64,000 bases of DNA from a virus, in the IMG/VR virus record IMGVR_UViG_3300034407_003683, positions 33,902 to 97,901 of that record. One strand, written 5' to 3'. Positions within the stretch are counted from its first letter, which is position 1, and every line of letters begins with the position of its first letter. The notes beneath the pieces are model-generated. The model searched no databases and was not told where the DNA came from. It saw nothing but the letters and a program-made list of their open reading frames with translations. This document shows positions 1 through 64,000 of this stretch, one piece after another. The position numbers and the translations under genes were made by a program.

Positions 1-12
1 ATTAGTTAAAGT

Positions 13-20
13 TATTTATA
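13..20 (-). promoter_or_regulatory. T4-type late promoter, leftward
   Basis: TATAAATA reads on the minus strand and matches the T4 late promoter consensus. It would transcribe out of the left edge of the window. Nothing downstream is visible, so the assignment rests on the motif alone. Confidence 0.4.
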
Positions 21-30
21 AAAAAAGTTG

Positions 31-59
31 TTTACAAAACCACATAAATATGATATAAT
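31..59 (+). promoter_or_regulatory. sigma70-type early promoter of the first glycan island
   Basis: TTTACA (31-36), 17 bp, TATAAT (54-59) with extended -10 TG (TGATATAAT). It has the same architecture as the repeated minus-strand promoters between 37.7 and 59.8 kb. It sits about 30 bp before the first gene of the plus-strand cassette and is the only strong promoter seen for that operon. Confidence 0.8.
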
Positions 60-90
60 AGAGATATAATTTGAGGAAAAGGGGTATTGG

Positions 91-927
91 TTGGAACTAA
101 ATATATTATGTACATCTAAACCGTGTGATGGTCTTTTGTATTACAGCTATGAATATTGTAGTTATCTAAATTCAATTGGAATTAAAACACAATTAATTAT
201 AATTCCACATCCAGGATTTAATCAAGAAGATTACTTTAATTCAATTACATCAAAATATATCTCATATCAAAATGTAACATTTGATCCAGATAGATGGTCA
301 AATACTACACTCATTATGGGTCGAAGCATGCTGACAATTGGATATCTTAACAGAAATAGATATTCCATGGAACAATTGCTCTTACTTCATTTACTTTTTA
401 GAGATACAATTGTTGCTGTCTATTCTGAAAATCATCCAATCGAATATGAAAATGCCTTAGAGTATTTTTGTCCATACGATGTAATTGATATCTGTGACTA
501 TGATGTATATCCAAATGGTGTTGGAGAACATTTTGAAAAGAGAATTAATTTTGACATATATAAACCTATAATCAATGATATTAAATTTAAATATCTTTTC
601 AATGGAACCAATAAGAAATACTATACTGCAGCGCAAAATATTTTACATAAATATAAGTCACATGGAATTTTAGTATATGATCTAAGTGTCATTGATATAA
701 ACAACAATAATATTATAGTGCCTATGGATAATTTATTAGGTTCGTTTGAATCATACGTCTATACAAAAAATATATTGGATCCAGCTCCACGATTAATTCA
801 AGAGTGTAAACACTTTAATAAAGAAATAATTATAGAAAATTCCAATCGCGGCCTAGAAGTCTATATGAATAGGAATACTTATGAAAAAAATACTACTAGT
901 TTCTGGTTGCAGTTTTACAACAGATAA
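91..927 (+). CDS. putative glycosyltransferase-like protein (GT-B-like C-terminal end)
   Basis: The 278-residue product begins at a TTG preceded by a purine-rich ribosome site (GAGGAAAAGGGG, 73-84); no in-frame ATG lies near. I do not recognise a family with certainty. A stretch near residues 229-236 (DPAPRLIQ) followed by an EC and a strand ending in IIIEN resembles the donor-binding end of GT-B glycosyltransferases. It heads an overlapping operon of sugar-modifying enzymes and overlaps the next gene by 47 nt, which supports a role in glycan assembly. No signal peptide or membrane segment is evident. Confidence 0.5.
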   Translation: MELNILCTSKPCDGLLYYSYEYCSYLNSIGIKTQLIIIPHPGFNQEDYFNSITSKYISYQNVTFDPDRWSNTTLIMGRSMLTIGYLNRNRYSMEQLLLLHLLFRDTIVAVYSENHPIEYENALEYFCPYDVIDICDYDVYPNGVGEHFEKRINFDIYKPIINDIKFKYLFNGTNKKYYTAAQNILHKYKSHGILVYDLSVIDINNNNIIVPMDNLLGSFESYVYTKNILDPAPRLIQECKHFNKEIIIENSNRGLEVYMNRNTYEKNTTSFWLQFYNR

Positions 928-1615
928 TTTTAATTCGCTTTTTCACCCAGAAATATCATGCGCTTGGCCTAAATGGCCAAAATTGTTAGCAAATAAATTA
1001 GATATGGATTTAATCAATTTAGCTAATTCAGGTGCTGGTAATGAATACATATATAGTACTCTTATTGACAAAATATCTGAAATTAATCCAAAAAATATAG
1101 GGTTAACTATTGCAGCATGGTCACAATCACAGCGCTGTGACTATGAAATAAGAGATACTTCCCGATGGCTACATGAAAGAATTGACGAAAAAGGTGACAT
1201 ACATTATTTTGTTAGAAAAAGTTTAAGATATTATTATAGTTTTCAATTATTATGCGAAAGACTAGATATTCCATATAAGCAAATGCAAATGATAGAATTA
1301 TTTGATGATTATCTTAATGGGTTAAAAGGGTTGCCCGGAAAAAATAATGAAAGAACTATATTATATCCAAAAAATAAATCTATATCTCGAGATAAAGTGA
1401 ATGCGTCGTTTTGCACTCATTCAATATTTGACAAAATAGATGATAATATGTTTTTAGGTTGGCCAATCTTACCCGAGTTAAATGGATATAATATACAAAA
1501 CAAAGTAACAGATAACTCTAGATTAAGGCATATTTTTTCTCTTTCTGAATTAGATAGCCACCCAAATAAAAAAGGTCATGAAATGATAGCGGAATTTATA
1601 TATGAAAATCTTTAG
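881..1615 (+). CDS. SGNH/GDSL-type hydrolase-like protein
   Basis: 244 residues. Block I is GCSFT near residue 9 (putative nucleophile Ser11), an NSGAGNEY segment near residue 48 fits the block with the oxyanion Gly/Asn, and SHPNKKGHEMIA near the C-terminus supplies the His of block V. SGNH enzymes hydrolyse esters, often acetyl groups on carbohydrates, or act as O-acetyl transferases. Its place between a glycosyltransferase-like gene and a carbamoyltransferase suggests editing of an acyl group on a glycan (inference). It starts inside the previous gene and ends inside the next, so translation is probably coupled. Confidence 0.7.
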   Translation: MKKILLVSGCSFTTDNFNSLFHPEISCAWPKWPKLLANKLDMDLINLANSGAGNEYIYSTLIDKISEINPKNIGLTIAAWSQSQRCDYEIRDTSRWLHERIDEKGDIHYFVRKSLRYYYSFQLLCERLDIPYKQMQMIELFDDYLNGLKGLPGKNNERTILYPKNKSISRDKVNASFCTHSIFDKIDDNMFLGWPILPELNGYNIQNKVTDNSRLRHIFSLSELDSHPNKKGHEMIAEFIYENL

Positions 1616-3086
1616 CGCAGCTCTTAATTCACATGATCATAATACATATGATGGTGTCTTGCACAAACAAATGGAGAGATATACTCGCTTTAAGCATAAT
1701 ATCCCATACCATTTTGATGCGTATGATATACATCCAGTTGAAACAAGGCAAAATAAATACGATTATACTTTAATTAATGATTTTTATAAAGAACATTTTC
1801 TTTCTCAATATAAATTATTAGCTTTTACTTTTACTACAAATGCCCTTTCTAAATTAAAAAGTCATAATATACATCAAAACTTTATAAACTTTAAACCAAA
1901 AAACATATGGGACTACTGTAAAATTGATAATCAATATTATATTGACCATCATCAATCTCATGCAACATATGCATACTTGAGTTCTGGTTATAATGAGTCT
2001 GATATATTAGCAATTGACGGTAATGGATCTAATTTTAAATGCATCTTTATTGATAAATTTGGTAATATTACAGATTTATCTAATAAATTACCTATCGGTC
2101 TAATATGGAATTTTATATCATATAATTGTGGGTTCGGTTATCTCAATGCGGGAAAGGTGATGGGGTTGGTAGCATATGGTGAATATAATAACTTACACAA
2201 TTCTCTTTTTAATATAATGGTGACTGATATGGATAATAGTAAAAGTGATTATAAAGATTATTTAAAAAATGAGAATAAATTAGATTTAGCATTTACTTTA
2301 CAAAAATTTACAATGGAACAAGTGTTCAAATATGTATTATCTCTTAAAACTTCAGATAATATATGTATAGCTGGTGGTGTTGCATATAATGGCTATATGA
2401 ATGAAGAGTTTACAAAGCATTATAGAAACGTACATGTACCTCCGGCATGTGGGGATGAGGGACAATCACTTGGGGCTTATATGCACGCCGACTATATTTT
2501 AAATAATAATATCCATGTACCTGAAACATATGCTGGACAAGAGTATAAATTTGATGAAGGAGACCCAATTACACCTAGAGAAGTTGGTCAAGCAATTGCT
2601 GATGGAAAAATTATAGGATGGTTTAATGGTAAATCTGAATCAGGAAATAGAGCTTTAGGTAATCGTAGTATTCTTGCTGATCCTCGTAATGCTCATATAA
2701 AAGATATTATTAATGAAACAATAAAAGAAAGAGAAGATTTTAGACCATTTGCGCCTGCAGTATTGGAACAACACTATAAAGATTATTTTAATACAAATCA
2801 ACCTAGCCCATATATGTCGCGTATTGTGCCAGTTAAATCAGATAAGATACCTGGTGTGACTCATATAGATAATACTGCTAGGATACAAACGGTAAATAGA
2901 AAACAGAACGAAAAATTTTATGATGTAATACATGGATTTTATCAAGCAACTGGAATTCCTATGGTATTGAATACAAGTTTTAACTGTAAAGAACCAATAG
3001 TTGAAACACCAGAAGATGCAATAAGAACATTTAAAAGAACTAAGTTGGATATGGTAGTGATTAATGGAAGAGCATTAAAGAAATGA
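1602..3086 (+). CDS. NodU/TobZ/CmcH-family O-carbamoyltransferase
   Basis: 494 residues. Members of this family transfer carbamoyl from carbamoyl phosphate, through carbamoyl-AMP, to a sugar or antibiotic hydroxyl. The Kae1-like metal-binding motif HHQSH is at residues 116-120, followed by AIDGNGS (about 137), GGVAYNG, GDEGQSLGA, and a YrdC-type C-terminal part with SGNRALGNRSILADPR, FRPFAPAVL and LNTSFNCKEPIV. The protein is shorter than the usual 550-600 residues because the N-terminal segment is compressed, but the catalytic motifs are present. It overlaps the preceding hydrolase gene by 14 nt and the next gene by 4 nt. The acceptor is probably a phage- or host-derived glycan. Confidence 0.9.
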   Translation: MKIFSAALNSHDHNTYDGVLHKQMERYTRFKHNIPYHFDAYDIHPVETRQNKYDYTLINDFYKEHFLSQYKLLAFTFTTNALSKLKSHNIHQNFINFKPKNIWDYCKIDNQYYIDHHQSHATYAYLSSGYNESDILAIDGNGSNFKCIFIDKFGNITDLSNKLPIGLIWNFISYNCGFGYLNAGKVMGLVAYGEYNNLHNSLFNIMVTDMDNSKSDYKDYLKNENKLDLAFTLQKFTMEQVFKYVLSLKTSDNICIAGGVAYNGYMNEEFTKHYRNVHVPPACGDEGQSLGAYMHADYILNNNIHVPETYAGQEYKFDEGDPITPREVGQAIADGKIIGWFNGKSESGNRALGNRSILADPRNAHIKDIINETIKEREDFRPFAPAVLEQHYKDYFNTNQPSPYMSRIVPVKSDKIPGVTHIDNTARIQTVNRKQNEKFYDVIHGFYQATGIPMVLNTSFNCKEPIVETPEDAIRTFKRTKLDMVVINGRALKK

Positions 3087-3409
3087 AATATATAAATCCA
3101 CAATGCGTAAGCTTCTCTTATAATGAAAATGGAAAAAAAATATACAAATCTCCATACGGATGGTGTAAAGGTATTGCTTACTGTACTGATGGATTTTTAT
3201 TACCATGTTGTTGGTGTGATCAAACAAATCTTTATGAAGATTTTAAAAATTTAGGTTTTTATAATGAAAATTTAAAATTAGAAAATAATGATAGTATAGA
3301 AGATATATTACTTTCAGAAACATGGAAAAATTTTATCCATGTTATATTAAGCACTCCCCATTTAGCCCCTCGAGTTTGTAAAAAGAAATGTGGTATATAT
3401 GAGGGATAA
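3083..3409 (+). CDS. stand-alone SPASM/twitch-like Fe-S protein
   Basis: 108 residues with clustered cysteines (C28, C34, C42, C43, C45 and C99, C103). The segment GIAYCTDGFLLPCCWCDQ and the C-terminal CKKKC resemble auxiliary iron-sulfur SPASM/twitch domains, which normally follow a radical SAM core in one chain. Here the domain is its own gene, and a radical SAM core is encoded immediately downstream with 20 nt overlap. The likely role is substrate or cluster partner of that enzyme (inference). It starts 4 nt inside the carbamoyltransferase gene. Confidence 0.6.
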   Translation: MKYINPQCVSFSYNENGKKIYKSPYGWCKGIAYCTDGFLLPCCWCDQTNLYEDFKNLGFYNENLKLENNDSIEDILLSETWKNFIHVILSTPHLAPRVCKKKCGIYEG

Positions 3410-4061
3410 TGATTATTATCGATATATGCTACATCAAAAAGAAAATGCTAGCATTAATATTGATACGTCTAATAAGTGCATTCTAGAATGTCCTGGTTGC
3501 CAACGAAATGATTTAAGAAATAAAGATAAAATAAAAAATGGCAATATTATGCCTATATCTGATTTTATAAAAATTGTAGAATATTACGATAATATAAACT
3601 TATGCGGTCAAATATCAGATCCAGTTTATTATAGACATTTTAATGAATTTTTAGATATTACAAAAGAATATCCGACTAAAACTTTTAAAATAGCCACCGC
3701 GGCTCATCAAAAAAATTTACAATGGTATAAAAATGCATTTAATAGACATAATAATAATGTTCAATGGATTTTTGGTTTAGACGGTTTACCCAATACTAGT
3801 TTTTTATATAGAATAAAACAGAATAGTCAATTAATATTTGATGCCATGATATTAGGCACAAAATTAAATAAAAAAATTTCATGGCAATTTATAGTTTTTG
3901 ATTATAATAAACATCAAATTGAAGAAGCAAAAAAGATAGCAAAGGAAAATGATATAAGATTTATATTAACAATATCTGATAGAAATAGAAATAGATCAGA
4001 TAGTCCAGAAGAATATAAAAAAAAATATAAGATAAAAAATACAAAAAGAATTATAACATGA
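3399..4061 (+). CDS. short radical SAM protein (core domain)
   Basis: About 220 residues. The CX3CX2C motif CILECPGC is near residues 27-34 and would bind the [4Fe-4S] cluster that cleaves S-adenosylmethionine. The ATG at 3399 is preferred; a GTG at 3390 is an alternative that adds three residues. The chain ends after the partial TIM barrel and has no auxiliary cysteines of its own; the upstream 108-residue protein carries them. Probable role: radical modification of a sugar or peptide in the glycan cassette. The substrate cannot be read from sequence. Confidence 0.75.
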   Translation: MRDNDYYRYMLHQKENASINIDTSNKCILECPGCQRNDLRNKDKIKNGNIMPISDFIKIVEYYDNINLCGQISDPVYYRHFNEFLDITKEYPTKTFKIATAAHQKNLQWYKNAFNRHNNNVQWIFGLDGLPNTSFLYRIKQNSQLIFDAMILGTKLNKKISWQFIVFDYNKHQIEEAKKIAKENDIRFILTISDRNRNRSDSPEEYKKKYKIKNTKRIIT

Positions 4062-4762
4062 ATATTATATGTGTTAAATGGGGTGATAAGTTTAATCATG
4101 AGCATGTTAATAGGCTCTATAAGATGATACTTAAAAATATAAAAGATGATTTTACATTTGTGTGTTACACAGAAAATCCAAATAATCTACACCCGGATAT
4201 TAAAACTATTCCACTTGATCTCAATTTAAATCTAGAAAATTGGTGGTGGAAACTTACACTCTTTAAACATAAAACGGATGAAGTTAATATCTTTTTTGAT
4301 CTTGATGTAGTAATTCAAAATGATATTACACATCTTAAAGATCTTTGTGTAGAAGATATGTTGTATATGATAAAAGCATATTGGAAAACATATCCTTTAA
4401 CTGAATTTGATACCAATCTAAACTCTTCTGTTATGATATGGAAAGGTGATTTATCTGATCTTTGGATTAAATTTGAAAAAGATCAAGATTATTATATGCT
4501 CAAATATAATGGTATAGATTCTTATTTAGATCATGATCAACATGATAAACTACTTTACATTCCGAAAGGTGAAGTTTATTCTAGGTTATATGGTATAGAT
4601 GAGAATAACTATTGGAAAGTTGGCACAGAATTTAAAAATTATTTCTATTCAGAAAAATATAATATATGCATTTTTAATGGTTGGCGTAGGAAAACCGATA
4701 AGATTAATAACAAATATTTACTAGATAATAATGGATACGAAGGCTTTGAACAATATTATTGA
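4058..4762 (+). CDS. GT-A type glycosyltransferase
   Basis: 234 residues. The nucleotide-sugar/metal motif FFDLDVVIQND (DxD) lies near residue 80 after a GT8-like N-terminal region (NIICVKWGDKF). The WWWKLTLFKH stretch just before it is typical of phage and host enzymes that track a sugar donor. It starts 4 nt inside the radical SAM gene and overlaps the next gene by 32 nt. Donor and acceptor are unknown. Confidence 0.75.
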   Translation: MNIICVKWGDKFNHEHVNRLYKMILKNIKDDFTFVCYTENPNNLHPDIKTIPLDLNLNLENWWWKLTLFKHKTDEVNIFFDLDVVIQNDITHLKDLCVEDMLYMIKAYWKTYPLTEFDTNLNSSVMIWKGDLSDLWIKFEKDQDYYMLKYNGIDSYLDHDQHDKLLYIPKGEVYSRLYGIDENNYWKVGTEFKNYFYSEKYNICIFNGWRRKTDKINNKYLLDNNGYEGFEQYY

Positions 4763-5363
4763 TCCAATATATTGGAAAGTTTTATGGAATGCTGCTAATG
4801 CAGGCTACGACATGAAACAAATGCTTGACAGTTTGTCTCCTAATCAAATTAAATCTAAAGTATGGTTAGTTGAAATGTTAAGTATATGTGCAATAAAAAA
4901 TCCATCTATTCAATTATATGGTGGGTGGAATGGATTTCCTCTTATTGACTTGTTAAGAGAAGAATTCAAAATTTCATTATTAGAAAATATTGATTTAGAT
5001 GAATCAGCGCTGAAGGTCTATAAAAATTTTATTAACAAAAAACAACTCAAAACTAGTGTATATAGAGCAAGACATGGAGATGCGTGTGAGCCATATAAAG
5101 TTGATAAGGAAATAGATATTGTAATTAATACTTCATCTGAACATATGCCAGATTTACCAGAACTTATAAAAAGTAAAAACTATAAAAAATCTTGTATATT
5201 TGCGTTACAGAGTAATAATATGTTTTACGTTAAAGATCATATTAATTGTGTAAATAGTAAAGAAGAATTAGAAACAAAATCTAAATTATCTAGAATATTG
5301 TATTCTGGTACATATGTAATGCCAAATGGATATGAAAGATATATGGTAATAGGCAATGTCTAA
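4731..5363 (+). CDS. class I SAM-dependent methyltransferase-like protein
   Basis: 210 residues. A glycine-rich strand-loop (LYGGWNGFPLIDLL) is followed by an acidic strand (LLENIDLDESAL) and the segment IDIVINTSSEHMPDL, then FALQSNNMF and HINCVNS. This order matches a methyltransferase family common in T4-like marine phages. The substrate is not known; the operon position suggests a glycan or small molecule. It overlaps the neighbouring genes on both sides (32 nt and 8 nt). Confidence 0.65.
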   Translation: MDTKALNNIIDPIYWKVLWNAANAGYDMKQMLDSLSPNQIKSKVWLVEMLSICAIKNPSIQLYGGWNGFPLIDLLREEFKISLLENIDLDESALKVYKNFINKKQLKTSVYRARHGDACEPYKVDKEIDIVINTSSEHMPDLPELIKSKNYKKSCIFALQSNNMFYVKDHINCVNSKEELETKSKLSRILYSGTYVMPNGYERYMVIGNV

Positions 5364-6261
5364 AGTTATTTTTAGTTTATATATTGACATCCCGGAAAAT
5401 GAATTAGACGAACAGTCTGCTCATTGGGGATCAAACATATCAAAAACTCTTCATACGAAAATACAATTAAAAGATAATTATAAATGGCTTATAGAGTCTC
5501 AACAAAGATATGCCAACTATATTGGTGTTGAGTATAAACACTATACATATGATTCTGCTTATATAAAATATAAAGAATGGTTTAATTTAAATTATCCAGA
5601 GGTTACGTCATATAACATTGTTAATTTTTATAAACTTAAATTATTATATAATTTAGCAAAAGACTATGATGAAATATTATATCTAGATCTAGATGTTATT
5701 CCAGTTTCAACCGATAACTTTTTTAAAACTTGGGATTTATCACAAGGTATTGCTATTATGAGTGGTACAGCAGAAAGTCAAAAAGATATTGAAACTGATA
5801 ATAGAGAACTTTTAAGAATTAAATATACGAATAATAGTAATAGATCGCCAATCGCAAAGTATTGGAATGCAAAAGCTATGCTTTTAGAAAAAGGATATAC
5901 ATGTGAATCAACAGTATTTAATACTGGAATTGTTGGAGCATCTCAAAAATGGCTTAAAGCTTTAGACTATTTTGGTGACTTTAGAAATATAATAGATTAT
6001 ATGACGCAGCTAAAAACAGATGATGGATTTTATCCAGAACAGATTCAAAGCTTATTTGGATATGATAATGAAACAATATGGGCATACAAAACACTAAGTA
6101 AAGATGTACCATGGCAAAAGCTAACACCAGATTGGCATTGTTTTATGGATAAATGGAGTTATATTCCATCAAATACTAAACTAGTTCATTGTATCAATAA
6201 AGATTTTAAGTATGTAAGAGATTGGTATGAAAAGAATAATATTCTCAATCTTTTCAAATAA
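5356..6261 (+). CDS. GT-A type glycosyltransferase
   Basis: 301 residues. The motif YLDLDVIPVS near residue 113 is the DxD nucleotide-sugar site, and FNTGIVGAS near residue 192 is the usual acceptor-side loop of this fold. It is related to the next gene product (YFDLDVIPNT, INTGIIGGN), so the pair probably arose by duplication. They overlap by 35 nt. Confidence 0.75.
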   Translation: MSKVIFSLYIDIPENELDEQSAHWGSNISKTLHTKIQLKDNYKWLIESQQRYANYIGVEYKHYTYDSAYIKYKEWFNLNYPEVTSYNIVNFYKLKLLYNLAKDYDEILYLDLDVIPVSTDNFFKTWDLSQGIAIMSGTAESQKDIETDNRELLRIKYTNNSNRSPIAKYWNAKAMLLEKGYTCESTVFNTGIVGASQKWLKALDYFGDFRNIIDYMTQLKTDDGFYPEQIQSLFGYDNETIWAYKTLSKDVPWQKLTPDWHCFMDKWSYIPSNTKLVHCINKDFKYVRDWYEKNNILNLFK

Positions 6262-7003
6262 AGTAGAGAAAAATCACCAGTCAACCGGCGATTTTAAAAT
6301 ATCTCAATTTATAAAATATAAAGATTCTTTAGTTAAATCGCAAAAGGCGTATGCACAAATTTGTAATGCTGATTACGAATTATTTGAAGTATCAGAAACG
6401 CTGTATGATAAAATTCAATTTGACAAACTTTATAAAATGGAAGAGTTAACTCAATATTATGATGAAGTTCTTTATTTTGATTTAGATGTCATTCCTAATA
6501 CAAATGAAAGTTTTTTTAAATCTAATGATTTAAATTCCATTTGTGCATATTCATTTGAAAGAACGTTACAATCAAATGTTCTACAAAGAAAAATATCAGA
6601 AAATGATTTTGATAAAATGAATGTATTTTCAAAAGGCTGTTGTAAAAAATCTATGCTATTACTTGAAGACATAAATTCTGATTATAAAGTAATTAACACA
6701 GGTATTATTGGAGGTAATAAATACTCTATAGATGCTTTATCATTTGATAAGCGATTAGAAAGTACCTATGATATTTACAATCAAACAATTACTGATAATC
6801 TTTATCCTATAGAAATTTCTAGAAACTGGAGACCTAATAATGAAGTGTTTATTACATATATGATAGAAAAATACAAAGTTCCATTTATTAATATTGGTAT
6901 TCAGTGGAATTTTATAATTGACGATATATATCCAAATGTCTCAGAAGCGGGTAAATTAATACATGTAGTGCATAAGGATTTTGGTAAAATATATGACAAA
7001 TAA
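6227..7003 (+). CDS. GT-A type glycosyltransferase, paralogue of the previous gene
   Basis: 258 residues with YFDLDVIPNT near residue 83 and VINTGIIGGN near residue 154. The same motifs in the same order are in the upstream product. The C-terminal LIHVVHKDF matches LVHCINKDF upstream. The start ATG at 6227 lies inside the upstream gene, consistent with coupled translation. Confidence 0.75.
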   Translation: MKRIIFSIFSNKVEKNHQSTGDFKISQFIKYKDSLVKSQKAYAQICNADYELFEVSETLYDKIQFDKLYKMEELTQYYDEVLYFDLDVIPNTNESFFKSNDLNSICAYSFERTLQSNVLQRKISENDFDKMNVFSKGCCKKSMLLLEDINSDYKVINTGIIGGNKYSIDALSFDKRLESTYDIYNQTITDNLYPIEISRNWRPNNEVFITYMIEKYKVPFINIGIQWNFIIDDIYPNVSEAGKLIHVVHKDFGKIYDK

Positions 7004-8201
7004 AAGAATAAAAAAACTTGAAACTATAGCAGATATCGTTTCAAAATTACCCTCTTATTGTTCTGCTGCATTTACTGAAATGTATGTAGACAATAATGGT
7101 CAATATAGATTATGCTGTCATGCTAAACCAAATCCAGTACTTAAACAATATACTAGTGATTCCATTTTACCATTTGAATATTTTTTATCAAAAGAAATGG
7201 AAAATATTCGTGACTCAATGCTTGAAGGAAAACATATCCCAGATTGTGAAAAATGTAATTTGTTGGAAAAATATGGAAAATATTCATATAGACATAAATA
7301 CATTGCGCGAGACGGGTTTATAACAGATATACAAGAAAAAACAATTAATCTAAAATTAAGAATTTCAGGATCATTCTGTAACCTTGCATGCTATATGTGC
7401 AATCCAGTAAATTCTACTACAAAGAGAAATGAATTAAATAAAATATTTGACATTGATAATACATTAAATGTATTTACTACAGGTATGAAAAATGCTAAAA
7501 GTGTTAAACATGCGCAGTGGAATGATATTGTAACTAATATATTAGAAAATATTCACCTCATTAAAATAATTCATATGACTGGTGGGGAAACTTTACAACT
7601 TCCTAAATATTGGGAATTTTTGGATCTTATTCCAGATAAACATGCAAAGGAATTAATACTTACACATGATACTAATTTAACAAAGATTACATATAATAAT
7701 CGCCATGTTTCAGATAATGCAAAGAGATTTAAATCATTTAATTTAAGTATTTCATGTGATCATATATTAGATAAATTATCTTGGATCAGATATCCAATTA
7801 ACGTAGAAGAATTTGAGAATAATTTACAAGAAATAATATTAGATAAGAATATTAATAAAAACATTAATTGTACGGTTTCAATATTAAATATTGATGACTT
7901 ATTTGAAATTAGAGACTACTATAAAAATAAATTTAAAGTTGATGTTTTATTTGAATGTATGGTTGTAAGCCCAAAAGAATTATCAATTTCTAATTTGCCA
8001 GAAAAACTTAAAGATGTATATAAAGAAAAATATAAAAATGATTTTGAATTTATATTAGCAGAGCTTAATAAACCAGCAGATCTAAAATTATTTGATAAAG
8101 GTCTAAAGTACTGTGATAAATTGTCAGCTCACCGACAATTTAATTTTAGAGTTCTATGGAAAGATTGGCTAGAAAAAGTTACGACTTATAAAGATCAATA
8201 G
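6993..8201 (+). CDS. radical SAM protein with N-terminal twitch/SPASM-like cysteines
   Basis: About 402 residues from the ATG at 6993 (a TTG at 6981 would add four). The radical SAM motif CNLACYMC is at residues 129-136. Cysteines at 23, 41, 42, 85 and 88 precede it and resemble a twitch auxiliary cluster site placed N-terminal to the core. TGGETLQLPKYWEFLD follows, as in this family. Such twitch-type radical SAM proteins are frequent in T4-like marine phages, but their reaction is unknown. It is the last gene of the plus-strand cassette. Its 3' end overlaps the convergent minus-strand gene by 23 nt with no visible terminator. Confidence 0.8.
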   Translation: MTNKRIKKLETIADIVSKLPSYCSAAFTEMYVDNNGQYRLCCHAKPNPVLKQYTSDSILPFEYFLSKEMENIRDSMLEGKHIPDCEKCNLLEKYGKYSYRHKYIARDGFITDIQEKTINLKLRISGSFCNLACYMCNPVNSTTKRNELNKIFDIDNTLNVFTTGMKNAKSVKHAQWNDIVTNILENIHLIKIIHMTGGETLQLPKYWEFLDLIPDKHAKELILTHDTNLTKITYNNRHVSDNAKRFKSFNLSISCDHILDKLSWIRYPINVEEFENNLQEIILDKNINKNINCTVSILNIDDLFEIRDYYKNKFKVDVLFECMVVSPKELSISNLPEKLKDVYKEKYKNDFEFILAELNKPADLKLFDKGLKYCDKLSAHRQFNFRVLWKDWLEKVTTYKDQ

Positions 8202-8667
8202 CAACTGACAGCGCTTCAATTAAATTATGTGCTTTTCTTAATTTAGTTTTTGCTTCTTTGTCTTCAGAGTCTTTTACAAAATCTAATTCAAATAATTTAA
8301 GTTTAAACATAAAAAGTTTTTCTTTATCTCTTTTAGAATCAAATTTTTTAAAAATATATTCTGCCAATATTTCGTGCAATGCGCTATCAATATCATTAAT
8401 ATCATAAATCATACCGCGTTCTTTAGCAACTCTGATTACTTGATTTTCATATGCTTCTACTTGATCACGAATATGCTTATAAGTTAATTCATGAAGTGTA
8501 TCAATGTCAATGTACTCGAGCAACTTTTGCCAATTAGGATCACCTTCTTCAGCATTAATGACTATTTCAATTGTCTCATCTGCATTTCCCCAATACGAAG
8601 TAACAATAGTTCTTTCATTATTTGAAAAGTGTGCAGTTAAAAATTCATATTTATTTGTATCAATCAT
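8179..8667 (-). CDS. conserved hypothetical protein at the end of the structural operon
   Basis: 162 residues, acidic, mostly helical in appearance. I do not recognise a domain. It is the last gene of the minus-strand structural run and follows the 355-residue virion protein by 2 nt, so it is probably co-expressed late. The 3' end runs 23 nt into the convergent radical SAM gene. Confidence 0.6.
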   Translation of the reverse strand: MIDTNKYEFLTAHFSNNERTIVTSYWGNADETIEIVINAEEGDPNWQKLLEYIDIDTLHELTYKHIRDQVEAYENQVIRVAKERGMIYDINDIDSALHEILAEYIFKKFDSKRDKEKLFMFKLKLFELDFVKDSEDKEAKTKLRKAHNLIEALSVAIDLYKS

Positions 8668-8669
8668 CT

Positions 8670-9737
8670 CTATACGCCTGTCTTAAGATTATATGTACTT
8701 TGGATTACTGATGTTCCATCAGGGAATTCTTGTGCGCGATAATCGTCAGTATTAACATAACGCGTCTGATAGTTACCAGCACCGTTTAATTTGGTATCTG
8801 TAATTGCAGCACCAGCAGCAAAGTTACCAGTACCATTAATACTATAGTCTAAATTATTTGCCGCCCAATATCTAGCAGTATCTCTTAACCATGTTTCAAG
8901 TGTTGTCCAATCATATCTTCTCACACTGTTTGCTGTATCATGATATATCATATTATGTGGAAGTTCCATATGAATACCATTACCAAATAAGAGTTTATAT
9001 TCAACTGCTGTAAATGGTTGATCTAATGCTTCTGGAATTCCGCCGGCAGAATATGCTGCAGTATTTGCTCGAGTATCATTAAATACTGTACCAACATCAG
9101 TGTAACCGGCACCATCAAAATTTGTTGCACCTTGATATGCTATAGCAGTATTATTCCAGAAAACATATTGACCAGTCCATCCTAAAATGCCAGGATTACC
9201 AGGATTAAGTGCCGGAACAATAAGACTATTAATCACATCACTCATAGACATATGCTGAATTACTGGTTTTGAAAATGAATAGTAATTCATTCGTAATGGT
9301 CTTGGAAAATTATAGTCAAGAGATAATCCAGTAGTTTTGGTTTGCTCTATTCTAGAATAATTTACAGTGACTGTAGATGGTTCGGCAGTCTCAGCTTCTG
9401 TAGGGAATCTTTCAACTCTAGTTAAGTATGCACCTGCCTGCAACCTTGTATCAGCCATTGTACCTAGGTTACCACCACTAGCTACATAACTTAGTATAAC
9501 ACTAGGATTTGTAGAATAGATATTTCTTATCCATTGATGTACTCTAGCCAATTCCTGGCTAGTCATCTCGCGCAGACCATATGCTCCTGCACGATCTCTC
9601 ATTCCATGGATTTTACCTATAGGTGTTCCGGCAGAATGTTCATCGGCCATGTTAGGGTTATATTCGACCTCATTACCTGTGATCTTACTTATACCCTTAT
9701 GCCAATCAACAATAAGTGGTCTTATCGGTCTAGTCAT
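8670..9737 (-). CDS. putative virion structural protein
   Basis: 355 residues, rich in Asn, Gly, Thr and Tyr, with no catalytic motif. It begins with TRPIRPLIVDWHKG and contains a predicted beta-rich body. AAGGA lies upstream of the ATG. Its place after gp8, the DUF4815 protein and two fibre-like proteins suggests a baseplate- or fibre-associated component. The family is unnamed to me. Confidence 0.6.
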   Translation of the reverse strand: MTRPIRPLIVDWHKGISKITGNEVEYNPNMADEHSAGTPIGKIHGMRDRAGAYGLREMTSQELARVHQWIRNIYSTNPSVILSYVASGGNLGTMADTRLQAGAYLTRVERFPTEAETAEPSTVTVNYSRIEQTKTTGLSLDYNFPRPLRMNYYSFSKPVIQHMSMSDVINSLIVPALNPGNPGILGWTGQYVFWNNTAIAYQGATNFDGAGYTDVGTVFNDTRANTAAYSAGGIPEALDQPFTAVEYKLLFGNGIHMELPHNMIYHDTANSVRRYDWTTLETWLRDTARYWAANNLDYSINGTGNFAAGAAITDTKLNGAGNYQTRYVNTDDYRAQEFPDGTSVIQSTYNLKTGV

Positions 9738-9746
9738 ATTAAATCC

Positions 9747-10358
9747 TTAAGGTATTGTTACATCACTGTCAGTAGAAAGTAGATAACCACCTAATATAAT
9801 TGTGCCTACAGAATCTTTAATTGAGAATGGAAAGACATAAGAGAATGATTGACTGTCAAATGTAAGTGAACTATCAATTGTGAGATTTTGAATTGTGACA
9901 TTACCAAAATGAGCACTGTCTGCACTAATTTTGTTAAATTTAGCACTATCAAAATTTAGATATTCACCAGATAAATTTCTAATCCGAGCACTGTCAATGT
10001 CTGCGCTATCAAATCTTAAATGATGACCAGTTGCAATATTAAAATATCCACTATCAATATCTGCACTATCGGCATAAAGATAATTTACTCTCAGTCTATT
10101 AATAACAGCACTATCTGCATATAATGTCTTAACACTAAAAGTACCACCGGAATCAAATAGTGCTTCTGTGATACTATCAACTAATTCATGAAGATAATTG
10201 AGTGCTGATACAAAGTTGGAATCATTTTTACCAAACCGCGATGAGTCAAATGCTGAATCTAAATTATCCAGATCCCCCATATAATCAGACAACTTATTAT
10301 TCTTTGCAACCCACGTGCCAATAGAATTAGATGTTTGAATTTGTATTTTACGTGCCAT
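9747..10358 (-). CDS. Asp-Ser-repeat fibre-like protein (short paralogue)
   Basis: 203 residues with 16 Asp-Ser dipeptides. Repeats of the type ADSAxIxxL and FDSAxI occur every 10-15 residues between about 75 and 180, which suggests a beta-helical or other fibrous fold. The N-terminus (MARK, then YMGDLDNLD and NFVSALNYLHELVD) matches the next upstream gene product (NFVSAANHLFKYLDLVD), so the two are paralogues. A late promoter lies just upstream. Likely a tail or baseplate fibre subunit. Confidence 0.65.
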   Translation of the reverse strand: MARKIQIQTSNSIGTWVAKNNKLSDYMGDLDNLDSAFDSSRFGKNDSNFVSALNYLHELVDSITEALFDSGGTFSVKTLYADSAVINRLRVNYLYADSADIDSGYFNIATGHHLRFDSADIDSARIRNLSGEYLNFDSAKFNKISADSAHFGNVTIQNLTIDSSLTFDSQSFSYVFPFSIKDSVGTIILGGYLLSTDSDVTIP

Positions 10359-10380
10359 TTCTTATACCATCCATTGAAAC

Positions 10381-10388
10381 TATTTATA
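10381..10388 (-). promoter_or_regulatory. T4-type late promoter
   Basis: TATAAATA on the minus strand, 22 bp before the ATG of the short Asp-Ser-repeat protein. It overlaps the last codons of the upstream fibre gene. Confidence 0.65.
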
Positions 10389-11565
10389 ATCGCCCATCAC
10401 TATCATATTGACTAATTAGGTATGCACCAAATAGTCTAACAGGTTGGAAAGATACTGGATTTATTGAATCAGAATATATTGATAATAATGAAGTATATCT
10501 AAAGTGGTTATCTACTTCATTATCAGTACCTAGACTATCATGCCATACAACTCTACCACTATCAATTCTATATGGAAAAGCACTATCAAAACCAGAATCT
10601 GCAGAATCAAATATATATCCAAAGCTAATACTATCTGTAAATCTAGCATCAAAATCTAATGCAAACCCATCCAATTTTATGATACCAGGTGCGGCAGTAA
10701 TTGCTTGACCCCATGGTTGATCACTCAGATAAAATGACGAATCTTGTCTAAAATTAGGATCATTTGATGAATCAAAATAATAACTAGAATCTGTAGCTAA
10801 TTTAAATATTCCAAATTTTGCGCTGTCATATCTCAGAGATGATGAATCATTAGTGTAACCAGAATCCCATGGTCCTCTCTTACGGAATGGAAATGGGAAA
10901 TTATTTCCCGGACCCGACAGATTAACTATATTTGCACTATCTAGGAATAATCCAAATTTTGGATTACTGTCAAACCTAATTGCCCAATTTCCAATTGAAT
11001 CACCAGAATCTAATGAATCACCAGGATTATAGAAAGAATATAATTCACTATCTGTATAGTGCCATTCACCAACTCTTAAATAACCACCAGTAAAGTTATT
11101 AAGATAAGCACTATCAATTGTCACATTTAATCTATGAGGAAGTGGTCTATTGAATTGTGTATATGGTGGTAAGACCCAAGCACCAAATGAATCATGATAT
11201 CCAAAACTACTATCCAAAGAATCTCTGAGAACAATAGAACTATCAATAATTGTAGACAATTTATCAACTTTAAGTCTACGAATAACGGCACTATCAGATA
11301 CTAATGTTTTATTAAATCTTAGTGGTATATCACTATCGTTGCTGTCACCACCAAAGAGAACATTATCAACAAGATCTAAATATTTGAATAAATGATTTGC
11401 TGCACTTACAAAATTATTATCTGTATTTGCTGCTGCAAACCCAGGGAGATAATCGGCAGTTTTAGCAAGATCATCTAGATCTTCTTGGTAGTCACTTATA
11501 TCATTAAGCCCACCAATAAAATCTGTGAGAGTATCATTACTATCAAATAAAGATTTACGCGCCAT
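10384..11565 (-). CDS. Asp-Ser-repeat fibre-like protein (long paralogue)
   Basis: 393 residues carrying 29 Asp-Ser dipeptides, far above expectation, spread along the whole chain in contexts such as VSDSAVIRRL, IDSAYLNN, LDSANIVNL and YDSAKFGIF. The N-terminal 80 residues share a pattern with the shorter paralogue downstream. Probably a fibre or baseplate decoration protein. The repeated Ser could be a modification site (inference) or could simply reflect a beta-repeat rule. Confidence 0.65.
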   Translation of the reverse strand: MARKSLFDSNDTLTDFIGGLNDISDYQEDLDDLAKTADYLPGFAAANTDNNFVSAANHLFKYLDLVDNVLFGGDSNDSDIPLRFNKTLVSDSAVIRRLKVDKLSTIIDSSIVLRDSLDSSFGYHDSFGAWVLPPYTQFNRPLPHRLNVTIDSAYLNNFTGGYLRVGEWHYTDSELYSFYNPGDSLDSGDSIGNWAIRFDSNPKFGLFLDSANIVNLSGPGNNFPFPFRKRGPWDSGYTNDSSSLRYDSAKFGIFKLATDSSYYFDSSNDPNFRQDSSFYLSDQPWGQAITAAPGIIKLDGFALDFDARFTDSISFGYIFDSADSGFDSAFPYRIDSGRVVWHDSLGTDNEVDNHFRYTSLLSIYSDSINPVSFQPVRLFGAYLISQYDSDGRL

Positions 11566-11767
11566 TTAATTTATCCACAATCTGATTAAGCAAGATTTTT
11601 ATATCATTAACATCATTTTTAAGTGTGTTAATTTCTTCTTTTTCTTTTTTTAACCTAGCTTTTCTTTCCTTGGCAGACTCAATAGCTGTCTTATCTGTAT
11701 TTAATATAGCATATGATTCAGCATCTCTAATTAAATTTTGTTCATCTAGAACTCTAAAATAACTCAT
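11555..11767 (-). CDS. small coiled-coil protein
   Basis: 70 residues. A charged helical segment (AKERKARLKKEKEEINTLKN) continues into DVNDIKILLNQIVDKL, a heptad-like coiled coil. It overlaps both neighbours (11 nt and 1 nt). Probably a baseplate or fibre connector; no family recognised. Confidence 0.65.
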   Translation of the reverse strand: MSYFRVLDEQNLIRDAESYAILNTDKTAIESAKERKARLKKEKEEINTLKNDVNDIKILLNQIVDKLNGA

Positions 11768-13338
11768 TATACACTCAGTGCAATTACTCTTAAATCTTTA
11801 ATAATTGGTCCTCGGGCGCGGCTAATAGATCTCATAACAATCTTTAACTGGAATGTGGTAAATTCCGGTAATGCTCCACCATCACCACCTGCAAGATATT
11901 GATATTCTCTGAATATATATGGATTTTCATCAGAAGGATTATTACTAGTTGTTGTAAGAGCAGTCCAATTAGTTGTTCTAATATCTCCATCTGCAGCTGC
12001 CGTTCTATAGTATACTAAGAAATCAGCAACCGGGGCTTTATTTGCAGCTAAAATAATTTTAAGACCAACTGCAGGTTCTTTAAGAGTTATAGTTTTTGTA
12101 ATATGTTTTGATGCAGATGATCCACCAGTAGGTTGTGTTTCATCAACATAATTTAGTGGAACATTAAATCCAGAAGTTGCGGCAGAATCTTGTTTATCAA
12201 TAATTCTATCAATAAGTGTTATGGATGCTCTCTGCATATCCAACATTGGTGATACAATATTAGAACCAGTAGAAAAATCAATATGATGTTCTAAAGATTT
12301 CACATTTGCACCTAATTCAGTTGTTTCAATATCATCATTTGCAACAACATAGGCTTTGCTTTTATAAACGGTATTTAAAATTTGAGCCTGCTGCACTGTA
12401 TTTTCTTTTGAATATGCAGTTTCCGAGCCAGCAAATGATTTACCGCCAGTACCTAATATCCCCGCTGAATAACTAGTATTTTCTGGAATCAGCAATTGTA
12501 CATTAGAATAATATGTTGACCATGGAATATTTTTGGTTACATTAACTGTATTACCACCACCAATAGCATTTGATGTTGCAGTACCGCCGGCAGTAATTTC
12601 ATACCCAGTCCAATCAACTGCTGTAATTGTTTTTGCAGTACCCATGATATCAGTAGTTGCCAAACCGCCAATTGTTGATGCTGAATCCAATCCTCTAATT
12701 GTGACTGGATCATTTACGATAAACCCATGTCCAACATCAGCAATTCTTACAGTTGCACTAGAGGCAAATGTTTGTACTGGATCCAATCCCAACAACTTTT
12801 TAGGAAGTGAGGCATTCTTAAGTACTGCAGTACCGGTAGTGGCTGTAAAATTAGCTCTATGTATAACAAAAGCCATATCTTGATCTTGGGCAGCGGTAAA
12901 TGTTCCACCATTTGCTGAATAGAAAAGTGTACCCAATGCTGGGTTTCTGGCAATTCTTCCTGCAGTAGTACCTACTTCAAATTCATCAATTTGTGCAATA
13001 AAAATTTCTGCATTAGGCGATGATGAGATAACTACAATTGCATAATCAGTTAAACCTTTTAGATAAAGGGGTTCCTCAAAAGCAAATGTTGTTGTAAGTG
13101 ATGCATCAGAACTACCATTAATATTACCACCATTGACGTATACAATTGATTGTGGTACTATTTCAGTTGTTGATGGAACTCCATTTACCATTGGTCTAAT
13201 TTGTAAACAAACTGGATCAGCCCCTGCAGTTTTAAAATATAATTCTATCTTAGTAAGATAAACTCCAGTTGGTTCATCTACAAAAAAAGATTGTGCAATA
13301 GGATTTCTACTAATTTGATAACCGAGCGAGGTCGCCAT
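11767..13338 (-). CDS. virion structural protein (baseplate-associated, NPIAQSFFV family)
   Basis: 523 residues. It opens with NPIAQSFFVDEPTGVYLTKI, a motif I associate with large baseplate-region proteins of marine T4-like phages, usually at the end of a DUF4815-type chain. Here it is a separate gene directly after the DUF4815 protein. The rest is beta-rich with GGDGG-type loops and ends in FQLKIVMRSISRARGPIIKD. No enzymatic motif was seen. Confidence 0.65.
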   Translation of the reverse strand: MATSLGYQISRNPIAQSFFVDEPTGVYLTKIELYFKTAGADPVCLQIRPMVNGVPSTTEIVPQSIVYVNGGNINGSSDASLTTTFAFEEPLYLKGLTDYAIVVISSSPNAEIFIAQIDEFEVGTTAGRIARNPALGTLFYSANGGTFTAAQDQDMAFVIHRANFTATTGTAVLKNASLPKKLLGLDPVQTFASSATVRIADVGHGFIVNDPVTIRGLDSASTIGGLATTDIMGTAKTITAVDWTGYEITAGGTATSNAIGGGNTVNVTKNIPWSTYYSNVQLLIPENTSYSAGILGTGGKSFAGSETAYSKENTVQQAQILNTVYKSKAYVVANDDIETTELGANVKSLEHHIDFSTGSNIVSPMLDMQRASITLIDRIIDKQDSAATSGFNVPLNYVDETQPTGGSSASKHITKTITLKEPAVGLKIILAANKAPVADFLVYYRTAAADGDIRTTNWTALTTTSNNPSDENPYIFREYQYLAGGDGGALPEFTTFQLKIVMRSISRARGPIIKDLRVIALSV

Positions 13339-16300
13339 TTACTTATCTCTTTCCATATAATTAGCAATTCTACCAATTAATCTATACAAAGGCCTTACCG
13401 TTTTACCCGAAATAGCCTGTACTATTTTTTGTTTAGTATTAAGTGGTTTATTTTCAACAAGGTCTCTGTAATATTCTGTGAGGAATACACCACCTTTAGC
13501 CATAAATTGATGTTTTTTCACTTTATTTGCAATCCATGGTCCAATAATGTCATAACCTTTCATCATCATAGGATCATTTCTTCTCATCATGATGCCATAT
13601 TTCTTTGTAATTCTAAATAGGTTATCATCAATTAAGCCTAATCCAAATGTTGCGGTACAAATATGAGTACCACCACCGCCGCCGCCACCGCCGTCGTCAC
13701 CGCCGTCATCATCTCCATCACCATAACCGCCCACACCACTGCCAACGCCTCCATAACCGCCAACATCATCCGCGCTCTGGAAAAGGCTACCGCCACCACC
13801 ACCATCTTCGTAGCCGCCACCACCACTAGAACGTCTGTTTTCAACATTTATTCTGTGTTCAACATTTAGAACTCTGGTAGATTTAATAGTTTGATCAACA
13901 GTATCCAGCCAACCGGTCGCGGAATATAGTGCCCTAGCAATTGTACCTGAAGCATTTTCTCTATTTGAACTAATATCTAAGATTTTAAATTCAGTAACAC
14001 CAGTTCTAAATCTAAGGGCATTTGTATTAGGAATAAAGAATGATCCTTCAACAGCACCATTAATATCTGTTGTTAGTACAGAAGATCCATCCGGATGTTG
14101 TGTAGCATTATTCTGTGTATTACCATAATCAATCGGATCATTTGAAATGCGAGTAAAAGTTTCTTCTCTTACCCAAGCATCAACACGTATTCCATCAAAA
14201 TATGCCCAAACCTTTGAATTAGGTCTTAGTCCTTGAGCCTTAAAGTATACCTTCCTTGATCTCATGAAAGGAATGAGAGCGATATTAAGTACTCTTTGAT
14301 CAACAACTTCAAGTAATGTTTCTTCCGAAACAACTTTATTTACATTGGAGATAATTTGTGAAGATGTGGTATCGGTCTTTGTGTTTGTTGAGTGTCCAAC
14401 ATTTAGATTATCAATGCCGATGCCACCCCAGTTCCACTGCCAGTTATTCCAAAGATAAGCTTGTGTAGTATCTAGTTTTGTACCACCACTAATTGTTTTC
14501 TTGGCCCTTACATTTATTTCTCTCCATTCATCAGATGATGGTGAAATATCAATGTCACCATGATATATTACTGTTTCAAATGGATTAATAACTGTTGATC
14601 TAGAAGCTTGATTCTGAGTAATAAATGGTACTTCAGTATATTTAAGATAGATATTATCACCCTTCTTAATTACATTAGTTGATTCTGCAGAATCATAAAC
14701 TAGTCTAATATTATCTTCATTAAACCTAGCAGCAAGATAATTTAATTTAGGATCAATTGCTGCTCTATAATCATTTTCTCTAATTGCAGAAAATATTTGT
14801 GTAGAGAAATTGTCAACAAAGAATCCAGATTTTGTTCTATCATTACCTGCAGAATCAAACACTTGTAGATTCTTTGTATCCATTTCTAAAAGACTTAACG
14901 CAGTAACATCTTCTAGATTATCAACTCTTCTTTCCAACTCTGCAATATCACGCATAGTATACCTACGATGATCAATTCTTTCCATATTTAAATCAGAATC
15001 ATTAATCGTATTTGCATTAAATGTGATATTAAACAAAGGTAAGTTTTTAGGTGGAACTATAGGTCTTTGTGGATTAAGACTAGGTGTACCTTTACGAAGT
15101 ATAATATCACCTTCAGTATTAATTGTTAAGATTGCACTCTGTGGTTGATAATAGTTAATATCAGCAGTAACTGTATCATTTACTTGTGGTAATTCATTAA
15201 TTCTTGCACCTAAACCTGTAGATGCAAAGTTACCCGCGGAATCAACTACTGATCTAAAATCTAGTACATTTCTAAGAGAAATAGTTCTACCAGTATTTAA
15301 TGTATGTGCCGGAATATCTCTATAATCAACTTGACCGGTGTAAGAGTTAATAGCAAAGAAATCACCATTCACACCATGGTTAAAATGCTTATACCTTACA
15401 AAGATAGGACCAGATGGAGCTGAATATCCTGGCTTAAGTAACAACTGGCCTTTGCCATAATAATTATCTCTTTGACCATTATCCAAGTTAAATCTGTTAC
15501 TTACATCAGTACCATTAGAATCAACGGTTGTAACTCTTATAACTTTAAAAATATCAGGTTTATCAAATTGAAAATTACCATTACCATCAACTGCTCGGGT
15601 AAGTGTTGTTTCATTAAGTGTTTTATTTCTAATGACGCCGACAGATTTATTAACATAAGCCAAAATTTCTACAGTAGCACTTATAGGTAAGCCTGTTAAG
15701 TTTGCAGCAGTAGATCCTGCACCACTATTACCCACACTAGTAAGAATAATATCATCATTGGTTTCTGCATATATCCAATCATTCACGTTTGCAAATGTCT
15801 CACCAGTGGCTGTAAGTGAAATGGATGCTGCACCAGAACCATTTGTAGTAACTTGGAATCTTCGCTGTACTGTCAGAGAAATATCATCTAAAGCCTGAGG
15901 TCTAACTCTAGGTAATGAAAACAAACTTCTATTTTTGTTAACATCTTTTAATTCAGCTTTACTCAATGGCCGATATAGATTAAAATAGCTACTAGATGAA
16001 CTACCGATACTTATTGCATTTCTAAAATTCTGTCCGGCATTCATTTGAACATCAAACAAATAATAACGATAATAATTACCGGTATCTTCGGTTACAGCCC
16101 TAACTCTACAAGTACCAATAGTAGATCCACCATGTGCAGCTGCAGTCCGAATATTTAGTGGTTCAAATGTATTAATATTTGGAAGACCAGCAGTATTATT
16201 AGCAACACCGGCATCAACCAAAACATAGTTACCATAATCAGCCGCAATTACCTCATTACTAATAGTGGAAGTAGTTGCAGGTTTTGTAATTCTTTGTTTT

Positions 16301-17328
16301 AATGGTGCGTGTAATATTGCTCTGTAACCATCAACAACTGCAACACCATCACTGATTTTCATAATCAAATTATCTACATCTGAATCTTCTTCAAATGTAA
16401 GTTTAAATGGCTTTACCAGATAATCGCCAGAATTTTCTTTAATGCGCGTTGCGATAACATTGTTAATAACATTGAATGAATTATTTTCATCAACCGTACG
16501 AGCAACAACTCCATCTTTCAATGTAACAACAGGAATAAAATTATCTGTTGATGTAATCTTTGATTGTATAGTTAACTGTAAAGTAATTCTAAGTCTATCG
16601 GCACCAGGTGATGAAATATTTGGTGTAGCGCCTTGATTATCATATAGCCCTGTGTCATCATCTACAGTAACAATATCTTCAACAATTTTATATCCAACAA
16701 CATCTGATGCAGTATCAGAATATCTACTTACAATTGTTGATTGTGCCTCAGTAAATACAAAGAAACCTTTGGCAAAGTATATACCTTGTGAGATAGAAAA
16801 TCGTGTGCCGCGGCCGACTGCAGGGTTAACAGCTGTATTTGTTGTCTGTACCTTAAGTGTTACAGCACCATTTGTAATTGTTTCACCCGGAGTGAATTTA
16901 ACAGACGAAGCTCCAGCAACACCAGCCGGAGCATTTGTATATGCAACATAAATGGTCGTTGGATTGGCAGCGCCATCGGCAGCAGCTACTTCAATAATTC
17001 TTGCAGTTACACCAGAAGTATTACCTGTAAAAATAGTACCAATAATTGTAGTTGGATCTGACGGAGGTGCATAGCTAGAAATATCTAATTTTGCAAATTC
17101 ATATGCATTATTAAGAATTGACTCACCAGGTTTTACAACTCCACCTTCCTTAAATAGGTTGGTTCCAACATGTCTAATTTGATTCTGCAGAATGGTTTGC
17201 ATCTGTGTAAGTTCACGTGCTTGCAAAGGTCTGCCACTATTAAATAGGATTCTGTAGTAGCCATCACTGTCTACAAAATCATCCTTGTAAGTGTTACTTA
17301 AAACTCTTGAATTTAGTGTGCTAGCCAT
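13339..17328 (-). CDS. large DUF4815 virion protein
   Basis: 1329 residues. The N-terminal 90 residues (YYRILFNSGRPLQARELTQM followed by QTILQNQIRHVG) are the DUF4815 signature. A long beta-rich body follows, with RVLNIALIPFMRSRKVYF near residue 1020. Residues about 1170-1230 form a low-complexity Gly/Asp linker. The last 105 residues make a separate domain starting HICTATFGLGLIDDNLF. DUF4815 proteins sit in the baseplate region of cyanophages and relatives. Role in the baseplate is inferred from position after gp8. Confidence 0.8.
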   Translation of the reverse strand: MASTLNSRVLSNTYKDDFVDSDGYYRILFNSGRPLQARELTQMQTILQNQIRHVGTNLFKEGGVVKPGESILNNAYEFAKLDISSYAPPSDPTTIIGTIFTGNTSGVTARIIEVAAADGAANPTTIYVAYTNAPAGVAGASSVKFTPGETITNGAVTLKVQTTNTAVNPAVGRGTRFSISQGIYFAKGFFVFTEAQSTIVSRYSDTASDVVGYKIVEDIVTVDDDTGLYDNQGATPNISSPGADRLRITLQLTIQSKITSTDNFIPVVTLKDGVVARTVDENNSFNVINNVIATRIKENSGDYLVKPFKLTFEEDSDVDNLIMKISDGVAVVDGYRAILHAPLKQRITKPATTSTISNEVIAADYGNYVLVDAGVANNTAGLPNINTFEPLNIRTAAAHGGSTIGTCRVRAVTEDTGNYYRYYLFDVQMNAGQNFRNAISIGSSSSSYFNLYRPLSKAELKDVNKNRSLFSLPRVRPQALDDISLTVQRRFQVTTNGSGAASISLTATGETFANVNDWIYAETNDDIILTSVGNSGAGSTAANLTGLPISATVEILAYVNKSVGVIRNKTLNETTLTRAVDGNGNFQFDKPDIFKVIRVTTVDSNGTDVSNRFNLDNGQRDNYYGKGQLLLKPGYSAPSGPIFVRYKHFNHGVNGDFFAINSYTGQVDYRDIPAHTLNTGRTISLRNVLDFRSVVDSAGNFASTGLGARINELPQVNDTVTADINYYQPQSAILTINTEGDIILRKGTPSLNPQRPIVPPKNLPLFNITFNANTINDSDLNMERIDHRRYTMRDIAELERRVDNLEDVTALSLLEMDTKNLQVFDSAGNDRTKSGFFVDNFSTQIFSAIRENDYRAAIDPKLNYLAARFNEDNIRLVYDSAESTNVIKKGDNIYLKYTEVPFITQNQASRSTVINPFETVIYHGDIDISPSSDEWREINVRAKKTISGGTKLDTTQAYLWNNWQWNWGGIGIDNLNVGHSTNTKTDTTSSQIISNVNKVVSEETLLEVVDQRVLNIALIPFMRSRKVYFKAQGLRPNSKVWAYFDGIRVDAWVREETFTRISNDPIDYGNTQNNATQHPDGSSVLTTDINGAVEGSFFIPNTNALRFRTGVTEFKILDISSNRENASGTIARALYSATGWLDTVDQTIKSTRVLNVEHRINVENRRSSGGGGYEDGGGGGSLFQSADDVGGYGGVGSGVGGYGDGDDDGGDDGGGGGGGGTHICTATFGLGLIDDNLFRITKKYGIMMRRNDPMMMKGYDIIGPWIANKVKKHQFMAKGGVFLTEYYRDLVENKPLNTKQKIVQAISGKTVRPLYRLIGRIANYMERDK

Positions 17329-17339
17329 TCTCTATACCT

Positions 17340-18695
17340 TTAGAATTGAATAATAACTTTAATATCTTCATTTTGTGCAAGTGATCTGTCAACCGGTGAT
17401 CTATTATCAATAAACAATACTTCACCAGTATTAGGAAGAACCTCAGGAGATCTTGCCGCAGAATCAATCACACCTTCGCCACCACCATTTGTTTCTTCAA
17501 TGAGTTCCCCATTTTGGAAAGCCACAAATCCAGTATCTGATGTCTGATGATAATATAGAATGTTTGAATCAATTTCATCTATATAGGCCCTAGCTAAGGT
17601 CGTTTGGCCTTCAATGATTTTATCAACAGTAAAGTTTGTGATAACACTTGAAAGTGTCATTGACTTAAGAGCATTACCGGTTGATCTATTAAAGATGGCA
17701 TTATTTGCATCCCTAATATCTCTAATTAAACCTACTTGTCTAAAGTCTTGGTTAATAATAAGATCACTATCCGTACCAAGCAATTCCGAATGGAACATAA
17801 TTGATGCAGATTTTAGATCTTCTCTTGGATCTCTACCAATACCTGAATCAGCACCCAATACTGCCCGAGCAGTTGCATTAAGAGAGGCACCACCACCAGT
17901 AATACTAATTACTGGGTTTGTATATCCAGAACCATGGCCTTTAACATCACCATTAGTACTATCTTCCATTCTAATTCTAACAACTTGACCAGTTGCAGAA
18001 TCAATTGTAACATTAACATTGGCAGAAGAACCATTAGGATCACTAATAGTTACAGATGGAATGCTAGTATAACCAGCACCACCATTTGTAATAATAACAC
18101 TAAGAATCTCACCAGGTACTGCGGCATTTTGTACTGCCGCTTGTTTTAATTGGATACCAGTTGAGTTTGAATCTGTCGCGCCTTGCAATTGTGTAGGCAT
18201 AAAGTTTGATGACATAAAATTAATTGCTGATGCAGAACTAATTGTGTAAAGGAATTTCCAAACATATCCATCTGCTTCACGTCGTGCATCTAAATTAGAA
18301 TGTGTAGGTTCAACAGTAGATGGTACAATTGAACCATTGGCATCTCTACCACTTTCCAAACATACATACACTTGCTGATTTTCGGTCATTACATAATAAG
18401 GACGAACTGGATATCCACCTTGTTGATCATCATACTGCGAATATGTAGCACCAGATGACCAGTTATTTCTAGGAACAACCAGTGATGTAGCTTGAACTTT
18501 CTTTACAGACTGCAAACCATTTCTAAACCCTTGAACTTCGATAGGATTATTTACCGGAGTTGGAACAGTATCGGATGAATCCCACTGTTCTGACCGGCCG
18601 ATGCCTATATAATACTTTCTGGTATCAGCAGTAAACTGATCAAAGAAATCCTGAGCGATTTGCCTTCTAAGGGCGTCTGTTACAATTGCTGGCAT
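17340..18695 (-). CDS. 8: baseplate wedge subunit gp8
   Basis: 451 residues. Matches T4 gp8 at several points: YIGIGRSEQW (T4 YITFGRSEPW), VVPRNNW (T4 VIPRRDW), DGYVWKFLYTI (T4 DGYVWEYLFEI), and the C-terminal VLFIDNRSPV then NEDIKVIIQF (T4 MIYMENRPPI then EEINILFTF). gp8 is part of the baseplate wedge. It is longer than T4 gp8 (334 residues) because of an insert with GGAGYTSIPSVTISDPNG-type beta repeats. Confidence 0.9.
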   Translation of the reverse strand: MPAIVTDALRRQIAQDFFDQFTADTRKYYIGIGRSEQWDSSDTVPTPVNNPIEVQGFRNGLQSVKKVQATSLVVPRNNWSSGATYSQYDDQQGGYPVRPYYVMTENQQVYVCLESGRDANGSIVPSTVEPTHSNLDARREADGYVWKFLYTISSASAINFMSSNFMPTQLQGATDSNSTGIQLKQAAVQNAAVPGEILSVIITNGGAGYTSIPSVTISDPNGSSANVNVTIDSATGQVVRIRMEDSTNGDVKGHGSGYTNPVISITGGGASLNATARAVLGADSGIGRDPREDLKSASIMFHSELLGTDSDLIINQDFRQVGLIRDIRDANNAIFNRSTGNALKSMTLSSVITNFTVDKIIEGQTTLARAYIDEIDSNILYYHQTSDTGFVAFQNGELIEETNGGGEGVIDSAARSPEVLPNTGEVLFIDNRSPVDRSLAQNEDIKVIIQF

Positions 18696-18710
18696 TTTTT
18701 ATATATCCTA

Positions 18711-19571
18711 TTAAGTACTAATCTGAGCACCGAGTGCAATTCTTCTATAATAACCCACATCACTATCATAAACTCCTATACAAGGTGCACCAGAATTACC
18801 ATTGGTGACAAAGATTAGATTACCGTGAGGTGGTGAATTAGGTACTGTAGCTACAGTATAATTATTTAAATCAATGGTTGTTGCCCGAGCTTTTACATAA
18901 TCGGAATCAACAAGAGCAATAACTTCACCCGAATCCAAATTATCTGCTTGTTGGGACTGAATATATGTTGAATCAATAATTGACTTTAAATATGACGAAT
19001 CAGCTTGTGACTGAATGTAAGACGAATCAATTATTGATTTTAAATAAGATGAATCTGCCTGCAATTTAATATATGAAGAATCAATCAGAGACAATATTTC
19101 AGCTGAATCAAGTCCAGTTGTAAAGGCTTGTCTAGCCTGGACATATGCAGAGTCAATCAAAGTAATGGCATCGGCAGAATCAATTGAATTTGCTTGCACA
19201 ATAACTAAAGTGGTTGCAGAATCAAATGCAGTACCAGTGATTAATGAGATATAAGCAGAGTCAACAATAGATGTAATATCAGAAGTAAAGGCAAGAGTAC
19301 CACTGGCATCTTGAATATAAATTGTTCTATCGGCAGTAGGATCAACAGGAATCAATTTAATTTCACTGGAATCTACTGTGGTACCTTCAAATACAATACC
19401 ACCACTCTCAAAATAAACACCAGATGTTCCTAGGCCAGCAGCACTTTGAAGAATACCAACACTACCATAAAGTTCATCAAAATTCTCATTAACTTTTTGA
19501 CCTGCCGTACGCAGATCATCACCGGTACCATCATTACCGGCTGCCCCTAAAAATATACTTTGCTTTGCCAT
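18711..19571 (-). CDS. virion protein with Asp-Ser-Ser-Tyr repeats
   Basis: 286 residues. The N-terminus GNDGTGDDLRTAGQKVNENF is a conserved opening of fibre- or baseplate-attached proteins in marine T4-like phages. The middle has tandem units IDSSYIxxQADSSYLKS (about residues 165-205) and 14 Asp-Ser dipeptides in all. The C-terminal 60 residues form a small beta domain. A late promoter lies upstream. Likely a fibre or spike component. Confidence 0.65.
   Translation of the reverse strand: MAKQSIFLGAAGNDGTGDDLRTAGQKVNENFDELYGSVGILQSAAGLGTSGVYFESGGIVFEGTTVDSSEIKLIPVDPTADRTIYIQDASGTLAFTSDITSIVDSAYISLITGTAFDSATTLVIVQANSIDSADAITLIDSAYVQARQAFTTGLDSAEILSLIDSSYIKLQADSSYLKSIIDSSYIQSQADSSYLKSIIDSTYIQSQQADNLDSGEVIALVDSDYVKARATTIDLNNYTVATVPNSPPHGNLIFVTNGNSGAPCIGVYDSDVGYYRRIALGAQIST
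18955..19085 (-). repeat. tandem repeat coding for the IDSSYIxxQADSSYLKS units
   Basis: Three imperfect direct repeats of about 50 nt encode alternating IDSSYI and ADSSYLKS motifs. DNA and protein repeats are in register, so unit number could vary between relatives. Confidence 0.6.
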
Positions 19572-19599
19572 TTTAAATCCTACACAAATGAATTACTAT

Positions 19600-19607
19600 T
19601 ATTTATA
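19600..19607 (-). promoter_or_regulatory. T4-type late promoter
   Basis: TATAAATA on the minus strand, 28 bp before the ATG of the repeat-bearing virion protein and just before the upstream gene ends. Confidence 0.7.
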
Positions 19608-19611
19608 ACAC

Positions 19612-20616
19612 TTATATACCAATAACATAACCTTTTGCAACATAACCTGAGCTCATATAAGGTTTGGTATAACCGGTGAATTGTCTTGCATCCATGGTGG
19701 TATATGTATTATCAAAGCTTACGGCAGAACCGGTAATGTCTGCAGAATCATCCATTGTGACACCAGCTTTGGCATAACCACCCCATTCGTCAATACTGCT
19801 ATACCATGTTTCAAAGAATGACATAGGATTACTAGTACCAAAGTAGTCAATGGTTCTATTTGGATCCATTCTTTGTGGTGCACTATTTAGATCACCGTCA
19901 TCATCTGGAATTAGAATAGAAGTATCGGCTTGTGGTGCACCATAAAGTATACTTGCATTTGCATATACTTTTGATCTATTAGCAAATGGGTCATAAATTG
20001 ATTCGGCAGTACTAATAGTAATAGCACCTTGACCTTCCAGAACTGTTTGAGCACCTAGATAAAAGCCAGAAGGGTGTACAAATTTTCTATAAAGTTCTTC
20101 CCAAGTACTTAATGATACTGGGGATTTAATTAGAACAGAAAAAATTTGATATAATCTACCATCGGTCATCACATATGCTTGTTCAGGACCGATTGGACTA
20201 ATACCAACTCTAAGCAGTCTCTTTTTTGGATAAGTTATATCAACATCTTCATTAAAGAATGCTCTAAAGAAACCTTCGGCAGAATATAACGAACCTTTTA
20301 CTCTAAAAAAGTTACCAAAGTTTCTTAATGCTTCTCTTGGAAACAAAAATTGACTCTGTGAAATACCAAGAGCTAATTCATTAAAAACAAAATCCAATCT
20401 AGCTAAGGCAGTATCCTGTAAATCTCTTATTGTTTTTAATTCATTAATTACACCACCAACATTTTCATCAGAATCTAACCATTCATAATACCCCTCCAAA
20501 AATTCAATAATATTAGGATAGCTAGACTGAAAGTGTTCTGGTAGTGTCTCGAGTACTATACTTTTCCGAAAATTCGGCTCGAGTCTTAAATAATCTTTTT
20601 GTGTTTCAAACGACAT
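19612..20616 (-). CDS. conserved baseplate-region structural protein
   Basis: 334 residues, following gp6 with a one-base overlap. The segment FQSSYPNIIEFLEGYYEWLD and FFRVKGSLYSAEGFFRAFF are typical of a protein found after gp6 in marine T4-like phages. It takes the position of T4 gp7 but is much shorter, so I do not equate them. No catalytic motif. Confidence 0.7.
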   Translation of the reverse strand: MSFETQKDYLRLEPNFRKSIVLETLPEHFQSSYPNIIEFLEGYYEWLDSDENVGGVINELKTIRDLQDTALARLDFVFNELALGISQSQFLFPREALRNFGNFFRVKGSLYSAEGFFRAFFNEDVDITYPKKRLLRVGISPIGPEQAYVMTDGRLYQIFSVLIKSPVSLSTWEELYRKFVHPSGFYLGAQTVLEGQGAITISTAESIYDPFANRSKVYANASILYGAPQADTSILIPDDDGDLNSAPQRMDPNRTIDYFGTSNPMSFFETWYSSIDEWGGYAKAGVTMDDSADITGSAVSFDNTYTTMDARQFTGYTKPYMSSGYVAKGYVIGI

Positions 20617-22460
20617 TAGACATTAACTTTTAATGATGGTGTTTGTCTATCTACTAGAGCAGTAGCTGATGATCTATCTGGATCCAATCTAAGGATATAA
20701 TTTCTTAATGGTGCAACGTACCCATCGCTTTGTGGTAGTGCATTAATCTTAACATAATTATTACCACTGATAACCTGAGATGGATTAAAACCAACCAATG
20801 ACACTGTTCCATTTTCTGCTGAATATGATCCAACATTATCAAGTAGAACATTACCGTCCAAATCAAATATCTGAAGAACATTTGAAGAAAGTCTATTTTT
20901 AATTTGGGCTGGAACACCATTAAACTCAAATGCATCTGATTGTATTCTATAAAATACATCATCAGGTGTTGCAATGGTTGTAGGGAAATACAACACACCG
21001 GTATTTTCATTATTTGTAACAACAGTAAATCTCATTTGCATTTTTACTGCAATTGATGTTGAAAGAATTGATTTATTTAGAGCATCAATTTCAGTAGCAA
21101 GATTTGATTTTCTAAATACTGAATTAAAGTCACTCAAGTTATTTGAAAAATATGTTTTCATATAATTGTAGACTTGAGTTTCGGTAGCACCAAGTGTAAA
21201 TCCTGTAAGAGCCGGATCAAATTGGAATTGTGTATTCACTTCCAAATAAACATAAGCCGGATCCACAAATTCTGTGGTCATTGACATAACAGAAAGGTTA
21301 TCACTATAATTTGTAACGAATGCATCTTTTACAGCTTGTTGAACTGCTGCAGAAGTACCAGAAGTAAAATTAAGTGATATGAAAACTTTACCATAATCAA
21401 TAGGAAGATTTTGGTCACCACTCCATACTGAGGCAGATCTAACCTGTGGGAAGTTAGATTCAATGGCGGCCTTATAATCAAGTGATGTAACCAATCTTTT
21501 CTGTGAGGCATAAGCAATTGGAGCAAGTTGTCTAATAGATTCAATTGTCTGCCTAGCGGCACCACCAGTTGATTCTGTATTTGTTACCACATTTAATGTA
21601 TAGTTAGTACCCCCAACCGAAATACCTGAACTGGCAGAGAATACAGTACCATTATTTGCAGCTTCACCAACACAAGAAAGATATGTAATAACTACCTTTT
21701 CGCCAGGCTCTGGTGATTTACCAAATGAAATACCATCACCAAAATTAAGTTCATAGAATCCATTTGGTGCTTCTAGAATAGAGAAATGTGTAGAATTTGC
21801 ATCAACCTGAATTGCAAATGATAGTGGTGTATATGTTGTAAAACTAGATGAGCTTACCGTATTATATACTACAACATTTGCAGTTGATGTATCAATGGTC
21901 TCATCTGGAATAATATAGATTTGTCTTTCTGTCTTTTCGCCGACAATAAATGTCTTTGTTTTTTCGGTACCTTCATAAACAGGAATTTCTGTTGATCCAG
22001 TACTAGTCTTAAATGTATATAGTCCTGTACCATCATCACTAGCATAGACAGATTCACGTGTTCTGAATGTATATGATACACCATCAATTGAACTAGTAAA
22101 TTGTTTACCAGTAGGTATCTCTAATTTTGCAGGTCTACTAGAAACACCGGCCAGACTAACGCTTAGATTAATAAGGGCATATGCTGCACTACGAGATCTA
22201 ATTTCGTATCCCAACATTGTTGCATGAGATACTACAGAACTTCTTAGTTGTGCAGTACTTAAAAATGCTTCATTCAATGAAAAGTTTGCAGTTAAAGCAT
22301 TTACATGAGTATTATAAGCCAATACATCAAGGATATTTGAGAGACCTGAAGCCTCAAAATCATAACTTGCATATTGCGGTTGATTACTTAGGTAATCTTT
22401 TAACCTGGCTTTAATATTAGTAAAATCTAGATCGGCTGACCTAACTGTGCTTGTTGCCAT
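20616..22460 (-). CDS. 6: baseplate wedge subunit gp6 (J-like)
   Basis: 614 residues. The opening (YDFEASGLSNILDVLAYNTH, SLNEAFLSTAQLRSSVV) and the central FNQPRV-like segment SNFPQVRSASVW are typical of T4 gp6, the wedge core homologous to P2 gpJ. gp6 dimers form the inner baseplate ring. It follows gp25 directly, the usual T4-like order. Confidence 0.92.
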   Translation of the reverse strand: MATSTVRSADLDFTNIKARLKDYLSNQPQYASYDFEASGLSNILDVLAYNTHVNALTANFSLNEAFLSTAQLRSSVVSHATMLGYEIRSRSAAYALINLSVSLAGVSSRPAKLEIPTGKQFTSSIDGVSYTFRTRESVYASDDGTGLYTFKTSTGSTEIPVYEGTEKTKTFIVGEKTERQIYIIPDETIDTSTANVVVYNTVSSSSFTTYTPLSFAIQVDANSTHFSILEAPNGFYELNFGDGISFGKSPEPGEKVVITYLSCVGEAANNGTVFSASSGISVGGTNYTLNVVTNTESTGGAARQTIESIRQLAPIAYASQKRLVTSLDYKAAIESNFPQVRSASVWSGDQNLPIDYGKVFISLNFTSGTSAAVQQAVKDAFVTNYSDNLSVMSMTTEFVDPAYVYLEVNTQFQFDPALTGFTLGATETQVYNYMKTYFSNNLSDFNSVFRKSNLATEIDALNKSILSTSIAVKMQMRFTVVTNNENTGVLYFPTTIATPDDVFYRIQSDAFEFNGVPAQIKNRLSSNVLQIFDLDGNVLLDNVGSYSAENGTVSLVGFNPSQVISGNNYVKINALPQSDGYVAPLRNYILRLDPDRSSATALVDRQTPSLKVNV

Positions 22461-22461
22461 T

Positions 22462-22908
22462 TTATCGTAACCTTGTCAGTGTTAAATCTAATAATACCAA
22501 TTCAGATGTGCTCAATACCTGAAACTCTACTGTAACTCTTACTTCATTGTTATCAGGTTTTATATTTGCATCAACTCTAGTTACTTCAGCTCTTGGCTCA
22601 TATAAGTCAACAGCTTCAATAATCTGATTGGCTAATAAATCAATATCGGTATCAGTATCTAGTTCGAATAAGAAATCATTTAAGTTACCACCAAATTCCA
22701 TATTAAATGGCTTTTCGGTGTAATTAGTAAGAAGAAGATTTTTTACAGATTGTTTTACATCTGCAGCATCTGTTTTCTTGTAAATATCTCCAGAAGGTTT
22801 GGCAGTAAATGTTAGATCAATATCGGAATATGACTGACGTCGTGCAGAAATAATTGGCTGACTACTTAGGTTGCCGTCCTCAATTGAAAATGCTTTTGTT
22901 ACTGCCAT
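22462..22908 (-). CDS. 25: baseplate wedge subunit gp25
   Basis: 148 residues, slightly longer than T4 gp25 (132). It carries the family core DIDLTFTAKPSGDIYKKTD, VKNLLLTNYTEKPFNMEFGG and YEPRAEV, homologous to the P2 gpW/lysozyme-like wedge family. GAGGT lies upstream of the ATG, and a late promoter 20 bp upstream. Confidence 0.93.
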   Translation of the reverse strand: MAVTKAFSIEDGNLSSQPIISARRQSYSDIDLTFTAKPSGDIYKKTDAADVKQSVKNLLLTNYTEKPFNMEFGGNLNDFLFELDTDTDIDLLANQIIEAVDLYEPRAEVTRVDANIKPDNNEVRVTVEFQVLSTSELVLLDLTLTRLR

Positions 22909-22927
22909 TTGTATAACCTCATGTTCT

Positions 22928-22935
22928 TATTTATA
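22928..22935 (-). promoter_or_regulatory. T4-type late promoter for gp25-gp6
   Basis: TATAAATA on the minus strand between the stop of the spike gene (22936) and the gp25 start (22908). The expected start site leaves a leader with GAGGT before the ATG. Confidence 0.75.
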
Positions 22936-24960
22936 TCATTCTTGGATGCATTCTAATAACTCGTCCGTACTTTGTACAAAGTTATTAAAGCGCGTTTCAA
23001 TGGTATTTGTATATGTTACACCATAATCACTAGATATTGTCGGCGTAATAAGAACAATTTGAGCAATCATTGAACCATCTTTATTTAATGTATCATAACT
23101 CAAAATCATTTTTTCAAACTGTAGACTATCTTTCCACCAAGAGGCAAGATCAAATGTTTTCTTCATATCAATATTACCATTTCTATCTCTCAGTTCATAT
23201 ACAACTGCTCTGCCTTCTTTTTTCAATGCATTAATTCCATTTGCAGTCACAGTTTCATTAATATATGGTCTATAGATACCTTCGGCAACAATTAGTCTAT
23301 GTTCGTCATATTCAATATTATCAATCATAATTGCTCTAATGGCATGAGCATGCAGTAATAGATTCCTTGCTACTGCAATACGTTCATCATTTGTAGTTAC
23401 ATGATCGAATGTAATTGAATGCCCATAACCACCTAAGAATTTAGCAATTGTGACACCCTGAGCTAACTCGGTCCGTGATGATATCTGTCCTAAATTTTCT
23501 GGTTTATATTTTGGTGCTACATTCAGTACTGTTGTCTTATTGGCAACCGAACCTCTAAATCTTTTTGTTTCGGCACCAATATTTTTACCAATGACATCCT
23601 TAGGATTTACTCTACGAACAGTTGCTTCATTAGATTCAATTCTGTCAATATCATCAGGAATGGCATTTGTAAATGTTGCAGATATAATACCTTCTGCCAA
23701 TACAGCACCAACAAATGTCTCATTTTGCTGATTGGAAGTATCTCTTAATTTAGATCTAACTTCTGTTGTTGAGAGTGTTCTATCAGAAACCCCACCATAG
23801 TCTGCATCTCTATTGATCTGATTATATAATGAGTTACCTGGATCAATTGAAACTTTTCTGGTAAGGAATTCAGATTCATTTAAGTATGACTGCATAATTA
23901 CATTATCAGGTTGTGCTGTAGTCTTTTCTGTGGCAACTGTTGTATCATTAATATTCGTGTAACCTGCAGGACCACCTGGACCGCCACCATAACTAGCATA
24001 AACTGCAGTATCGGATGCAATTGCAGTATCTGCCATACCCGTTAAATCACCTGTAAATGTATTTGCATACATTGCTGTTGCATGAATCGATGTAGAATTC
24101 ATTCTTGGGATGTGTGATGTATGTCCATAATACACCATATTCTCACCACCAATTGTACCAGAATCACCACCAACAAAGAGACTAGATGCACCAATGTTTA
24201 TTGATGGGGCAGATAATATAGCTTCCTCTTCTGATGTCTGTCGTAGTAATCCCTTTGAAACCTGTTCCATCTCACCTTGCACGACGGTCGAATTATCACC
24301 TTTAATATAATTATCTACATTTCCATGTACAAAATGCATTTCATTTTTAGTAATTTGAGTAGATACATTACCATTAATTAGTGATTGGACATTTCCATTG
24401 ATATCCTGTCTATAACCACCTTTAATATCGTCTACCTTATCGCCACCAGCTGTTACGTTAATATCCCCACCAACATCCAAATCAAAATTACCATCAACAC
24501 GTAGTTTTAGATTACCATGATATGTAATATCACCATCACCTTCGATGATAACTTTTTCATCACCAGCAGTAATTCGTACAGTATTTTTTGTGCTGTACAT
24601 TAGAATAGTACCATCTGGTTGGAATTCTACACCAGTACCGGTACGATGTTTAATAAGAATTCTTTCACGGCCGGGTGTGTCATCAAACTCTGTTACATGA
24701 CCAGCAAGTGTTTTTCTAACTTGATTATATGGATATTCAGCTGATGGAAAATCTTTTAATTCTAAACCTAGGTCCTTATCACCACCACCATAAGGTAGTG
24801 TATTTTCTTCTACGCCACGTGCTTCTAAATTTGTAGATTGTTTACCAGCATATTTGCGCATAGGAAAATTACCAGAGAAATCGGCAAATCCATCTACAGG
24901 CTTATTACTATTATCTGCTACGCCATCGGCTTCTAGGTCATCATTGGTGTAGTTACTCAT
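22936..24960 (-). CDS. central spike protein: gp5 C-terminal beta-helix-like
   Basis: 674 residues. Residues about 95-260 consist of short strands with repeated VxGN/GDI motifs (VRITAGDEKVIIEGDGDI, LRVDGNFDLDVGGDI, VQSLINGNVST), as in the triple-stranded beta-helix of T4 gp5 and VgrG needles. The last 180 residues form a different domain containing GRAVVYELRD, vaguely like M15-type peptidases but without a clear zinc triad. In T4 lysozyme and needle are one gp5 chain that is later cleaved; here they are separate genes. It overlaps the upstream gene by 4 nt. Confidence 0.7.
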   Translation of the reverse strand: MSNYTNDDLEADGVADNSNKPVDGFADFSGNFPMRKYAGKQSTNLEARGVEENTLPYGGGDKDLGLELKDFPSAEYPYNQVRKTLAGHVTEFDDTPGRERILIKHRTGTGVEFQPDGTILMYSTKNTVRITAGDEKVIIEGDGDITYHGNLKLRVDGNFDLDVGGDINVTAGGDKVDDIKGGYRQDINGNVQSLINGNVSTQITKNEMHFVHGNVDNYIKGDNSTVVQGEMEQVSKGLLRQTSEEEAILSAPSINIGASSLFVGGDSGTIGGENMVYYGHTSHIPRMNSTSIHATAMYANTFTGDLTGMADTAIASDTAVYASYGGGPGGPAGYTNINDTTVATEKTTAQPDNVIMQSYLNESEFLTRKVSIDPGNSLYNQINRDADYGGVSDRTLSTTEVRSKLRDTSNQQNETFVGAVLAEGIISATFTNAIPDDIDRIESNEATVRRVNPKDVIGKNIGAETKRFRGSVANKTTVLNVAPKYKPENLGQISSRTELAQGVTIAKFLGGYGHSITFDHVTTNDERIAVARNLLLHAHAIRAIMIDNIEYDEHRLIVAEGIYRPYINETVTANGINALKKEGRAVVYELRDRNGNIDMKKTFDLASWWKDSLQFEKMILSYDTLNKDGSMIAQIVLITPTISSDYGVTYTNTIETRFNNFVQSTDELLECIQE

Positions 24961-26696
24961 TCGTCATTCCCATCTACTGAATCAAATTTTTTGGCATAGT
25001 CGGCCGATTTAAATCCTGGACCATATGTTAAATTACTACTAATATCAGCATCAGTTATATTACCACTTCCTACATCAGATAAATCTAACATTTTTAGACC
25101 AGGTTTAACTTTCAAAAAGCTTATAACTAATTTATCATATGCTTCCCATTGTTCTCTAGTAATAGACTTAGGATCAAGTTTATCATATGATTTTTCTTCT
25201 TTAGTACAATTATAACCTGCATCAAATATAACCATAACAGCAGAATTTATATAAGTTAATTGTGTTGATGCTTGTACACTTACTTGTTTAAATATATCTG
25301 CAACGTTGTCGATAAAATCCTTTGGTGTTAAATTTGCTGGTCTGCTAGCCCAAAAGTTAACACTTAGATCCAAAGGTAATACGCGTTCGACTGAACCATC
25401 TCTTAATATAAAATAATGAGCAGGTCCACTTAAATCACTTTCAATTGGAACCTTTTCTTTGGCTTTTAGAAAGTCATTTCTATTTCTGTTAATAATTTGT
25501 GTGTTCCAGTCCTTTGCACTTTTAGCTCTTCTGTCTGTTGGTGATGCATTCCAACCGGTGACGAAATTAGTTATTTCACGGCGGCATGATGCAGCATCAA
25601 GTTCAATTTCCTTTGAACTAATAACTCTTGTATATAAAAACCCTTCGACCGGTCTAGAGTTTGATGTTCCAATTTCTTCGATCGGTACTGAAGGCTTTAG
25701 ATTTGGAACCAAGTTACCCTTCGATAATACACCTGATAAATTTGTTCTTCCATCAGCTCTTACCAACGTTGGTATATTATCTGCCGTAAAACCTTCGGCT
25801 GTAGCATGACTGCCGGTAAGTGCAGGAATACTTGTACCTAATTCATTAAATTTTGGAACATTATTTACTAGTGATGTTGTAACAGATTGAATATTACTAA
25901 AATCAACACCCATAGAACCAAGTGGACTAGTCTCGGCAACATTGGCTAAATTTGTATTTGCTTTTTTAATTGCATTTAATAAAGTTGGTGATGATGGCGA
26001 AACTGGTGTATTGGCTTTTATATTTCCTATATTAACTTTAGTCTTAAATGAGCCTATAGGATTACCCAAGGCCTTCATTTGTCTAATTGTAGAAACTTTT
26101 TGAGCTTTTACGGCTTCACTCTTTTGATCAATGCTAGTTAATTTTCCAACATTTGTTGTGAGTTGACCTACAATTGATTTAAAGTCATCACCAGTTAGCC
26201 CTATCTTTTTTAATTGCTCTTGAACTTCTGGATCATCAGTTGCATTGTTTGCTTCTGCAACTGCCTCATTAATTTTGTCCTCATTTAATTTAAAAACTTC
26301 TTGAGCTGCAGCTCTAATACCTTCAGGACTACCATTTGCAATTGCTTTTCTAATAATTGTTTCTTCCTTGGTAGTTTTACCAGTAATTGCATCAATGGCA
26401 GATTTATTTGGAGCTGATGGTGTATTAACATTTGAAGTGTCTTTACCAATAACTGCACCAGATAAGGCAGGAGTTGGATCCTTTTTAGTACCACGTGGTT
26501 TTACACTTGCTGCCTTAGTAATAAAACCAGAAACTGCATTACCAAAATCACCAGAGCCAGCCGCTAATGTATTAAACAGATGAATTGCTTCTCTATCCAA
26601 AGCATCTTTTTCTGCTTTTGTTAACTGCGCAGCTTCTTTTATTTCTTTATTCTTATTCTTAAGAGATTGTCTATTTGTTTGCCAAGTATCAGCCAT
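24957..26696 (-). CDS. baseplate hub protein with degenerate amidase_2-like domain
   Basis: 579 residues. The first 330 are helical and low in motifs. Residues about 375-575 follow the order of an amidase_2/T7-lysozyme fold: GPAHYFILRDGSVERVLPLD (family aHyvIdrdG), AVMVIFDAG (family vgIe), a WEAYDKLVISFLKVKPG helix, and YGPGFKS (family DPGPxF). The zinc ligands expected near the first strand, the gHxD strand and DPG appear replaced (NFVTGW, DLSDVG, YGPG), so it is probably not an active hydrolase. It lies between the lysozyme-bearing and needle proteins, which points to a hub role. Confidence 0.5.
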   Translation of the reverse strand: MADTWQTNRQSLKNKNKEIKEAAQLTKAEKDALDREAIHLFNTLAAGSGDFGNAVSGFITKAASVKPRGTKKDPTPALSGAVIGKDTSNVNTPSAPNKSAIDAITGKTTKEETIIRKAIANGSPEGIRAAAQEVFKLNEDKINEAVAEANNATDDPEVQEQLKKIGLTGDDFKSIVGQLTTNVGKLTSIDQKSEAVKAQKVSTIRQMKALGNPIGSFKTKVNIGNIKANTPVSPSSPTLLNAIKKANTNLANVAETSPLGSMGVDFSNIQSVTTSLVNNVPKFNELGTSIPALTGSHATAEGFTADNIPTLVRADGRTNLSGVLSKGNLVPNLKPSVPIEEIGTSNSRPVEGFLYTRVISSKEIELDAASCRREITNFVTGWNASPTDRRAKSAKDWNTQIINRNRNDFLKAKEKVPIESDLSGPAHYFILRDGSVERVLPLDLSVNFWASRPANLTPKDFIDNVADIFKQVSVQASTQLTYINSAVMVIFDAGYNCTKEEKSYDKLDPKSITREQWEAYDKLVISFLKVKPGLKMLDLSDVGSGNITDADISSNLTYGPGFKSADYAKKFDSVDGNDE

Positions 26697-27591
26697 CGTT
26701 TAACCTTCTATAAATCTCTTCGCCAGCACTAATTCTTTCTTGCTGACCTTTTACTTTTGGATTTTCAAATCTATCTTCGAAGATAAGACATGCTTCTCTC
26801 ACCGTTTGTGCTCTTTTTAAGTCATTTAGTCTATAATATGTTTTATTATCATATAACTCTTTTACAGTAAAAAGCAATTGGCAATACATTGTATCCCATG
26901 GTATATTTTTACTAGCGGCAAAATTAACTAGTTTTTGATATCTATGTTTGGCATTGGCTGATGAATTCCATTGCGCAATACCAAATGATCTTTCCGAACC
27001 ACCTGATCTGGCCTTAGGATTTAAATCTCCATTATTTTGATTGGCACCAGATTCGACAAAGAAATTACCAATAATACCACAAGCTTGTTTATGTGAAAAA
27101 CCACCACCCTGTTGTGATATAAAAAAGTTAAATGCCTTCTCAATATTTGTGCCACCTATCAAATATGTATCATCAATTTTATTGGCTGGTATATTATTTT
27201 TTACATTGGTTTGTGCATCAGTTAATGGTTGCCTCTGTACTTGGTCTGGAATTCCAGCCTCATTTGCAATATAATTTGGTGTGATTGGTCTTTCATATTT
27301 TGGAATTGATCCTAAAACCAATGGTAATTGTGAGCTTTTACCATCAAGGAAAATACCATAAACTTGTGCTTGTGGTTTAATGCCTAGATTGGTTCCAATA
27401 CCTGAGGTACCACCTTCGGTAATTGGTGCTGCTACAGAAGCCCATGGTAAATCACCATCACTAATATCACTAGTATTTTCTGAATGAATACCAAATATTC
27501 TAACTCTGATTCTACCTAACTCGAGTGGATCATTGATATCTTTTACAATACCAATAAACCATCTAGTATCATCACCGTAATATTCTTTCAT
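26689..27591 (-). CDS. 5: baseplate hub gp5-like: OB-fold plus tail lysozyme
   Basis: 300 residues. Residues 5-105 match the gp5/VgrG OB domain (WFIGIVKDINDPLELGRIRV, GDLPWASVAAPITEGG). Residues about 150-300 match a phage tail lysozyme domain: ACGIIGNFFVESGANQN with the likely catalytic Glu, then SFGIAQWNSSANAKHRYQKL. It digests peptidoglycan during tail penetration. It is shorter than T4 gp5 (575) because the needle is encoded separately. It follows gp27 with a one-base overlap, matching the gp27-gp5 complex. Confidence 0.85.
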   Translation of the reverse strand: MKEYYGDDTRWFIGIVKDINDPLELGRIRVRIFGIHSENTSDISDGDLPWASVAAPITEGGTSGIGTNLGIKPQAQVYGIFLDGKSSQLPLVLGSIPKYERPITPNYIANEAGIPDQVQRQPLTDAQTNVKNNIPANKIDDTYLIGGTNIEKAFNFFISQQGGGFSHKQACGIIGNFFVESGANQNNGDLNPKARSGGSERSFGIAQWNSSANAKHRYQKLVNFAASKNIPWDTMYCQLLFTVKELYDNKTYYRLNDLKRAQTVREACLIFEDRFENPKVKGQQERISAGEEIYRRLNDG

Positions 27592-28931
27592 TATCCCAAA
27601 ACCTTTAATGGATTATCATCGTTAAAGTTTGTCAGTTTCACACAATTTAAATGTATGTTATAATTAGTAGATGAAAAAGAATGTTTAGCACTATAGATCA
27701 AATAATCACCAGACTTTTTAAGGTCCAATTTGACATCCTCAACCATTGGTCTATTTGCTAAAAACAATATTCTAACAATATTGCCAGTTGTATAATGTGC
27801 TTTCTTTTCAATAAATCCAGCACCTTCAATACGAATTGTGATTGGTGACTTTGTTAAAAACTTATTTAAAGCTCTTGCTATAATTTTCTTTGAGTGATCT
27901 GTATTGGTGTTATCTTCATCATATGATTTAAATCTTTCGGATCCATCATCATATGCACCAGATTCAGATATAACAGAAATTTGCTTTGATCTATATTTCT
28001 GCAATAACATATCATCAATTTCAAAATTATCTGCAAATGCTTGGTCTTTGGTAGTTATAGAAGTATTTAATACCTTTGACATTGCATCTTTATTTACATC
28101 AAATTCATAATCTTTACTGGTAGCACTGTGTGTACTATAGAATGAATGCCTAGCGCCAACCAAACCATCAGCAATAATATTAAACATATTTTCGATATTT
28201 TCAATTTTATATTCCTTAATAGGAACATGTCTAAATTGAGGAGTTACTTCTCTATCAAAGTTAGAAATACTATATGTAAAAGGCGAGGAAATATTAATAG
28301 GTTGTCTATCCAACATTGTTTTTAAATCAGAATAGATTAAATCATTTGTTGTAAAACTAGAAAATAGATATGTCGGAAACCCATCAGCTGTTGTTGCTCT
28401 ATTCTTAATCCACTGCATTGATTCAAGTGGTGAAAGATTAGGCACAATAACTTTAAGTTTGTTTTGAAATATATCTGACGTAATATTGTTTACATCTTTA
28501 TTCAACCACTCTTTTGATATATTTGAAATAATCTTTTGTGGGCTACCAGAATATGCCTTATTGACATTTTGTACATTTGATTTAAATAAAATATCCTCAA
28601 CCAAATGTAGTACCAATAAATCAACTTGTTCATTAGCTTTTTTATTAGAAATAATTTTATCAATAACAAATCTTTTTTCAATAATGTCTTCAGAATTTTC
28701 TGTCTGTTTCATTATAATAGTGCAATATTCAGCACCTTGTAGATCTAATCTATCATATAATCTAAATGAATCAATCAGAGCAAGCTGGCCAGTCAGATAT
28801 GGTAAATCCATATGCTCAAAAATCTCAATATCAGTGACAGCGCCGACTAAATCTTGAGGCTCTAACATTCTAGATGAATTAATGATAACAGATTGTAGTA
28901 TATAACCTGCCGTTGTTTTAATCTGAGACAT
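27591..28931 (-). CDS. 27: baseplate hub subunit gp27-like
   Basis: 446 residues. Its opening (LQSVIINSSRMLEPQDLVGA, then ITDIEIFEHMDLPYLTGQL-type segment and DRLDLQGAEY) matches the hub family of T4 gp27, a trimeric ring linking tube and needle. It is next to the gp5-like gene. No catalytic residues expected. Confidence 0.8.
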   Translation of the reverse strand: MSQIKTTAGYILQSVIINSSRMLEPQDLVGAVTDIEIFEHMDLPYLTGQLALIDSFRLYDRLDLQGAEYCTIIMKQTENSEDIIEKRFVIDKIISNKKANEQVDLLVLHLVEDILFKSNVQNVNKAYSGSPQKIISNISKEWLNKDVNNITSDIFQNKLKVIVPNLSPLESMQWIKNRATTADGFPTYLFSSFTTNDLIYSDLKTMLDRQPINISSPFTYSISNFDREVTPQFRHVPIKEYKIENIENMFNIIADGLVGARHSFYSTHSATSKDYEFDVNKDAMSKVLNTSITTKDQAFADNFEIDDMLLQKYRSKQISVISESGAYDDGSERFKSYDEDNTNTDHSKKIIARALNKFLTKSPITIRIEGAGFIEKKAHYTTGNIVRILFLANRPMVEDVKLDLKKSGDYLIYSAKHSFSSTNYNIHLNCVKLTNFNDDNPLKVLG

Positions 28932-28937
28932 ACTATA

Positions 28938-29687
28938 TTAACTTTTTATAGATTGGAAGAAAGCCGAAGTTATTTCTTGCATTAGTTCTGGTCTTATGAT
29001 TTTAATTTGTTTTAAAGAATCATTTTCCTTAACATATCTATCTAGGTGTGTCACCTCTGTGAGTTGTGCACCTGGTCCTATCCTAGGATCAATATCAACA
29101 TAATTACCATCTGCATCCTCATAATGATGTGCTGCCAAATATTCTTTACTAACAGAAGAGGAAATAATAGAACCAGAGGCCGAGGCAGTTGTTGCCACGT
29201 TTCTAATAACCTCTCCGGTCAAATATGTTGATGTTGAATCAATTACTACCTGGCCTAAATCTAAATATCTTCGTACGACATCACCTTTGGCTCCTGATGT
29301 ACTACCGGCGGCAGTTTGACCAACCAATAGAATACCAGTTAAATCATCTCTTGTGGTAACAGTATAATGTGGAAAATCTCTCTTAGCCACATCTTCAAGT
29401 TGTTTCATTGTCAAAGGCCAACCACTAGCTCTTAAATGATCATTCATCAAAAAGAATGTCCAATGATATTCCGGAGTGCCGTATAGTTTATATGACACTT
29501 GATCTGGTCTATCATTTTCTTGAATATCGTAATACTGATAAAAACTTACATTATCCTTAACTTGATCAATAACGTCAGAATAAAGTGACACATTTTGGAA
29601 TATTTCATATGTTACTTGCTCACCACCTAGTGTTTCTTGATCTCCAAACACATATGGAATTCTAGGAAAGTTTCTAAAATATAACAT
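28938..29687 (-). CDS. 53: baseplate wedge subunit gp53
   Basis: 249 residues. YDIQENDRPDQVSYKLYGTP followed by EYHWTFFLMNDHLRASGWPL is the gp53 signature, and the first part has a LysM-like look. gp53 locks wedges together. It is slightly longer than T4 gp53 (196) because of an Ala/Ser-rich insert near residue 170. Confidence 0.9.
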   Translation of the reverse strand: MLYFRNFPRIPYVFGDQETLGGEQVTYEIFQNVSLYSDVIDQVKDNVSFYQYYDIQENDRPDQVSYKLYGTPEYHWTFFLMNDHLRASGWPLTMKQLEDVAKRDFPHYTVTTRDDLTGILLVGQTAAGSTSGAKGDVVRRYLDLGQVVIDSTSTYLTGEVIRNVATTASASGSIISSSVSKEYLAAHHYEDADGNYVDIDPRIGPGAQLTEVTHLDRYVKENDSLKQIKIIRPELMQEITSAFFQSIKS

Positions 29688-30865
29688 TAGTAACCCTTCT
29701 GTATATCTTGTTTTGATAGTGCACGATATTCTTGGAATACTAGTGTCATATCAACTTCTGTAGGTTGCCCATCTGCATGGAATACCATACTATTAGGATT
29801 ATATGTAACCTGACAGCTTCTTAAATATGAGAATTGAATCATTGGTACCTTTGCTTTGGCACCAATAAAATCAAATTCAATCTTAAATAGATTTGGAAAT
29901 TTATAACCAGCAGGAACACCATTAATCATATCAATAGTTTCTGGATACATTTCTTCTCTAAATGTTTGAATGATTTTTTCAATTTGAGTTGCTTCTGCCG
30001 AAGATGTTGAAATTAATCTAAAAGTGAATGTAAAGTTTCTAATGTTTGGTTGTTCAAACATAGTTCTAGTACCAGGATTAATGCCAACTTGTAATGCAGT
30101 GGCAGCGGCAGTCCTTAGTCCAACCTTAGGGATAAACTGTGTTGCCCTAGCAGCAGCTACCGAAGCCGCTGCACCACTAATTTGACCAGTTGCCAAATTA
30201 AAGATACTTTCCATACCTTCACTAATACCTCTGGCAACTGCACCAGTTAGTGATGATCCAGCATTTAAAGCACCAATAGCAGTAAGTCCACCTGGTCCTA
30301 AATTGGATTGACCATATGCAACATCGTCATTAAATACTAATGATTGAGGCATATACATTTGAATAATTGGTGAGTTTGTAACTCTTTTTGTTTTTACATC
30401 AGTGATACCACCATTAGACTTTTTTACGTCATCATTGGATTGTTTATCTTTGGCAGCAACTGCAACATCAACTCCGGCGCGTTTAAAATCTTCCTGATTA
30501 CCAAAATCTGCCACATCCTTTTCAGTTGCTCCATAACTAGCCTTTGCATTATCTGATAGATTTTCACCACGGATACCGGCATCAATTAATGGAATATCAA
30601 AATAACTTTTAAGTGAAGATGTCGACACTGTATATGCATCAACCTGGTGCAATGAAAAACGCATTCTGGCAGGAAATGATGCATATCCATCAGCTGGATA
30701 TCTATAAACTTGAGTACCTGCAAATTGTGTTTTTGCACGATTTACCATTGCATTTGGATTTGTTTTTGTACCAGCTGGAATAATACCCTTTATAGTATTA
30801 TGTCTATTCTGTGATGCAGCTGTGGTGCCGAAGTTTGGACTACCAGGTCCGTCTTGTCTAGCCAT
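29687..30865 (-). CDS. 48: baseplate tail-tube cap gp48
   Basis: 392 residues. The C-terminal tube-like domain (RNFTFTFRLISTSSAEATQI, FPNLFKIEFDF, VTYNPNSMVFHADGQPTEVD) matches T4 gp48, which caps the hub and nucleates the tube with gp54. The first 130 residues include a variable region. AGGAAGTG precedes the ATG, and a late promoter lies upstream. Confidence 0.85.
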   Translation of the reverse strand: MARQDGPGSPNFGTTAASQNRHNTIKGIIPAGTKTNPNAMVNRAKTQFAGTQVYRYPADGYASFPARMRFSLHQVDAYTVSTSSLKSYFDIPLIDAGIRGENLSDNAKASYGATEKDVADFGNQEDFKRAGVDVAVAAKDKQSNDDVKKSNGGITDVKTKRVTNSPIIQMYMPQSLVFNDDVAYGQSNLGPGGLTAIGALNAGSSLTGAVARGISEGMESIFNLATGQISGAAASVAAARATQFIPKVGLRTAAATALQVGINPGTRTMFEQPNIRNFTFTFRLISTSSAEATQIEKIIQTFREEMYPETIDMINGVPAGYKFPNLFKIEFDFIGAKAKVPMIQFSYLRSCQVTYNPNSMVFHADGQPTEVDMTLVFQEYRALSKQDIQKGY

Positions 30866-30875
30866 CTACACTTCC

Positions 30876-30883
30876 TATAAATA
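30876..30883 (+). promoter_or_regulatory. T4-type late promoter for gp4 operon
   Basis: TATAAATA on the plus strand, 31 bp before the gp4 ATG. It faces the minus-strand late promoter at 30899-30906. Confidence 0.75.
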
Positions 30884-30898
30884 AATAAATTACAACCT

Positions 30899-30906
30899 TA
30901 TTTATA
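30899..30906 (-). promoter_or_regulatory. T4-type late promoter for gp48 operon
   Basis: TATAAATA on the minus strand, 33 bp before the gp48 ATG. Expected start sites of this and the plus-strand promoter lie within about 5 bp of each other. Confidence 0.75.
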
Positions 30907-30914
30907 ATCAAAAA

Positions 30915-31409
30915 ATGGCATATTCAGGCAAATACAAACCAAACATTAAGAAATACAAGGGTGATCCGGACAAAGTGACATATAGGTCACATTGGGAAAA
31001 ACTTTGTTTTATGTGGTGTGATCGTAACCCAGAGATAAAAAATTGGAGCTCTGAAGAAATAGTAGTTCCATACTACTGGGATATTGATAAAAGATATCAT
31101 AGATATTTTGTTGATCTTAAAATTACATTCAATAATGGCAAAACTATATTGGTTGAAATTAAGCCGGCCAAGGAAACAGAACCACCAAAGAATCCAAATA
31201 AGAGTAAGCGATACATAGGAGAGGCAATGACCTATGTAAAGAACATGAATAAGTGGGAAGCCGCAAATTCTTTTGCCAAGGACAGAGGATGGGATTTTCA
31301 AATATGGACAGAAAATACTTTAAAGTCCATGGGTATTATGAAAGAACAAAAAGGTAAGATAAAACCATTGAAACCACTAAAACCATATCGTAAAAAACCT
31401 AAAAAATAA
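30915..31409 (+). CDS. 4: head completion protein gp4 (nuclease-like)
   Basis: 164 residues. Matches T4 gp4: YKGDPDKVTYRSHWEKLCF, WSSEEIVVPYYWDIDKRYHR, YFVDLKI and ILVEIKP. The D and ExK residues fit a PD-(D/E)XK nuclease core, proposed to trim DNA at head-tail joining. The C-terminal tail is very basic. No obvious Shine-Dalgarno precedes the ATG. Confidence 0.93.
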   Translation: MAYSGKYKPNIKKYKGDPDKVTYRSHWEKLCFMWCDRNPEIKNWSSEEIVVPYYWDIDKRYHRYFVDLKITFNNGKTILVEIKPAKETEPPKNPNKSKRYIGEAMTYVKNMNKWEAANSFAKDRGWDFQIWTENTLKSMGIMKEQKGKIKPLKPLKPYRKKPKK

Positions 31410-31417
31410 TATAAATA
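31410..31417 (+). promoter_or_regulatory. T4-type late promoter at the start of a gene
   Basis: TATAAATA ends 5 bp before the ATG at 31423, so the predicted start site falls at or next to the start codon. This would give a leaderless transcript. Confidence 0.5.
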
Positions 31418-31422
31418 GTATC

Positions 31423-32013
31423 ATGAGTAGTTTATTTGCAAAATTAGAATATGAAGCATTCCGATCCGGAATTAATCCTCGCACTAAAGAAGCACAGGAT
31501 TGGTTTCGTAAAAAAGCACAGCAGATGCGACGGATCAATCGAACTGAATTATTACAAGATGATCAGGTAAAGTTAGCAAATAGACAAAATCCTTTAATCG
31601 GTTCTATGAATATGTTTTTCTATGATCCAAAGACAAAGGATACTCTGCCCTTCTACGATAGATTTCCATTGGCTATTATCGTAGGACCCGCAGAGAAGGG
31701 ATTTTATGGTTTGAATCTACACTATTTGCCACCAGTATTAAGAGCAAAAATGCTGGATGCTTTATTGGATATTACTAATAATAAAAAATATGATTCAACA
31801 ACGCGTTTTCAAATGTCATATAAGATGTTACAATCATCTAGTAAATTGAGATATTTCAAACCATGTTTCAAACACTATCTTACATCTCATGTAAAATCTA
31901 GGTTGGCTCGAGTCGAAGCACCAGAATGGGAAATTGCAACCTTCCTACCAACAGCCAGTTGGGAGAAGTCAAGTGCAGCAAATGTCTACAGAGAATCGAG
32001 GAAAGCCTTATGA
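31423..32013 (+). CDS. conserved T4-like phage protein, unassigned
   Basis: 196 residues. The core MFFYDPKTKDTLPFYDRFPL followed by GFYGLNLHYLPPVLRAKMLD is highly characteristic of a protein next to gp4 and tube genes in T4-like marine phages, but I cannot name its function. It is basic, suggesting DNA contact or virion assembly. It ends overlapping the ATG of the tube protein (ATGA). No Shine-Dalgarno is visible; a late promoter abuts the start codon. Confidence 0.75.
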   Translation: MSSLFAKLEYEAFRSGINPRTKEAQDWFRKKAQQMRRINRTELLQDDQVKLANRQNPLIGSMNMFFYDPKTKDTLPFYDRFPLAIIVGPAEKGFYGLNLHYLPPVLRAKMLDALLDITNNKKYDSTTRFQMSYKMLQSSSKLRYFKPCFKHYLTSHVKSRLARVEAPEWEIATFLPTASWEKSSAANVYRESRKAL

Positions 32014-32702
32014 GTAGTATAGATCAACTAAAATCACTTGCATCATCTAAATTAGGATTTGCAAGAACAAATCAATTTTTGGTTGAATTACCTACCACTT
32101 TTAGTGGTACTGGTGGCTTTTTAGGGCAGTTAACCACATTACTTACCAGTGGTGTAGGTTTAGGTTCTGGTGGTGGTGATCTTAATATACTTTGTGCTAA
32201 TGCAACATTGCCTGGTAAACAAATTATAACACATGAACGTAGAATTGGTATGGAGTTTCAAAAGGTTGCCTATGGTTATGCAGTCGATGATGTAACACTC
32301 ACATTCTATGCACTAAATGATTATGGCGTTCGTAAATACTTTGATGAATGGAAAAATACCATATTAAATGAGAATGGTAATATTGCTGGTTATAAAAAAG
32401 ATTATGTAAAAGATATTAAAATACATCAATTAAGAAAACCAATTAAAAATATTGGTACTAATGCAGGACCTATTAAAGTAAACATTGGATTGGGTGGTGG
32501 TTCTGTATATTCTGTAAGGCTAATAGATGCCTTTCCAACAACAATACAAGCGATTGAATTAAACAATGACATGGATGGACTGGTGCAGATATCAGTTCAA
32601 ATGTCATATACAAATTGGGAACCAGTAAGTAGTGGTCAAGGCTGGATTCAAGCCTCTGGCGGTATTGCTGGCGGCCTAGGTGGATTATCTAATTTTTTAT
32701 AG
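32010..32702 (+). CDS. tail tube family protein, probably tube initiator gp54
   Basis: 230 residues from the ATG at 32010, preceded by GAGGAAAG. The gp19-type fold is indicated by ANATLPGKQIITHERRIGME, DDVTLTFYALNDYGVRKYFD and IQAIELNNDMDGLVQISVQM. gp19 itself is about 160 residues and normally lies with the sheath gene, so this longer copy near gp4/gp48 is more likely the tube initiator gp54. It could still be the main tube protein. Confidence 0.7.
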   Translation: MSSIDQLKSLASSKLGFARTNQFLVELPTTFSGTGGFLGQLTTLLTSGVGLGSGGGDLNILCANATLPGKQIITHERRIGMEFQKVAYGYAVDDVTLTFYALNDYGVRKYFDEWKNTILNENGNIAGYKKDYVKDIKIHQLRKPIKNIGTNAGPIKVNIGLGGGSVYSVRLIDAFPTTIQAIELNNDMDGLVQISVQMSYTNWEPVSSGQGWIQASGGIAGGLGGLSNFL

Positions 32703-32710
32703 GAGTTATT

Positions 32711-32950
32711 ATGGGTAAGAAAAAACAAAGAGCACATCAGACATCAAAGGGTCAACGTAAATCACAAGACTCACGATGGACTAAAGAGGCTCGTAGAGAA
32801 TGGGTTGGTAGTACTGCACAGTTGACTGCAAAGGTTGCGGCATTTAAAAAGGGTAAGAATGTCATGTTGACTATTAAAAACCCTAATACCAATGAAACAA
32901 ATAAACCGTTTATTCGGGTGAATGCAAAGGACGTTTGGAGAACTGCATAA
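32711..32950 (+). CDS. small basic conserved protein
   Basis: 79 residues, very basic N-terminus (GKKKQRAHQTSKGQRKSQDS). AGGAG lies upstream of the ATG. It is followed by gp26 with TAATG overlap. Function unknown; may bind nucleic acid or assist assembly. Confidence 0.75.
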   Translation: MGKKKQRAHQTSKGQRKSQDSRWTKEARREWVGSTAQLTAKVAAFKKGKNVMLTIKNPNTNETNKPFIRVNAKDVWRTA

Positions 32951-33663
32951 TGGCACTGCCAAGATTGAATGAATCACCACAGTATGAATTAGTTATACCT
33001 TCTACCAAAAAAACTATACAATTTAGACCTTTTTTGGTAAAAGAACAAAAGGTATTGATGATTGCTTATGAATCACAAGATCGTAAGCAAATTTTAAATT
33101 CTATTTTAAATACCATTGAAGCTTGTGCACCAGAAATTAATGCAAAGACACTTTCTGCTTATGATATTGATTATATTTTTACAAAGATTAGAACAAAATC
33201 TGTTGGAGAAAAAGCTACTATTATTGCAACTTGTAATGAATGTGAACATAAGAATGAAATAGATGTTGATTTGGATGGTGCATATATTGACGGCGATGTA
33301 AAAAATAACATTATTAAAATAACAGATGAAATTTCAATTAAAATGAGATATCCAAGTTATTATGAAATGATTAATAATGATATCATCACATCGGACAATG
33401 CTACTGGTAGTGAAATATTAAATGAGACTGTTAAACTTTCCATTGAAAGTGTAATGACAGAAGAAGAAAATATTAGTCTTAGAGATGAGTCTGACGAGGA
33501 AATTGAAAGATTTATTAATTCATTGAAAACAGAACAGTTTGGAAAAATTAATGACTTTATTCTTTCTGTTCCTAAATTAAAATTTAATATGAACTATGTT
33601 TGTGAATCTTGTAATAAAACAAATGAAAAAGTGTTGGAGGGAATGGAGAATTTTTTTTCCTAA
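32950..33663 (+). CDS. 26: baseplate hub assembly protein gp26-like
   Basis: 237 residues from the ATG at 32950. The family (T4 gp26) shows as RPFLVKEQKVLMIAYESQD and two zinc-type CxxC pairs (CNECEHK near 95, CESCNKTNEK near 222). gp26 acts as a hub assembly chaperone. The gene ends in a run of eight T (33651-33658) directly before its stop, and an open -1 frame continues for 58 codons. This resembles tail-assembly chaperone frameshift genes upstream of tape-measure genes. Confidence 0.85.
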   Translation: MALPRLNESPQYELVIPSTKKTIQFRPFLVKEQKVLMIAYESQDRKQILNSILNTIEACAPEINAKTLSAYDIDYIFTKIRTKSVGEKATIIATCNECEHKNEIDVDLDGAYIDGDVKNNIIKITDEISIKMRYPSYYEMINNDIITSDNATGSEILNETVKLSIESVMTEEENISLRDESDEEIERFINSLKTEQFGKINDFILSVPKLKFNMNYVCESCNKTNEKVLEGMENFFS

Positions 33664-33833
33664 ACCTCTCTCATGATACATTAGAAAACTATTATAGGAC
33701 GAACTTTCAACTATTGCAAAATTTTCATTATTCTCTTACTGAAATAGATGAAATGATGCCGTGGGAGAGAGAGGTATATTTAGCCATGTTAATGCAGGAT
33801 CTTAAGGAAAAGAACGAGAGTATAAACCAATGA
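33657..33833 (+). CDS. -1 frameshift extension of gp26
   Basis: The -1 frame relative to gp26 is open from the T-run to the TGA at 33831 and encodes about 58 residues (FFLNLSHDTLENYYRT, then LTEIDEMMPWEREVYLAML). No ATG or ribosome site lies near the start of this frame; the first Met codons are at 33753. The heptamer T TTT TTT fits a -1 slippery site, giving a fusion of about 294 residues. Alternatives are a homopolymer error or internal initiation at 33753. It ends on the ATG of the next gene. Confidence 0.65.
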   Translation, partial: FLNLSHDTLENYYRTNFQLLQNFHYSLTEIDEMMPWEREVYLAMLMQDLKEKNESINQ

Positions 33834-35359
33834 CAACACTAGCTGATATTAATAATACGCTTATAGAACAATCCGATGTATTAAGAGATAATAATACCGG
33901 AATAGAAAAGCTCACTAGAACAGTTGGTGTTTTTACCAGAAGTTTTAGACAAAGCGCATTAGATAATTTAGAAGCTAGCCGTGAAGTAAGTCAAGGTACA
34001 TCCGGTGCTGCTACCATTCAACAAACCCAACAAAACATACAAACAGATAGTCCCTCAGGTGGTGGATTTTTAGAATTTTTAGGATTAGGTCGATTAGGTA
34101 CTATGTTAGCCAGTGGTATTGGTTTGGCAATGGTTGGTGGTTTATTTAAATCTTTACTTAAAAAAGGTATTTTTGGTGCTGCTGCTGTTTTTCTAGCCGA
34201 TGAAATTGGTGACTGGGTTAGAAATGCTACTGGTAGTCAGTTATATGGCGACCTTACTGAAGCTGGTATAGTTGGTGCTGGTGTTGGTTCGATATTTGGT
34301 CCAAAGGGTGCCATTGCTGGAGCTCTTATTACGGCAGTACAATCCGCATCAACAAAATTAGGTAAGTATATTGAGACAGAAACTGGCAATTTAAAATATG
34401 ATTTTAATGTGCTTTTAGGTCAAACCGCACAGGCAGTAACCGGTATAGCTGGTGCGGCCGGTATTGGTTTTATGATGGGAGGTCCAATTGGCGCACTCAT
34501 CGGTGGTACTGTTGCAGCTGGTCTGCAATTACATGATGCTATGGAAAGATATAAAAATGATCCTGCATTTCAAAAGCAAGTGGATGATGCAAAGAAGAAA
34601 ATAGAAGAAACACTTGCTAGCATTAAAGATACTTTTCTAAATACAATTAACAAATATTTGGATGATTTTGTTACAACAGATGCTGAAAAGAAAGCAGTAA
34701 CAGATGCCATGAGCCAAACTACTGCTGGACAAAAAATGTTAGAAAGAGAAAGAATCGCCGAAAATCAAATTAGCACATTGGGTAGCCTTAGAGAAAAGGC
34801 AGAAGGTAGTAGAGATATATCTGAATTAACAGCAATAGCAGCAGAAGCTGGAGTTAATATTAGTAATATGAGTAAAGATCCGATGTTATTAGCGGTGGGA
34901 ATTTATCAGGCAATAATGAAAAGGCAGGACGAATTAAAAGAATCGCTAAAGGATGTAAGAATTGAAAGAAAAAATCTGGAGAGACAACTTAGCATCAAAC
35001 AAACTACAAGCGGCGAGAGCTCTACAAGAATTGACAGTAGGATTGCCGCCATTTCGGCACAATTAAATAATCCTAATGTTGTAGGAGATCAAAAAACCAT
35101 TTTGGAATCCCAGCTTATAGCATTAAGAAAAGAAAAAGCATTATTAGAAAAATCAGTTACTAATAATGGGGCAACTCTTACAAATGCTATTAGGGATATG
35201 AGAGGACCAGATGCTGGTTATATTAATGCAGTTGACGCATCAACTACTAACAATATTGGAAGTGCTTCCACCACCCTCGTAGGTTCCGGTACTAGTACCA
35301 TGGACATAAATAATCCGAACTTTATGAGAGCGATGGAAGCTCGTTTGGTTGGACGTTAG
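33830..35359 (+). CDS. hydrophobic/coiled-coil tail protein, tape-measure candidate
   Basis: 509 residues. Order: helical N-terminus (about 1-80), several Gly/Ala-rich hydrophobic stretches (about 85-235: LGRLGTMLASGIGLAMVGGL, GIVGAGVGSIFGPKGAIAGA, GAAGIGFMMGGPIGALIGGT), then long coiled-coil helices (about 240-430). This layout, the length near T4 gp29 (590), and the position after a frameshifted chaperone gene fit a tape measure/hub protein. Direct similarity to gp29 was not recognised. Its TAG overlaps the gp32 stop on the other strand. Confidence 0.55.
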   Translation: MTTLADINNTLIEQSDVLRDNNTGIEKLTRTVGVFTRSFRQSALDNLEASREVSQGTSGAATIQQTQQNIQTDSPSGGGFLEFLGLGRLGTMLASGIGLAMVGGLFKSLLKKGIFGAAAVFLADEIGDWVRNATGSQLYGDLTEAGIVGAGVGSIFGPKGAIAGALITAVQSASTKLGKYIETETGNLKYDFNVLLGQTAQAVTGIAGAAGIGFMMGGPIGALIGGTVAAGLQLHDAMERYKNDPAFQKQVDDAKKKIEETLASIKDTFLNTINKYLDDFVTTDAEKKAVTDAMSQTTAGQKMLERERIAENQISTLGSLREKAEGSRDISELTAIAAEAGVNISNMSKDPMLLAVGIYQAIMKRQDELKESLKDVRIERKNLERQLSIKQTTSGESSTRIDSRIAAISAQLNNPNVVGDQKTILESQLIALRKEKALLEKSVTNNGATLTNAIRDMRGPDAGYINAVDASTTNNIGSASTTLVGSGTSTMDINNPNFMRAMEARLVGR

Positions 35360-36264
35360 TCTTCTTGAGCCAATTTGGCAAAATAGGACATAGTGTCATC
35401 ATCATCTGATAGGTTCATTGCCTCTGCCGTAACAGGTTCTGCAACTTTATACTCTGGCTGAGGAGCCGGTGTATTCATCATAGATTCCTGTTTCATTGTA
35501 GGTGCACCCATAGACATTTCCTCACCTAGAACTCGGGCCAATTTAGCCTTCAATTCGTCATAGGTTTTATAATTGGATGGGTCATTAAAATCATTTAGAT
35601 TATGTAATGAGTTGTAGACACTTTCCAATTTAGACTCATCGCCGTCATACAGAGATGATGCTGATGCAAATTCAGACTTATCATAATTGCGATAACCTTC
35701 AACTTGACGGATCTTCAATTTAAAGTCTGCACCTTCCCAAAAATCAAATGGGTTTACAGGCTTTTCATCCTGGAATGATGGTTGCATCACATCCATGATT
35801 TTATCAAAGATCTTTTTACCGAATTTATAAAGTACAACTCGACCCTCATTTTGAGGAGCAGAAGGATCTTCTACAACAAGAGCATTGACTACATAGTGGA
35901 GTCGGCGCTTTTGTTTACGAGCGGTTTCTTTATCTTCTTCGTGTCCAGAATTCCAGAGCTTTGAGTTGAGTTCACCAACTGGATCAGGTTGACCAATAGA
36001 TGTAAGGCTGTTTTCGATATACCAAAGACCGGTTGGCCCTTTGAATCCATGGTCCCAATATCGGACCCATGGTAGGTCTGAACCTTCCGTTGCTGGGAGG
36101 AATCGTAATACTGCATATCCATTTCCTGCTTTATCTACGGTAGGTTTCCAAATACGTTCATCGTCATAGTTCTTTTTCTCACCACCAGGACCACCAACGG
36201 CCTCTGCTGCCTGAACAAGTTTAGAAATATCTGTACGATTACGTTTTAGTGTTTCGAATGACAT
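35356..36264 (-). CDS. 32: single-stranded DNA-binding protein gp32
   Basis: 302 residues from the ATG at 36264 (AAAGGATAC upstream). Matches gp32: MSFETLKRNRTDISKLVQAA (T4 LAST-like basic N-terminus), GYAVLRFLPA, WVRYWDHGF, NSKLWNSG, RRLHYVVNALVV, and an acidic C-terminal tail ending SDDDDTMSYFAKLAQED. It coats replication intermediates. The chain has no cysteine at all: the usual CPVC motif reads DPVG, so the structural zinc site of T4 gp32 is lost. Confidence 0.95.
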   Translation of the reverse strand: MSFETLKRNRTDISKLVQAAEAVGGPGGEKKNYDDERIWKPTVDKAGNGYAVLRFLPATEGSDLPWVRYWDHGFKGPTGLWYIENSLTSIGQPDPVGELNSKLWNSGHEEDKETARKQKRRLHYVVNALVVEDPSAPQNEGRVVLYKFGKKIFDKIMDVMQPSFQDEKPVNPFDFWEGADFKLKIRQVEGYRNYDKSEFASASSLYDGDESKLESVYNSLHNLNDFNDPSNYKTYDELKAKLARVLGEEMSMGAPTMKQESMMNTPAPQPEYKVAEPVTAEAMNLSDDDDTMSYFAKLAQED

Positions 36265-36309
36265 AGTTATTGTATCCTTTGTATAACTGAAATATGATTT
36301 TGTATGTTT

Positions 36310-36339
36310 ATTATAACACAATATAGCTGTATTGTACAA
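36310..36339 (-). promoter_or_regulatory. sigma70-type promoter of gene 32 with palindromic spacer
   Basis: TTGTAC (36334-36339), 18 bp, TATAAT (36310-36315) on the minus strand, 45 bp before the gp32 ATG. The spacer holds a near-perfect 18-bp palindrome (36318-36335), a possible operator. Confidence 0.65.
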
Positions 36340-36354
36340 CTATATATAATGTTT

Positions 36355-36597
36355 TTATTCAAAAAAAGCAGAATCAAGAGAATTAAGTTTAGGCAAAAAG
36401 TTTAAGTTCATTGCCTCAGCCTCAAGTTTGCTTTTTATGATCGGTGATATGAATTTACCCACATCCTCCGGATCAATTTCGTTCTTATCACAAACATGTA
36501 GAATAGCATCCATATAGGTAATTTTAAGATCACCCACTGTTTTTTCTATAAGTTTTGTGAATCTATTTTTATTTAAGAAGTGATTTTCGACCGTCAT
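36355..36597 (-). CDS. 33: late transcription co-activator gp33-like
   Basis: 80 residues. ITYMDAILHVCDKNEIDPED followed by VGKFISPIIKSKLEAEAMNL matches gp33 of T4-like marine phages. The C-terminus LDSAFFE resembles the hydrophobic-acidic sliding-clamp-binding motif of T4 gp33/gp55. Role: links the clamp to RNA polymerase at late promoters. The position next to gp32 is conserved. Confidence 0.75.
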   Translation of the reverse strand: MTVENHFLNKNRFTKLIEKTVGDLKITYMDAILHVCDKNEIDPEDVGKFISPIIKSKLEAEAMNLNFLPKLNSLDSAFFE

Positions 36598-37730
36598 TTA
36601 TCCAATACCCTTAACAAGATTGTATCACTATTAAGTCTGCCATTTGGTACAGTAGATTTAGTAGTGAGTTTTTTCCATTCCTTATCAATTTGATTTGGAC
36701 TTTTACCTAATGCAAATGGTAGGAAATCATTTGGTTTTCTTAGTCGTACAGCTCTACTCTGAGGACTAATATTCTTAATTGACGTACCTGAGATTTCAAA
36801 TCCACTAGGGCTTTCGGTTATATACTCTGTAATTACACGAGTCTTTGTGTTAAATGTGTATAACCTAAATGAACCAACAACTTTAATTGGTGGAATTGAT
36901 ACCAATTTAAAGTCTGTATCCTCTTTTTTATATTGTACCTTAGAGATTTGTTTGTCTGCTGCACGAGGTCCCTTAACCTTTGTGGCTCTGGTAGCCCGTG
37001 CAGCAGATTTAATACGATCAAGGTCTGCCAACATTGTCTGACATTCCTCGACCCTACGTTTGAGTTCTGGTTTTTTCAGGTGTGAATAACCTTCCACAGC
37101 CTGTTCACAACGCTTGTGATAAGCGTCTTCATAATCTAATAACCATCCCTCAATTACGGAACGAACTGGTATGGTTGCAGAACCACTCAGCCCATGTTTC
37201 TTAAATTGATTATACACATCCAATGTAGCTTTTTCACCAGCCATCCATGCATCTTCTAATTCCAATAAATCTTGCATAATAGTATTAGAGATTTTATTGG
37301 CAAGTCGTTGTGCTGGTGAAAGTGTTACAATATTCTCTTCTTTAGTATCTGCCTTCTTTTCAGCCAATAGTACTCTACCGACTTCCAATAGTTCTTGCAT
37401 ATAGTTATTAAGAGAATTAGCCCAATATTCTACAATATCACTGCTCGGTAAATCTGAATTTAACCAAAATGATATGGCAGAATAATGAGTAAAAGCATAG
37501 AACTTATATTCAGGATTTGCAGTAATGGCTGCAGCATCCTTTTTATTAAAAGTTCTTTTTACATAATTTTTAATCGTGCCCGATAAATCCTTACGATCGA
37601 CTTCGAAATGGAAGTAAATTTTTACTGCCTCAAATCCTTTGTCGATCGGAGCAGCGGCCAGACCTGTTTTGGATCTAGCTCTTGGTGCTCTTTTTTTAAT
37701 TTTTTTACCTTTTAATGCGGTCAAAGCCAT
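36594..37730 (-). CDS. conserved hypothetical protein upstream of gp33
   Basis: 378 residues, basic N-terminus (LKGKKIKKRAPRARSK), helical middle, and a beta-rich C-terminal 110 residues. I do not recognise a domain. It overlaps gp33 by 4 nt and starts behind a TTTACA-17-TAGAAT promoter, so it is likely expressed early or middle with the replication/transcription genes. Confidence 0.65.
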   Translation of the reverse strand: MALTALKGKKIKKRAPRARSKTGLAAAPIDKGFEAVKIYFHFEVDRKDLSGTIKNYVKRTFNKKDAAAITANPEYKFYAFTHYSAISFWLNSDLPSSDIVEYWANSLNNYMQELLEVGRVLLAEKKADTKEENIVTLSPAQRLANKISNTIMQDLLELEDAWMAGEKATLDVYNQFKKHGLSGSATIPVRSVIEGWLLDYEDAYHKRCEQAVEGYSHLKKPELKRRVEECQTMLADLDRIKSAARATRATKVKGPRAADKQISKVQYKKEDTDFKLVSIPPIKVVGSFRLYTFNTKTRVITEYITESPSGFEISGTSIKNISPQSRAVRLRKPNDFLPFALGKSPNQIDKEWKKLTTKSTVPNGRLNSDTILLRVLDK

Positions 37731-37762
37731 GATAACTCCTCTGCCTTTTTGATTATGGTACT

Positions 37763-37791
37763 ATTCTATCATACTTTTGGCGTCTTGTAAA
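37763..37791 (-). promoter_or_regulatory. repeated early promoter
   Basis: TTTACA (37786-37791), 17 bp, TAGAAT (37763-37768). The downstream GTACCATAATCAAAAAGG box is shared with other copies. Confidence 0.75.
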
Positions 37792-37817
37792 CCCCTAAAA
37801 TGCATTTATTTACATTT

Positions 37818-38165
37818 TTATCCGCGGCGCATTCTGGCAATTTCGTAGGCATCGTTAGAATCCTTACGAATGGGAACACTATTGGACTTATGAAGAGTGC
37901 CAATCCCAGCGAGCTCATCACCGGTATATTGGTTAGCCTTACGCTTACCTTCTACCTTCATGATGAGGTCGCTGGTGGGCACAGTCTCGGCCACGGTATA
38001 ATCTGGAAGGTCAGCTTTCCAGCGAGTAGTACTCTTTTGATATCCTAAAGACTTGAGGAGCTTGGCAGTCTCTGCTTCGGCGCGGAGAACAGCGGCAGTC
38101 TTTTTGGAGGTCTTTCTCTTACGAGTTGAGAGTGTACTCATACCACGGACGAGGTGCATAGTCAT
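37818..38165 (-). CDS. small basic conserved protein
   Basis: 115 residues with a Lys/Arg-rich N-terminal part (STLSTRKRKTSKKTAAVLRA) and a conserved-looking C-terminal segment (GDELAGIGTLHKSNSVPIRK). Overlaps the Sm-like gene by one base. Function unknown. Confidence 0.65.
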   Translation of the reverse strand: MTMHLVRGMSTLSTRKRKTSKKTAAVLRAEAETAKLLKSLGYQKSTTRWKADLPDYTVAETVPTSDLIMKVEGKRKANQYTGDELAGIGTLHKSNSVPIRKDSNDAYEIARMRRG

Positions 38166-38464
38166 TACTGTAATAATCCTTTCGTTTTAGGAATAATAAT
38201 GCTTGATGTCATACTCGAGTATTGGGTTGCCAATTGCTCGATTGTCTTAATAACAAATAGAACATTATTTTTATTAAACTGAAAATCGCCTTTAGGTTCC
38301 TCGCCTGTCATACAAATACCAGGAACCATTGCCATACCTTCTTGTGTAATCTGTACCATACGAGGTTTATTGATCACAATCACTTGGTCCAGTTGCTCTA
38401 CAAATTTACCAATAACTTCTGCGCCGTTGACAAACACAACAGTTACAATATCATCTTTTTTCAT
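38165..38464 (-). CDS. Sm/LSM-like small protein
   Basis: 99 residues. The first 50 (DIVTVVFVNGAEVIGKFVEQ, then QVIVINKPRMVQI) follow the strand pattern of Sm1/Hfq-like folds, where a bent sheet binds RNA. No direct family match is claimed. It lies in an ATGA-coupled run of small early genes. Confidence 0.55.
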   Translation of the reverse strand: MKKDDIVTVVFVNGAEVIGKFVEQLDQVIVINKPRMVQITQEGMAMVPGICMTGEEPKGDFQFNKNNVLFVIKTIEQLATQYSSMTSSIIIPKTKGLLQ

Positions 38465-38628
38465 CTACCGTATCCTTTAGCAGTCATTTCATTGATTCGT
38501 TCTTGAAGATACTGACGGACGATTTTCTGAATACCATCATATTGTCCGTCAGTAATATTTTTCATTCTTTCAAGTTCACCCTCAAACACACGAACTGCCA
38601 TCATACGATCACTTGATAAATTTTCCAT
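38461..38628 (-). CDS. small protein, possible leaderless gene
   Basis: 55 residues (starts MENLSSDRMMAVRVFEGELE, ends MTAKGYGR). The stop overlaps the ATG of the Sm-like gene (ATGA). The -10 element of an early promoter ends only 6 bp before this ATG, so the transcript would be leaderless, and no Shine-Dalgarno exists. Helical, function unknown. Confidence 0.65.
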   Translation of the reverse strand: MENLSSDRMMAVRVFEGELERMKNITDGQYDGIQKIVRQYLQERINEMTAKGYGR

Positions 38629-38632
38629 TATA

Positions 38633-39295
38633 CTATTCTATCACACTTTGTGGTGCTTGTAAACCACTAATTGCATCAACCATAACTTTTGCATCTGCAA
38701 GTTCATCAGCTTTTAATGCTGTAACATTATCATCCAACTCCTTGAATGCTCGTGTCTCACGTAATTTCTCAAGTAAGAATTCATTCTGACTAATACGGGT
38801 TTTAATAACAGCATTTGCGGTAGAGTTTTTATATTCAAGTAGAACGTATGCACGATATTGTGTACCATTTTGCACAATTTCTTGTTCTTTTACCGAATAT
38901 CCTGCAACATCTGCATCTGCAATAATGTTACGAGTCACTTGTTCAAAATTGTTTTGGACAGTAGCATCAAAGTCTGTTGATCCCAATTTAGTTTTAAACA
39001 ATTTCATTTGTGAACGAATTCGGCTATCAATACGATCAGCCAGTGTAGTCTTTGCAGATAGTACTGCAATATCAACCGCCAATTGTAGATCAGGTGTTAC
39101 TGCAGTACCTACAGCATATACAGCATCATCCTCTTTAGGAATGGCAGTATACCATTTAGGCATATCATCAATTTGAGTTTTGACTTGAGCAGATTGATAA
39201 TCATACATCTGTTTTGACATTACTGTCTCTGGTGGGGTTTTTTCACAGGCGCTAAGTGCAATCGCTGCAATTGGGATTAATACTAACTTTTTCAT
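38633..39295 (-). CDS. LPP20-family lipoprotein
   Basis: 220 residues from MKKLVLIPIAAIALSAC (lipobox LSAC, Cys17), so it should be exported and lipidated. The body PKWYTAIPKEDDAVYAVGTA and LQLAVDIAVLSAKTTLADRI matches the LPP20 lipoprotein family. A phage copy may alter the host envelope, for example superinfection exclusion (inference). It overlaps the promoter of the next gene. Confidence 0.8.
   Translation of the reverse strand: MKKLVLIPIAAIALSACEKTPPETVMSKQMYDYQSAQVKTQIDDMPKWYTAIPKEDDAVYAVGTAVTPDLQLAVDIAVLSAKTTLADRIDSRIRSQMKLFKTKLGSTDFDATVQNNFEQVTRNIIADADVAGYSVKEQEIVQNGTQYRAYVLLEYKNSTANAVIKTRISQNEFLLEKLRETRAFKELDDNVTALKADELADAKVMVDAISGLQAPQSVIE
38635..38663 (-). promoter_or_regulatory. 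repeated early promoter, abutting a start codon
   Basis: TTTACA (38658-38663), 17 bp, TAGAAT (38635-38640). The copy lacks the usual downstream box because the gene begins there. Confidence 0.65.
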
Positions 39296-39296
39296 T

Positions 39297-39422
39297 TTAT
39301 ACTCCATTAAGAACTGCGACAATATTATCGCGCATACCGGAACTGACAAACCAATTTAAGATTTCCGGCTGATAAATTACAATGGCAATGCCACTAAAAA
39401 TACCCATAATATAACTGATCAT
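39297..39422 (-). CDS. small membrane protein
   Basis: 41 residues (MISYIMGIFSGIAIVIYQPE, ending MRDNIVAVLNGV) with one membrane segment at about residues 3-17. AGGAG lies 8 nt upstream of the ATG and the start overlaps the previous stop. Unknown role; possibly an early envelope modulator. Confidence 0.65.
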   Translation of the reverse strand: MISYIMGIFSGIAIVIYQPEILNWFVSSGMRDNIVAVLNGV

Positions 39423-39706
39423 CAAAATACTCCTATGCTGACCAATGTGCTGAATAGTTTAGATACACCGTGTGAATTCTCTTCAACACCAAATAAGAAC
39501 TCACCAAAACTTCTATTTTTAGAAGGAATTTCTTTTTCGACAATGATTATATCAGGTGGTGGAGAATTACTACAGTCGTATTTCTCTACAGCTTCAATAG
39601 TACTACCATCCTTATATTGGATTTGTTTACTATAAAAGCATTCCTGAGCTTGGACATTAGTTCCAATCATTATCCATAGCAATGGTATCACGCATTTTTT
39701 CACCAT
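39422..39706 (-). CDS. exported small protein
   Basis: 94 residues from the ATG at 39706 (GGAGA upstream). Signal peptide MVKKCVIPLLWIMIGTNVQA with cleavage before QECFYSK. The mature part has two Cys (ECFYS, YDCSNS) that may form a disulfide in the periplasm. Unknown function. Overlaps its upstream neighbour by 50 nt. Confidence 0.6.
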   Translation of the reverse strand: MVKKCVIPLLWIMIGTNVQAQECFYSKQIQYKDGSTIEAVEKYDCSNSPPPDIIIVEKEIPSKNRSFGEFLFGVEENSHGVSKLFSTLVSIGVF

Positions 39707-39953
39707 AATATTTCTCCGCGTATTGAGGTGCATCCTGATAATGATTATGATTTTCGTCCATTTTGGAAATCATATCGTCAAACTTTTTACGCTCAGGCTT
39801 GTCTACCTCGTCAACATATTTACGAACACGAGCGGCACTTGCGGCCAACCTTGCACGTCTTGCTTTACGAATAGCAAATCTTTCGGATGCCTCACGAATT
39901 GCATCCATCCGCTCATCATATGTAGAATTTTTAGTAATAACAATATTCGACAT
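39657..39953 (-). CDS. small charged helical protein
   Basis: 98 residues, Arg/Ala-rich helix (SERFAIRKARRARLAASAAR). ATGA-type overlap with the upstream gene. Its 3' end runs 50 nt into the exported protein gene, a long overlap, but both reading frames look coding. Unknown function. Confidence 0.55.
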   Translation of the reverse strand: MSNIVITKNSTYDERMDAIREASERFAIRKARRARLAASAARVRKYVDEVDKPERKKFDDMISKMDENHNHYQDAPQYAEKYYGEKMRDTIAMDNDWN

Positions 39954-40237
39954 TAAACAATCTCCATCATTTTTGCTTCAGCTGCAGTATTCAGAATAGT
40001 CTGCCACATCTGTTTAGCACCATCATCTGTTTCGAAAAATTCTTCTGTGGCAAAATCCATTGATGATGAGAAATAAAGAGTATTTGCGACACCATATGTC
40101 TCTACCCAATGTACACCATCTTCGATATCATCTGCGCGGCGGCGGATCTCACCTTCGGTTGTCATAATACAGAAACGTAGACCACCTTCGTCTGCGTTAA
40201 CAAAATTAATACCTAGATCCAAAGTTTTGTTAGTCAT
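39953..40237 (-). CDS. conserved small acidic protein
   Basis: 94 residues (DLGINFVNADEGGLRFCIMT, EFFETDDGAKQMW). First gene behind an early promoter. No known fold recognised. Confidence 0.6.
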   Translation of the reverse strand: MTNKTLDLGINFVNADEGGLRFCIMTTEGEIRRRADDIEDGVHWVETYGVANTLYFSSSMDFATEEFFETDDGAKQMWQTILNTAAEAKMMEIV

Positions 40238-40275
40238 AATAAAAGCTCCTCTATTGCCTTTTTGATTATGGTACT

Positions 40276-40304
40276 ATTATATCATACAAAAATGCATTTG
40301 TAAA
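40276..40304 (-). promoter_or_regulatory. repeated early promoter
   Basis: TTTACA (40299-40304), 17 bp, TATAAT (40276-40281), TGATATAAT extended -10, with the CATAATCAAAAAGG box downstream. Confidence 0.8.
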
Positions 40305-40354
40305 CAAAAAAACGCACTAAAATATGTAATAAAAACAACCAGTAGTAAAATAGT

Positions 40355-40618
40355 TTAGGAGCGATATATCTTAAGGAGATGTTCTTCGAACTGTTCAACC
40401 TTATCTATTCGATTAGGCCACAGGATATATTCTTTTTCTGGGTTCTTTTTGAGATTATTAAGGAGAGGAATAATGGCATTATAAAGTTTATCCAATTTTT
40501 CCTGAGTTGTTGTTGCTTCTACGGCTACATCACCGGCGGCTTTTTGAGCATCTTGTACGGCCTGAAGTTCTGATTCATCAACTGCAGTAAAACCAAAATC
40601 AAACATATTATCAGACAT
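40355..40618 (-). CDS. conserved small protein of T4-like marine phages
   Basis: 87 residues from the ATG at 40618 (AAAGGAGAG upstream). MSDNMFDFGFTAVDESELQA is a start I associate with a small conserved cyanophage protein. The rest is helical (TTQEKLDKLYNAIIPLLNNL). Function unknown. Overlaps the membrane protein gene by 8 nt. Confidence 0.7.
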   Translation of the reverse strand: MSDNMFDFGFTAVDESELQAVQDAQKAAGDVAVEATTTQEKLDKLYNAIIPLLNNLKKNPEKEYILWPNRIDKVEQFEEHLLKIYRS

Positions 40619-40745
40619 GCCCATCTCTCCTTTGGTACATATATTGGACAAAGCAGACCCAGGCTAAGATAGCCCAAAAGAATCCACCTTGGCTAATTAG
40701 ATAGGCAAAAATACTTACCATCACATAATCATACCATCTTAACAT
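40611..40745 (-). CDS. small membrane protein
   Basis: 44 residues (MLRWYDYVMVSIFAYLISQG then GFFWAILAWVCFVQYMYQRR) with one long or two short membrane segments. A strong ribosome site (GAGGAGA) lies 5 nt before the ATG. Unknown function. Confidence 0.7.
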   Translation of the reverse strand: MLRWYDYVMVSIFAYLISQGGFFWAILAWVCFVQYMYQRRDGHV

Positions 40746-40758
40746 TGGGTCTCCTCAA

Positions 40759-41094
40759 TTAGAATGAAATTTTACCGCCTACGATTGTGGCAGTTTGCTT
40801 GAAGTCTGCATCGAAATCATTTTCCATGTATACAGAAATATTATCTGTTACCGCATACTTGATATCAATGTCTGATGAATTAACATTAAATGCGCCTTGA
40901 TCAGCAGTTGTATCAACCATCTTAGTAGTTACACCAAGAGTAAAATCACCAGAAGCGATTGATGGGCCAAAATAAATCTCGTTAACTTCTGTGTCGAGAT
41001 TACGCTCTACACCAACAGTTGTTGTGATTGTAGACTCAGCATTTGCTGCTGATGCGAAACCAGCGGCAAACAGTGCAACCATTACTTTTTTCAT
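40759..41094 (-). CDS. exported porin-like small beta-barrel protein
   Basis: 111 residues. Signal peptide MKKVMVALFAAGFASAANA, then a beta-rich chain (YFGPSIASGDFTLGVTTKMV, IDIKYAVTDNISVYME) ending in GGKISF. The C-terminal aromatic Phe is the outer-membrane-protein assembly signal. With only about 92 mature residues it has too few strands for a normal porin; it may oligomerise or interfere with host porins (inference). Confidence 0.65.
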   Translation of the reverse strand: MKKVMVALFAAGFASAANAESTITTTVGVERNLDTEVNEIYFGPSIASGDFTLGVTTKMVDTTADQGAFNVNSSDIDIKYAVTDNISVYMENDFDADFKQTATIVGGKISF

Positions 41095-41266
41095 TTTATT
41101 ATTATCTTTCTTTATTAGATGTTAAAAGTGGGAAGGAACCCCGCATCGCAGTGAACCTTCCCTTATTAAGCAGAGCCTAGTTATAGATCTAGGATGCATT
41201 CTCCTTTATTGTTATCGTCCCTGACAGTAAGGACTATCGGGTCTATTAGGGGACCAACCCATTACG
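41095..41266 (-). other. non-coding leader with hairpins
   Basis: 172 bp between the basic 51-residue gene and the porin-like gene. On the minus strand it contains a 7-bp stem (GGGAAGG with CCTTCCC, loop about 19 nt) and a smaller CCTAG/CTAGG hairpin. No U-tract follows, so it is not a plain terminator. It may be a structured 5' leader of the porin-like gene. Confidence 0.4.
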
Positions 41267-41422
41267 TTATTTATTCTTTCTAATTTTTCTATTCTTAGAA
41301 TATTCTCTTTGTAGTACCTCGGCAGCAATATCTTTTCTCTCACGCCGGCGCTTCCGGGCAGATTCACTTTTAAGGATTCGTTTTTCCTTTGACTCTATTT
41401 TAAATTCATGTTCTAGTTCCAT
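41267..41422 (-). CDS. small basic peptide
   Basis: 51 residues, strongly basic and helical (RILKSESARKRRRERKDIAA). GGAGGAAAC precedes the ATG, a near-ideal ribosome site. It lies just downstream of the tRNA genes. Probably binds nucleic acid; unknown family. Confidence 0.65.
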   Translation of the reverse strand: MELEHEFKIESKEKRILKSESARKRRRERKDIAAEVLQREYSKNRKIRKNK

Positions 41423-41440
41423 GTTTCCTCCATAAAGATT

Positions 41441-41515
41441 TGGAGCGGGTACGGAGAGTCGAACTCCGATCTTCAGCTTGGAAGGCTGTAGTAATAGCCA
41501 TTATACTATACCCGC
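41441..41515 (-). tRNA. tRNA-Gly(UCC)
   Basis: Cloverleaf with acceptor GCGGGTA/TACCCGC, T-loop GTTCGAC, anticodon loop CTTCCAA (UCC) and an encoded CCA end. Codon GGA is common in this AT-rich genome. Confidence 0.95.
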
Positions 41516-41518
41516 ATA

Positions 41519-41595
41519 TGGTACTCGGTGAGGGATTTGAACCCCCGACAAACGCGTTATGAGCACGTGGTTCTAACCGCTGAACTAACCGAGTA
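41519..41595 (-). tRNA. tRNA with CAU anticodon (elongator Met, or Ile2)
   Basis: Acceptor TACTCGG/CCGAGTA, anticodon loop CTCATAA, T-loop GTTCAAA, encoded CCA. The paired first base argues against an initiator. Whether it is Met or lysidine-modified Ile2 cannot be told. Confidence 0.93.
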
Positions 41596-41599
41596 AATT

Positions 41600-41676
41600 T
41601 GGCGATTCCGAGAGGATTCGAACCCCTGACCCATTGCTTAGAAGGCAATTGCTCTATCCAACTGAGCTACGGAACC
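41600..41676 (-). tRNA. tRNA-Arg(UCU)
   Basis: Acceptor GGTTCCG/CGGAATC (one G.U), anticodon loop CTTCTAA (UCU), T-loop GTTCGAA, discriminator G, encoded CCA. Reads AGA, a frequent Arg codon in this genome. Confidence 0.95.
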
Positions 41677-41682
41677 AATAAT

Positions 41683-41758
41683 CTAGCCGCCCCCTGCAGA
41701 GGTTTGACTTTAGTTCAAGCGGAAAGGAATACGCTATCCCATGGTGTCGGCCAGACCA
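41683..41758 (+). ncRNA. candidate tRNA-like structured RNA
   Basis: On the plus strand a 7-bp acceptor-like stem (41683-41689 with 41748-41754, one A.C mismatch) is followed by A-CCA. A 5-bp arm with a 7-nt loop CTTTAGT (41708-41714, U33 then UUA) and a 5-bp T-arm-like stem (41731-41735/41743-41747) are present. The D-arm is tiny and the T-loop lacks TTCRA, so a standard functional tRNA is unlikely. It could be a degenerate tRNA or another structured RNA. Confidence 0.2.
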
Positions 41759-41765
41759 TTATAAG

Positions 41766-41817
41766 ATTTAGAAGATGCTCTACTGAGAGAGGAGCGAGAC
41801 AGGAGCATCTTCTAAAT
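41766..41817 (-). repeat. 15-bp inverted repeat at the 3' end of a gene
   Basis: Perfect arms 41766-41780 and 41803-41817 with a 22-nt purine-rich loop (in plus orientation). One arm abuts the stop codon of the minus-strand gene. No U-run follows on that strand, so it is a stable mRNA 3' hairpin or processing signal rather than a classical terminator. Confidence 0.7.
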
Positions 41818-42062
41818 TAGTAAATCCATTCAACTTCAATACCAAATTCTTTTTTACCTTCGTATTTATCGGTCGCACTATTATAACCACTATTATAATA
41901 TGTCTGCATACCAATTACTTTTTTACCAGCAGTTTCGTAATCTTCACGAAGCATATCAAATGCTTCTTTTAATGCAGAAGGTTCTCCGTTCGATTCATAA
42001 CCAGTAATAGGGTGAGTGGTAAACATAGAACCAAATGCTTTAGATGTTTGTACTTTAGCCAT
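41817..42062 (-). CDS. small hypothetical protein
   Basis: 81 residues (SKAFGSMFTTHPITGYESNG, ending FGIEVEWIY). TAATG overlap with the upstream gene. No domain recognised. Confidence 0.6.
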   Translation of the reverse strand: MAKVQTSKAFGSMFTTHPITGYESNGEPSALKEAFDMLREDYETAGKKVIGMQTYYNSGYNSATDKYEGKKEFGIEVEWIY

Positions 42063-42364
42063 TATGCTGCCCTCTTTTCGAACTGTTGATATACCTCATT
42101 TAGATCTTCGAGGGTACAACAAAGACTCAACAGATACCTAGCATGTGACTTTGATGTCACATTTGCAATATAATCAAACAGACCATAATACTCCATCTGG
42201 TACTCGTATTGCTCAACAGTGGTAATACCTTGTTCTGCCCAATGAGCTGGGTCAGAGACAGTCATGCCGTAATAAGATCCAGGATTTTCATCCATCCACT
42301 TTTTACCTTCGGCATTCTTTGATTCGATGTGATCACGTAATGCGATTTGTGATTTTGCAAACAT
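42062..42364 (-). CDS. small hypothetical protein
   Basis: 100 residues, acidic and helical, containing a CC pair near residue 80 (LSLCCTLEDL). GAGGAG precedes the ATG. First gene behind an early promoter. No family recognised. Confidence 0.6.
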   Translation of the reverse strand: MFAKSQIALRDHIESKNAEGKKWMDENPGSYYGMTVSDPAHWAEQGITTVEQYEYQMEYYGLFDYIANVTSKSHARYLLSLCCTLEDLNEVYQQFEKRAA

Positions 42365-42397
42365 ATAAGGCTCCTCTTCCTTTTTGATTATGATATT

Positions 42398-42426
42398 ATT
42401 ATATCATACTTTTTTGAATATGTAAA
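42398..42426 (-). promoter_or_regulatory. repeated early promoter
   Basis: TTTACA (42421-42426), 17 bp, TATAAT (42398-42403), TGATATAAT, with ATCATAATCAAAAAGG downstream. Confidence 0.82.
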
Positions 42427-42455
42427 CCCCTAAAATGCATTTTTTTTAATTTATT

Positions 42456-42689
42456 TTAATATGGGTTACCACTACCATCTACACCAGATACCACAATTGG
42501 TGGGCACTCACATACTTTAGTTGTAGCAATCTGATTAGTTAATTCATCAATTCGCTTATATGCATTCTGCAATTGTTCTTGTAATTCGTAGACATTTTTT
42601 TCCAAAAGTTCAATATGTCCATCTCTGTTCATAATTTCCCTCCGAAAAAGTTCCGTTTCCGATTGTTCGTGATCTTGAAATTCTGCCAT
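42456..42689 (-). CDS. small coiled-coil protein
   Basis: 77 residues. A coiled coil (ELLEKNVYELQEQLQNAYKR then IDELTNQIATTK) is followed by a short tail with CEC and SGVDGSGNPY. Its start lies 61 nt inside the metallopeptidase gene, a long overlap. Function unknown. Confidence 0.5.
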   Translation of the reverse strand: MAEFQDHEQSETELFRREIMNRDGHIELLEKNVYELQEQLQNAYKRIDELTNQIATTKVCECPPIVVSGVDGSGNPY

Positions 42690-43054
42690 TGTTCTAATAA
42701 AACCTCCTGTAATTCATATGCTTCTATCTCCCACGGTAAATTCATATATTCTTCATGACTGCTATAGAAATTACATTCAGTAAAGAATTCCTTATAGACT
42801 AATTGTTTAACGTGTACCATCTCATGAAAGATAGTGGTTGTAAAATCATCACCTAGGCCTAGTTTTTTGTCAATATCAATTTGATATTCTCTTTTACCAA
42901 TATCTAGACATGTACCGTGATAACCTTTGAGTTTCCTTAGTGTGATATTAATTTCACATTTTTTGATTCGAGGCATTAATTGTCGCCAAGTGAATGATGC
43001 ACACTCAAATGCAATTTCTCTTTGCCGTTTACTTCCACCTTCTACAAAAATCAT
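42629..43054 (-). CDS. SprT/M-type zinc metallopeptidase-like protein
   Basis: 141 residues. FHEMVHVKQ (HExxH) near residue 78 and a downstream PWEIEAYE with a possible third ligand Glu/His point to a zincin fold. Such small proteins occur in many phages; substrate unknown. Driven by an early promoter 28 bp upstream. Confidence 0.7.
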   Translation of the reverse strand: MIFVEGGSKRQREIAFECASFTWRQLMPRIKKCEINITLRKLKGYHGTCLDIGKREYQIDIDKKLGLGDDFTTTIFHEMVHVKQLVYKEFFTECNFYSSHEEYMNLPWEIEAYELQEVLLEQWQNFKITNNRKRNFFGGKL

Positions 43055-43081
43055 AAGACACCTCTTTTTGATTATGATACT

Positions 43082-43110
43082 ATTATATCATACTTTTTCG
43101 GAGATGTAAA
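43082..43110 (-). promoter_or_regulatory. repeated early promoter
   Basis: TTTACA (43105-43110), 17 bp, TATAAT (43082-43087), TGATATAAT, then TATCATAATCAAAAAGAGG. Confidence 0.82.
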
Positions 43111-43116
43111 CCCCTT

Positions 43117-43812
43117 TTATAGTATTCCATTAGCTGGTGGTCTCCAACCAATACTTTCATCTTTCATTGGTTTTTCCACAATCTCGCCGCGGCGGCCATA
43201 CTTTTCAATTACAATATTGTCTGGTAATTTAAACTTTAGATTATCATGCATATGGTGAAGAATAAATTCACACCGATGTTCCTTACCAGAACCATTAAAA
43301 TCTTTAAAGATATTTTGCCACAAAGGCCTCCAATTGTTTGTTAACCTATTGTTATTCATATTACCTCTATCAGAATTGATATAGATGTCAGTGTAACTTC
43401 TTAGATTAAAATCAAAAATTGAATCAAATCCATACATATGGATTCTATCTGCCTTTAGATGTTGAGCGGCAAAATATACTGCCATGTGACCACAATTTAG
43501 ATCGGTATAATTTGCAGCATATTTTGGCAATTTGGTATAGAACATTTTAATCTGATGTGACCTTTGCATATGGAATCCTGGATGTTTTTCCATATACACC
43601 TTAGGTCTTGCTCCTAGAATCCATTCTCCAGGCACATCAACATCACCCTTATGAATAGTCTTCATCATCTTAAAGTCCACCATGCACGATGCATAGCAAT
43701 TCTCAATAGGAAATGGTGCTTTATTACACGCTAGTTTTAATCCTTTTCTAGGAGCTTCATTATAGAATACTGCGGAATCCCCATTACCCACCACATGTAC
43801 TGTCTTAGCCAC
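43117..43812 (-). CDS. sialyltransferase-like/DUF115-like glycan enzyme
   Basis: 231 residues. The opening VVGNGDSAVFYNEA and ACNKAPFPIENCYASCMVDF resemble the GNGPS-type nucleotide-sugar loop of Cst-like sialyltransferases and DUF115 proteins, and HMYGFDSIFDFNLRSYTD matches their second motif. Probable glycosyl transfer. It is the last gene of the minus-strand glycan operon and overlaps the preceding glycosyltransferase by 8 nt. Confidence 0.55.
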   Translation of the reverse strand: MAKTVHVVGNGDSAVFYNEAPRKGLKLACNKAPFPIENCYASCMVDFKMMKTIHKGDVDVPGEWILGARPKVYMEKHPGFHMQRSHQIKMFYTKLPKYAANYTDLNCGHMAVYFAAQHLKADRIHMYGFDSIFDFNLRSYTDIYINSDRGNMNNNRLTNNWRPLWQNIFKDFNGSGKEHRCEFILHHMHDNLKFKLPDNIVIEKYGRRGEIVEKPMKDESIGWRPPANGIL

Positions 43813-44488
43813 GTAGAGCCTCCATAATTTTCATTTTACCTCTAATCCTATCATTACCTTGTTCACCAGTCCAATGCATAATCTTTTTATTTGGACTATC
43901 TTCATTATCAGCTTCAACTTGTAGTCGTAACCAATTATATATGTTTGGTAGTTCGGCGATATAGGTAATCATAGTAATAGGGTTTAACATACTATGTAAC
44001 ACTTCTTGATCACCAACTGCTGGATTTCTTTTTACAGCTTCAGCCCATTGTTTTAGAATATCTGGTTTCTGATGAAAACCAACAACACCAGAATTGTGCC
44101 ATTGTTCATTACGCCGTAACAACCATGGTCTATCAATTGCCATTGTAAGTTTATTTGGTTGAATATATCTAAACATATTTTCAATATTACCTAGTATTTC
44201 ACAATCAGTATCAATCCAAAACACATTATGACCTGGTGCGGATAACATTGCAGCTGGTTTATGAAACCAACCTTTGTCATAGTTCTCATCACCCTTATTA
44301 ATATCCATGTAACAAAAAACACCAGCCCTATCATAGACACGTTTTTTCATTTCTTCTGACATACCAAAATTGGCAACTGCAATTGGTATGGTATTATGCT
44401 TAAAATAGTTATCTAAAAACCATGGCAATTGCCATTCAGTTTTTTTATCACATCCAGTAACAATTAATTTTTCGGGCATCTTAGGCAT
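43805..44488 (-). CDS. GT-A type glycosyltransferase
   Basis: 227 residues. VFWIDTDCEILGNIE holds a DTD nucleotide-sugar motif near residue 92, and HNSGVVGFHQ the acceptor-side loop. The alternative ATG three codons in is possible. Overlaps neighbours by 8 nt on each side. Confidence 0.75.
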   Translation of the reverse strand: MPKMPEKLIVTGCDKKTEWQLPWFLDNYFKHNTIPIAVANFGMSEEMKKRVYDRAGVFCYMDINKGDENYDKGWFHKPAAMLSAPGHNVFWIDTDCEILGNIENMFRYIQPNKLTMAIDRPWLLRRNEQWHNSGVVGFHQKPDILKQWAEAVKRNPAVGDQEVLHSMLNPITMITYIAELPNIYNWLRLQVEADNEDSPNKKIMHWTGEQGNDRIRGKMKIMEALRG

Positions 44489-45131
44489 TGATTATCTCAT
44501 ATCCATCTTTATAATTGTGTTTTGCGATACAGCCGTCTTCTTTCTGAATAGTAGTAAAACTATCCACGGCCATACAAACCCAAGGATAATATTCTTGCAA
44601 CCATGAGAAGTTTTGAAGATTAATAAATGTATCAGCCGGTGCGGCATTAATTAATGCTTTAGCAATAAACTTTTTTGCACCAACAGGATTAATCATATAA
44701 CCATGTGCACCACCAAAGTATTGTTTCTGAACTAGTCCATCAACTCCAAGCTTTATTGGTGTATTAAATTTACCATATGATGGTTTTGAGAATGTCATAC
44801 ATCCATCAAATTTCTCATTTACTGGGACTGGGCCGGTAATAACAGCATCATGCTCAAAGACTACAATTGTCTCATCATTTTCAACTGCCATCTCCCATAG
44901 TGAATGATGTGATAAAAAGCACGACATACAATTTTCTAATCGAGAGTATCGTTCAACAAATCCGTGAGGAGAAATACCTTTCTTATGTAGAATTTCCCAT
45001 GGTTTGTCTTTAGGAGTATATGCTTTGTGCATATTAACTTCAAGTCCATATTTGGCGGCAGATTTAATACATCTTTCTGCCGCCTTTACAGACTGAGGAT
45101 TATCCATAATTGTAATTACAAAGGCTTTCAT
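44481..45131 (-). CDS. GT25-family glycosyltransferase
   Basis: 216 residues. LENCMSCFLSHHSLWEMAVE followed by TIVVFEHDAVI is the GT25 (LPS biosynthesis) pattern of SHxxxW then ExDA. GAHGYMINPVGAKKFI matches the C-terminal family block. Paralogous to the next upstream gene product. Typically adds hexoses to LPS-like glycans. Confidence 0.82.
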   Translation of the reverse strand: MKAFVITIMDNPQSVKAAERCIKSAAKYGLEVNMHKAYTPKDKPWEILHKKGISPHGFVERYSRLENCMSCFLSHHSLWEMAVENDETIVVFEHDAVITGPVPVNEKFDGCMTFSKPSYGKFNTPIKLGVDGLVQKQYFGGAHGYMINPVGAKKFIAKALINAAPADTFINLQNFSWLQEYYPWVCMAVDSFTTIQKEDGCIAKHNYKDGYEIINA

Positions 45132-45132
45132 A

Positions 45133-45831
45133 TCAATTCACCGTAGTTGATGGGAGTCCTTGAACTCTTGTAAAATAAAGTTTAGTCACACCCAAGTTAG
45201 GAATAATTTGCTTACACATTATTGCATCGTTTGGCCAAACACCATGTTCTTTGACTGCCTCAAGTAAGTTTTTAGCACCCTTAGGTTTAATTATATATGC
45301 AGAATTTCCGGCAAGGCCTTGAGGAATATTGAACTCATCAATATCTGGTACTGGTTGTACCCATGCTGGTTTACTCTGTACAATATCATGGAATTGATGC
45401 GCACGGCGCGTAGCTGACGCAGGAGAGTTAATGCCAATGATATCATAGTTACTCTTAAGGATAGATTTATAATCTAATTTTTCAATAAACAATGCATCAT
45501 GTTCCATAATAAGTATTGGTTTATCAATTGTGGTGCATTTATGCCACAACAACCAATGGCTCATTGCACATGCAATTCTACTATTCTTATTTGATGTCTG
45601 ATATGCAGACTTAACAAGACCAGTTCTAAGGTCTGTCTCTTTACCTTCCCATGGATATTTCCATTTAAGACCATTGCCGATCATAATAGTATGTGCCATA
45701 TCAGGTGTCACAGCATCAAATATATTAATATCAAAATTATTTTTTACTTTTTTTGACGATTTAATAAGGTTATTTGTTCCGACCTGTGATGTTTCACTAT
45801 TTGCTAATGTTATGGCATATGCATCTAACAT
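45133..45831 (-). CDS. GT25-like glycosyltransferase
   Basis: 232 residues from the ATG at 45831, which avoids overlap with the FkbM gene. ACAMSHWLLWHKC, ILIMEHDALF and NSAYIIKPKGAKNLLEAVKE parallel the downstream GT25 product. Donor and acceptor unknown. Confidence 0.75.
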   Translation of the reverse strand: MLDAYAITLANSETSQVGTNNLIKSSKKVKNNFDINIFDAVTPDMAHTIMIGNGLKWKYPWEGKETDLRTGLVKSAYQTSNKNSRIACAMSHWLLWHKCTTIDKPILIMEHDALFIEKLDYKSILKSNYDIIGINSPASATRRAHQFHDIVQSKPAWVQPVPDIDEFNIPQGLAGNSAYIIKPKGAKNLLEAVKEHGVWPNDAIMCKQIIPNLGVTKLYFTRVQGLPSTTVN

Positions 45832-45832
45832 A

Positions 45833-46519
45833 TTAGAAACCTCTGTATCTATTTTTATGCCCTGAAATTTTATGATTAATATCGGCCTTAATAAAGACAA
45901 TATCCATCTGATTTACAACATTATGTCTCATTGCAATGTGATCAACTCCAGTTGGAATAAAACCATTAGCATACATTGTGTCAATATATTTACTAAAATT
46001 TGGTGCACCTTTATTATATGGCATTATTGGCATTTCTAATATTGCTACTTTGGCATGTTCCATTGCATCAGAGCCACCATTAATAATATCTACCTCAGCA
46101 CCCTGTGTATCCATTTTAATAAAATCTGGTAAAGGTAGATTCTTTTCTTCAATTACTGTATTAAGTTTCTTTGTAGTTAACAGTACAGATTTACCTTCGG
46201 AATAATTAACAGTTAATTCCTTATAATAACTATCACCAGTACTTGCCTTACCACTATTAGCTAAAAAGAACTCCACTGTTCTATCATCTGCATCTGATAA
46301 TACCTGATGCATATACATATCATTATTTAATGAAATTGCACATTTATTATTTGGATTGGCTTCGAACATAATATATTTGGCATTAGGAATATGCTTTCGC
46401 CATTCCTGGGTCCATCTACCTACATTAGCACCAATATCATATACTACATCAATGTTATATCCAGCATTAATTACTTCATTAATAACCGTAGTACAAGGTC
46501 TTTCCATATTTCTAGCCAA
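45833..46519 (-). CDS. FkbM-family methyltransferase
   Basis: 228 residues. VVYDIGANVGRWTQEW is the SAM-binding loop, FEANPNNK the acidic strand, and DFIKMDTQGAEVDIINGG the FkbM signature. These enzymes O-methylate sugars or polyketides. In a glycan operon a sugar O-methyl cap is the simplest guess. Confidence 0.88.
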   Translation of the reverse strand: MARNMERPCTTVINEVINAGYNIDVVYDIGANVGRWTQEWRKHIPNAKYIMFEANPNNKCAISLNNDMYMHQVLSDADDRTVEFFLANSGKASTGDSYYKELTVNYSEGKSVLLTTKKLNTVIEEKNLPLPDFIKMDTQGAEVDIINGGSDAMEHAKVAILEMPIMPYNKGAPNFSKYIDTMYANGFIPTGVDHIAMRHNVVNQMDIVFIKADINHKISGHKNRYRGF

Positions 46520-46520
46520 T

Positions 46521-47222
46521 TTATTCTCCTATAATTCCGGCATTTACCAGATCAATATAATTTTCTTCTCTACTCTTAGGCTTGTGTCTGATGTGTATCA
46601 TATTAGCCTTTTCCGGATTTGGAAGATAGCTACTGTAATCCCATTTCTCATCCAAATATTTATCTAGTTTAAAGTTAGCTTTTACACACAGAACATGGAA
46701 GATACCTTCATCAACATACGGCCTAGGGCTAATCTGTTCAAATACTTTTCTCATGGCCGGATTAATTTGTGCCCTCATTAATTGTCTAAATTCTCTAGGC
46801 ATAACATAGATGGCACCAGACCACATAGGATAGTTTGGATTGCCCAATCTAGGAAACTCATTAATGAATGCAGGTAATTGTCTCTCACGGTGGATCTGAT
46901 CAAATGGTGCAATGCCTTTTGCTTCAAATACATTTTCGGTACAACTAGTTGTGACAAACTTATCGGTATCCAATACAACTACTGTATCATAATCATCATA
47001 TTCTTCATTAATTGCGGCACACTTCTGACACTGACCTCTTAAACCTTTTTGGAATGGTTCTCCATCCAAGAGCTTATATTCAGCACCAAGTTTATCGGCA
47101 TACTTTTTAATATTCTCTACACTCTTTTCTACGATGAATGGTAACCTACCACCACGAGATTCCATCTCTTGAATTACATTTGGCCGAAATGGGTGAAAGT
47201 GTTGTAGAATAATATTTTTCAT
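46521..47222 (-). CDS. GT-A type glycosyltransferase-like protein
   Basis: 233 residues from the ATG at 47222. NIILQHFHPFRPNV opens it, like the paralogue upstream. VVVLDTDKFV provides the DxD, and WSGAIYVMPREF the later loop. It has two extra Cys in GQCQKCAA. Likely donor-specific paralogue. Confidence 0.7.
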   Translation of the reverse strand: MKNIILQHFHPFRPNVIQEMESRGGRLPFIVEKSVENIKKYADKLGAEYKLLDGEPFQKGLRGQCQKCAAINEEYDDYDTVVVLDTDKFVTTSCTENVFEAKGIAPFDQIHRERQLPAFINEFPRLGNPNYPMWSGAIYVMPREFRQLMRAQINPAMRKVFEQISPRPYVDEGIFHVLCVKANFKLDKYLDEKWDYSSYLPNPEKANMIHIRHKPKSREENYIDLVNAGIIGE

Positions 47223-47869
47223 TTTATATAGTTCTTTCTGTTTCCACAATAATGTACTAGTGTAGCATCCGGAGCAGCTTCCTCTGGTAGGTCACAAAAT
47301 CTATCATGAGGAATTTCTAATTTTGTTTTATTATCTAAAATGCCTGATTGCACAATTAAATAATGCATTATGATCTCATCGTTTGGTGGTAATCCATCGG
47401 ATGACATACTATTATGTATTACGTCAGTATTCAATTCTTTTCTAAGATTGATTCGTTGTTCTCTAGTAAATTTAACACAATTGCCAAAGAACATAGGCTG
47501 TTGTCTGGTATAGAGTTTTGGCCATTTACGACCATTTTTACTACCACTGATATTTCGCATACCGACTTTATGAAGCCGTCCAATACCATTATGAATAAAA
47601 ATATTATCCAATTTACCAGTAAATAACATATCCATATCTAACATAAGTACATTATCATACTCATCATATTTTTCATTCAACATAAAGATTTTTTGAATTA
47701 CCAACCATGGCTTTGTTTTTGTATTGGGAAACCAGTCACCCATAGGAAATCCTTGAAGCAATTCATAATCTGCTCCAATTCTTCTAGAATAGTCTTCAAT
47801 ACTATTTTTACAAATATTTGCCCATCTAGGCATATCACCATGCCAATGCTGTAAAATAATATTTTTCAT
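47219..47869 (-). CDS. GT-A type glycosyltransferase-like protein
   Basis: 216 residues from the ATG at 47869 (one-base overlap with the upstream stop). NIILQHWHGDMPRW, LMLDMDMLFTG (DxD) and HYCGNRKN near the end. Same family as the downstream product (shared start NIILQH). Confidence 0.72.
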   Translation of the reverse strand: MKNIILQHWHGDMPRWANICKNSIEDYSRRIGADYELLQGFPMGDWFPNTKTKPWLVIQKIFMLNEKYDEYDNVLMLDMDMLFTGKLDNIFIHNGIGRLHKVGMRNISGSKNGRKWPKLYTRQQPMFFGNCVKFTREQRINLRKELNTDVIHNSMSSDGLPPNDEIIMHYLIVQSGILDNKTKLEIPHDRFCDLPEEAAPDATLVHYCGNRKNYIK

Positions 47870-48678
47870 TATAGATTCCATTCAGAAACAGGTAGATTTA
47901 CTACTCGTTTAATTTTATCGGCCGGCCAATTATCTGCACCATTTAATTGAATATGTACCATATTTGCATTTTTTCTTAAATCAATTACTGGCCTTGGTTG
48001 TTGTTTATTACCTGGATCAAAGTGGACAGAACTATTCCATTTATAGTCCATGGTCAACCAATCAAATGCACATACTTCTAACATTGCATGAAAATAAGGT
48101 TGATCACAAGTATAGAATGCCGGCAGATTAAATACTTTAGCCAAATTTACATATTTTGCAAAATCGTATAACTTTTCTCTTGCTTTTGCCAATCCAGCCT
48201 TAGAGTAAATAATAACACCGGTATTATAAACTTTAGGTAGACCATCGGTAGTACGTGGCATTTTTACTGGCCACTTTTTTTCAATAAGTGCTACCCATTT
48301 TTCATCATTGGCGTTATTAATTCCACCACCAATAGTATATTTTTTTCTGGTCAATGGTGCATTAATTTCTTCACAGATACCAATTTCAAAATTAGTACCA
48401 TAGAATTGTTCAAAAATGTTTTCATTACAAATATCTGTTGGTACAACATCGCAATCTGCATACATAATATAATCATATTCAGAATATTCATCTTCGAATA
48501 TTGGTTTAAATTTACCATAATTTGCAGAATAGGAACCTAAGTCTGTCCTAAATTTTGGATTGTGTTCGTACTTATGATCTGCCCCAATTCTTTTGGCATA
48601 CTGTTCCATGGCTTCAATACCAGCCATATTACCAGGTCGTTCAGTACCATCCCAACATTGATATATCAGTGTTTTCAT
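47869..48678 (-). CDS. GT-A type glycosyltransferase-like protein
   Basis: 269 residues from the ATG at 48678. TLIYQCWDGTERPG, YIMYADCDVVPTD (DCD), YNTGVIIYSK and FYTCDQPYFHAM. Same general family as the gene at 49820 (LIYQVAVG, IIDADIYI), so this operon holds several diverged copies. Confidence 0.75.
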   Translation of the reverse strand: MKTLIYQCWDGTERPGNMAGIEAMEQYAKRIGADHKYEHNPKFRTDLGSYSANYGKFKPIFEDEYSEYDYIMYADCDVVPTDICNENIFEQFYGTNFEIGICEEINAPLTRKKYTIGGGINNANDEKWVALIEKKWPVKMPRTTDGLPKVYNTGVIIYSKAGLAKAREKLYDFAKYVNLAKVFNLPAFYTCDQPYFHAMLEVCAFDWLTMDYKWNSSVHFDPGNKQQPRPVIDLRKNANMVHIQLNGADNWPADKIKRVVNLPVSEWNL

Positions 48679-48680
48679 AA

Positions 48681-49823
48681 TTACCACTTTGGTGATGTAA
48701 GAATATTATTTACATTTAGATTATCTTTCATCTTTTCTGCAATAAACTTTACATCATCAACCAAACCTTTATTTAATGTAATGGGTTTAAACCCTAGGCT
48801 TTTAAGCCCTTCATTACTCACAGATAGATCATTCTCTGCAAGTTCTTTACGAGGATTATCGACATACTTAATAGTACCACCATACGATTCTGCACACAAT
48901 TCGGCAAGTTGTTTTACAGACATAACCTCTGAAACTTGATTAAAGATACGAACCTTACCTTTACTTGGTGGATTTTGTACGGCCAGTGCAACACACCGAG
49001 CAGTATCTTCAATATGAATAAAGGCGCGTTTTTGACCACCAATACCATAGACAGTAATATCATTACCAGTTGCTGCCTGAGAGATAAAACGATTTAACAC
49101 AGTACCATAGATTCCATCATAATCAAATCTGTTGGTGAGCGTCTCATGTTTTCTAGTTTGTTCGGTTTGTGTTCCCCAAACAATACCTTGGTGTAGATCA
49201 GTAATTTTAAGCCCCCAGTTCTTATTATAGAATTGGAATAGCAATTGGTCCATAGATTTGGTCATATGATAAACACTACCAGGATTTGTAGGATATAGAA
49301 TATCAACATCCTTTTCGGTAGAGTTAATCTTTACATTCAGATAACCTTCTGGAATATCGCCAAACTCTTTCGAATAACCATATACACCCATTGTACCCAA
49401 ATGTACCAAGTGAATATCTGGATTTACTTCTACAATTGCAGAAAGAATATTATGTGTGTTGGTGATATTATTGTCAACCGTATAGCGCCGAGTTGTAGAA
49501 TTAATCATTGAGTATGGAGCAGCACGTTGTTCGGCAAAATGGATGATGGTATCTGGATAAAAAACAGAAATAATATCTAATAACTCATCATAATTATTAA
49601 TATCAGTATTGACGATATCAATGCTACCACCAATCATTGCGCGGGCAACTTTAATTCTCTGGCCAGGGTCACTAATATTGGTAAGTGAATTTGAACCTAG
49701 TTCTTTATCAATCTTCCGCCGAACAAGATTATCAATAATGAGAACATCATGACCTTCATCCAATAACTTTAACGATGTAGGCCAACCACAGAACCCATCA
49801 CCACCTAATACAATAATTCTCAT
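48681..49823 (-). CDS. UDP-sulfoquinovose synthase-like (SQD1/SqdB) SDR enzyme
   Basis: 380 residues. Extended SDR with GGDGFCG (7-13) and, throughout, SQD1-specific motifs: DNLVRRKIDKELG, HFAEQRAAPYSMI, LHQGIVWGTQT, NRFDYDGIYGTVLNRF, TVYGIGGQKRAFIHIEDT, RIFNQVSE, C-terminal SPKW. Catalytic Thr144, Tyr185, Lys189 correspond to SQD1 Thr145, Tyr182, Lys186. SQD1 converts UDP-glucose and sulfite to UDP-sulfoquinovose, used for sulfolipid and for S-layer glycans in some archaea. In this operon the sugar probably feeds the neighbouring glycosyltransferases (inference). Overlaps its upstream neighbour by 4 nt. Confidence 0.88.
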   Translation of the reverse strand: MRIIVLGGDGFCGWPTSLKLLDEGHDVLIIDNLVRRKIDKELGSNSLTNISDPGQRIKVARAMIGGSIDIVNTDINNYDELLDIISVFYPDTIIHFAEQRAAPYSMINSTTRRYTVDNNITNTHNILSAIVEVNPDIHLVHLGTMGVYGYSKEFGDIPEGYLNVKINSTEKDVDILYPTNPGSVYHMTKSMDQLLFQFYNKNWGLKITDLHQGIVWGTQTEQTRKHETLTNRFDYDGIYGTVLNRFISQAATGNDITVYGIGGQKRAFIHIEDTARCVALAVQNPPSKGKVRIFNQVSEVMSVKQLAELCAESYGGTIKYVDNPRKELAENDLSVSNEGLKSLGFKPITLNKGLVDDVKFIAEKMKDNLNVNNILTSPKW

Positions 49824-50614
49824 TCGTCTACTCCAATTTGTTTCATTAATTCTTTTACATCTTCACCGCGGTTTGGTAGTTTATCCTTTAGGAAAAAATG
49901 TACAAAATTTGCTTCTTTAATTTTACTATTATCTATTGCAGTATAAAGTGCGTTCCATTTCCAATCAAGCTTCTGCACGGTCATACCACACGTATTTACC
50001 CAGTAATTAAGTAGTGTTTGGTCTGTAGACCATTTCCAACCACCCATACCATCAACAAACTTTTTAAACTCTTCGCGGCGAATAAATTGTTCTGGTGTCT
50101 GTCCATTCAGATATTTTGCAAATGATTTATTCATTACCATCATTCCCATATTCATAAATGGGAATCCAGTTGCTTCATTATATTGCCAATTGATTTTTAA
50201 TTGACCATATTGCATTTTAGAATAATTGGAAATTTTTTGCACATACCATGGTAGAATAGGCATGGATGCTTCGACAACTCCACCAAAATCTGCTTCTGGT
50301 TTTAGGTCATCAAAAATATTTGGAGCATCTGTACGGATATAGATATCGGCATCAATAATAGCAATCTGATCGTATTGGTCAAAATATGAAAAGGCATTTT
50401 CCTTCTCATAGATTGGAAGGAATCCACCATGCTTTTCATATGACTCTTTACTACGATTTGTAACAAAGATATCTGGTTTAATTCTTAATTTTGGTATGGT
50501 CTGTACAATATGATCAATATTATGTTTTGCACAATATTCTGCACACGATTGGATACAGTGTTTATATAGTCTAGACTTTGCACCAACAGCAACTTGGTAA
50601 ATCAATCTTTTCAT
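49820..50614 (-). CDS. GT-A type glycosyltransferase-like protein
   Basis: 264 residues. LIYQVAVGAKSRL, IAIIDADIYIRTD (DxD) and FMNMGMMVMNK are the fold markers; WSTDQTLLNYW is the later acceptor-side block. First gene of the minus-strand glycan operon. No strong promoter was seen in the 40 bp upstream, so read-through from the 50.7-52.4 kb genes is likely. Confidence 0.75.
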   Translation of the reverse strand: MKRLIYQVAVGAKSRLYKHCIQSCAEYCAKHNIDHIVQTIPKLRIKPDIFVTNRSKESYEKHGGFLPIYEKENAFSYFDQYDQIAIIDADIYIRTDAPNIFDDLKPEADFGGVVEASMPILPWYVQKISNYSKMQYGQLKINWQYNEATGFPFMNMGMMVMNKSFAKYLNGQTPEQFIRREEFKKFVDGMGGWKWSTDQTLLNYWVNTCGMTVQKLDWKWNALYTAIDNSKIKEANFVHFFLKDKLPNRGEDVKELMKQIGVDE

Positions 50615-50654
50615 AATTACTCACTTTATTACATAACTAATATTATATATTAAC

Positions 50655-51122
50655 CTAGTTTGTTATCATAAATCTCAAATTCTCGTGATCAGGATAGTTC
50701 ACTACGACTGGACCTTCAGGACACTCATAGTCAATATGTGCCAATAGAATTGCTTCTCCTGGTTTAATCATATCTTTATGTTCTTGGTCTATTGTAAATG
50801 AGAAACCAAACTTATCAATCTTCTCACTTGCCGGACCACTGAACTTTGCTATACTTGGAATTGCTTTATGGACATGATATTTACTGTCTTTGACTTCAAG
50901 TCTGAATCCAGTTACCTTACAATCATCTCTATGCTTTTCTCTTGCAACTACAACATCAAAAGATCCATTGACTGATGCATTACTTACTTGAAAATGCTCT
51001 GGTGCCCATGTTAAGATATCCTTTGACTGCAGTTTATCCCACAACGTATAACCACCACCAACAGCACCAAATGAAGCAGTAACAATGGCAATGATCTTTG
51101 GTATATTTTCTAGATCCATCAT
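50655..51122 (-). CDS. membrane-anchored protein
   Basis: 155 residues. One membrane segment at about residues 8-28 (PKIIAIVTASFGAVGGGYTL), then a beta-rich domain of about 115 residues (FQVSNASVNGSFDVVVAREK, LAHIDYECPEGPVVV). Its start overlaps the EF-hand protein gene by 4 nt. Unknown; probably envelope-facing. Confidence 0.55.
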   Translation of the reverse strand: MMDLENIPKIIAIVTASFGAVGGGYTLWDKLQSKDILTWAPEHFQVSNASVNGSFDVVVAREKHRDDCKVTGFRLEVKDSKYHVHKAIPSIAKFSGPASEKIDKFGFSFTIDQEHKDMIKPGEAILLAHIDYECPEGPVVVNYPDHENLRFMITN

Positions 51123-51487
51123 TTCTTAGGAGCCGCCGTTTTACCTTTGACTGCATCAGCACCAAAAAAGGCAGCAACCAAAACAGAAATAGAGACAAAA
51201 TAAGTTGGAGCAATATCACTAATAAGTTGTGCTGCTTTATCCTGCCCCATAATCGTAGTGATTAAGATAATGGCAGGATATAGTAACATACCAAATAATG
51301 CAAACCAAGTCATTTTTCTCATAGCATCTCTTTGTGCATCTGCATCTTCAAGTTCTTTTCTTTTAAACTCGAGATGCATATCAAGCTCTTCTGCAGTGAT
51401 ATGCCCATCGCCATTGGTATCAGCATCGTCTAGACCATCAATAGTCTTCCTTGCTGCTGCAATTGCTTCCTTCGTCGGCTCTGTCAT
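51119..51487 (-). CDS. EF-hand protein with two membrane segments
   Basis: 122 residues from the ATG at 51487. The loop DTNGDGHITAEE near residue 24 fits EF-hand ligand spacing (D, N, D, G, I, E), so Ca2+ binding is likely. Two membrane segments follow (WFALFGMLLYPAIILITTIM and APTYFVSISVLVAAFFGADA). Size and topology would also fit a holin-like protein; there is no proof. Confidence 0.65.
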   Translation of the reverse strand: MTEPTKEAIAAARKTIDGLDDADTNGDGHITAEELDMHLEFKRKELEDADAQRDAMRKMTWFALFGMLLYPAIILITTIMGQDKAAQLISDIAPTYFVSISVLVAAFFGADAVKGKTAAPKK

Positions 51488-51686
51488 TATAGTACTCCGT
51501 TGTGATTGCCTCTGCAATTTGCAGAGCTTTTGTGAATCCATCACGAAGTGAATTAGACTTATGCCCGTTCTCAATAAACCAATTAAGACTATTTATATCA
51601 GAACCCGAATATTCTTGAGGTATTTTAAAATCCTCAATAGTGTTTTCAAAGTCTGTTCTCATATTTAACAATTCAGCGATTTGCAT
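51438..51686 (-). CDS. small conserved-looking protein
   Basis: 82 residues from the ATG at 51686 (AGAGG upstream). TDFENTIEDFKIPQEYSGSD and LNWFIENGHKSNSLRDGF look coding. It overlaps the HAD gene by 14 nt and the EF-hand gene by 50 nt. Function unknown. Confidence 0.55.
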   Translation of the reverse strand: MQIAELLNMRTDFENTIEDFKIPQEYSGSDINSLNWFIENGHKSNSLRDGFTKALQIAEAITTEYYNDRADEGSNCSSKEDY

Positions 51687-52188
51687 ATTGTAGTGCCTCT
51701 TTAATAGCTGGGAATAAGTATTCATTAGTATCATCTTCATTACACTGGAAGCGAATACCAATACCACCAGCTTGATTCCAACGATCAATATTTTGTAGTT
51801 TATCATCAATCAAAATATTACGAGTACGATCTAATTTATTCATTGCATACTTATGCTTATTAGAAGTAAAGATCATATTCTCTACCAAAGGTGGTGTAAT
51901 ATCCCAACGATTCAACCATTGTCTTTTCCAATAGGCTGAATTCATTATATCACCGCGCATTGGTGATGAACAGATACCCCAATCACCACCAGAGATTTCT
52001 TTGACAAATTTAACAATTGAATATGTCTCAGGAAAGATATCAAGATCGTAAAAGAAGTCAGTATTGGCAAGAGTAGCAAAAGCAATCTCGCGATCCTGGA
52101 TTGATTTCCAATGATCAACACCAAACTTTTTAGCAACACCACCAAAGAAGTCTGTAATTACACCATCCATATCTAGATAAATTGTCAT
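51673..52188 (-). CDS. HAD-family phosphatase, 5'-nucleotidase-like
   Basis: 171 residues from the ATG at 52188. IYLDMDGVITDFFGG is the HAD nucleophile motif (DxDGV), GICSSPMRG the Thr/Ser motif, and RNILIDDKLQNIDRWNQAGG motif III/IV with the acidic pair. Resembles phage 5'(3')-deoxyribonucleotidases. Possible role: nucleotide pool adjustment. Confidence 0.8.
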   Translation of the reverse strand: MTIYLDMDGVITDFFGGVAKKFGVDHWKSIQDREIAFATLANTDFFYDLDIFPETYSIVKFVKEISGGDWGICSSPMRGDIMNSAYWKRQWLNRWDITPPLVENMIFTSNKHKYAMNKLDRTRNILIDDKLQNIDRWNQAGGIGIRFQCNEDDTNEYLFPAIKEALQYANR

Positions 52189-52385
52189 ATTTTGCTCTCC
52201 CAATAATCATTCCAGCATTCACTTACACAATCTTCAATCTCTTGCACTGACCAATGTGGCACTAGATTTTTTTGTTTAACGACTTCTGTCATTACATCAG
52301 TAAGATGTTCACTGTTTTTGATAGTATCTTCAATAAGATCAAACAACTTTTCTTCTTGATCTAATACATATGAGCTCATTCCCAT
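52185..52385 (-). CDS. small acidic helical protein
   Basis: 66 residues (SYVLDQEEKLFDLIEDTIKN). AGGAAAAG precedes the ATG. First gene behind an early promoter. Function unknown. Confidence 0.6.
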   Translation of the reverse strand: MGMSSYVLDQEEKLFDLIEDTIKNSEHLTDVMTEVVKQKNLVPHWSVQEIEDCVSECWNDYWESKI

Positions 52386-52417
52386 AATCTTTTCCTTTCC
52401 TTTTTGATTATGGTACT

Positions 52418-52446
52418 ATTATATCACACTTTTATCGGTATGTAAA
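52418..52446 (-). promoter_or_regulatory. repeated early promoter
   Basis: TTTACA (52441-52446), 17 bp, TATAAT (52418-52423), TGATATAAT, then TACCATAATCAAAAAGG. Confidence 0.82.
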
Positions 52447-52460
52447 CCCCTAAAATGTAA

Positions 52461-53135
52461 TTAATTAAAAAAAAGTTTACGGCGATCGTATTCTTTTTTG
52501 GTGTCAAGGAGGAGTTGGATGTGGTTATCACGATGTTCTTTGAACACTAATGGTTCATTATCATCAACATCCATGATAACCACTGTATTGGTAATTGGTA
52601 TGCCAGTGCGTTCTTCCCACATTACGGCATAACCAGCCATTTGAGCAAAGTAATTAGAAATGTGTTCTTTCTTCTTTACTCGTTTGGATGTTTTAAAATC
52701 TACGATAGATGGTACACCATCAAACTCGGCAACACAATCAACTCTACCAGCGAGACCAAGATAACTAGAATAAAGAGGTACCTCAAGACCATATATCGTT
52801 CCAAGTCTTTCATCAAGGATTGGACGAACATTTTCGAGAGATTGTCTAATGTGTGGAAGAAAGTCTTTAGTGTCTTCATTTAGCAAATACCTTTCAATAA
52901 TTGAATGTACTAGGGTTCCACGACCAGAAGCTCTCTGACCGATCTTATTTGCTTCCTCGATCCCAACTCGAGCCCTCCATTTAGCAATTGCTTCTTCTGA
53001 TAAAATACTTAATACTGTAGTAATGCTAGGGTACCGACTACCGTCAGGAGTACTATAAGTTCTGCCTGATGGACGTGTGTCTGCAACCAAATCCTCGTAT
53101 CCAAGATCAATTTTCTCATGAATAAATTCCCTCAT
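52461..53135 (-). CDS. RecB-like PD-(D/E)XK exonuclease
   Basis: 224 residues. GRGTLVHSIIERYL supplies the conserved His/Glu helix, LAGRVDCVAEFDGVPSIVDF-KTSK the D and ExK-type core (D then D-x-K), and QMAGYAV the trailing Q motif of RecB/MGME1-type nucleases. Probably a DNA exonuclease in recombination or nucleotide scavenging. Confidence 0.85.
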   Translation of the reverse strand: MREFIHEKIDLGYEDLVADTRPSGRTYSTPDGSRYPSITTVLSILSEEAIAKWRARVGIEEANKIGQRASGRGTLVHSIIERYLLNEDTKDFLPHIRQSLENVRPILDERLGTIYGLEVPLYSSYLGLAGRVDCVAEFDGVPSIVDFKTSKRVKKKEHISNYFAQMAGYAVMWEERTGIPITNTVVIMDVDDNEPLVFKEHRDNHIQLLLDTKKEYDRRKLFFN

Positions 53136-53165
53136 ATAACCTAACCTTTTTTATTATAATATACT

Positions 53166-53194
53166 ATTATATCACAATTTAGCCAAAAAGTAAA
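53166..53194 (-). promoter_or_regulatory. repeated early promoter (variant)
   Basis: TTTACT (53189-53194), 17 bp, TATAAT (53166-53171), TGATATAAT. It lacks the CATAATCAAAAAGG box seen at most copies. Confidence 0.72.
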
Positions 53195-53200
53195 CAACTA

Positions 53201-53881
53201 TTACCGATAGCCAAGAAACTCTTTAGCCATAATATAATCACGAAGAAAGTCAGAACGAACAATATCATGCCATCCAAATTGCACAATAGTAAAGTTTTTA
53301 AGATGTTCTACAATTCTTAGAAACTTTTGAATTCCTTCTTTTTCAAATCCATCTTTAAAGTCAGATTGATTGTAATCACCGCTAAACACAATACGACAAT
53401 TTTCACCAACACGAGTAATTACAGAATCCAATTCATGGAAATTTAAGTTCTGCATCTCATCTACAACAATAATTGCATTATCAATAGTCATACCTCTAAT
53501 AAAAGAAGTAGTATGAAATTCAATTTGTTTGGATGAGATAAGTCTATTATAGCCGGCCGCATCACCAATCAACTGTGTACACATACCTTGATATGTGATT
53601 TCATATGGTGCTTTCTTTTCATCCAAACTACCAGGTAAATAACCGATGTCTCGTGTAGGGACAATTGATCTAAAGATTATAATTTTATCGTATGGTGTTG
53701 CCTTTTCCAACATTGCTTCAAGTGCTAAATACATTGCGACAAATGTCTTACCAGTACCGGCAGAACCAGCCAATACTAAATTATCGCCATTATCCCAAGC
53801 TTCATATGCTTTAACTTGGTTTTCAGTGATCGGTTCGTGTATAACCAAATCATTAATTGTTGCTCGAGATTTACTGGTCAT
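53201..53881 (-). CDS. phoH: PhoH-like ATPase
   Basis: 226 residues. Walker A GSAGTGKT near residue 40, Walker B IIVVDEMQNL near residue 133, and SGDYNQSD sensor. PhoH-type P-loop ATPases are frequent in marine phages; the cellular role is debated (RNA helicase-like). Overlaps the FmdB-like gene by 4 nt. Confidence 0.92.
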   Translation of the reverse strand: MTSKSRATINDLVIHEPITENQVKAYEAWDNGDNLVLAGSAGTGKTFVAMYLALEAMLEKATPYDKIIIFRSIVPTRDIGYLPGSLDEKKAPYEITYQGMCTQLIGDAAGYNRLISSKQIEFHTTSFIRGMTIDNAIIVVDEMQNLNFHELDSVITRVGENCRIVFSGDYNQSDFKDGFEKEGIQKFLRIVEHLKNFTIVQFGWHDIVRSDFLRDYIMAKEFLGYR

Positions 53882-54114
53882 GTTTTAATTTTACTCTGTC
53901 TGCCGGCACCTTTATTGATGCGGCCTAAAAGGTCTTTCCAACCGTCGGATGTGCCAGAATTGGCATGTGTCTTTGTTGATGAAACAAATGAAGGAGTAGA
54001 AAGCATTTTAACTAAATCGGATTCTGCATTAAGAATCTCTTGCAATTCATCATAACTGCAATTTACTTCTATTTCCTTATCCGTTTTAGTATCTTTTAAG
54101 GTATAGACTGGCAT
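53878..54114 (-). CDS. FmdB-like small protein without zinc cysteines
   Basis: 78 residues. The start MPVYTLKDTKTDKEIEVN and end SDGWKDLLGRINKGAG follow the FmdB-like proteins that accompany PhoH in T4-like marine phages. The two CxxC pairs of the cellular zinc ribbon are absent (only one Cys), as is usual for phage copies. Role unknown. Confidence 0.65.
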   Translation of the reverse strand: MPVYTLKDTKTDKEIEVNCSYDELQEILNAESDLVKMLSTPSFVSSTKTHANSGTSDGWKDLLGRINKGAGRQSKIKT

Positions 54115-54262
54115 CTTCTCTGATCTCTTCCTTTATTGCAGTAATTCTACTTTGCATCCAAGCAATAGCAGTATTAATATGACCAGTATCATGTGGTTGC
54201 AAACACGACTTTGCGTATGCAATTTCATTTTCAATAATATCAATTTGGTCTAATTTATCCAT
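54086..54262 (-). CDS. small helical protein
   Basis: 58 residues from the ATG at 54262 (GGAAG upstream): MDKLDQIDIIENEIAYAKSC to SLYLKRY. Overlaps both neighbours. Function unknown. Confidence 0.6.
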   Translation of the reverse strand: MDKLDQIDIIENEIAYAKSCLQPHDTGHINTAIAWMQSRITAIKEEIREDASLYLKRY

Positions 54263-54839
54263 TACATTCTTCCTTTTGTATAAACCATGATGGTACAGGC
54301 CGTTTGGTCCATTCCATTTTGAACCGATCTTGTTTTGTTTGGTAAAATGCTCGGTACGATTTAACTGGATCATTATAAAAGAAACATTCCGGATTGGATG
54401 CCATAGCCAATTTAAATTCTGTCAATGGACCTTTTGGAATATTTCTTGGCATTGTCCATAATGCATTTCTTAGTTTAGAGTCGGTACCATGAATTTTACC
54501 ATACCGATATGTATATTCATCACAAAGTGCAATAAAATGCTCATAGTGCCAACGATAATTGGTATCTGATTCCATGGTCCAGACAGTGCAAGGATGATAA
54601 TGATGTACTGCTTTATAGTAGAGCAATTCTGCTTCTAGGTCATCGGCACCTTCATATAGATCATAGTACCATACCATACGCTTACCAGATTTGGATGGCC
54701 GCTTTGATTTATGGCCATCACACATCCGATGAGCAGTTGATAGCATTTGTGCTGACTCTACTATCATTTTTACAACATGTTTATCACATTGCATTTGTGC
54801 AGCAACAACTGGGTCTTGAGACAAAACAAAAATATTCAT
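54255..54839 (-). CDS. conserved phage protein of unknown function
   Basis: 194 residues from the ATG at 54839. MNIFVLSQDPVVAA, CDKHVVKMIVESAQMLSTAH, HPCTVWTMESDTNYRWHYEH and FIALCDEYTYRYGKIH form a well-conserved pattern found in many T4-like and other phages. I know no proven activity. A putative His/Cys-rich core may bind a metal. Confidence 0.75.
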   Translation of the reverse strand: MNIFVLSQDPVVAAQMQCDKHVVKMIVESAQMLSTAHRMCDGHKSKRPSKSGKRMVWYYDLYEGADDLEAELLYYKAVHHYHPCTVWTMESDTNYRWHYEHFIALCDEYTYRYGKIHGTDSKLRNALWTMPRNIPKGPLTEFKLAMASNPECFFYNDPVKSYRAFYQTKQDRFKMEWTKRPVPSWFIQKEECNG

Positions 54840-54873
54840 AATGTATACCACTTCCGCATAATTAATATATTAT

Positions 54874-54902
54874 ATTATACCAAATAATCACTGTCTTGTA
54901 AA
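54874..54902 (-). promoter_or_regulatory. repeated early promoter (variant)
   Basis: TTTACA (54897-54902), 17 bp, TATAAT (54874-54879); no TG extended -10 (GGTATAAT) and no downstream box. Confidence 0.7.
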
Positions 54903-54918
54903 CAACTTATTTGTGTTT

Positions 54919-55086
54919 TTAAGAAGAAATTTGAACTCCCTGTGATATTAGCGTTCGCATCATAAAATCTCTTTTCTTAAGAATGTTTTTTGCTTCCATT
55001 GACCTACCCTTTTTCATAAGCTTTTCGGCATATGTCTCAAGTTCAATAAGATCGTTCTTAAGTCTTTCGAGTTGCATGATTGGCAT
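54919..55086 (-). CDS. small coiled-coil protein
   Basis: 55 residues from the ATG at 55086 (AAGGAAC upstream): MPIMQLERLKNDLIELETYA, ending SQGVQISS. Helical. An ATG three codons later is an alternative start. Function unknown. Confidence 0.6.
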   Translation of the reverse strand: MPIMQLERLKNDLIELETYAEKLMKKGRSMEAKNILKKRDFMMRTLISQGVQISS

Positions 55087-55165
55087 GTGAGTTCCTTTGG
55101 TAAAGAAAAAACGAGCGCGCACAAATAAGCACACACTCGCAGTTGAGATTAGAAATGAGAGAGGA

Positions 55166-55585
55166 TTAATCTCTGAGTAGACCAGGAAACGCCTCCTCTA
55201 CGATAGAGCGACTTAGCTTTTTAGGTGGTCTTTTATTAATCATTTCAATAAGCAACTTTGCATCATCTGGGTGTACACTCTCTAGCATTGCCAAAAAGAG
55301 TCTTTCCCTTTTGAATTTAGGTAGCTGTTCACTTTCTTTAAGACCTTTTACAAAATATTTGAATTTCTTATGTTCACGGATAAGATTTGATGGATGGTTA
55401 TGCGGCTCTGATGCCTCATATGGCGGCTCACCTTCAGGTAAATTCCATGCAACCTTCGAATCAAAGGTCCCCCTTAGAACATCTTTTAAAGCCCATGATT
55501 CATTCTGTTTAAGAACACGGACCTTGTCATCTTTTGCTTTTTGTTTTACTACTTCTTGTAAAACTTCAAATACATACTTAGGCAT
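55166..55585 (-). CDS. DUF6433-like conserved protein
   Basis: 139 residues from the ATG at 55585. KYVFEVLQEVVKQKAKDDKV, ALKDVLRGTFDSKVAWNLPE, and IVEEAFPGLL at the end match a family widespread in T4-like cyanophages. Function unknown. It follows RNase H and shares a neighbourhood with DNA metabolism genes. Confidence 0.75.
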   Translation of the reverse strand: MPKYVFEVLQEVVKQKAKDDKVRVLKQNESWALKDVLRGTFDSKVAWNLPEGEPPYEASEPHNHPSNLIREHKKFKYFVKGLKESEQLPKFKRERLFLAMLESVHPDDAKLLIEMINKRPPKKLSRSIVEEAFPGLLRD

Positions 55586-55586
55586 T

Positions 55587-56438
55587 TTATAGAAATTCCT
55601 CCACGGATTCAATTAGCATTTTCATATTTTTATTTATAAGATAAGGAAACACACGAGCCCCATTATCCTTAGGATTTTGGGAATTAAATTCTTTTATTAT
55701 TTCTTCTTTTATGGCGACCGGTGTTTTATTTAGATCAATAAGTGTTTCATTACGCTGATAGTTACGATACCATGAAGCTGCATATAATAATTCACCATCT
55801 GCCAAATCCTCTATAATAGCTTCTTTTTTCTTTTTAGACAATGGCACTTGTCTCTCACCATTCACAAAGGTATCATCATGTGATAATACATTAGGCACAC
55901 CATCGCCAGAGTCACCAGTAAGGATTTTTTCGATAAGGTTAACCTTTGGGTTGGCATCCTTCATTTCTTTTTTCTGCATATGTGACCACTGACGAACATT
56001 AGGATATTGTTGTAATTGTAGAAAATCCTTGTCAGATGATACAATCATAACATTTTCGTATTGGCCAAACTCTTGTGTGTTTTCGGTAAGAGTACCAATG
56101 ATATCATCTGCCTCGCATTGGTCGATATGCAATACCTTATATGGAAAGTTTTCCTTGATCTCTTCTTTGACCAAGTGCATAATCCGGAAAGCTTCTTGCC
56201 AATCAAAGCCTGACTCATCACGTGACTTTTTACGATTGGCCTTATATTGTGGATAATATGTTTTACGCCAATTATTTGGACCATCACAACAAAGGATCAT
56301 TTGACCATATTCGGCCTTGAACTTTTTATTGTACATACGAATTGAATTTAGAATCATATGCCGAAGCATATTCTCATCATTTACTTTATTTACTGCAATC
56401 GTTGCAATTGCAATACCACTGAAGTCCATTAATATCAT
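55587..56438 (-). CDS. rnh: RNase H / 5'-3' flap exonuclease (T4 rnh-like)
   Basis: 283 residues. FEN-type core: MILMDFSGIA (first Asp), CCDGPNNWRKTYYPQYKANR (conserved RxxxxPxYKxxR), CEADDIIGTL (acidic cluster), VSSDKDFLQL and GDSGDGVPNVL (H2TH). T4 RNase H (305 residues) removes lagging-strand RNA primers. Conserved catalytic Asp residues are all visible. Confidence 0.93.
   Translation of the reverse strand: MILMDFSGIAIATIAVNKVNDENMLRHMILNSIRMYNKKFKAEYGQMILCCDGPNNWRKTYYPQYKANRKKSRDESGFDWQEAFRIMHLVKEEIKENFPYKVLHIDQCEADDIIGTLTENTQEFGQYENVMIVSSDKDFLQLQQYPNVRQWSHMQKKEMKDANPKVNLIEKILTGDSGDGVPNVLSHDDTFVNGERQVPLSKKKKEAIIEDLADGELLYAASWYRNYQRNETLIDLNKTPVAIKEEIIKEFNSQNPKDNGARVFPYLINKNMKMLIESVEEFL
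55631..55638 (-). promoter_or_regulatory. possible late promoter inside the rnh 3' end
   Basis: TATAAATA on the minus strand, 45 bp before the DUF6433-like gene. It lies within coding sequence, so a chance match in AT-rich DNA is quite possible. Confidence 0.3.
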
Positions 56439-56674
56439 TGTACCACCTCAAAGTCTGGGTCATCATTACTAAGCGCTATCCAACGGCTGCCAGCCAATAA
56501 ATGTGGTTGTGCGCAATTTAAAAAAGCAAATGGTCCAACACATTCCCGATGCGCAGTTGTTTGGATTCGGGGTCGAATATCAACTACAGTAAATGAATCA
56601 CCAAATTGATGAATACGATTTTTACCGTGCCGCGATTTGCCTTTGAGTTTTATTTTATCACCAGTCTGAAACAT
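56435..56674 (-). CDS. small hypothetical protein, KOW/SH3-like
   Basis: 79 residues. FQTGDKIKLKGKSRHGKNRI and GDSFTVVDIRPRI suggest a small beta-barrel. Overlaps RNase H by 4 nt. Function unknown. Confidence 0.6.
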   Translation of the reverse strand: MFQTGDKIKLKGKSRHGKNRIHQFGDSFTVVDIRPRIQTTAHRECVGPFAFLNCAQPHLLAGSRWIALSNDDPDFEVVQ

Positions 56675-56707
56675 AACATACCTTTTACACTTTTTGATTA
56701 TGATACT

Positions 56708-56736
56708 ATTATATCATACTTTTCCGTAAATGTAAA
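56708..56736 (-). promoter_or_regulatory. repeated early promoter
   Basis: TTTACA (56731-56736), 17 bp, TATAAT (56708-56713), TGATATAAT, then TATCATAATCAAAAAG. Confidence 0.82.
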
Positions 56737-56787
56737 CAAAAATCTGCACTTGATAGTCAAAAGTTTTTGGGTATAGATTTGGATCGA

Positions 56788-57216
56788 CTAATCGGTCACC
56801 GTAGTATTCGATAAGTTTTTGGGTAAATGTCTCTTGTGTATCTTGCATCCGATAAAACTATTGTAGTACTCATCGCTGAGTAGTACGTCCCTTTCAAATT
56901 GGAGTTTTGCCTCATAATACGACATCTCACCTTTTGTCTGACAAAGGCGAAGAATCTCTCTCTTATAGTTCTTTTCACCTTTTTCTTCGATGAGTAATTT
57001 GACTTCTTCACTACTACCAAAGTAAGTGAGCCAGTCGGACTCAACACGAGTTCGTACCCGTCTAGTCCTTTTAGAGTTCTTTGGTAAGATTTTTGGTTTC
57101 CAAAAGTTCTTTTTACCAATATATTTTTTACCGGTATCAAGTTCAGTAATCTGATACACAAATCCTTGATATTCTTCTGGAGTTTCTTCGTAAGGCTTTT
57201 CATTATAATACCACAT
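56788..57216 (-). CDS. GIY-YIG-like protein
   Basis: 142 residues. FVYQITELDTGKKYIGKKNF is a GIY-YIG-like opening (VYQI then YIG), followed by ESDWLTYFGSSEEVKLLIEE with the conserved SDW-YxGSS block. Found in T4-like phages; may be a nuclease, though the canonical Arg/Glu positions are not certain. An early promoter lies downstream for the next gene; its own promoter was not found. Confidence 0.65.
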   Translation of the reverse strand: MWYYNEKPYEETPEEYQGFVYQITELDTGKKYIGKKNFWKPKILPKNSKRTRRVRTRVESDWLTYFGSSEEVKLLIEEKGEKNYKREILRLCQTKGEMSYYEAKLQFERDVLLSDEYYNSFIGCKIHKRHLPKNLSNTTVTD

Positions 57217-57220
57217 ATAC

Positions 57221-57361
57221 TTATATATTAGGTTCTGAAATGTCCTCTACGTCTGCTCTTCGTCCACAGATAGGACAGAATTCAGGAGTATCACCAGATT
57301 CTACTAGAATAATTGTGATGTTATCACATTCTTCACATTCAATTCTGAATTCGTTTTCCAC
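57221..57361 (-). CDS. small zinc-ribbon protein
   Basis: 46 residues from a GTG at 57361 (AAGGAAAATCA upstream). IECEECDNI and PEFCPICGRR give two CxxC pairs, a zinc ribbon. It lies between the GIY-YIG-like and DUF1289 genes. Function unknown. Confidence 0.7.
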   Translation of the reverse strand: MENEFRIECEECDNITIILVESGDTPEFCPICGRRADVEDISEPNI

Positions 57362-57500
57362 TGATTTTCCTTATTTCTTCTTTACGTGCATCGGATGCAG
57401 TAAACCACTCTCTAATTTCCGAGGGTGATCTACCGCATCCTATACAAATATTATCTATCAAAGTGCAAATTTTTACACAAGGACTAGAAATCAATTTCAC
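57339..57500 (-). CDS. DUF1289-like small Fe-S/zinc protein
   Basis: 53 residues from a GTG at 57500 (GGTGGAG upstream; TTG at 57494 is an alternative). SSPCVKICTLIDNICIGCGR then SPSEIREWF is the DUF1289 pattern with four Cys. It overlaps the 3' end of nrdJ by 17 nt, so it is probably translated with it. Confidence 0.75.
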   Translation of the reverse strand: MKLISSPCVKICTLIDNICIGCGRSPSEIREWFTASDARKEEIRKISGKRIQN

Positions 57501-59703
57501 ATGCTCCACCAGCACATGCCGCTGCAGCCATAGTATCCACATCGGTAAATACTTGTTCTGTGAGATCTTCATTCCAATTAGGAAGCTGTAAATGTTGTTG
57601 AATTTTATTCCATTTGTGGAATAGATATGCATCCTTTAAACAATGCTCTGTTTTCTTAATATCACCCTTAAGGTAACTAGTAGCAAAGTTTTCAAATCGG
57701 CGTACCCAATCCTGTCTGGCAGAATTTTCTGATGATTCCAAACTAATATCCATACCAAAACCTTGTGCAGTAGAACAAGCATCCCATAAGTTAGGGAATA
57801 CTTTCAATGCATCTACAACAAGACCTGATGCAAAGATAGATGCTGCACCATATTTTTTCACCATTTCTTTTTCATCAATGACTGCAGTATTTGGTGCCTG
57901 ATTATAATCTTTATCACCAGACATAGATAGGAAAGAGATACCAGAGAATGAATAACGATTCTCAAATACATACTTCTCTACTTCATCCCAATCATCAACA
58001 ATAATGGTATTTGATACATTGTGACGGATACCCTTATCTGCACAAAGATCTTCATTGGTACCAGCAATTACCCAATGTTTTTGGGCAGTCTTAACTAGTT
58101 CAAGATGTTTTACACCAAGCAAATCATCCTTATACATTGAACCTTTATTTGGAATAATAGGATATGAAATTACAACATCTGTACCATTGGCAGACCATAC
58201 TGATTCTTCAACCATATATGGATTTGATTTAATAATCGCCTGTGTAATTTCAGATTCTTTATTCATTTGAATGTTGCGAATATATTTTGGTGAATGTTCT
58301 GCGTGAATTCCACTGGCGGTTTGGAGTAGGACTGAAGCATTGCCAGATGGTTTAACACAAGTAGTCCGAGCAGCAGCATTAATCCCAATGATTGCAGCAA
58401 CTTTTTTATTGATGTCTTTAACAATCTTTGCACCTTTTTCTAAGATTTTCTCATTAAAAAGTACATCAGGATTATTCATCCATCCTGTGATTGATACACC
58501 CAACAATGCTTCACGGTCGAAAATTTGTTTTGATACTGGTGAAAGGAATTTAAAGTCTGTGTAACCAGCTTGTAGTGTACCAAGAATAGCACCTGCTCTA
58601 CATGCTTTATAGAAATCTTCTTCGGTCTTACACATACCACCATTGATTTCTGTTAGGTTACAACCTTGCCAACCTGATTCACCATTATACTGTGGAAACA
58701 TACCAATCTCTACACAAGGATTAGTAGTATGTTCCTTTGATGTTGTAAAATAGAATCCTGGCTCACCAAATGATTTTACAGATTCCATAATCTTTGCAAA
58801 CATTTCTGGTGTTGCTTCATCGCGGACAATCACTGCGGAGTTGTTACTACGTCCACGCTGTGGGTTATCCATAAACCAATTACCAGTTTTTGCATTCATC
58901 ATCTCATCATCTTCTGGTGAAAAGAGACAGATGGTTGCAGAACGGCGAACACCACCTGAAAGGACTGCATCAGCCGCATGCATACAAATATCATACACAG
59001 TAATAGGACGAATTTCAACCGGCTCTTTTGAATCAATAACAAGACTCTGTAGGATCAATTCAATCTTATCAAGTGATTTACGAAGACCTTCTGGACCAGG
59101 AGCCTTAAATCCACCAGAGATTTTAGCACCTTTTGGACGAATTTGTGTTAGATCAAAGAATACTCTACGTCCTTCGTATTCTGGATATTTACCACCACCA
59201 ACAAAATATGATGCCATAAGAACATCAAGTGCAGTGGCCCAACCTTCAATTGAGTCTTCTACAACGTGACCTTTGGCTTGTTTGGTTCTTTGTTGTACTT
59301 GTGGAAGTTTTGAAATGTGATGTTCTTGCACAGAGAAACCTGCACCTGCACCACACAATAGAATATAGAAAAATTCACCAAAGAATGCAGGACGATCTGC
59401 ATATGATGAAGTACAATTATACATTCTCATCTGATGTTTCAATAGTGAATCACCACCAAACTGTAGTGCACGTTGAGCTCCAAGTACACGCTGCTCTTTA
59501 TAAGCTGTACGAGCTTCTTCAATAAATGGTCTAAGATCCTTTTCATTATCTGCATAATTATTTTCGTGCATTTCAATTACACGATCAACAGCTTCATCCC
59601 ATGATTCATAACCGCCATTTCCGGTCTCTTTAAAGCGGGAATAGCCTTCGTAAAATTTCGTTTGAGACAAAAATGCCCTCGTGTCTACATTTGGTGTAGC
59701 CAT
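57484..59703 (-). CDS. nrdJ: class II (adenosylcobalamin-dependent) ribonucleotide reductase, monomeric
   Basis: 739 residues, the same length as Lactobacillus leichmannii RTPR. It makes deoxynucleotides with a B12 radical. YNCTSSYADRP holds the first active-site Cys, NPCVEIG the thiyl Cys, QGCNLTEIN its reducing partner, ALLGVSITGW a family block, and the C-terminal CAGGAC (C730/C735) the shuttle pair. GAGG precedes the ATG, and an early promoter lies 40 bp upstream. Most T4-like phages encode class I enzyme instead. Confidence 0.93.
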   Translation of the reverse strand: MATPNVDTRAFLSQTKFYEGYSRFKETGNGGYESWDEAVDRVIEMHENNYADNEKDLRPFIEEARTAYKEQRVLGAQRALQFGGDSLLKHQMRMYNCTSSYADRPAFFGEFFYILLCGAGAGFSVQEHHISKLPQVQQRTKQAKGHVVEDSIEGWATALDVLMASYFVGGGKYPEYEGRRVFFDLTQIRPKGAKISGGFKAPGPEGLRKSLDKIELILQSLVIDSKEPVEIRPITVYDICMHAADAVLSGGVRRSATICLFSPEDDEMMNAKTGNWFMDNPQRGRSNNSAVIVRDEATPEMFAKIMESVKSFGEPGFYFTTSKEHTTNPCVEIGMFPQYNGESGWQGCNLTEINGGMCKTEEDFYKACRAGAILGTLQAGYTDFKFLSPVSKQIFDREALLGVSITGWMNNPDVLFNEKILEKGAKIVKDINKKVAAIIGINAAARTTCVKPSGNASVLLQTASGIHAEHSPKYIRNIQMNKESEITQAIIKSNPYMVEESVWSANGTDVVISYPIIPNKGSMYKDDLLGVKHLELVKTAQKHWVIAGTNEDLCADKGIRHNVSNTIIVDDWDEVEKYVFENRYSFSGISFLSMSGDKDYNQAPNTAVIDEKEMVKKYGAASIFASGLVVDALKVFPNLWDACSTAQGFGMDISLESSENSARQDWVRRFENFATSYLKGDIKKTEHCLKDAYLFHKWNKIQQHLQLPNWNEDLTEQVFTDVDTMAAAACAGGACEIDF

Positions 59704-59743
59704 TATGTTACCTCGATTGTTTTGATTTTTTTATTCTGGTACT

Positions 59744-59772
59744 ATTATATATCAAAAGGCAACCTTTGTAAA
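59744..59772 (-). promoter_or_regulatory. repeated early promoter for nrdJ
   Basis: TTTACA (59767-59772), 17 bp, TATAAT (59744-59749). The -10 context is GATATATAAT, slightly different from the others; a TACCAGAATAAAAAAATC box follows. Confidence 0.75.
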
Positions 59773-59854
59773 CCATTAGTTTACGTTCTAGGTCGCCTTT
59801 TATTAAAAATATTTTTTGGTAAAAACTATTTTAGGATAACTTTTTTTCTGTTTT

Positions 59855-60229
59855 CTATTCCACCGGTTTTTCTTCGATTGGTGGATTAACAGCGGTTTCA
59901 TAATATAAGATAACACTATTCTGTTGTTCTATGTATCTTCTTAATTCACCTAAGTTTACTGCCATGTTCTCATAGTCACGGACAGAAATAGAATAAAAGA
60001 CAATCTCTCCATTCTCTTTGCCGAATCGTTCAATAAATGCATCAAGATTTTGTTCTGTGACGACATAGAACTTGATGTCGTTCATCTGTACTGGTTTAGG
60101 TCTCTCAACCACTTGAATCTGTGGTTTGATGATCTTTTCTACAGTTACAATTTCTTTTTCAGGTTTATAACTACTGCACGCTGTGAGCAGTGATATCCCT
60201 AAAATCATTAAAGACATTCTTAGTAGCAT
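59855..60229 (-). CDS. outer-membrane spanin lipoprotein (Rz1-like)
   Basis: 124 residues. Signal LMILGISLLTAC with lipobox LTAC (Cys18), then a proline/charge-rich linker and a helical part. The 5' end overlaps the Rz-like gene by 59 nt, the classic Rz/Rz1 arrangement. It would fuse outer to inner membrane at lysis. It is longer than lambda Rz1. Confidence 0.75.
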   Translation of the reverse strand: MLLRMSLMILGISLLTACSSYKPEKEIVTVEKIIKPQIQVVERPKPVQMNDIKFYVVTEQNLDAFIERFGKENGEIVFYSISVRDYENMAVNLGELRRYIEQQNSVILYYETAVNPPIEEKPVE

Positions 60230-60557
60230 TGTTAATTACCTTTTCAACTAGACCAGGTTTCATCAAGCTGTCGCGTGTGAGATTATGCTTTGCCAATTTG
60301 GCAGTTAATGTATCTCTGTATGCTTCTGATTTCTGTAAATCTTTTGTGAGTTTACTATTGAGTTGAGCCTGTACTTTTGCATCAGTCTCAAGTTGATTAA
60401 TTGCTGCATCTTTTGCTTGGACTGCAGTTTCAAGTTTTACATTATTTTCTCGTAGTGTAGCAATAGTATTCTGTGTAGTGTCGTAATAGTATTTGGCACT
60501 ATATCCGAAACCAGCAAGGAGAGAAACAATAAAGATCGCAATATAAAGTTTAATCAT
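60171..60557 (-). CDS. inner-membrane spanin (Rz-like)
   Basis: 128 residues. One N-terminal membrane segment (YIAIFIVSLLAGFGYSAKYY), then a long periplasmic coiled coil (ATLRENNVKLETAVQAKDAA to LTAKLAKHN). Topology and the overlapping lipoprotein gene fit an i-spanin. Confidence 0.75.
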   Translation of the reverse strand: MIKLYIAIFIVSLLAGFGYSAKYYYDTTQNTIATLRENNVKLETAVQAKDAAINQLETDAKVQAQLNSKLTKDLQKSEAYRDTLTAKLAKHNLTRDSLMKPGLVEKVINNATKNVFNDFRDITAHSVQ

Positions 60558-60559
60558 AA

Positions 60560-61771
60560 TTAACCTGCTTCATAGATGTATGCTGCACCAGCAGCAGATA
60601 ATGGATCACCAGCGCCCCCGTCTTCACCCCTTGCACCAACAATAGCATAAGATCCATCAGAACTTATTGATACCGATTGACCAAAAAGATCTGATGCTTG
60701 TGCATCTGATGCAGTTAGTTTTTTAACTTCTGTCCAAGTGGAACCTGATCTAGTAAAGATGTATGCTGCACCAGCATTACTAAATGGATCACCAGATCCA
60801 CCATCTTCGAACAATGCACTAACAATAGCTATTGTTGCATCAGAATTTATTGATACGTCATAACCAAAATAATCTGATGCTTGTAAATCTGATGATACTA
60901 TCTTTTGTTGCTGCGACCAAGAGGATCCAGATCGTGTAAAGATATATGCCGCGCCTGATCGATATAATGGATCACCTTCACCATATGCGGCAACAATAGC
61001 ATATGTGCCATCAGAATTTATTGATACGTTTAAACCAAAATAATCACTTGCTTGTGCATCTGATGAAACTAATTTAGCTTGTTGTGTCCAAGTAGAACCC
61101 GATCTTGTAAAGACATAAGCAGCACCAGCATCAGTTAATGGATCACCTGCTCCACCATCTTCTTGACGAGCACCAACAATAGCATAAGTAGCATCAGAAT
61201 TTATGGATACTGAATAACCAAAAAAATCTGATGCTTGTGCATCTGATGCAGTTATTTTTGCCTGTTGTGTCCAAGTAGACCCGGATCTTGTAAAGACATA
61301 AGCAGCACCAGCATTAGATCCACCTGTGTCTTCATATTCTGCGCCGCAGATTGCATAAGTAGCATCAGAATTGATTGAGACTGAAAATCCAAAATAATCA
61401 CCTTCTTGTATATCAGATGATACTATTTTTTGTTGCTGTGTCCAAGTGGATCCTGATCGTGTAAAGATATACGCTGCACCTGCATCAGTTCCACCTGTGT
61501 CTTCACCATATGCCCCAACAATAGCATAAGTAGCATCAGAATTTATGGATACTGAATAACCAAAATAATCATCCGCTTGTGCATCTGATGCAGTTATTTT
61601 TTGTTGCTGTGACCAAGTTGATCCAGATCTTGTAAAGATGTACGCTGCACCAGCATTAGATCCACCTGTGTCTTCATATCGTGCACCAACAATAGCGTAA
61701 TTTCCATCGGCACTTATTGCTACTTGCCATGCAAACCAATCATCCGCTTGTGCATCTGATGCTCTGAGAAT
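60560..61771 (-). repeat. seven tandem ~170-bp repeats encoding propeller blades
   Basis: Direct repeats of about 155-185 bp, highly similar at DNA level in units 1-4 and 6-7. They could support recombination and blade shuffling. Confidence 0.8.
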
Positions 61772-62317
61772 ACTTTCAGTGGGTGTTGCAGACCAATCAG
61801 GACCAAATGATAAAGTAAATGTAGATAGCGCAGATGCAATACCGATACCATCAGTTGCTTGGAAGGTAATTGTGAATGATCCGATATTACCGCCAGCACT
61901 ATCTGTAAGCGGTGTGACAGTAAATACACTCGAATCCTGACTTAATGTAGCAATACCATCCATTCCACTTGGAGTTCCGGAATATGTTACCGCCTGTCCA
62001 TCGCTATCTTGCGCAACTAGAGTAATAACTGTTGGTGTTAGGTCAGTTGCTAGTGCATAAGATCCTGCAGGCCCACTCGTAAATGTCGGCGTGGAATTAA
62101 TTAAGGCAACATTGTACCAACCAGAACCATTCGAAATGTAGATTCTGTTATTGCTGGTTACAAATGCTTGGTCACCTGCTGCAAATCCTGATGTTGGTAA
62201 TAAATTTGGTGTGGCATATACAGTCAAACCTGAACCACTACCAAGTGCAACATTATCTGTATTTACTGCTTCGGTTCTACCTAGAATCTTTGCAATATCT
62301 CTATTTACACTTGCCAT
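60560..62317 (-). CDS. seven-bladed beta-propeller tail adhesin
   Basis: 585 residues. N-terminal attachment segment (about 1-70), one Ig/cadherin-like domain (about 75-172), then seven tandem FG-GAP-like repeats of 52-61 residues from about 183 to the end. Each has SDxQxxDxFGxxVSINSD, AIVGAxxED and GAAYIFTRSGSTW. Seven repeats are the number for a closed beta-propeller, a fold common in receptor binding. It is near lysis and S74 fibre genes; probably the host-recognition tip. Confidence 0.8.
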   Translation of the reverse strand: MASVNRDIAKILGRTEAVNTDNVALGSGSGLTVYATPNLLPTSGFAAGDQAFVTSNNRIYISNGSGWYNVALINSTPTFTSGPAGSYALATDLTPTVITLVAQDSDGQAVTYSGTPSGMDGIATLSQDSSVFTVTPLTDSAGGNIGSFTITFQATDGIGIASALSTFTLSFGPDWSATPTESILRASDAQADDWFAWQVAISADGNYAIVGARYEDTGGSNAGAAYIFTRSGSTWSQQQKITASDAQADDYFGYSVSINSDATYAIVGAYGEDTGGTDAGAAYIFTRSGSTWTQQQKIVSSDIQEGDYFGFSVSINSDATYAICGAEYEDTGGSNAGAAYVFTRSGSTWTQQAKITASDAQASDFFGYSVSINSDATYAIVGARQEDGGAGDPLTDAGAAYVFTRSGSTWTQQAKLVSSDAQASDYFGLNVSINSDGTYAIVAAYGEGDPLYRSGAAYIFTRSGSSWSQQQKIVSSDLQASDYFGYDVSINSDATIAIVSALFEDGGSGDPFSNAGAAYIFTRSGSTWTEVKKLTASDAQASDLFGQSVSISSDGSYAIVGARGEDGGAGDPLSAAGAAYIYEAG

Positions 62318-62496
62318 TACCCTATACCTTTATCGTTATAGTAATCTCTAAATCTTTTTAACAAAAGAGGAGTACCCTTTTTCTTACGGCGATCGTGAAT
62401 AGTTTTTGGTTTAAACCTAGGACCCTGCGCAGTTGTCTTTGGATCTGGAATTGCTGAAGTGTTTACTGTTGGTGCATCTTCTTTTATTTTACTCAT
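62317..62496 (-). CDS. small basic protein between fibre genes
   Basis: 59 residues (MSKIKEDAPTVNTSAIPDPK to RFRDYYNDKGIG). Start and stop each overlap neighbours by one base. It shares the MSKI start with the S74 fibre. Possibly a fibre-attachment peptide or chaperone; unknown. Confidence 0.65.
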   Translation of the reverse strand: MSKIKEDAPTVNTSAIPDPKTTAQGPRFKPKTIHDRRKKKGTPLLLKRFRDYYNDKGIG

Positions 62497-63875
62497 TATG
62501 CATTCTCCAGTGCTTCCACCCTTGCTTTGAGTTCTTTGATTGAATTAAGCATCACCCAGAACAATTCATCCTTATTGACAGACTTGATACCGTTGTCGCG
62601 AGTTTCAACCGAATTTGGTAATACTGCTTCAAGTTCCTGGGCCATAATACCAACAACAGTTTTTTCTGTATTGAGTCTCTCTTTTACCAAACCATCGCTA
62701 TCTGCAAGTTCAGGATGTGCTGCAGCAATTGCTGAATCAGAAAGGTAATTATATGTCTTTACATTTACTTGACCAAGAGTGTCTAACCCAAGGGTATAAT
62801 CTGTAATGTTTGTCTTGATACGCTCATCAGATGTTGTAGTCCAAGTGGAGCTGTTTGCTTCATTATATACTCCGTTAACGCCGCCGTAATAACCGCGACC
62901 TTGACCCTTACCAGTCAAATTGTAACCAACTACTACTTCATATGAAGTAGTGTTAGTAGAAGGTTCACTACTGAACCCAACCATAACGTGATACTCGCCA
63001 GTAGAATTGATACCGGCGTTTGCACCAATCATTGTGTTAGCGCCACCGCTTGTCAACGCCTGTCCGGCACCTTGGCCAACAATAACGTTATTATTTCCAG
63101 TAGTTATATTCCACCCAGCGCTGGTTCCAATACAAGTATTCCAATTGCCACTTGATATATCAAACCCAGCCTTATGACCAACTGCAGTGTTTAGTATTCC
63201 GCCGGTGGTGTTGTTTTGCATGGCTTGGTATCCAATTGCGGTATTACCGTAATTGTCTACGTTATTGCCAGCAGCATAACCTATAAAAGTGCTTGAGTGC
63301 CCGTTTGATCCATCACCAGACCAATGCCCCACGTATACAGATGAATTTGCACTGCCTGAGTTCCTAGCGGCTTCTCTTCCAATTGCAACATTTAACGATC
63401 CTGTATTACCAGACATTGTGTTTTTGCCAATTGAAATATTATCCTGTTGATTATGCGCATATGCGCCTGAACCAATTGCAATGCCATCTGATCCACCAGC
63501 TGCCGCCCCTTCACCGATTGCAATAGCGTCTGTACCTGTAGCAGATGCAGCAGTGCCTGTAGAGTTTGCTGCCCCATAATCTCCTAGACCACCACCACCA
63601 CCTGCTTCTGCAGATGTAATTGCAGTCACATGGCCGTAGGTGTCAAGTGTAATATCTTGAATAAAGTTTGATCCAGAGTTGTTGACTGAGGATTGTGATG
63701 AAGTGTCATCATGATTAACAACACCAGATGTAATTGTAATTGCATTACCACCGGTAATCAATGCCAATGCTTCGGCTGAGTCGAGAGCAGCATCTGTTGG
63801 CGCCAATGGTTGGTTTGTTGGATTCTCTGCTGCAGTTAAGCTGAGGAATTTGGTAATATCTCTAATTTTACTCAT
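62496..63875 (-). CDS. tail fibre with YadA-head-like repeats and S74 chaperone domain
   Basis: 459 residues. The middle (about 110-320) has AIG/SIG-type repeats (DAIAIGEGAA, DGIAIGSGAYA, NVAIGREAARN, NTAIGYQAMQN), as in YadA-like trimeric heads. The C-terminus is an intramolecular chaperone domain (peptidase S74): TSDERIKTNI with Ser349, VVGIMAQELEAVLP, and a terminal coiled coil (MLNSIKELKARVEALENA). The fibre should trimerise and self-cleave before Ser349. Confidence 0.85.
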   Translation of the reverse strand: MSKIRDITKFLSLTAAENPTNQPLAPTDAALDSAEALALITGGNAITITSGVVNHDDTSSQSSVNNSGSNFIQDITLDTYGHVTAITSAEAGGGGGLGDYGAANSTGTAASATGTDAIAIGEGAAAGGSDGIAIGSGAYAHNQQDNISIGKNTMSGNTGSLNVAIGREAARNSGSANSSVYVGHWSGDGSNGHSSTFIGYAAGNNVDNYGNTAIGYQAMQNNTTGGILNTAVGHKAGFDISSGNWNTCIGTSAGWNITTGNNNVIVGQGAGQALTSGGANTMIGANAGINSTGEYHVMVGFSSEPSTNTTSYEVVVGYNLTGKGQGRGYYGGVNGVYNEANSSTWTTTSDERIKTNITDYTLGLDTLGQVNVKTYNYLSDSAIAAAHPELADSDGLVKERLNTEKTVVGIMAQELEAVLPNSVETRDNGIKSVNKDELFWVMLNSIKELKARVEALENA

Positions 63876-64000
63876 TTGTAAATCTCGTTTATAGTTACAT
63901 GAATCTTCTGATTAGTTTTCATGTGAGTTGCCTCGTAAATTGGAATTCCAAAAACATCACCAACTGGATAACAATTTTCACTAATTCTTATCTGATCTTT
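63872..64000 (-). CDS. 3' end of a gene running off the window
   Basis: Last 42 codons only, ending DVFGIPIYEATHMKTNQKIH then VTINEIYK. The stop overlaps the ATG of the S74 fibre (ATGA). Too short to name; probably a structural or fibre-related protein from position. Confidence 0.6.
   Translation of the reverse strand, partial: KDQIRISENCYPVGDVFGIPIYEATHMKTNQKIHVTINEIYK

Follow-up and report, generated by a model that had tools for sequence, protein, structure and literature searches.

Myophages of SAR11 bacteria and of picocyanobacteria rank with the commonest marine viruses, and their variable tail region is believed to determine which phage infects which host. What role could a ten-gene enzyme cassette play in the midst of tail genes? 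The question is raised by positions 91-8201 of a 64,000-nt window (the whole stretch of DNA analysed, which spans 33902-97901 in a viral record 97.9 kb long). Here, a first-pass annotation had described overlapping plus-strand genes for SGNH, carbamoyl, radical SAM (rSAM), methyl and glycosyl chemistry. Together, the enzymes appear equipped to make an unusual sugar with a carbamoyl group and to attach it, probably to the host surface or to the phage fibres.

Parts of such regions have been described before. In pelagimyophages, a variable tail region with glycosyltransferases and rSAM cassettes was reported (Zaragoza-Solas et al. 2020, PMC7029224), and a modification of the host O-chain was suggested as the role of the glycosyltransferases in this host recognition cluster (PMC7029224). 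The window shares with that cluster, as far as the available text describes it, a T4-like marine phage background, a variable island by VrlC, tail fibres, glycosyltransferases and rSAM cassettes. However, the same text treats the island as a whole, and an operon, a conserved core, a promoter and an rSAM-carbamoyltransferase fusion are not defined in it. A search of the open-licence literature for the gene combination returned no paper that treats the operon as a whole. The first-pass claim that the combination was undescribed holds in part only: the rSAM cassettes and glycosyltransferases of the region are already reported in PMC7029224.

Cassette layout and promoter

Ten ORFs tile the plus strand from 91 to 8201 without a gap, successive ORFs overlapping by 4-47 nt, which bears out the overlapping arrangement first described. 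The neighbours on both sides lie on the minus strand. On the left, the record encodes tail-fibre and fibre-assembly proteins. To the right are a small convergent gene of family c10 (8179..8667, minus strand), which has no assigned function and borders most cassettes on the right, and a second gene of family c13 (8670..9737, minus strand), which separates the cassette from minus-strand VrlC-like genes (matches at 11776-17046). The cassette is thus inside a tail-fibre/baseplate module, in the structural region by VrlC-like genes and with tail fibres, as in the host recognition cluster. Its GC content is 27.2%, against 35.8% for the remaining window, and the lowest value of any 8.1-kb stretch starting past the first 8.5 kb is 33.7%.

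At 31..59 on the plus strand, a sequence scan and a comparison of cassette starts identified a putative extended sigma-70-type promoter (TTTACA-N17-TATAAT, the -10 element being preceded by TG). This near-consensus site is tied for the top score among 90 promoter-like sites in the region, where shuffling predicts 86 by chance, so the count alone carries no meaning. The comparison across relatives, however, supports the site: 13 of 21 distinct cassette starts score at least 11, as do 2.3% of shuffled sequences and not one of 560 coding controls. The shared promoter proposed at first sight finds support in this comparison.

None of the ten cassette proteins has a 19-residue window with hydrophobicity above 1.18, and hence none has a predicted membrane segment. 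The hallmarks of Gtr-type O-antigen seroconversion, a membrane flippase and a membrane glucosyltransferase, were not found among the ten proteins, and no sugar dehydratase, flippase or lipid-carrier transferase is encoded within the operon. A PADLOC scan for anti-phage defence covering nine of the ten proteins (all but g6) gave no match at E 0.001.

Predicted enzymes of the cassette

The family of g3 (1602..3086, plus strand, as are all ten genes) is firmly predicted to be that of the NodU/TobZ-type O-carbamoyltransferases. It matches the Pfam C-domain at 5.9e-65 (218.4 bits, curated cut-off 27), the Pfam N-domain at 3.1e-18 (66.8 bits, cut-off 24) and a PHROG of Nol-like carbamoyltransferases at 3.7e-103. 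Both Pfam domains are shared with NodU, TobZ and GdmN. The HxxxH metal motif of the Kae1-like domain is kept, with H116 and H120 aligning with GdmN, as does the C-terminal signature. About 110 N-terminal residues fall outside the alignment with these enzymes.

The rSAM genes differ in how clearly they can be placed. Membership of g10 (6981..8201) in the N-twitch rSAM family, with an N-terminal twitch/SPASM domain, is a firm prediction from NF033640 (224 bits, NCBI cut-off 170). Fifteen loci encode a g10-type rSAM and the carbamoyltransferase as a single fused protein, an arrangement suggesting that both act on a common substrate. The putative rSAM core protein g5 (3390..4061) matches a PHROG at 1.6e-12. 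A CxxxCxxC motif is invariant in both families (C30/C34/C37 in that of g5, C133/C137/C140 in that of g10), and g5 resembles the rSAM part of g10 weakly (E 0.0008, probability 25%). Upstream of it, g4 (3083..3409) encodes a small Cys-rich protein that is SPASM-like via a relative only: g4 itself does not match the SPASM profile, a relative scores 19.9 bits against a cut-off of 21.5, and a profile comparison with the g10 N-terminus gave E 0.15. Among relatives, the g4 family adjoins the g5 family in 42 of 48 cases, which suggests that the pair may form a single split SPASM rSAM enzyme. The assignment of g7 (4731..5363) as a SAM methyltransferase-like protein is weak, with Pfam values of 0.029 for the window protein and 2.5e-5 for a relative. 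Matches of accessory genes to QueC/NAD-synthase, QueE and viperin were weak and were dropped as pathway assignments.

The leading gene, g1 (91..927), had been overlooked in the first-pass gene list. It heads nearly all cassettes and has no family match by sequence. Sequence searches of the PDB with the g1 profile and with a GT8 profile gave no match, so for g1 the fold was predicted instead. The best matches of the high-confidence AlphaFold model (pLDDT 91) include PimA, at Z 14.6 with an rmsd of 4.5 across 250 residues, together with numerous further GT4 enzymes. The protein therefore looks like a GT-B-fold glycosyltransferase with a GT4-like fold, a fold that non-hydrolysing epimerases also have.

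Three further genes are candidate GT-A-type glycosyltransferases. For g6 (4058..4762), the evidence is a match to a phage glycosyltransferase PHROG (9.5e-13). The paralogues g8 (5356..6261) and g9 (6227..7003) form one family, whose GT8-like assignment is weak: one relative matches GT8 at 0.0085, and a DxD motif is conserved. Finally, g2 (881..1615) is a predicted SGNH-fold hydrolase or acyltransferase, both by its modelled fold (TesA, Z 13.9, rmsd 3.1 over 169 residues) and by its relatives. Ser11 and the Asp225-His227 pair, the catalytic residues, are invariant across 21 sequences. Where the Asn of the block III GxND motif would align, invariant W80 and R85 are found instead, and the Asn motif is not evident. 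Overall, the mix of chemistries first noted was recovered, with weak methyltransferase and GT8 calls.

A conserved operon and its reduced copy

With g2 as the sole query, the viral contigs yielded no close relatives; searches with g3 and with a g1 alignment succeeded. Eighty of 195 loci were kept by carbamoyltransferase and 80 of the 334 viral contigs with g1 relatives by g1 alignment. These loci are assembled contigs, some nearly identical, and their counts are not independent events. Clustering of the genes around the carbamoyltransferase recovered a common order: g1, the split rSAM pair, SGNH, a DegT aminotransferase, an rSAM (family c5), the carbamoyltransferase, a nitroreductase, the methyltransferase and GT-A genes, with family c10 as the right boundary in 43 loci. 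Among the 30 loci that carry g1, the carbamoyltransferase and c10, the SGNH, methyltransferase and GT-A families are present in 29, DegT in 27, and the c5 rSAM and nitroreductase in 25 each. The DegT protein, a PseC/LegC/DesI-like sugar aminotransferase, is found in 42 of 43 g1-anchored loci. These loci also revealed a second form (form B) that retains the core without the SGNH and GT-A genes, which places glycan extension outside the conserved core. In form A, the cassette lies between tail-fibre and VrlC-like baseplate genes in nearly all loci.

The window cassette is a reduced member of this conserved operon. It has no DegT, c5 rSAM or nitroreductase, and nor does any other part of the 97.9-kb record, whereas the cassettes closest to it in the carbamoyltransferase tree (L014-L016) do encode DegT and c5. 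The record is a fragment, so the three genes may lie outside it. Their absence would imply a simpler product, or reliance on genes outside the record or on the host. The mark of a DesI/DesII-like deoxyamino-sugar pathway, DegT beside an rSAM, is likewise missing from the 97.9-kb record, which has no DegT.

A full-size operon is found at 60990-71305 of Pelagibacter phage Mosig EXVC030M, an isolate in whose genome it has been annotated piecemeal. Place and orientation are the same as in the window, with identities of 60.6% for the carbamoyltransferase, 52.7% for g1 and 42.9% for g2. Unlike the window copy, Mosig has nitroreductases, DegT and the c5 rSAM; conversely, it lacks a g10-family N-twitch rSAM and has one GT8-like gene of the g8/g9 family. 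The co-occurrence of these genes as an operon in related marine T4-like phages agrees with the gene order that the first-pass annotation had proposed as a check. Two other marine T4-like phages, HTVC008M and S-SSM5, encode a related carbamoyltransferase (29-33% identical), and g1 is absent from both genomes. In HTVC008M, an operon pairs the carbamoyltransferase with NadE and a UDP-sugar dehydrogenase, whereas in S-SSM5 it stands alone.

The first-pass annotation had also suggested that the cassette may form one system with a second glycan island. This island, at 42.6-50.6 kb, encodes GT25 twice, an FkbM methyltransferase, a GT8-like protein and an epimerase, its SQD1 candidate being a generic Epimerase match. 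Thirty-nine other phage records that bear the cassette were searched for the NAD-epimerase of this island (48681-49823), and none has it; apart from the complete Mosig genome, most of them are fragments. Judged by this epimerase, the two do not co-occur, and the idea of one joint system was dropped.

Distribution in phages and bacteria

The operon is confined to phages and essentially missing from bacterial genomes. Across 84,980 species genomes of bacteria and archaea, g1 was found on three contigs, two of which bear phage flanking genes, while the third, of 7.6 kb, is operon throughout. Within the SAR11 order, one of 297 genomes has g1, namely the genome with this third contig. Distant carbamoyltransferases, mostly 32-53% identical over the matched stretch, are present in 171 of the 297. 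One of these is clustered with a cytidylyltransferase (CMP-sugar transferase), an amidotransferase, methyltransferases, DegT and an epimerase, gene content that identifies a predicted surface-sugar context.

Proposed pathway and acceptor

The proposal that follows builds on the operon structure, promoter-like site, families, folds, conservation, position and rSAM-carbamoyltransferase fusion described above; from these we infer the order of reactions, the sugar nature of the product, the timing, the acceptor and the benefit. As a phage-confined, early-type operon, the cassette would encode a soluble pathway in the cytoplasm, by which a decorated sugar is made and then attached. The rSAM enzymes (g5 with g4, and g10) may oxidise or rearrange either a sugar or an intermediate linked to one, to which g3 would add an O-carbamoyl group and g7 a methyl group, while g2 may trim or move an acyl group. 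The GT-B enzyme g1 and the GT-A enzymes g6, g8 and g9 would then transfer and extend the sugar. The acceptor would most probably be a host surface glycan precursor at the cytoplasmic face, so that the receptor would be altered and further adsorption lowered.

A glycan product is supported by the four glycosyltransferase-type genes in a single operon, by the SAR11-order carbamoyltransferase cluster, the DegT of relatives and the rSAM fusion, and by carbamoyltransferase relatives of solved structure, which use small hydroxylated natural products and include the aminoglycoside enzyme TobZ. A soluble, early pathway is supported by the sigma-70-type promoter opposed to the structural genes and by the lack of membrane segments. 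The earlier reading of a glycan or natural-product pathway thus stands as far as the enzyme mix, which fits a decorated glycan with a SAR11-order surface-sugar analogue; we infer its substrate and acceptor. Overall, our tentative preference, held at somewhat less than an even chance, is that the pathway makes a carbamoylated, methylated sugar attached to a host surface glycan. This acceptor is favoured over the virion by the published proposal for the region, the opposing sigma-70-type promoter and the host analogue. Weighing against it are the weak methyltransferase and GT8 calls, the relatives (form B) without GT-A and SGNH genes, an operon devoid of sugar dehydratase, flippase and lipid-carrier transferase genes, and the tail-fibre neighbourhood, which fits virion decoration equally well.

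Alternatively, the carbamoylated glycan may decorate proteins of the tail fibres or baseplate of the phage itself, where it would shield them or adjust receptor binding, a reading that we consider unlikely but worth serious attention. Nearly all form-A cassettes lie between tail-fibre and VrlC-like baseplate genes, and fibre-region proteins beside the window cassette contain Asp-Ser dipeptides at up to 5.1 times expectation. Asp-Ser density accompanies the two-GT8 form of the cassette in 10 of 11 loci, compared with 0 of 36 others, and the g1 fold matches include SdgB (Z 13.0), which glycosylates Ser-Asp repeats. However, SdgB is no better a match than other GT4 folds, Mosig has the operon without Asp-Ser-dense fibres, and Asp-Ser may be a mere structural turn motif. 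A repeat at the DNA level was ruled out as the source of the density, both serine codon families being in use. Moreover, Asp-Ser density and cassette form both coincide with a single clade in the carbamoyltransferase tree. Common descent therefore accounts for their association, and a causal link was not accepted. The more specific proposal, a phage-only system using radical chemistry to place an aminoglycoside-like carbamoylated sugar on the Asp-Ser-rich tail fibres of the same phages, appears improbable; if true, it would be the first virion glycan built by radical SAM enzymes.

It is also conceivable, though doubtful, that the core (DegT, three rSAM proteins, nitroreductase, carbamoyltransferase, methyltransferase and a single GT-B) yields a small molecule of the aminoglycoside kind, which would be released into the cell to act in signalling or counter-defence or to inhibit the host or a rival. 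Form-B cassettes, which keep this core without GT-A and SGNH genes, are consistent with such a product, as are carbamoyltransferase structural homologues from antibiotic pathways (GdmN, NovN, TobZ). The pairing of DegT with an rSAM is reminiscent of the sugar logic of DesI/DesII, of which the DesI-type match alone was found here. Yet the window copy has kept four glycosyltransferases while lacking DegT, the c5 rSAM and the nitroreductase, and no exporter or resistance gene was recognised.

Carbamoylation of 5-hydroxymethylcytosine (5hmC) in phage DNA is very unlikely. The enzyme known to act in this way has the same Pfam domains as g3, glycosyltransferases are a known context of phage DNA modification, and T4 alpha- and beta-glucosyltransferases are among the g1 fold matches (Z 12-13.5). 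However, that system needs a thymidylate-synthase-family gene (eLife 2021, PMC8670742), which is present in two of 10 cassette records but neither in the 97.9-kb record, a fragment, nor in the complete Mosig genome. Furthermore, carbamoyltransferases adjoining glycosyltransferases were on unmodified contigs in that study (PMC8670742).

Recent capture of host surface-polysaccharide genes without a phage-specific role, to which the low cassette GC (27% against 36% elsewhere in the window) and the distant SAR11-order carbamoyltransferases could point, is similarly improbable given that 334 viral contigs encode g1 with conserved partners and position, that host carbamoyltransferases are mostly only 32-53% identical, and that g1 is missing from 296 of 297 SAR11-order genomes, the remaining match being the operon-only contig; on this near-absence, capture of g1 from a SAR11 host was rejected.

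Implications

An operon conserved in hundreds of phage contigs and nearly missing from bacterial genomes offers a testable enzyme set by which these phages may change a surface glycan or modify the fibres that they carry. Within it, the fusion of a twitch rSAM to a carbamoyltransferase provides a specific biochemical lead.

Borders of the cassette

In many loci, including L053, L054, L055 and L047, a near-consensus promoter ends about 6 nt upstream of the predicted start codon of g1, the glycosyltransferase gene that opens the cassette. Judged from this spacing, the g1 transcript of these loci could be nearly leaderless. The leader before g1 in the window is about 25 nt. At the right border, most loci carry a gene of family c10 (8179-8667 in the window), which encodes an uncharacterised protein without a match in PHROG or Pfam searches.

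Host assignment and accessory genes

The phage operon is also present on three contigs from metagenome-assembled genomes, L088, L089 and L090, filed as Pelagibacter, Rhodobiaceae and Planctomycetota. Two of the three carry phage flanking genes, indicating that these bins contain phage DNA. The c5 radical SAM protein of the full operons (9178-10002 in locus L017) has weak viperin-like matches (PADLOC pVip, 1e-9) over its first 95 residues, a likeness that is probably at the superfamily level only.

The second glycan island of the window (42629-50614, minus strand) encodes two GT25 enzymes, an FkbM methyltransferase, a GT8-like enzyme, an NAD-epimerase and further glycosyltransferase-like proteins. 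None of 39 other records with the cassette yielded its NAD-epimerase.

Asp-Ser-rich proteins and related loci

Asp-Ser dipeptides occur at 3.4-5.1 times the expected number in fibre- and baseplate-region proteins, encoded in the window at 9747-10358, 10384-11565 and 18711-19571 and, to its left in the same record, by tail-fibre genes. Both serine codon families are used. Such proteins are present in the carbamoyltransferase clade of the window; the dipeptide comparison did not find Asp-Ser-rich fibre proteins in Mosig, HTVC008M or S-SSM5.

The carbamoyltransferase operon of HTVC008M (L171, 8210-12357) differs from the cassette: it includes a methyltransferase, a NadE-like protein and a UDP-sugar dehydrogenase, lies outside the tail region and lacks g1. 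In the cyanophage S-SSM5, the carbamoyltransferase (L172, 5887-7551, plus strand) stands alone among minus-strand genes, near a fibre gene, and is perhaps a minimal form of the cassette locus.

Follow-up and report, generated by a model that had tools for sequence, protein, structure and literature searches.

The window, from a marine-type T4-like phage, covers 64,000 nucleotides of a 97.9-kb contig of an uncultivated virus and has T4-type tail genes. Among named phages in the collections, Phage C48C1 (Kyanoviridae) is its closest relative. We were interested in the 3' end of gp26, where the initial annotation had proposed a programmed -1 frameshift from the DNA letters. Features of this locus are collected in Table 1. 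The gene order gp4-gp2-gp54-gp26-gp51 is common to C48C1, phi-ST2, and PX29. We note that two clusters of glycosyltransferase-like and sugar-epimerase-like ORFs, at 4058-7003 and 43117-50614 of the window (translations judged by eye), flank the structural genes.

Table 1. Features around the gp26-gp51 junction, in positions of the window.
Feature	Position	Strand	Basis or remark
Tail tube / tube-initiator (gp54-like) gene, upstream	31926..32702	+	phrog_45 tail tube, E=1.2e-34; conserved order
gp26, putative short form TAC-N	32950..33663	+	237 aa; PF12322 T4_baseplate; phrog_150
Shine-Dalgarno-like GGAGGGA, possible -1 stimulator	33636..33642	+	GAGG ends 10 nt before heptamer
Slippery heptamer T TTT TTT	33651..33657	+	within T8 run 33651-33658; X XXY YYZ register
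-1 frame extension, gp51 / TAC-C domain	33657..33833	+	58 codons + TGA; phrog_634, E=1.3e-22
Next gene, tape-measure candidate, 509 aa	33830..35359	+	position and size; ATG overlaps -1 TGA

The gp26 protein of the window matched the Pfam family PF12322, T4_baseplate (E=2.2e-54; 185 bits, with a cut-off of 24.5), and the baseplate hub profile phrog_150 (E=1.2e-55). Judged by profile matches, the locus belongs to the T4 gp26/gp51 family (PF12322, phrog_150, and phrog_634). An AlphaFold model of the protein (pLDDT 88.6) resembles predicted gp26 structures of T4-like phages. A Foldseek comparison of this model with the HK97 chaperone 2ob9 was not significant (E 4.6, probability 0.15), and no solved chaperone was matched significantly. 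The window protein has two cysteine pairs, CNEC and CESC, in a zinc-ribbon-like arrangement; T4 gp26 also has two cysteine pairs, and cyanophage gp26 has CxDDGE and NPKT in their place.

The 3' end of gp26 reads GAG AAT TTT TTT TCC TAA, with the stop codon at 33661-33663. The eight consecutive Ts described in the initial annotation are thus present, and the proposed slip site falls in the register expected of a -1 heptamer. In the -1 frame the open stretch begins at 33627. Counted from the first codon past the slip (33657), it runs for 58 codons to a TGA at 33831-33833, and this TGA shares bases with the start codon of the following gene (ATGA, 33830-33833); the initial annotation had described both the overlap and a length of about 58 codons. 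The predicted fusion, TAC-NC, comes to 294 aa, the size first estimated. The -1 peptide (33657-33830) matched phrog_634, which is gp51, "hub assembly catalyst". A tblastn search with the same peptide at a permissive limit (E<=10) matched 951 phage records (best E 3e-20), mostly from cyanophages, other Kyanoviridae, phages of Rhizobium, Vibrio, and Aeromonas, and T-even phages. By this homology, the -1 ORF behind gp26 is a gp51 domain and not random sequence.

Anatomy, homology, and the conservation of slip site and frame can be read directly from the gp26-gp51 loci of relatives, which were found partly by single-protein scans of viral contigs. About 200 loci were gathered; 196 had a gp26 ORF, and 132 distinct junctions carried a gp51 domain. 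This domain was in the -1 frame at 191 of the 196 loci and at none in another frame, and it was in the -1 frame at all 132 distinct junctions. The five loci without a detected gp51 domain were L022 (a truncated contig), L185 (a broken gp26), T4, the T-even phage KP1079, and K369. U UUU UUN was found in the same register in 131 of 132 junctions, as U UUU UUC (75), UUU (30), UUA (24), or UUG (2); the lone junction without it was that of VAP7 (Ackermannviridae). Conservation of the T-run and of the -1 frame, the alignment test first proposed for this locus, was therefore borne out on both counts. The codon before the slip invariably ends in T and the first phenylalanine codon is invariably TTT, for which the codon use of the genes themselves predicts about 0.5 per junction; many junctions share ancestry, so that joint statistics over them are not independent and a joint probability is not a true p value. 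Four phages keep the U6 run despite a gp26 GC content of 51-53%, and the slip site is also kept in KVP40-type and PX29-type phages, which belong to the same virus family as T4. Over the 17 codons past the slip in the 131 distinct junctions, the -1 frame is free of stops and the other two frames are stopped in 131 and 129. Amino acid identity past the slip is 0.50 in the -1 frame versus 0.29-0.30 in the other frames.

These comparisons bear on an assembly error, in which the true run would hold nine Ts and gp26-gp51 would be a plain fusion gene, a case that the initial annotation had itself raised. Homopolymers are error-prone. However, a second contig, L007, has the identical eight Ts, relatives with differing flanking DNA also have T8, and distant relatives have U6 with the same -1 register. 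The recurrence of T8 in L007 and behind different flanks makes a nine-T sequencing error very unlikely, to the point of being negligible.

We considered whether gp51 could instead be a short gene in its own right, read through reinitiation or translational coupling once gp26 has terminated, with an incidental T-run. Annotators list it as its own gene in many phages, an ATG lies just past the stop in P-SSM2 and S-PM2, and the junction reads TGATG or TAATG in Cr30, phi-ST2, and RHph_Y68; VAP7 and K369 have TAATG and no U6. In the window, however, the earliest candidate starts in the -1 frame are TTG at 33714 and ATG at 33753, both within the conserved domain, which agrees with the original remark that this frame has no start signal of its own. 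The annotated starts in C48C1, HTVC008M, and Melnitz are likewise internal and lose conserved residues, and the U6 run persists even where an ATG is present. Across the 132 junctions, 75 lack an ATG in the 12 codons that follow the slip, a class that includes the window; in 9 more the only ATG is that at codon 8 or 9, inside the domain, and an ATG stands at codon 3 in 34 and at codon 2 in 8. The initial annotation had pointed to relatives with a separate, own-start gp51 as evidence against frameshifting: there are none in the window lineage, but an ATG does occur at the junction of some relatives. We therefore rejected a separate gp51 gene for the window lineage, where we give it only a slender chance, and regard it as a possible addition in phages with a junction ATG. 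Free gp51 made by reinitiation could be added in relatives with an ATG at codon 2 or 3.

Several public records misannotate gp51. The gp51 spans of C48C1, HTVC008M, and Melnitz (L001:4283-4387, L004:4253-4390, and L005:4250-4393) begin at an internal ATG. Just after gp26, gp51 is unannotated in ACG-2014e, S-WAM2, DSL-LC03, and S-WAM1 (L085, L086, L087, and L199). The TAATG junctions of VAP7 and K369 lie at the gp26 stop (L096:3678 and L195:3717) and suggest a third route to the second product. Reading gp26 and the -1 frame together corrects a widespread misannotation of gp51 as a separate short gene or as one with an internal start, or its omission.

We looked for elements that may stimulate slippage. 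The glutamate five codons before the slip is encoded by GAG in 71% of cases vs 27% at other gp26 glutamate codons (Fisher p=1.6e-18, phylogeny not corrected), and a Shine-Dalgarno match of at least 4 nt is found in 86% at the pre-slip site vs 19% elsewhere. The Shine-Dalgarno-like tetramer typically ends 10 nt before the heptamer, with a second class at 8 nt; the 10-nt spacing resembles that of the dnaX stimulator. Past U UUU UUC sites, hairpins that begin some 5-9 nt beyond the heptamer exceed synonymous-codon controls in stability (mean z -2.6), and the same measure at three control positions gives a z of about -0.6. For the P-SSM2-like group, pairing in the helix is 84% vs 29-43% when slid, with compensatory changes at four pairs; the helix of the S-PM2-like group has weaker support, with one compensatory pair. 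No downstream hairpin was found in the window relative to synonymous-codon controls (z -0.3). Candidate stimulators are thus visible and appear to differ by lineage, with an upstream Shine-Dalgarno-like GAGGG and a downstream hairpin, the latter in cyanophages whose slip site is U6C.

The same elements speak to RNA polymerase slippage on T8, which would yield mixed transcripts and produce the fusion at the level of transcription. A run of eight Ts approaches the length where slipping by bacterial polymerases generally sets in. In about 100 of the 131 distinct junctions, however, the run stops at six Ts, with C, A, or G next, in the same register; this is a short run for polymerase slippage. 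The Shine-Dalgarno-like element and the hairpins downstream also favour the ribosome as the site of slippage. Transcriptional slippage is disfavoured by these U6 relatives, and we regard it as highly improbable.

The gene that follows the junction was described at first as having tape-measure features. Its place and size fit, and long genes also follow the gp26-gp51 junction in relatives; a sequence match to known tape measures was not found. The 509-aa protein had no family match in Pfam/PHROG profile searches and no homology to known tape measures, and a profile built from its relatives failed to reach T4 gp29. We consider it a tape-measure candidate by position and size only. In several relatives a small gene of about 80-150 aa lies between gp51 and the long downstream gene (L004:4403-4735, L005:4411-4740, L089:3174-3422); it is absent from the window.

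From the sequence comparisons, we conclude that a -1 ribosomal frameshift on T8 at the end of gp26 very probably makes short and long tail-assembly chaperones, as happens in most long-tailed phages. Gp26 and the following -1 frame would form a single chaperone locus of the lambda G/GT type. The majority of ribosomes would terminate at the gp26 TAA and release the 237-aa TAC-N, and a minority would slip one base back on U UUU UUU to make the gp26-gp51 fusion, TAC-NC. If lambda and T4 are a guide, the two forms may chaperone assembly of the tape-measure protein, and the added gp51 domain may recruit tube or hub parts. That slippage occurs in cells, how efficient it would be, and that the products act as chaperones are inferred for the window phage. 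In one Klebsiella phage record, both gp26 and gp51 already carry the label of tape measure chaperone.

T4 offers a comparison. Its gp26 and gp51 are both classed among the chaperones of hub assembly, and gp51 is required yet absent from the particle (PMC3004832). Residues 1-201 of T4 gp51 match PF12322 (E=3.9e-52), and the whole protein matches phrog_150 from 13 to 280 of 282. On these alignments, T4 gp26 and gp51 are paralogues, and a single gene, that of gp51, naturally joins a gp26 domain in frame to the -1 domain. The gp26 of the window is orthologous to T4 gp26 and its -1 domain corresponds to the C-terminus of T4 gp51; the T4 genes, in contrast, are two, divergently placed (L095:6480-7229 and 5803-6429), and without a slip site at the junction. 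Cyanophage gp51 is about one-fifth the length of T4 gp51, with a conserved C-terminus (Sullivan and co-workers 2010, PMC3037559). Because gp51 combines the gp26 domain with the -1 domain, T4 would encode as two genes what the window phage gets from one. In a tree, four T-even gp26 proteins group with four gp51 N-domains, and a branch with 100/98 support separates them from every frameshift-type gp26; the gp26 of 44RR is very divergent and sits on a long branch. The simplest reading, in a tree whose root is not determined, is that a T-even duplication replaced the frameshift. The T4 hub chaperones gp26 and gp51 may then be explained as two forms split into two genes.

We tentatively extend this to a broader picture of interchangeable stimulators in the T4 superfamily, to which, taken as a whole, we assign somewhat less than an even chance. 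GAGGG about 10 nt upstream would be the common element; U6C cyanophages would rebuild the hairpin with different sequences; the window lineage would trade the hairpin for the longer T8; and lineages that lost the device would have made up for it, T-evens by duplicating the gene and VAP7-like phages through stop-start coupling.

A 2022 study by Vladimirov et al. reportedly found frameshifting to be conserved in several T4-like groups, with T4 said to use genes 26 and 51. Its subject is the tail assembly chaperones of T4-like phages, under the names TAC-N and TAC-NC (Vladimirov, Gautam, and Davidson, Virology 2022). The PRFect paper cites it for T4-like phages with one short and one long gene (PMC10885494), and the phage Adele paper cites it for poly-T -1 signals in T4-like TAC-N genes (PMC12846349). 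The remark in the initial annotation that no T4-type gp26 case was established is overtaken by this publication, which already reports a T4-like chaperone frameshift. The general claim was made in 2022, and our analysis adds scale and visible candidate stimulators. A 2016 review described G-T frameshifting as conserved in long-tailed phages 'except T4' (PMC5009743); cyanophage-like relatives of T4 would keep the lambda-type chaperone device once thought absent as the T4 exception.

The arrangement in the window can be set beside three known systems. It shares with the T4-like TAC-N/TAC-NC genes of the 2022 study, as cited, a poly-T -1 signal at the end of the TAC-N gene, and differs in coming from an uncultivated lineage nearest to Phage C48C1 and in having T8. 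In Pseudomonas phage Adele and other Vandenendeviridae, a poly-T motif ahead of the tape-measure gene likewise gives a -1 frameshift that is conserved (PMC12846349), but the motif is GTTTTT and the virus family is a different one. With lambda G/GT, as with P2 E/E' and Mu, the likeness is one of layout, namely a short ORF, a slippery site near its end, and an overlapping -1 ORF, beside a long tail gene; unlike that of lambda, the slip site of the window is U-rich.

What the first reader, a model, noticed from the sequence alone, without database searches (positions are those of the whole stretch)
48681..49823. Phage-encoded SQD1-type UDP-sulfoquinovose synthase
The protein has SQD1-specific motifs along its whole length and the Thr-Tyr-Lys triad. 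A sulfonated sugar nucleotide made by a phage, inside an operon of glycosyltransferases, suggests sulfoquinovose on a virion glycan or remodelling of host sulfolipid or surface sugar.
Basis: partly seen in the sequence, partly recalled or inferred. Interest (0 to 1): 0.75.

Follow-up and report, generated by a model that had tools for sequence, protein, structure and literature searches.

The report
Phage sulfoquinovose synthase in glycosylation operon
A T4-like environmental phage carries a gene for the enzyme that makes the activated sulfonated sugar sulfoquinovose, sitting in a late-expressed, mix-and-match operon of sugar-attaching enzymes, so the phage probably decorates its own particles (or the dying cell's surface) with negatively charged sulfur sugars.

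Summary
The ORF is real. It is on the minus strand (48681-49823, 380 aa), which the finding does not state. It belongs to the UDP-sulfoquinovose (UDP-SQ) synthase family. Its best PDB relative is Arabidopsis SQD1, and its AlphaFold model matches SQD1 at TM 0.97 and 1.3 Å. The Thr144/Tyr185/Lys189 triad and the equivalents of all five Agl3 residues whose Ala mutants are inactive are present.

It is not SQD1-type in the strict sense. It belongs to a 'TMGVYG/DLHQG' branch, which also contains the alphaproteobacterial SqdB of sqdBD operons. It scores below NCBI's UDP-SQ equivalog cut-off.

No isolated phage record holds a close relative, but about 43 IMG/VR contigs do. All six of their contigs tested encode T4-type Gp23.

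Two context findings change the interpretation. The operon has a conserved T4-type late-promoter motif. It also has a conserved frame around a hypervariable cassette, where relatives carry sulfotransferases and other sugar enzymes instead of SqdB. No SqdX, SqdD, PAPS reductase or glycan exporter was found. The downstream glycosyltransferase (47869-48687) is linked to SqdB; the upstream one is not.

Best explanation: a swappable phage 'glycotype' locus that puts sulfoquinovose on a virion protein, less likely on host surface. Sulfolipid remodelling is unlikely. A viral UDP-SQ synthase was reported once before.

The parts
48681..49823 (-). SqdB-type UDP-sulfoquinovose synthase (380 aa), extended SDR; triad T144, Y185, K189; R100, H95, M145, H186 kept
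49820..50614 (-). GT8-like retaining glycosyltransferase immediately upstream (4-nt overlap with sqdB); DxD D88/D90, NxG, DQ198-199, H239; conserved frame gene of the operon, mostly found without SqdB
47869..48687 (-). Glycosyltransferase of the same family immediately downstream (7-nt overlap); linked to SqdB in 14 of 16 assessable loci; best candidate sulfoquinovosyltransferase
47219..47881 (-). Glycosyltransferase of the same sequence cluster (220 aa), in the variable cassette
46521..47249 (-). Glycosyltransferase of the same sequence cluster (242 aa from TTG; a shorter ATG start is likely), variable cassette
45833..46519 (-). FkbM-type methyltransferase (PF05050)
45133..45900 (-). GT25-type glycosyltransferase (PF01755), conserved frame
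44481..45131 (-). second GT25-type glycosyltransferase (PF01755), conserved frame
43805..44488 (-). conserved frame gene of the operon, 227 aa; no Pfam match at E<=0.001; not identified further
43117..43812 (-). conserved frame gene of the operon, 231 aa, no Pfam match
51119..51574 (-). first gene of the operon: protein with one canonical EF-hand loop (DTNGDGHITAEE) and two hydrophobic segments; probable ATG start at 51541
50655..51122 (-). 155-aa gene between the EF-hand gene and the upstream GT; almost unique to this virus
51590..51597 (-). T4-type late-promoter motif TATAAATA heading the operon; present near the start of the orthologous first gene in 15 of 20 relatives

Best explanation
The ORF encodes an active SqdB-type UDP-sulfoquinovose synthase. 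It would oxidise UDP-glucose at C4 with tightly bound NAD+, eliminate water across C5-C6, add host-derived sulfite at C6 and reduce C4 again, releasing UDP-SQ. It is the sugar-nucleotide supplier of a late phage operon of cytoplasmic glycosyltransferases, which builds a short glycan containing sulfoquinovose on a phage protein (tail, fibre or capsid). The downstream glycosyltransferase at 47869-48687 is the best candidate for transferring sulfoquinovose; the neighbouring GT8-like, GT25-like and FkbM enzymes extend or methylate the glycan. SqdB and its partner GTs form an exchangeable cassette inside a conserved frame, like a serotype locus. Shown here: homology, retained residues, predicted fold, purifying selection, operon layout, late-promoter motif, conserved frame with variable cassette. 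Inferred: catalysis, identity of the acceptor, GT assignment, virion as target.
For: Enzyme: full-length matches to UDP-SQ synthases. The model fits SQD1 at TM 0.97 and 1.3 Å, against at most about 0.75 for GalE-type folds. The equivalents of the five Agl3 residues whose Ala mutants are dead (H95, R101, M145, Y182, K186; PMC4388408) are all present in the window protein. The TMGVYG branch contains SqdB followed directly by SqdD in 11 loci, including S. meliloti. That is the operon type whose sqdB deletion abolishes sulfolipid in R. sphaeroides (PMC11346425). The tree brackets the phage clade between SQD1 and these SqdB (99/95 for the phage clade with its bacterial relatives). dN/dS is 0.01-0.14 in the usable pairs. 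Glycan locus: genes overlap by 4-13 nt around sqdB. Relatives share a frame (GT49820, GT25a, GT25b, 43805, 43117) around a cassette of 3-7369 nt, which holds SqdB, PF03567 or PF17784 sulfotransferases, SDRs, a cytidylyltransferase, a DegT aminotransferase or FkbM methyltransferases. Late expression: 8 of 9 TATAAATA sites lie 5-33 nt upstream of a same-strand ORF, against 11.5% for letter permutations; one heads this operon and is conserved in 15 of 20 relatives. Cytoplasmic assembly: no transmembrane-like segments in any GT and no flippase or exporter in the island. Surface-glycan ancestry: the nearest bacterial relatives lie in capsule or surface-polysaccharide loci: L088 next to capsule-export genes, L072 next to two sulfotransferase-like genes, L074 among GTs.
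Against: No activity data. V147 replaces a Glu whose Ala mutant in Agl3 kept only 12% of 5,6-dehydratase activity, although the sqdBD-operon SqdB have the same Val. The score is below NCBI's equivalog cut-off. No sulfite-generating gene (PF01507) was found in 11 virus records. The acceptor and the GT donor specificity are unknown. Late expression is inferred from a motif only.
Confidence: 0.6

Rival explanations
1. The enzyme makes UDP-SQ, but the glycan is put on the host's surface (LPS or capsule) during infection, for instance to mask receptors from other phages or to stop progeny re-adsorbing.
For: Nearest bacterial SqdB relatives sit in capsule or surface-polysaccharide loci. A variable glycotype cassette would fit receptor diversity. 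GT25 and GT8 families are typical LPS transferases.
Against: No undecaprenyl-phosphate primer, flippase, polymerase or ABC exporter was seen in the island; the GTs carry no transmembrane-like segments. The operon carries a late-promoter motif, which is late for exclusion.
Confidence: 0.22
2. The enzyme feeds host sulfolipid (SQDG) synthesis, replacing phospholipid to free phosphate for phage DNA.
For: The enzyme branch is that of SQDG-making sqdBD operons. sqdB is part of the phosphate-starvation response in S. meliloti (PMC10315480), and marine bacteria remodel lipids when P is scarce (PMC4796936). A PhoH gene lies nearby.
Against: No SqdD or SqdX relative was identified in the island. The adjacent GT shares only a DxD stretch with SqdD (24 columns, probability 19%). 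The phage clade is separate from the sqdBD clade. The gene sits in a cassette that alternates with sulfotransferases and other glycan enzymes.
Confidence: 0.08
3. The protein has drifted to another sugar-nucleotide reaction, such as sulfite-free 5,6-dehydration giving UDP-glucose-5,6-ene, or epimerisation; the E to V and N to H changes mark a different function.
For: V147 and H211 differ from SQD1. The score is under the equivalog cut-off. UDP-SQ synthases make the 5,6-ene without sulfite (PMC8987622). No phage sulfite source was found.
Against: The same V/H pair is in S. meliloti and Rhodobacteraceae SqdB followed by SqdD. R100, M145, H186 and the rest of the conserved pocket are kept. One bacterial V-type gene is next to a sulfotransferase and a PAPS reductase, which makes sulfite.
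Confidence: 0.1

Closest known systems
SQD1, UDP-sulfoquinovose synthase of Arabidopsis (PDB 1qrr, 1i24)
   Same: Fold (TM 0.97, 42% identity), Thr-Tyr-Lys triad, Arg/His/Met pocket residues, full length
   Different: SQD1 has TMGEYG and DLNQG; the phage protein has TMGVYG and DLHQG and belongs to another branch; SQD1 serves sulfolipid
SqdB of the alphaproteobacterial sqdBDC operon (R. sphaeroides, S. meliloti type)
   Same: Same V/H branch, 53-56% identity, same expected reaction
   Different: The phage clade is a separate branch; no SqdD or SqdC beside it; glycan cassette rather than lipid operon
Agl3 of Sulfolobus acidocaldarius
   Same: UDP-SQ synthase used for protein glycans rather than lipid; all residues whose Ala mutants are inactive are retained in the phage protein
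   Different: Archaeal branch with Glu147; makes S-layer N-glycan; direct sequence comparison with Agl3 not run here
UDP-sulfoquinovose synthase of a Mu-like virus, Cariaco Basin (PMC7785012)
   Same: Virus-encoded putative UDP-SQ synthase, metagenomic
   Different: Mu-like phage, single case, read as an auxiliary metabolic gene for host N-glycosylation; here a T4-like lineage with a recurrent late operon
Capsid glycosyltransferase of chlorovirus PBCV-1 (PDB 2p6w, 2p72)
   Same: Virus GT-A fold similar to the GT model (TM 0.56/0.70); involved in glycosylation of the major capsid protein
   Different: Weak fold-level similarity only (14% identity); eukaryotic virus; no sulfonated sugar

Membership tests
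UDP-sulfoquinovose synthase (EC 3.13.1.1) | Full-length similarity to SQD1 above all other SDR families | tested here: met
   SQD1 318 bits, next GalE 47 bits; TM 0.97 vs at most about 0.75
UDP-sulfoquinovose synthase (EC 3.13.1.1) | SDR triad [ST]MG...YxxxK | tested here: met
   T144-M145-G146, Y185, K189; motif defined in PMC8987622
UDP-sulfoquinovose synthase (EC 3.13.1.1) | Residues inactive as Ala in Agl3 (H95, R101, M145, Y182, K186) | tested here: met
   present in the window as H95, R100, M145, Y185, K189; matched through the VxF.EQR, TMG and YHxxK motifs, Agl3 itself was not aligned
UDP-sulfoquinovose synthase (EC 3.13.1.1) | Glu after TMG (E148 in SQD1, E147 in Agl3) | tested here: not met
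   V147; but 80 of 80 top bacterial homologues and SqdD-linked SqdB also have V, so it is a branch trait; Agl3 E147A keeps 12% activity
NCBIfam NF041015 equivalog | Score at or above 575 bits | tested here: not met
   376 bits; six sampled bacterial V-type proteins also score 329-348
UDP-sulfoquinovose synthase (EC 3.13.1.1) | Turns UDP-glucose plus sulfite into UDP-SQ | not testable with these tools
   needs an enzyme assay
Sulfolipid (SQDG) operon sqdBD(C) or sqdB-sqdX | Acceptor transferase SqdD or SqdX next to sqdB | tested here: not met
   adjacent GT has no alignment to SqdD beyond DxD; no clear relative of SqdD or of the SqdX-like GT4 among nine island genes
Phage virion glycosylation locus | Multiple GTs plus sugar-nucleotide enzyme in one operon, expressed late | tested here: met
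   late expression by promoter motif only
Phage virion glycosylation locus | Glycan present on the virion | not testable with these tools
   needs virion glycoproteomics

The most novel reading that the evidence does not exclude
A lineage of T4-like phages carries a swappable late 'glycotype' locus that decorates virion proteins with sulfur-bearing sugars. Some members use sulfoquinovose made by their own SqdB; others use sulfotransferases in the same slot. This would be a serotype-like, negatively charged phage coat not described before.
Probability: 0.4. Interest if true: 0.8.

Novelty: new variant of a known kind. Interest (0 to 1): 0.55.

Why it matters
Sulfoquinovose is known from photosynthetic membrane lipids and a few archaeal glycans. 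Phage virions carrying it, through an exchangeable cassette, would add a sulfonated sugar to the known phage glycans. It would also link phage particle chemistry to the sulfur cycle and give a concrete test of why aquatic T4-like phages carry so many glycosyltransferases. Even if the target is the host surface, the locus shows serotype-like diversity on the phage side.

Tried and rejected
1) A different SDR family (GalE, RmlB, Gmd): rejected by profile, structure and tree. 2) Loss of the active-site Glu as a sign of lost function: rejected as a decisive argument, because 80 of 80 best bacterial relatives and SqdD-linked SqdB share V. 3) Upstream GT8-like gene as SqdD, the sulfolipid transferase: hhalign gave only the DxD stretch, and the gene is common without SqdB (50 of 63 loci with room lack it). 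4) Phage-encoded sulfite supply through PAPS reductase: none in 11 records. 5) Sigma-70 promoters and intrinsic terminators around the operon: no more than in shuffles. 6) TATAAATA count alone is below the chance mean; the signal is its placement. 7) Mutual exclusion of SqdB and sulfotransferases: not significant (5/14 versus 14/14, p=0.14), and the sample favours SqdB loci. 8) Long-branch Agrobacterium sequence L156 was dropped from the second tree. 9) Host: no firm call; the closest isolates by baseplate protein are only 30-40% identical.

Full report
OBSERVATION. The named interval holds one uninterrupted ORF of 380 codons on the minus strand; the finding does not give the strand. The window is part of a 97,901-base IMG/VR virus record with a single copy of the gene. 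The protein matches NCBIfam's UDP-sulfoquinovose synthase model end to end (E=1.8e-112; 376 bits against a cut-off of 575). By sequence its best solved relatives are Arabidopsis SQD1 structures (E about 6e-94 to 3e-93), with UDP-galactose epimerases far behind. AlphaFold2 on an alignment of 28 homologues gave pLDDT 88.9 and pTM 0.91; Foldseek placed the model on SQD1 at TM 0.97 and 1.3 Å, the next folds at about 0.63-0.75.

ACTIVE SITE. T144, Y185 and K189 form the triad. R100, M145, H186, Q212 and R232 are invariant or nearly so across phage and bacterial relatives. Agl3 mutagenesis found H95, R101, M145, Y182 and K186 indispensable and E147A reduced to 12% (PMC4388408). The phage protein has the first five and a Val at the sixth. 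All 80 best bacterial relatives have that Val, and nearly all loci checked pair it with the His that replaces SQD1's Asn208, so this is a branch trait.

WHICH BRANCH. V-type genes are followed by SqdD (GT8) in S. meliloti, Marinovum and nine Rhodobacteraceae-family genomes. That is the sqdBDC arrangement in which sqdB deletion abolishes SQDG in R. sphaeroides (PMC11346425); I did not read the R. sphaeroides protein itself. In Corynebacterium and Bacillaceae a GT4 resembling SqdX follows (judged by eye). A Nodosilinea genome holds both an SQD1-type gene (73% to SQD1) and a V-type gene. In a 73-row maximum-likelihood tree the phage proteins form a clade with Amylibacter L072, Rhodobacteraceae MAG L088 and two further viral contigs (99/95). 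Its sister is the rest of the V-type, including the sqdBD clade; SQD1 is outside. The phage clade is thus bracketed by enzymes with known function. L088 lies beside capsule-export genes, L072 beside two genes that look like Stf0-type sulfotransferases (by eye) and L074 among surface-sugar genes.

DISTRIBUTION. Among 50,697 phage records only distant SDRs of about 23-27% identity are found. IMG/VR gave 71 loci, about 43 of them at 65-75% identity. Six contigs of this clade carry the T4-type capsid protein Gp23. The baseplate protein's closest isolates are an unassigned Kyanoviridae phage (40%), Methylophilales phages and HTVC008M (32-34%), so this lineage has no close isolate. Pairs of viral sqdB show dN/dS 0.01-0.14. 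Other viral contigs carry V-type genes from elsewhere in the tree, so viruses have probably picked it up more than once.

THE OPERON. Genes from 51574 down to 43117 run in one direction with 4-13 nt overlaps around sqdB. They encode an EF-hand membrane-like protein, a small gene, a GT8-like enzyme, SqdB, three further GTs of the same cluster, an FkbM methyltransferase, two GT25 enzymes and two unidentified conserved proteins. The GT8-like model resembles GT-A retaining enzymes: UGGT, the PBCV-1 capsid glycosyltransferase and LgtC. TATAAATA, the T4 late-promoter core (established knowledge), occurs nine times in the window; eight lie 5-33 nt upstream of a same-strand ORF, against 11.5% for permuted octamers. 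One lies at 51590-51597 before the operon, and it is found near the orthologous gene in 15 of 20 relatives where 0.03 per locus is expected.

A VARIABLE CASSETTE. Loci retrieved with the upstream GT mostly lack SqdB: 50 of the 63 with enough sequence. The downstream GT at 47869 is found with SqdB in 14 of 16 assessable loci; this retrieval used patterns from the window itself, so it favours close relatives. In 47 distinct loci with both frame ends the stretch between upstream GT and GT25 ranges from 3 to 7369 nt. SqdB is in 19, a PF03567- or PF17784-like sulfotransferase in 19, both in 5 and neither in 14 (the sample was partly selected for SqdB, so the frequencies are not estimates). Other occupants include HAD-nucleotidyltransferase fusions, a cytidylyltransferase, a DegT aminotransferase, SDRs and FkbM methyltransferases. 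This looks like a serotype locus with fixed ends.

MECHANISM. The most likely reading is: host sulfite and UDP-glucose are turned into UDP-SQ by the phage enzyme late in infection. The cassette's GT (47869 best candidate) transfers sulfoquinovose, and the frame GTs extend or start the glycan. Lack of any exporter or lipid-carrier gene and of transmembrane-like segments in the GTs points to a cytoplasmic acceptor, hence a virion protein. Sulfite must come from the host, as no PAPS reductase was found in 11 virus records. Host-surface modification is the main rival; sulfolipid remodelling is weak because no SqdD or SqdX partner was identified.

NOVELTY. Virus-encoded UDP-SQ synthase has been noted once in the held literature, in a Mu-like virus (PMC7785012); searches for further reports found none. 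The library is partial. What seems new is a T4-like clade with its own SqdB branch, the late operon, and the frame-and-cassette arrangement in which sulfur-adding enzymes recur.

Noticed in passing
51119-51541 (minus): First gene of the operon encodes a canonical EF-hand calcium loop (DTNGDGHITAEE) followed by two hydrophobic segments; conserved in about 20 relatives; only a weak PHROG match of unknown function. A putative calcium-binding phage membrane protein.
   Followed up: partly
window-wide; TATAAATA at 10381, 19600, 22928, 30876, 30899, 31410, 51590, 55631: T4-type late-promoter core sits just upstream of ORFs in 8 of 9 cases although its total count is below the chance mean.
   Followed up: yes
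91-8201 (plus): Second modification island beside the tail-fibre genes: carbamoyltransferase (PF02543/PF16861), a radical-SAM protein (PF04055) and several proteins that look like glycosyltransferases.
   Followed up: partly
40759-41094 (minus): 111-aa protein with a signal-peptide-like start and porin-like repeats (MKKVMVALFAAGFASAANA...); possible phage-encoded small outer-membrane protein; no Pfam or PHROG match.
   Followed up: partly
L229:9409-10410 and L253:10691-11587: Other SDR sugar-nucleotide enzymes occupy the same cassette slot as SqdB in related phages.
   Followed up: partly
L157:6001-9764: On a Rhodobacteraceae plasmid a V-type SqdB homologue is followed by a sulfotransferase and a phosphoadenylyl-sulfate reductase, which makes sulfite.
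   Followed up: partly
L158 and L168 (one Nodosilinea genome): A cyanobacterium carries both an SQD1-type and a V-type (SqdB-branch) gene; the role of the second is unclear.
   Followed up: no
NCBIfam NF041015: The equivalog cut-off (575 bits) leaves out sampled V-type proteins (329-348 bits), so V-type SqdB in PLSDB records are mostly named only 'NAD-dependent epimerase/dehydratase'.
   Followed up: partly
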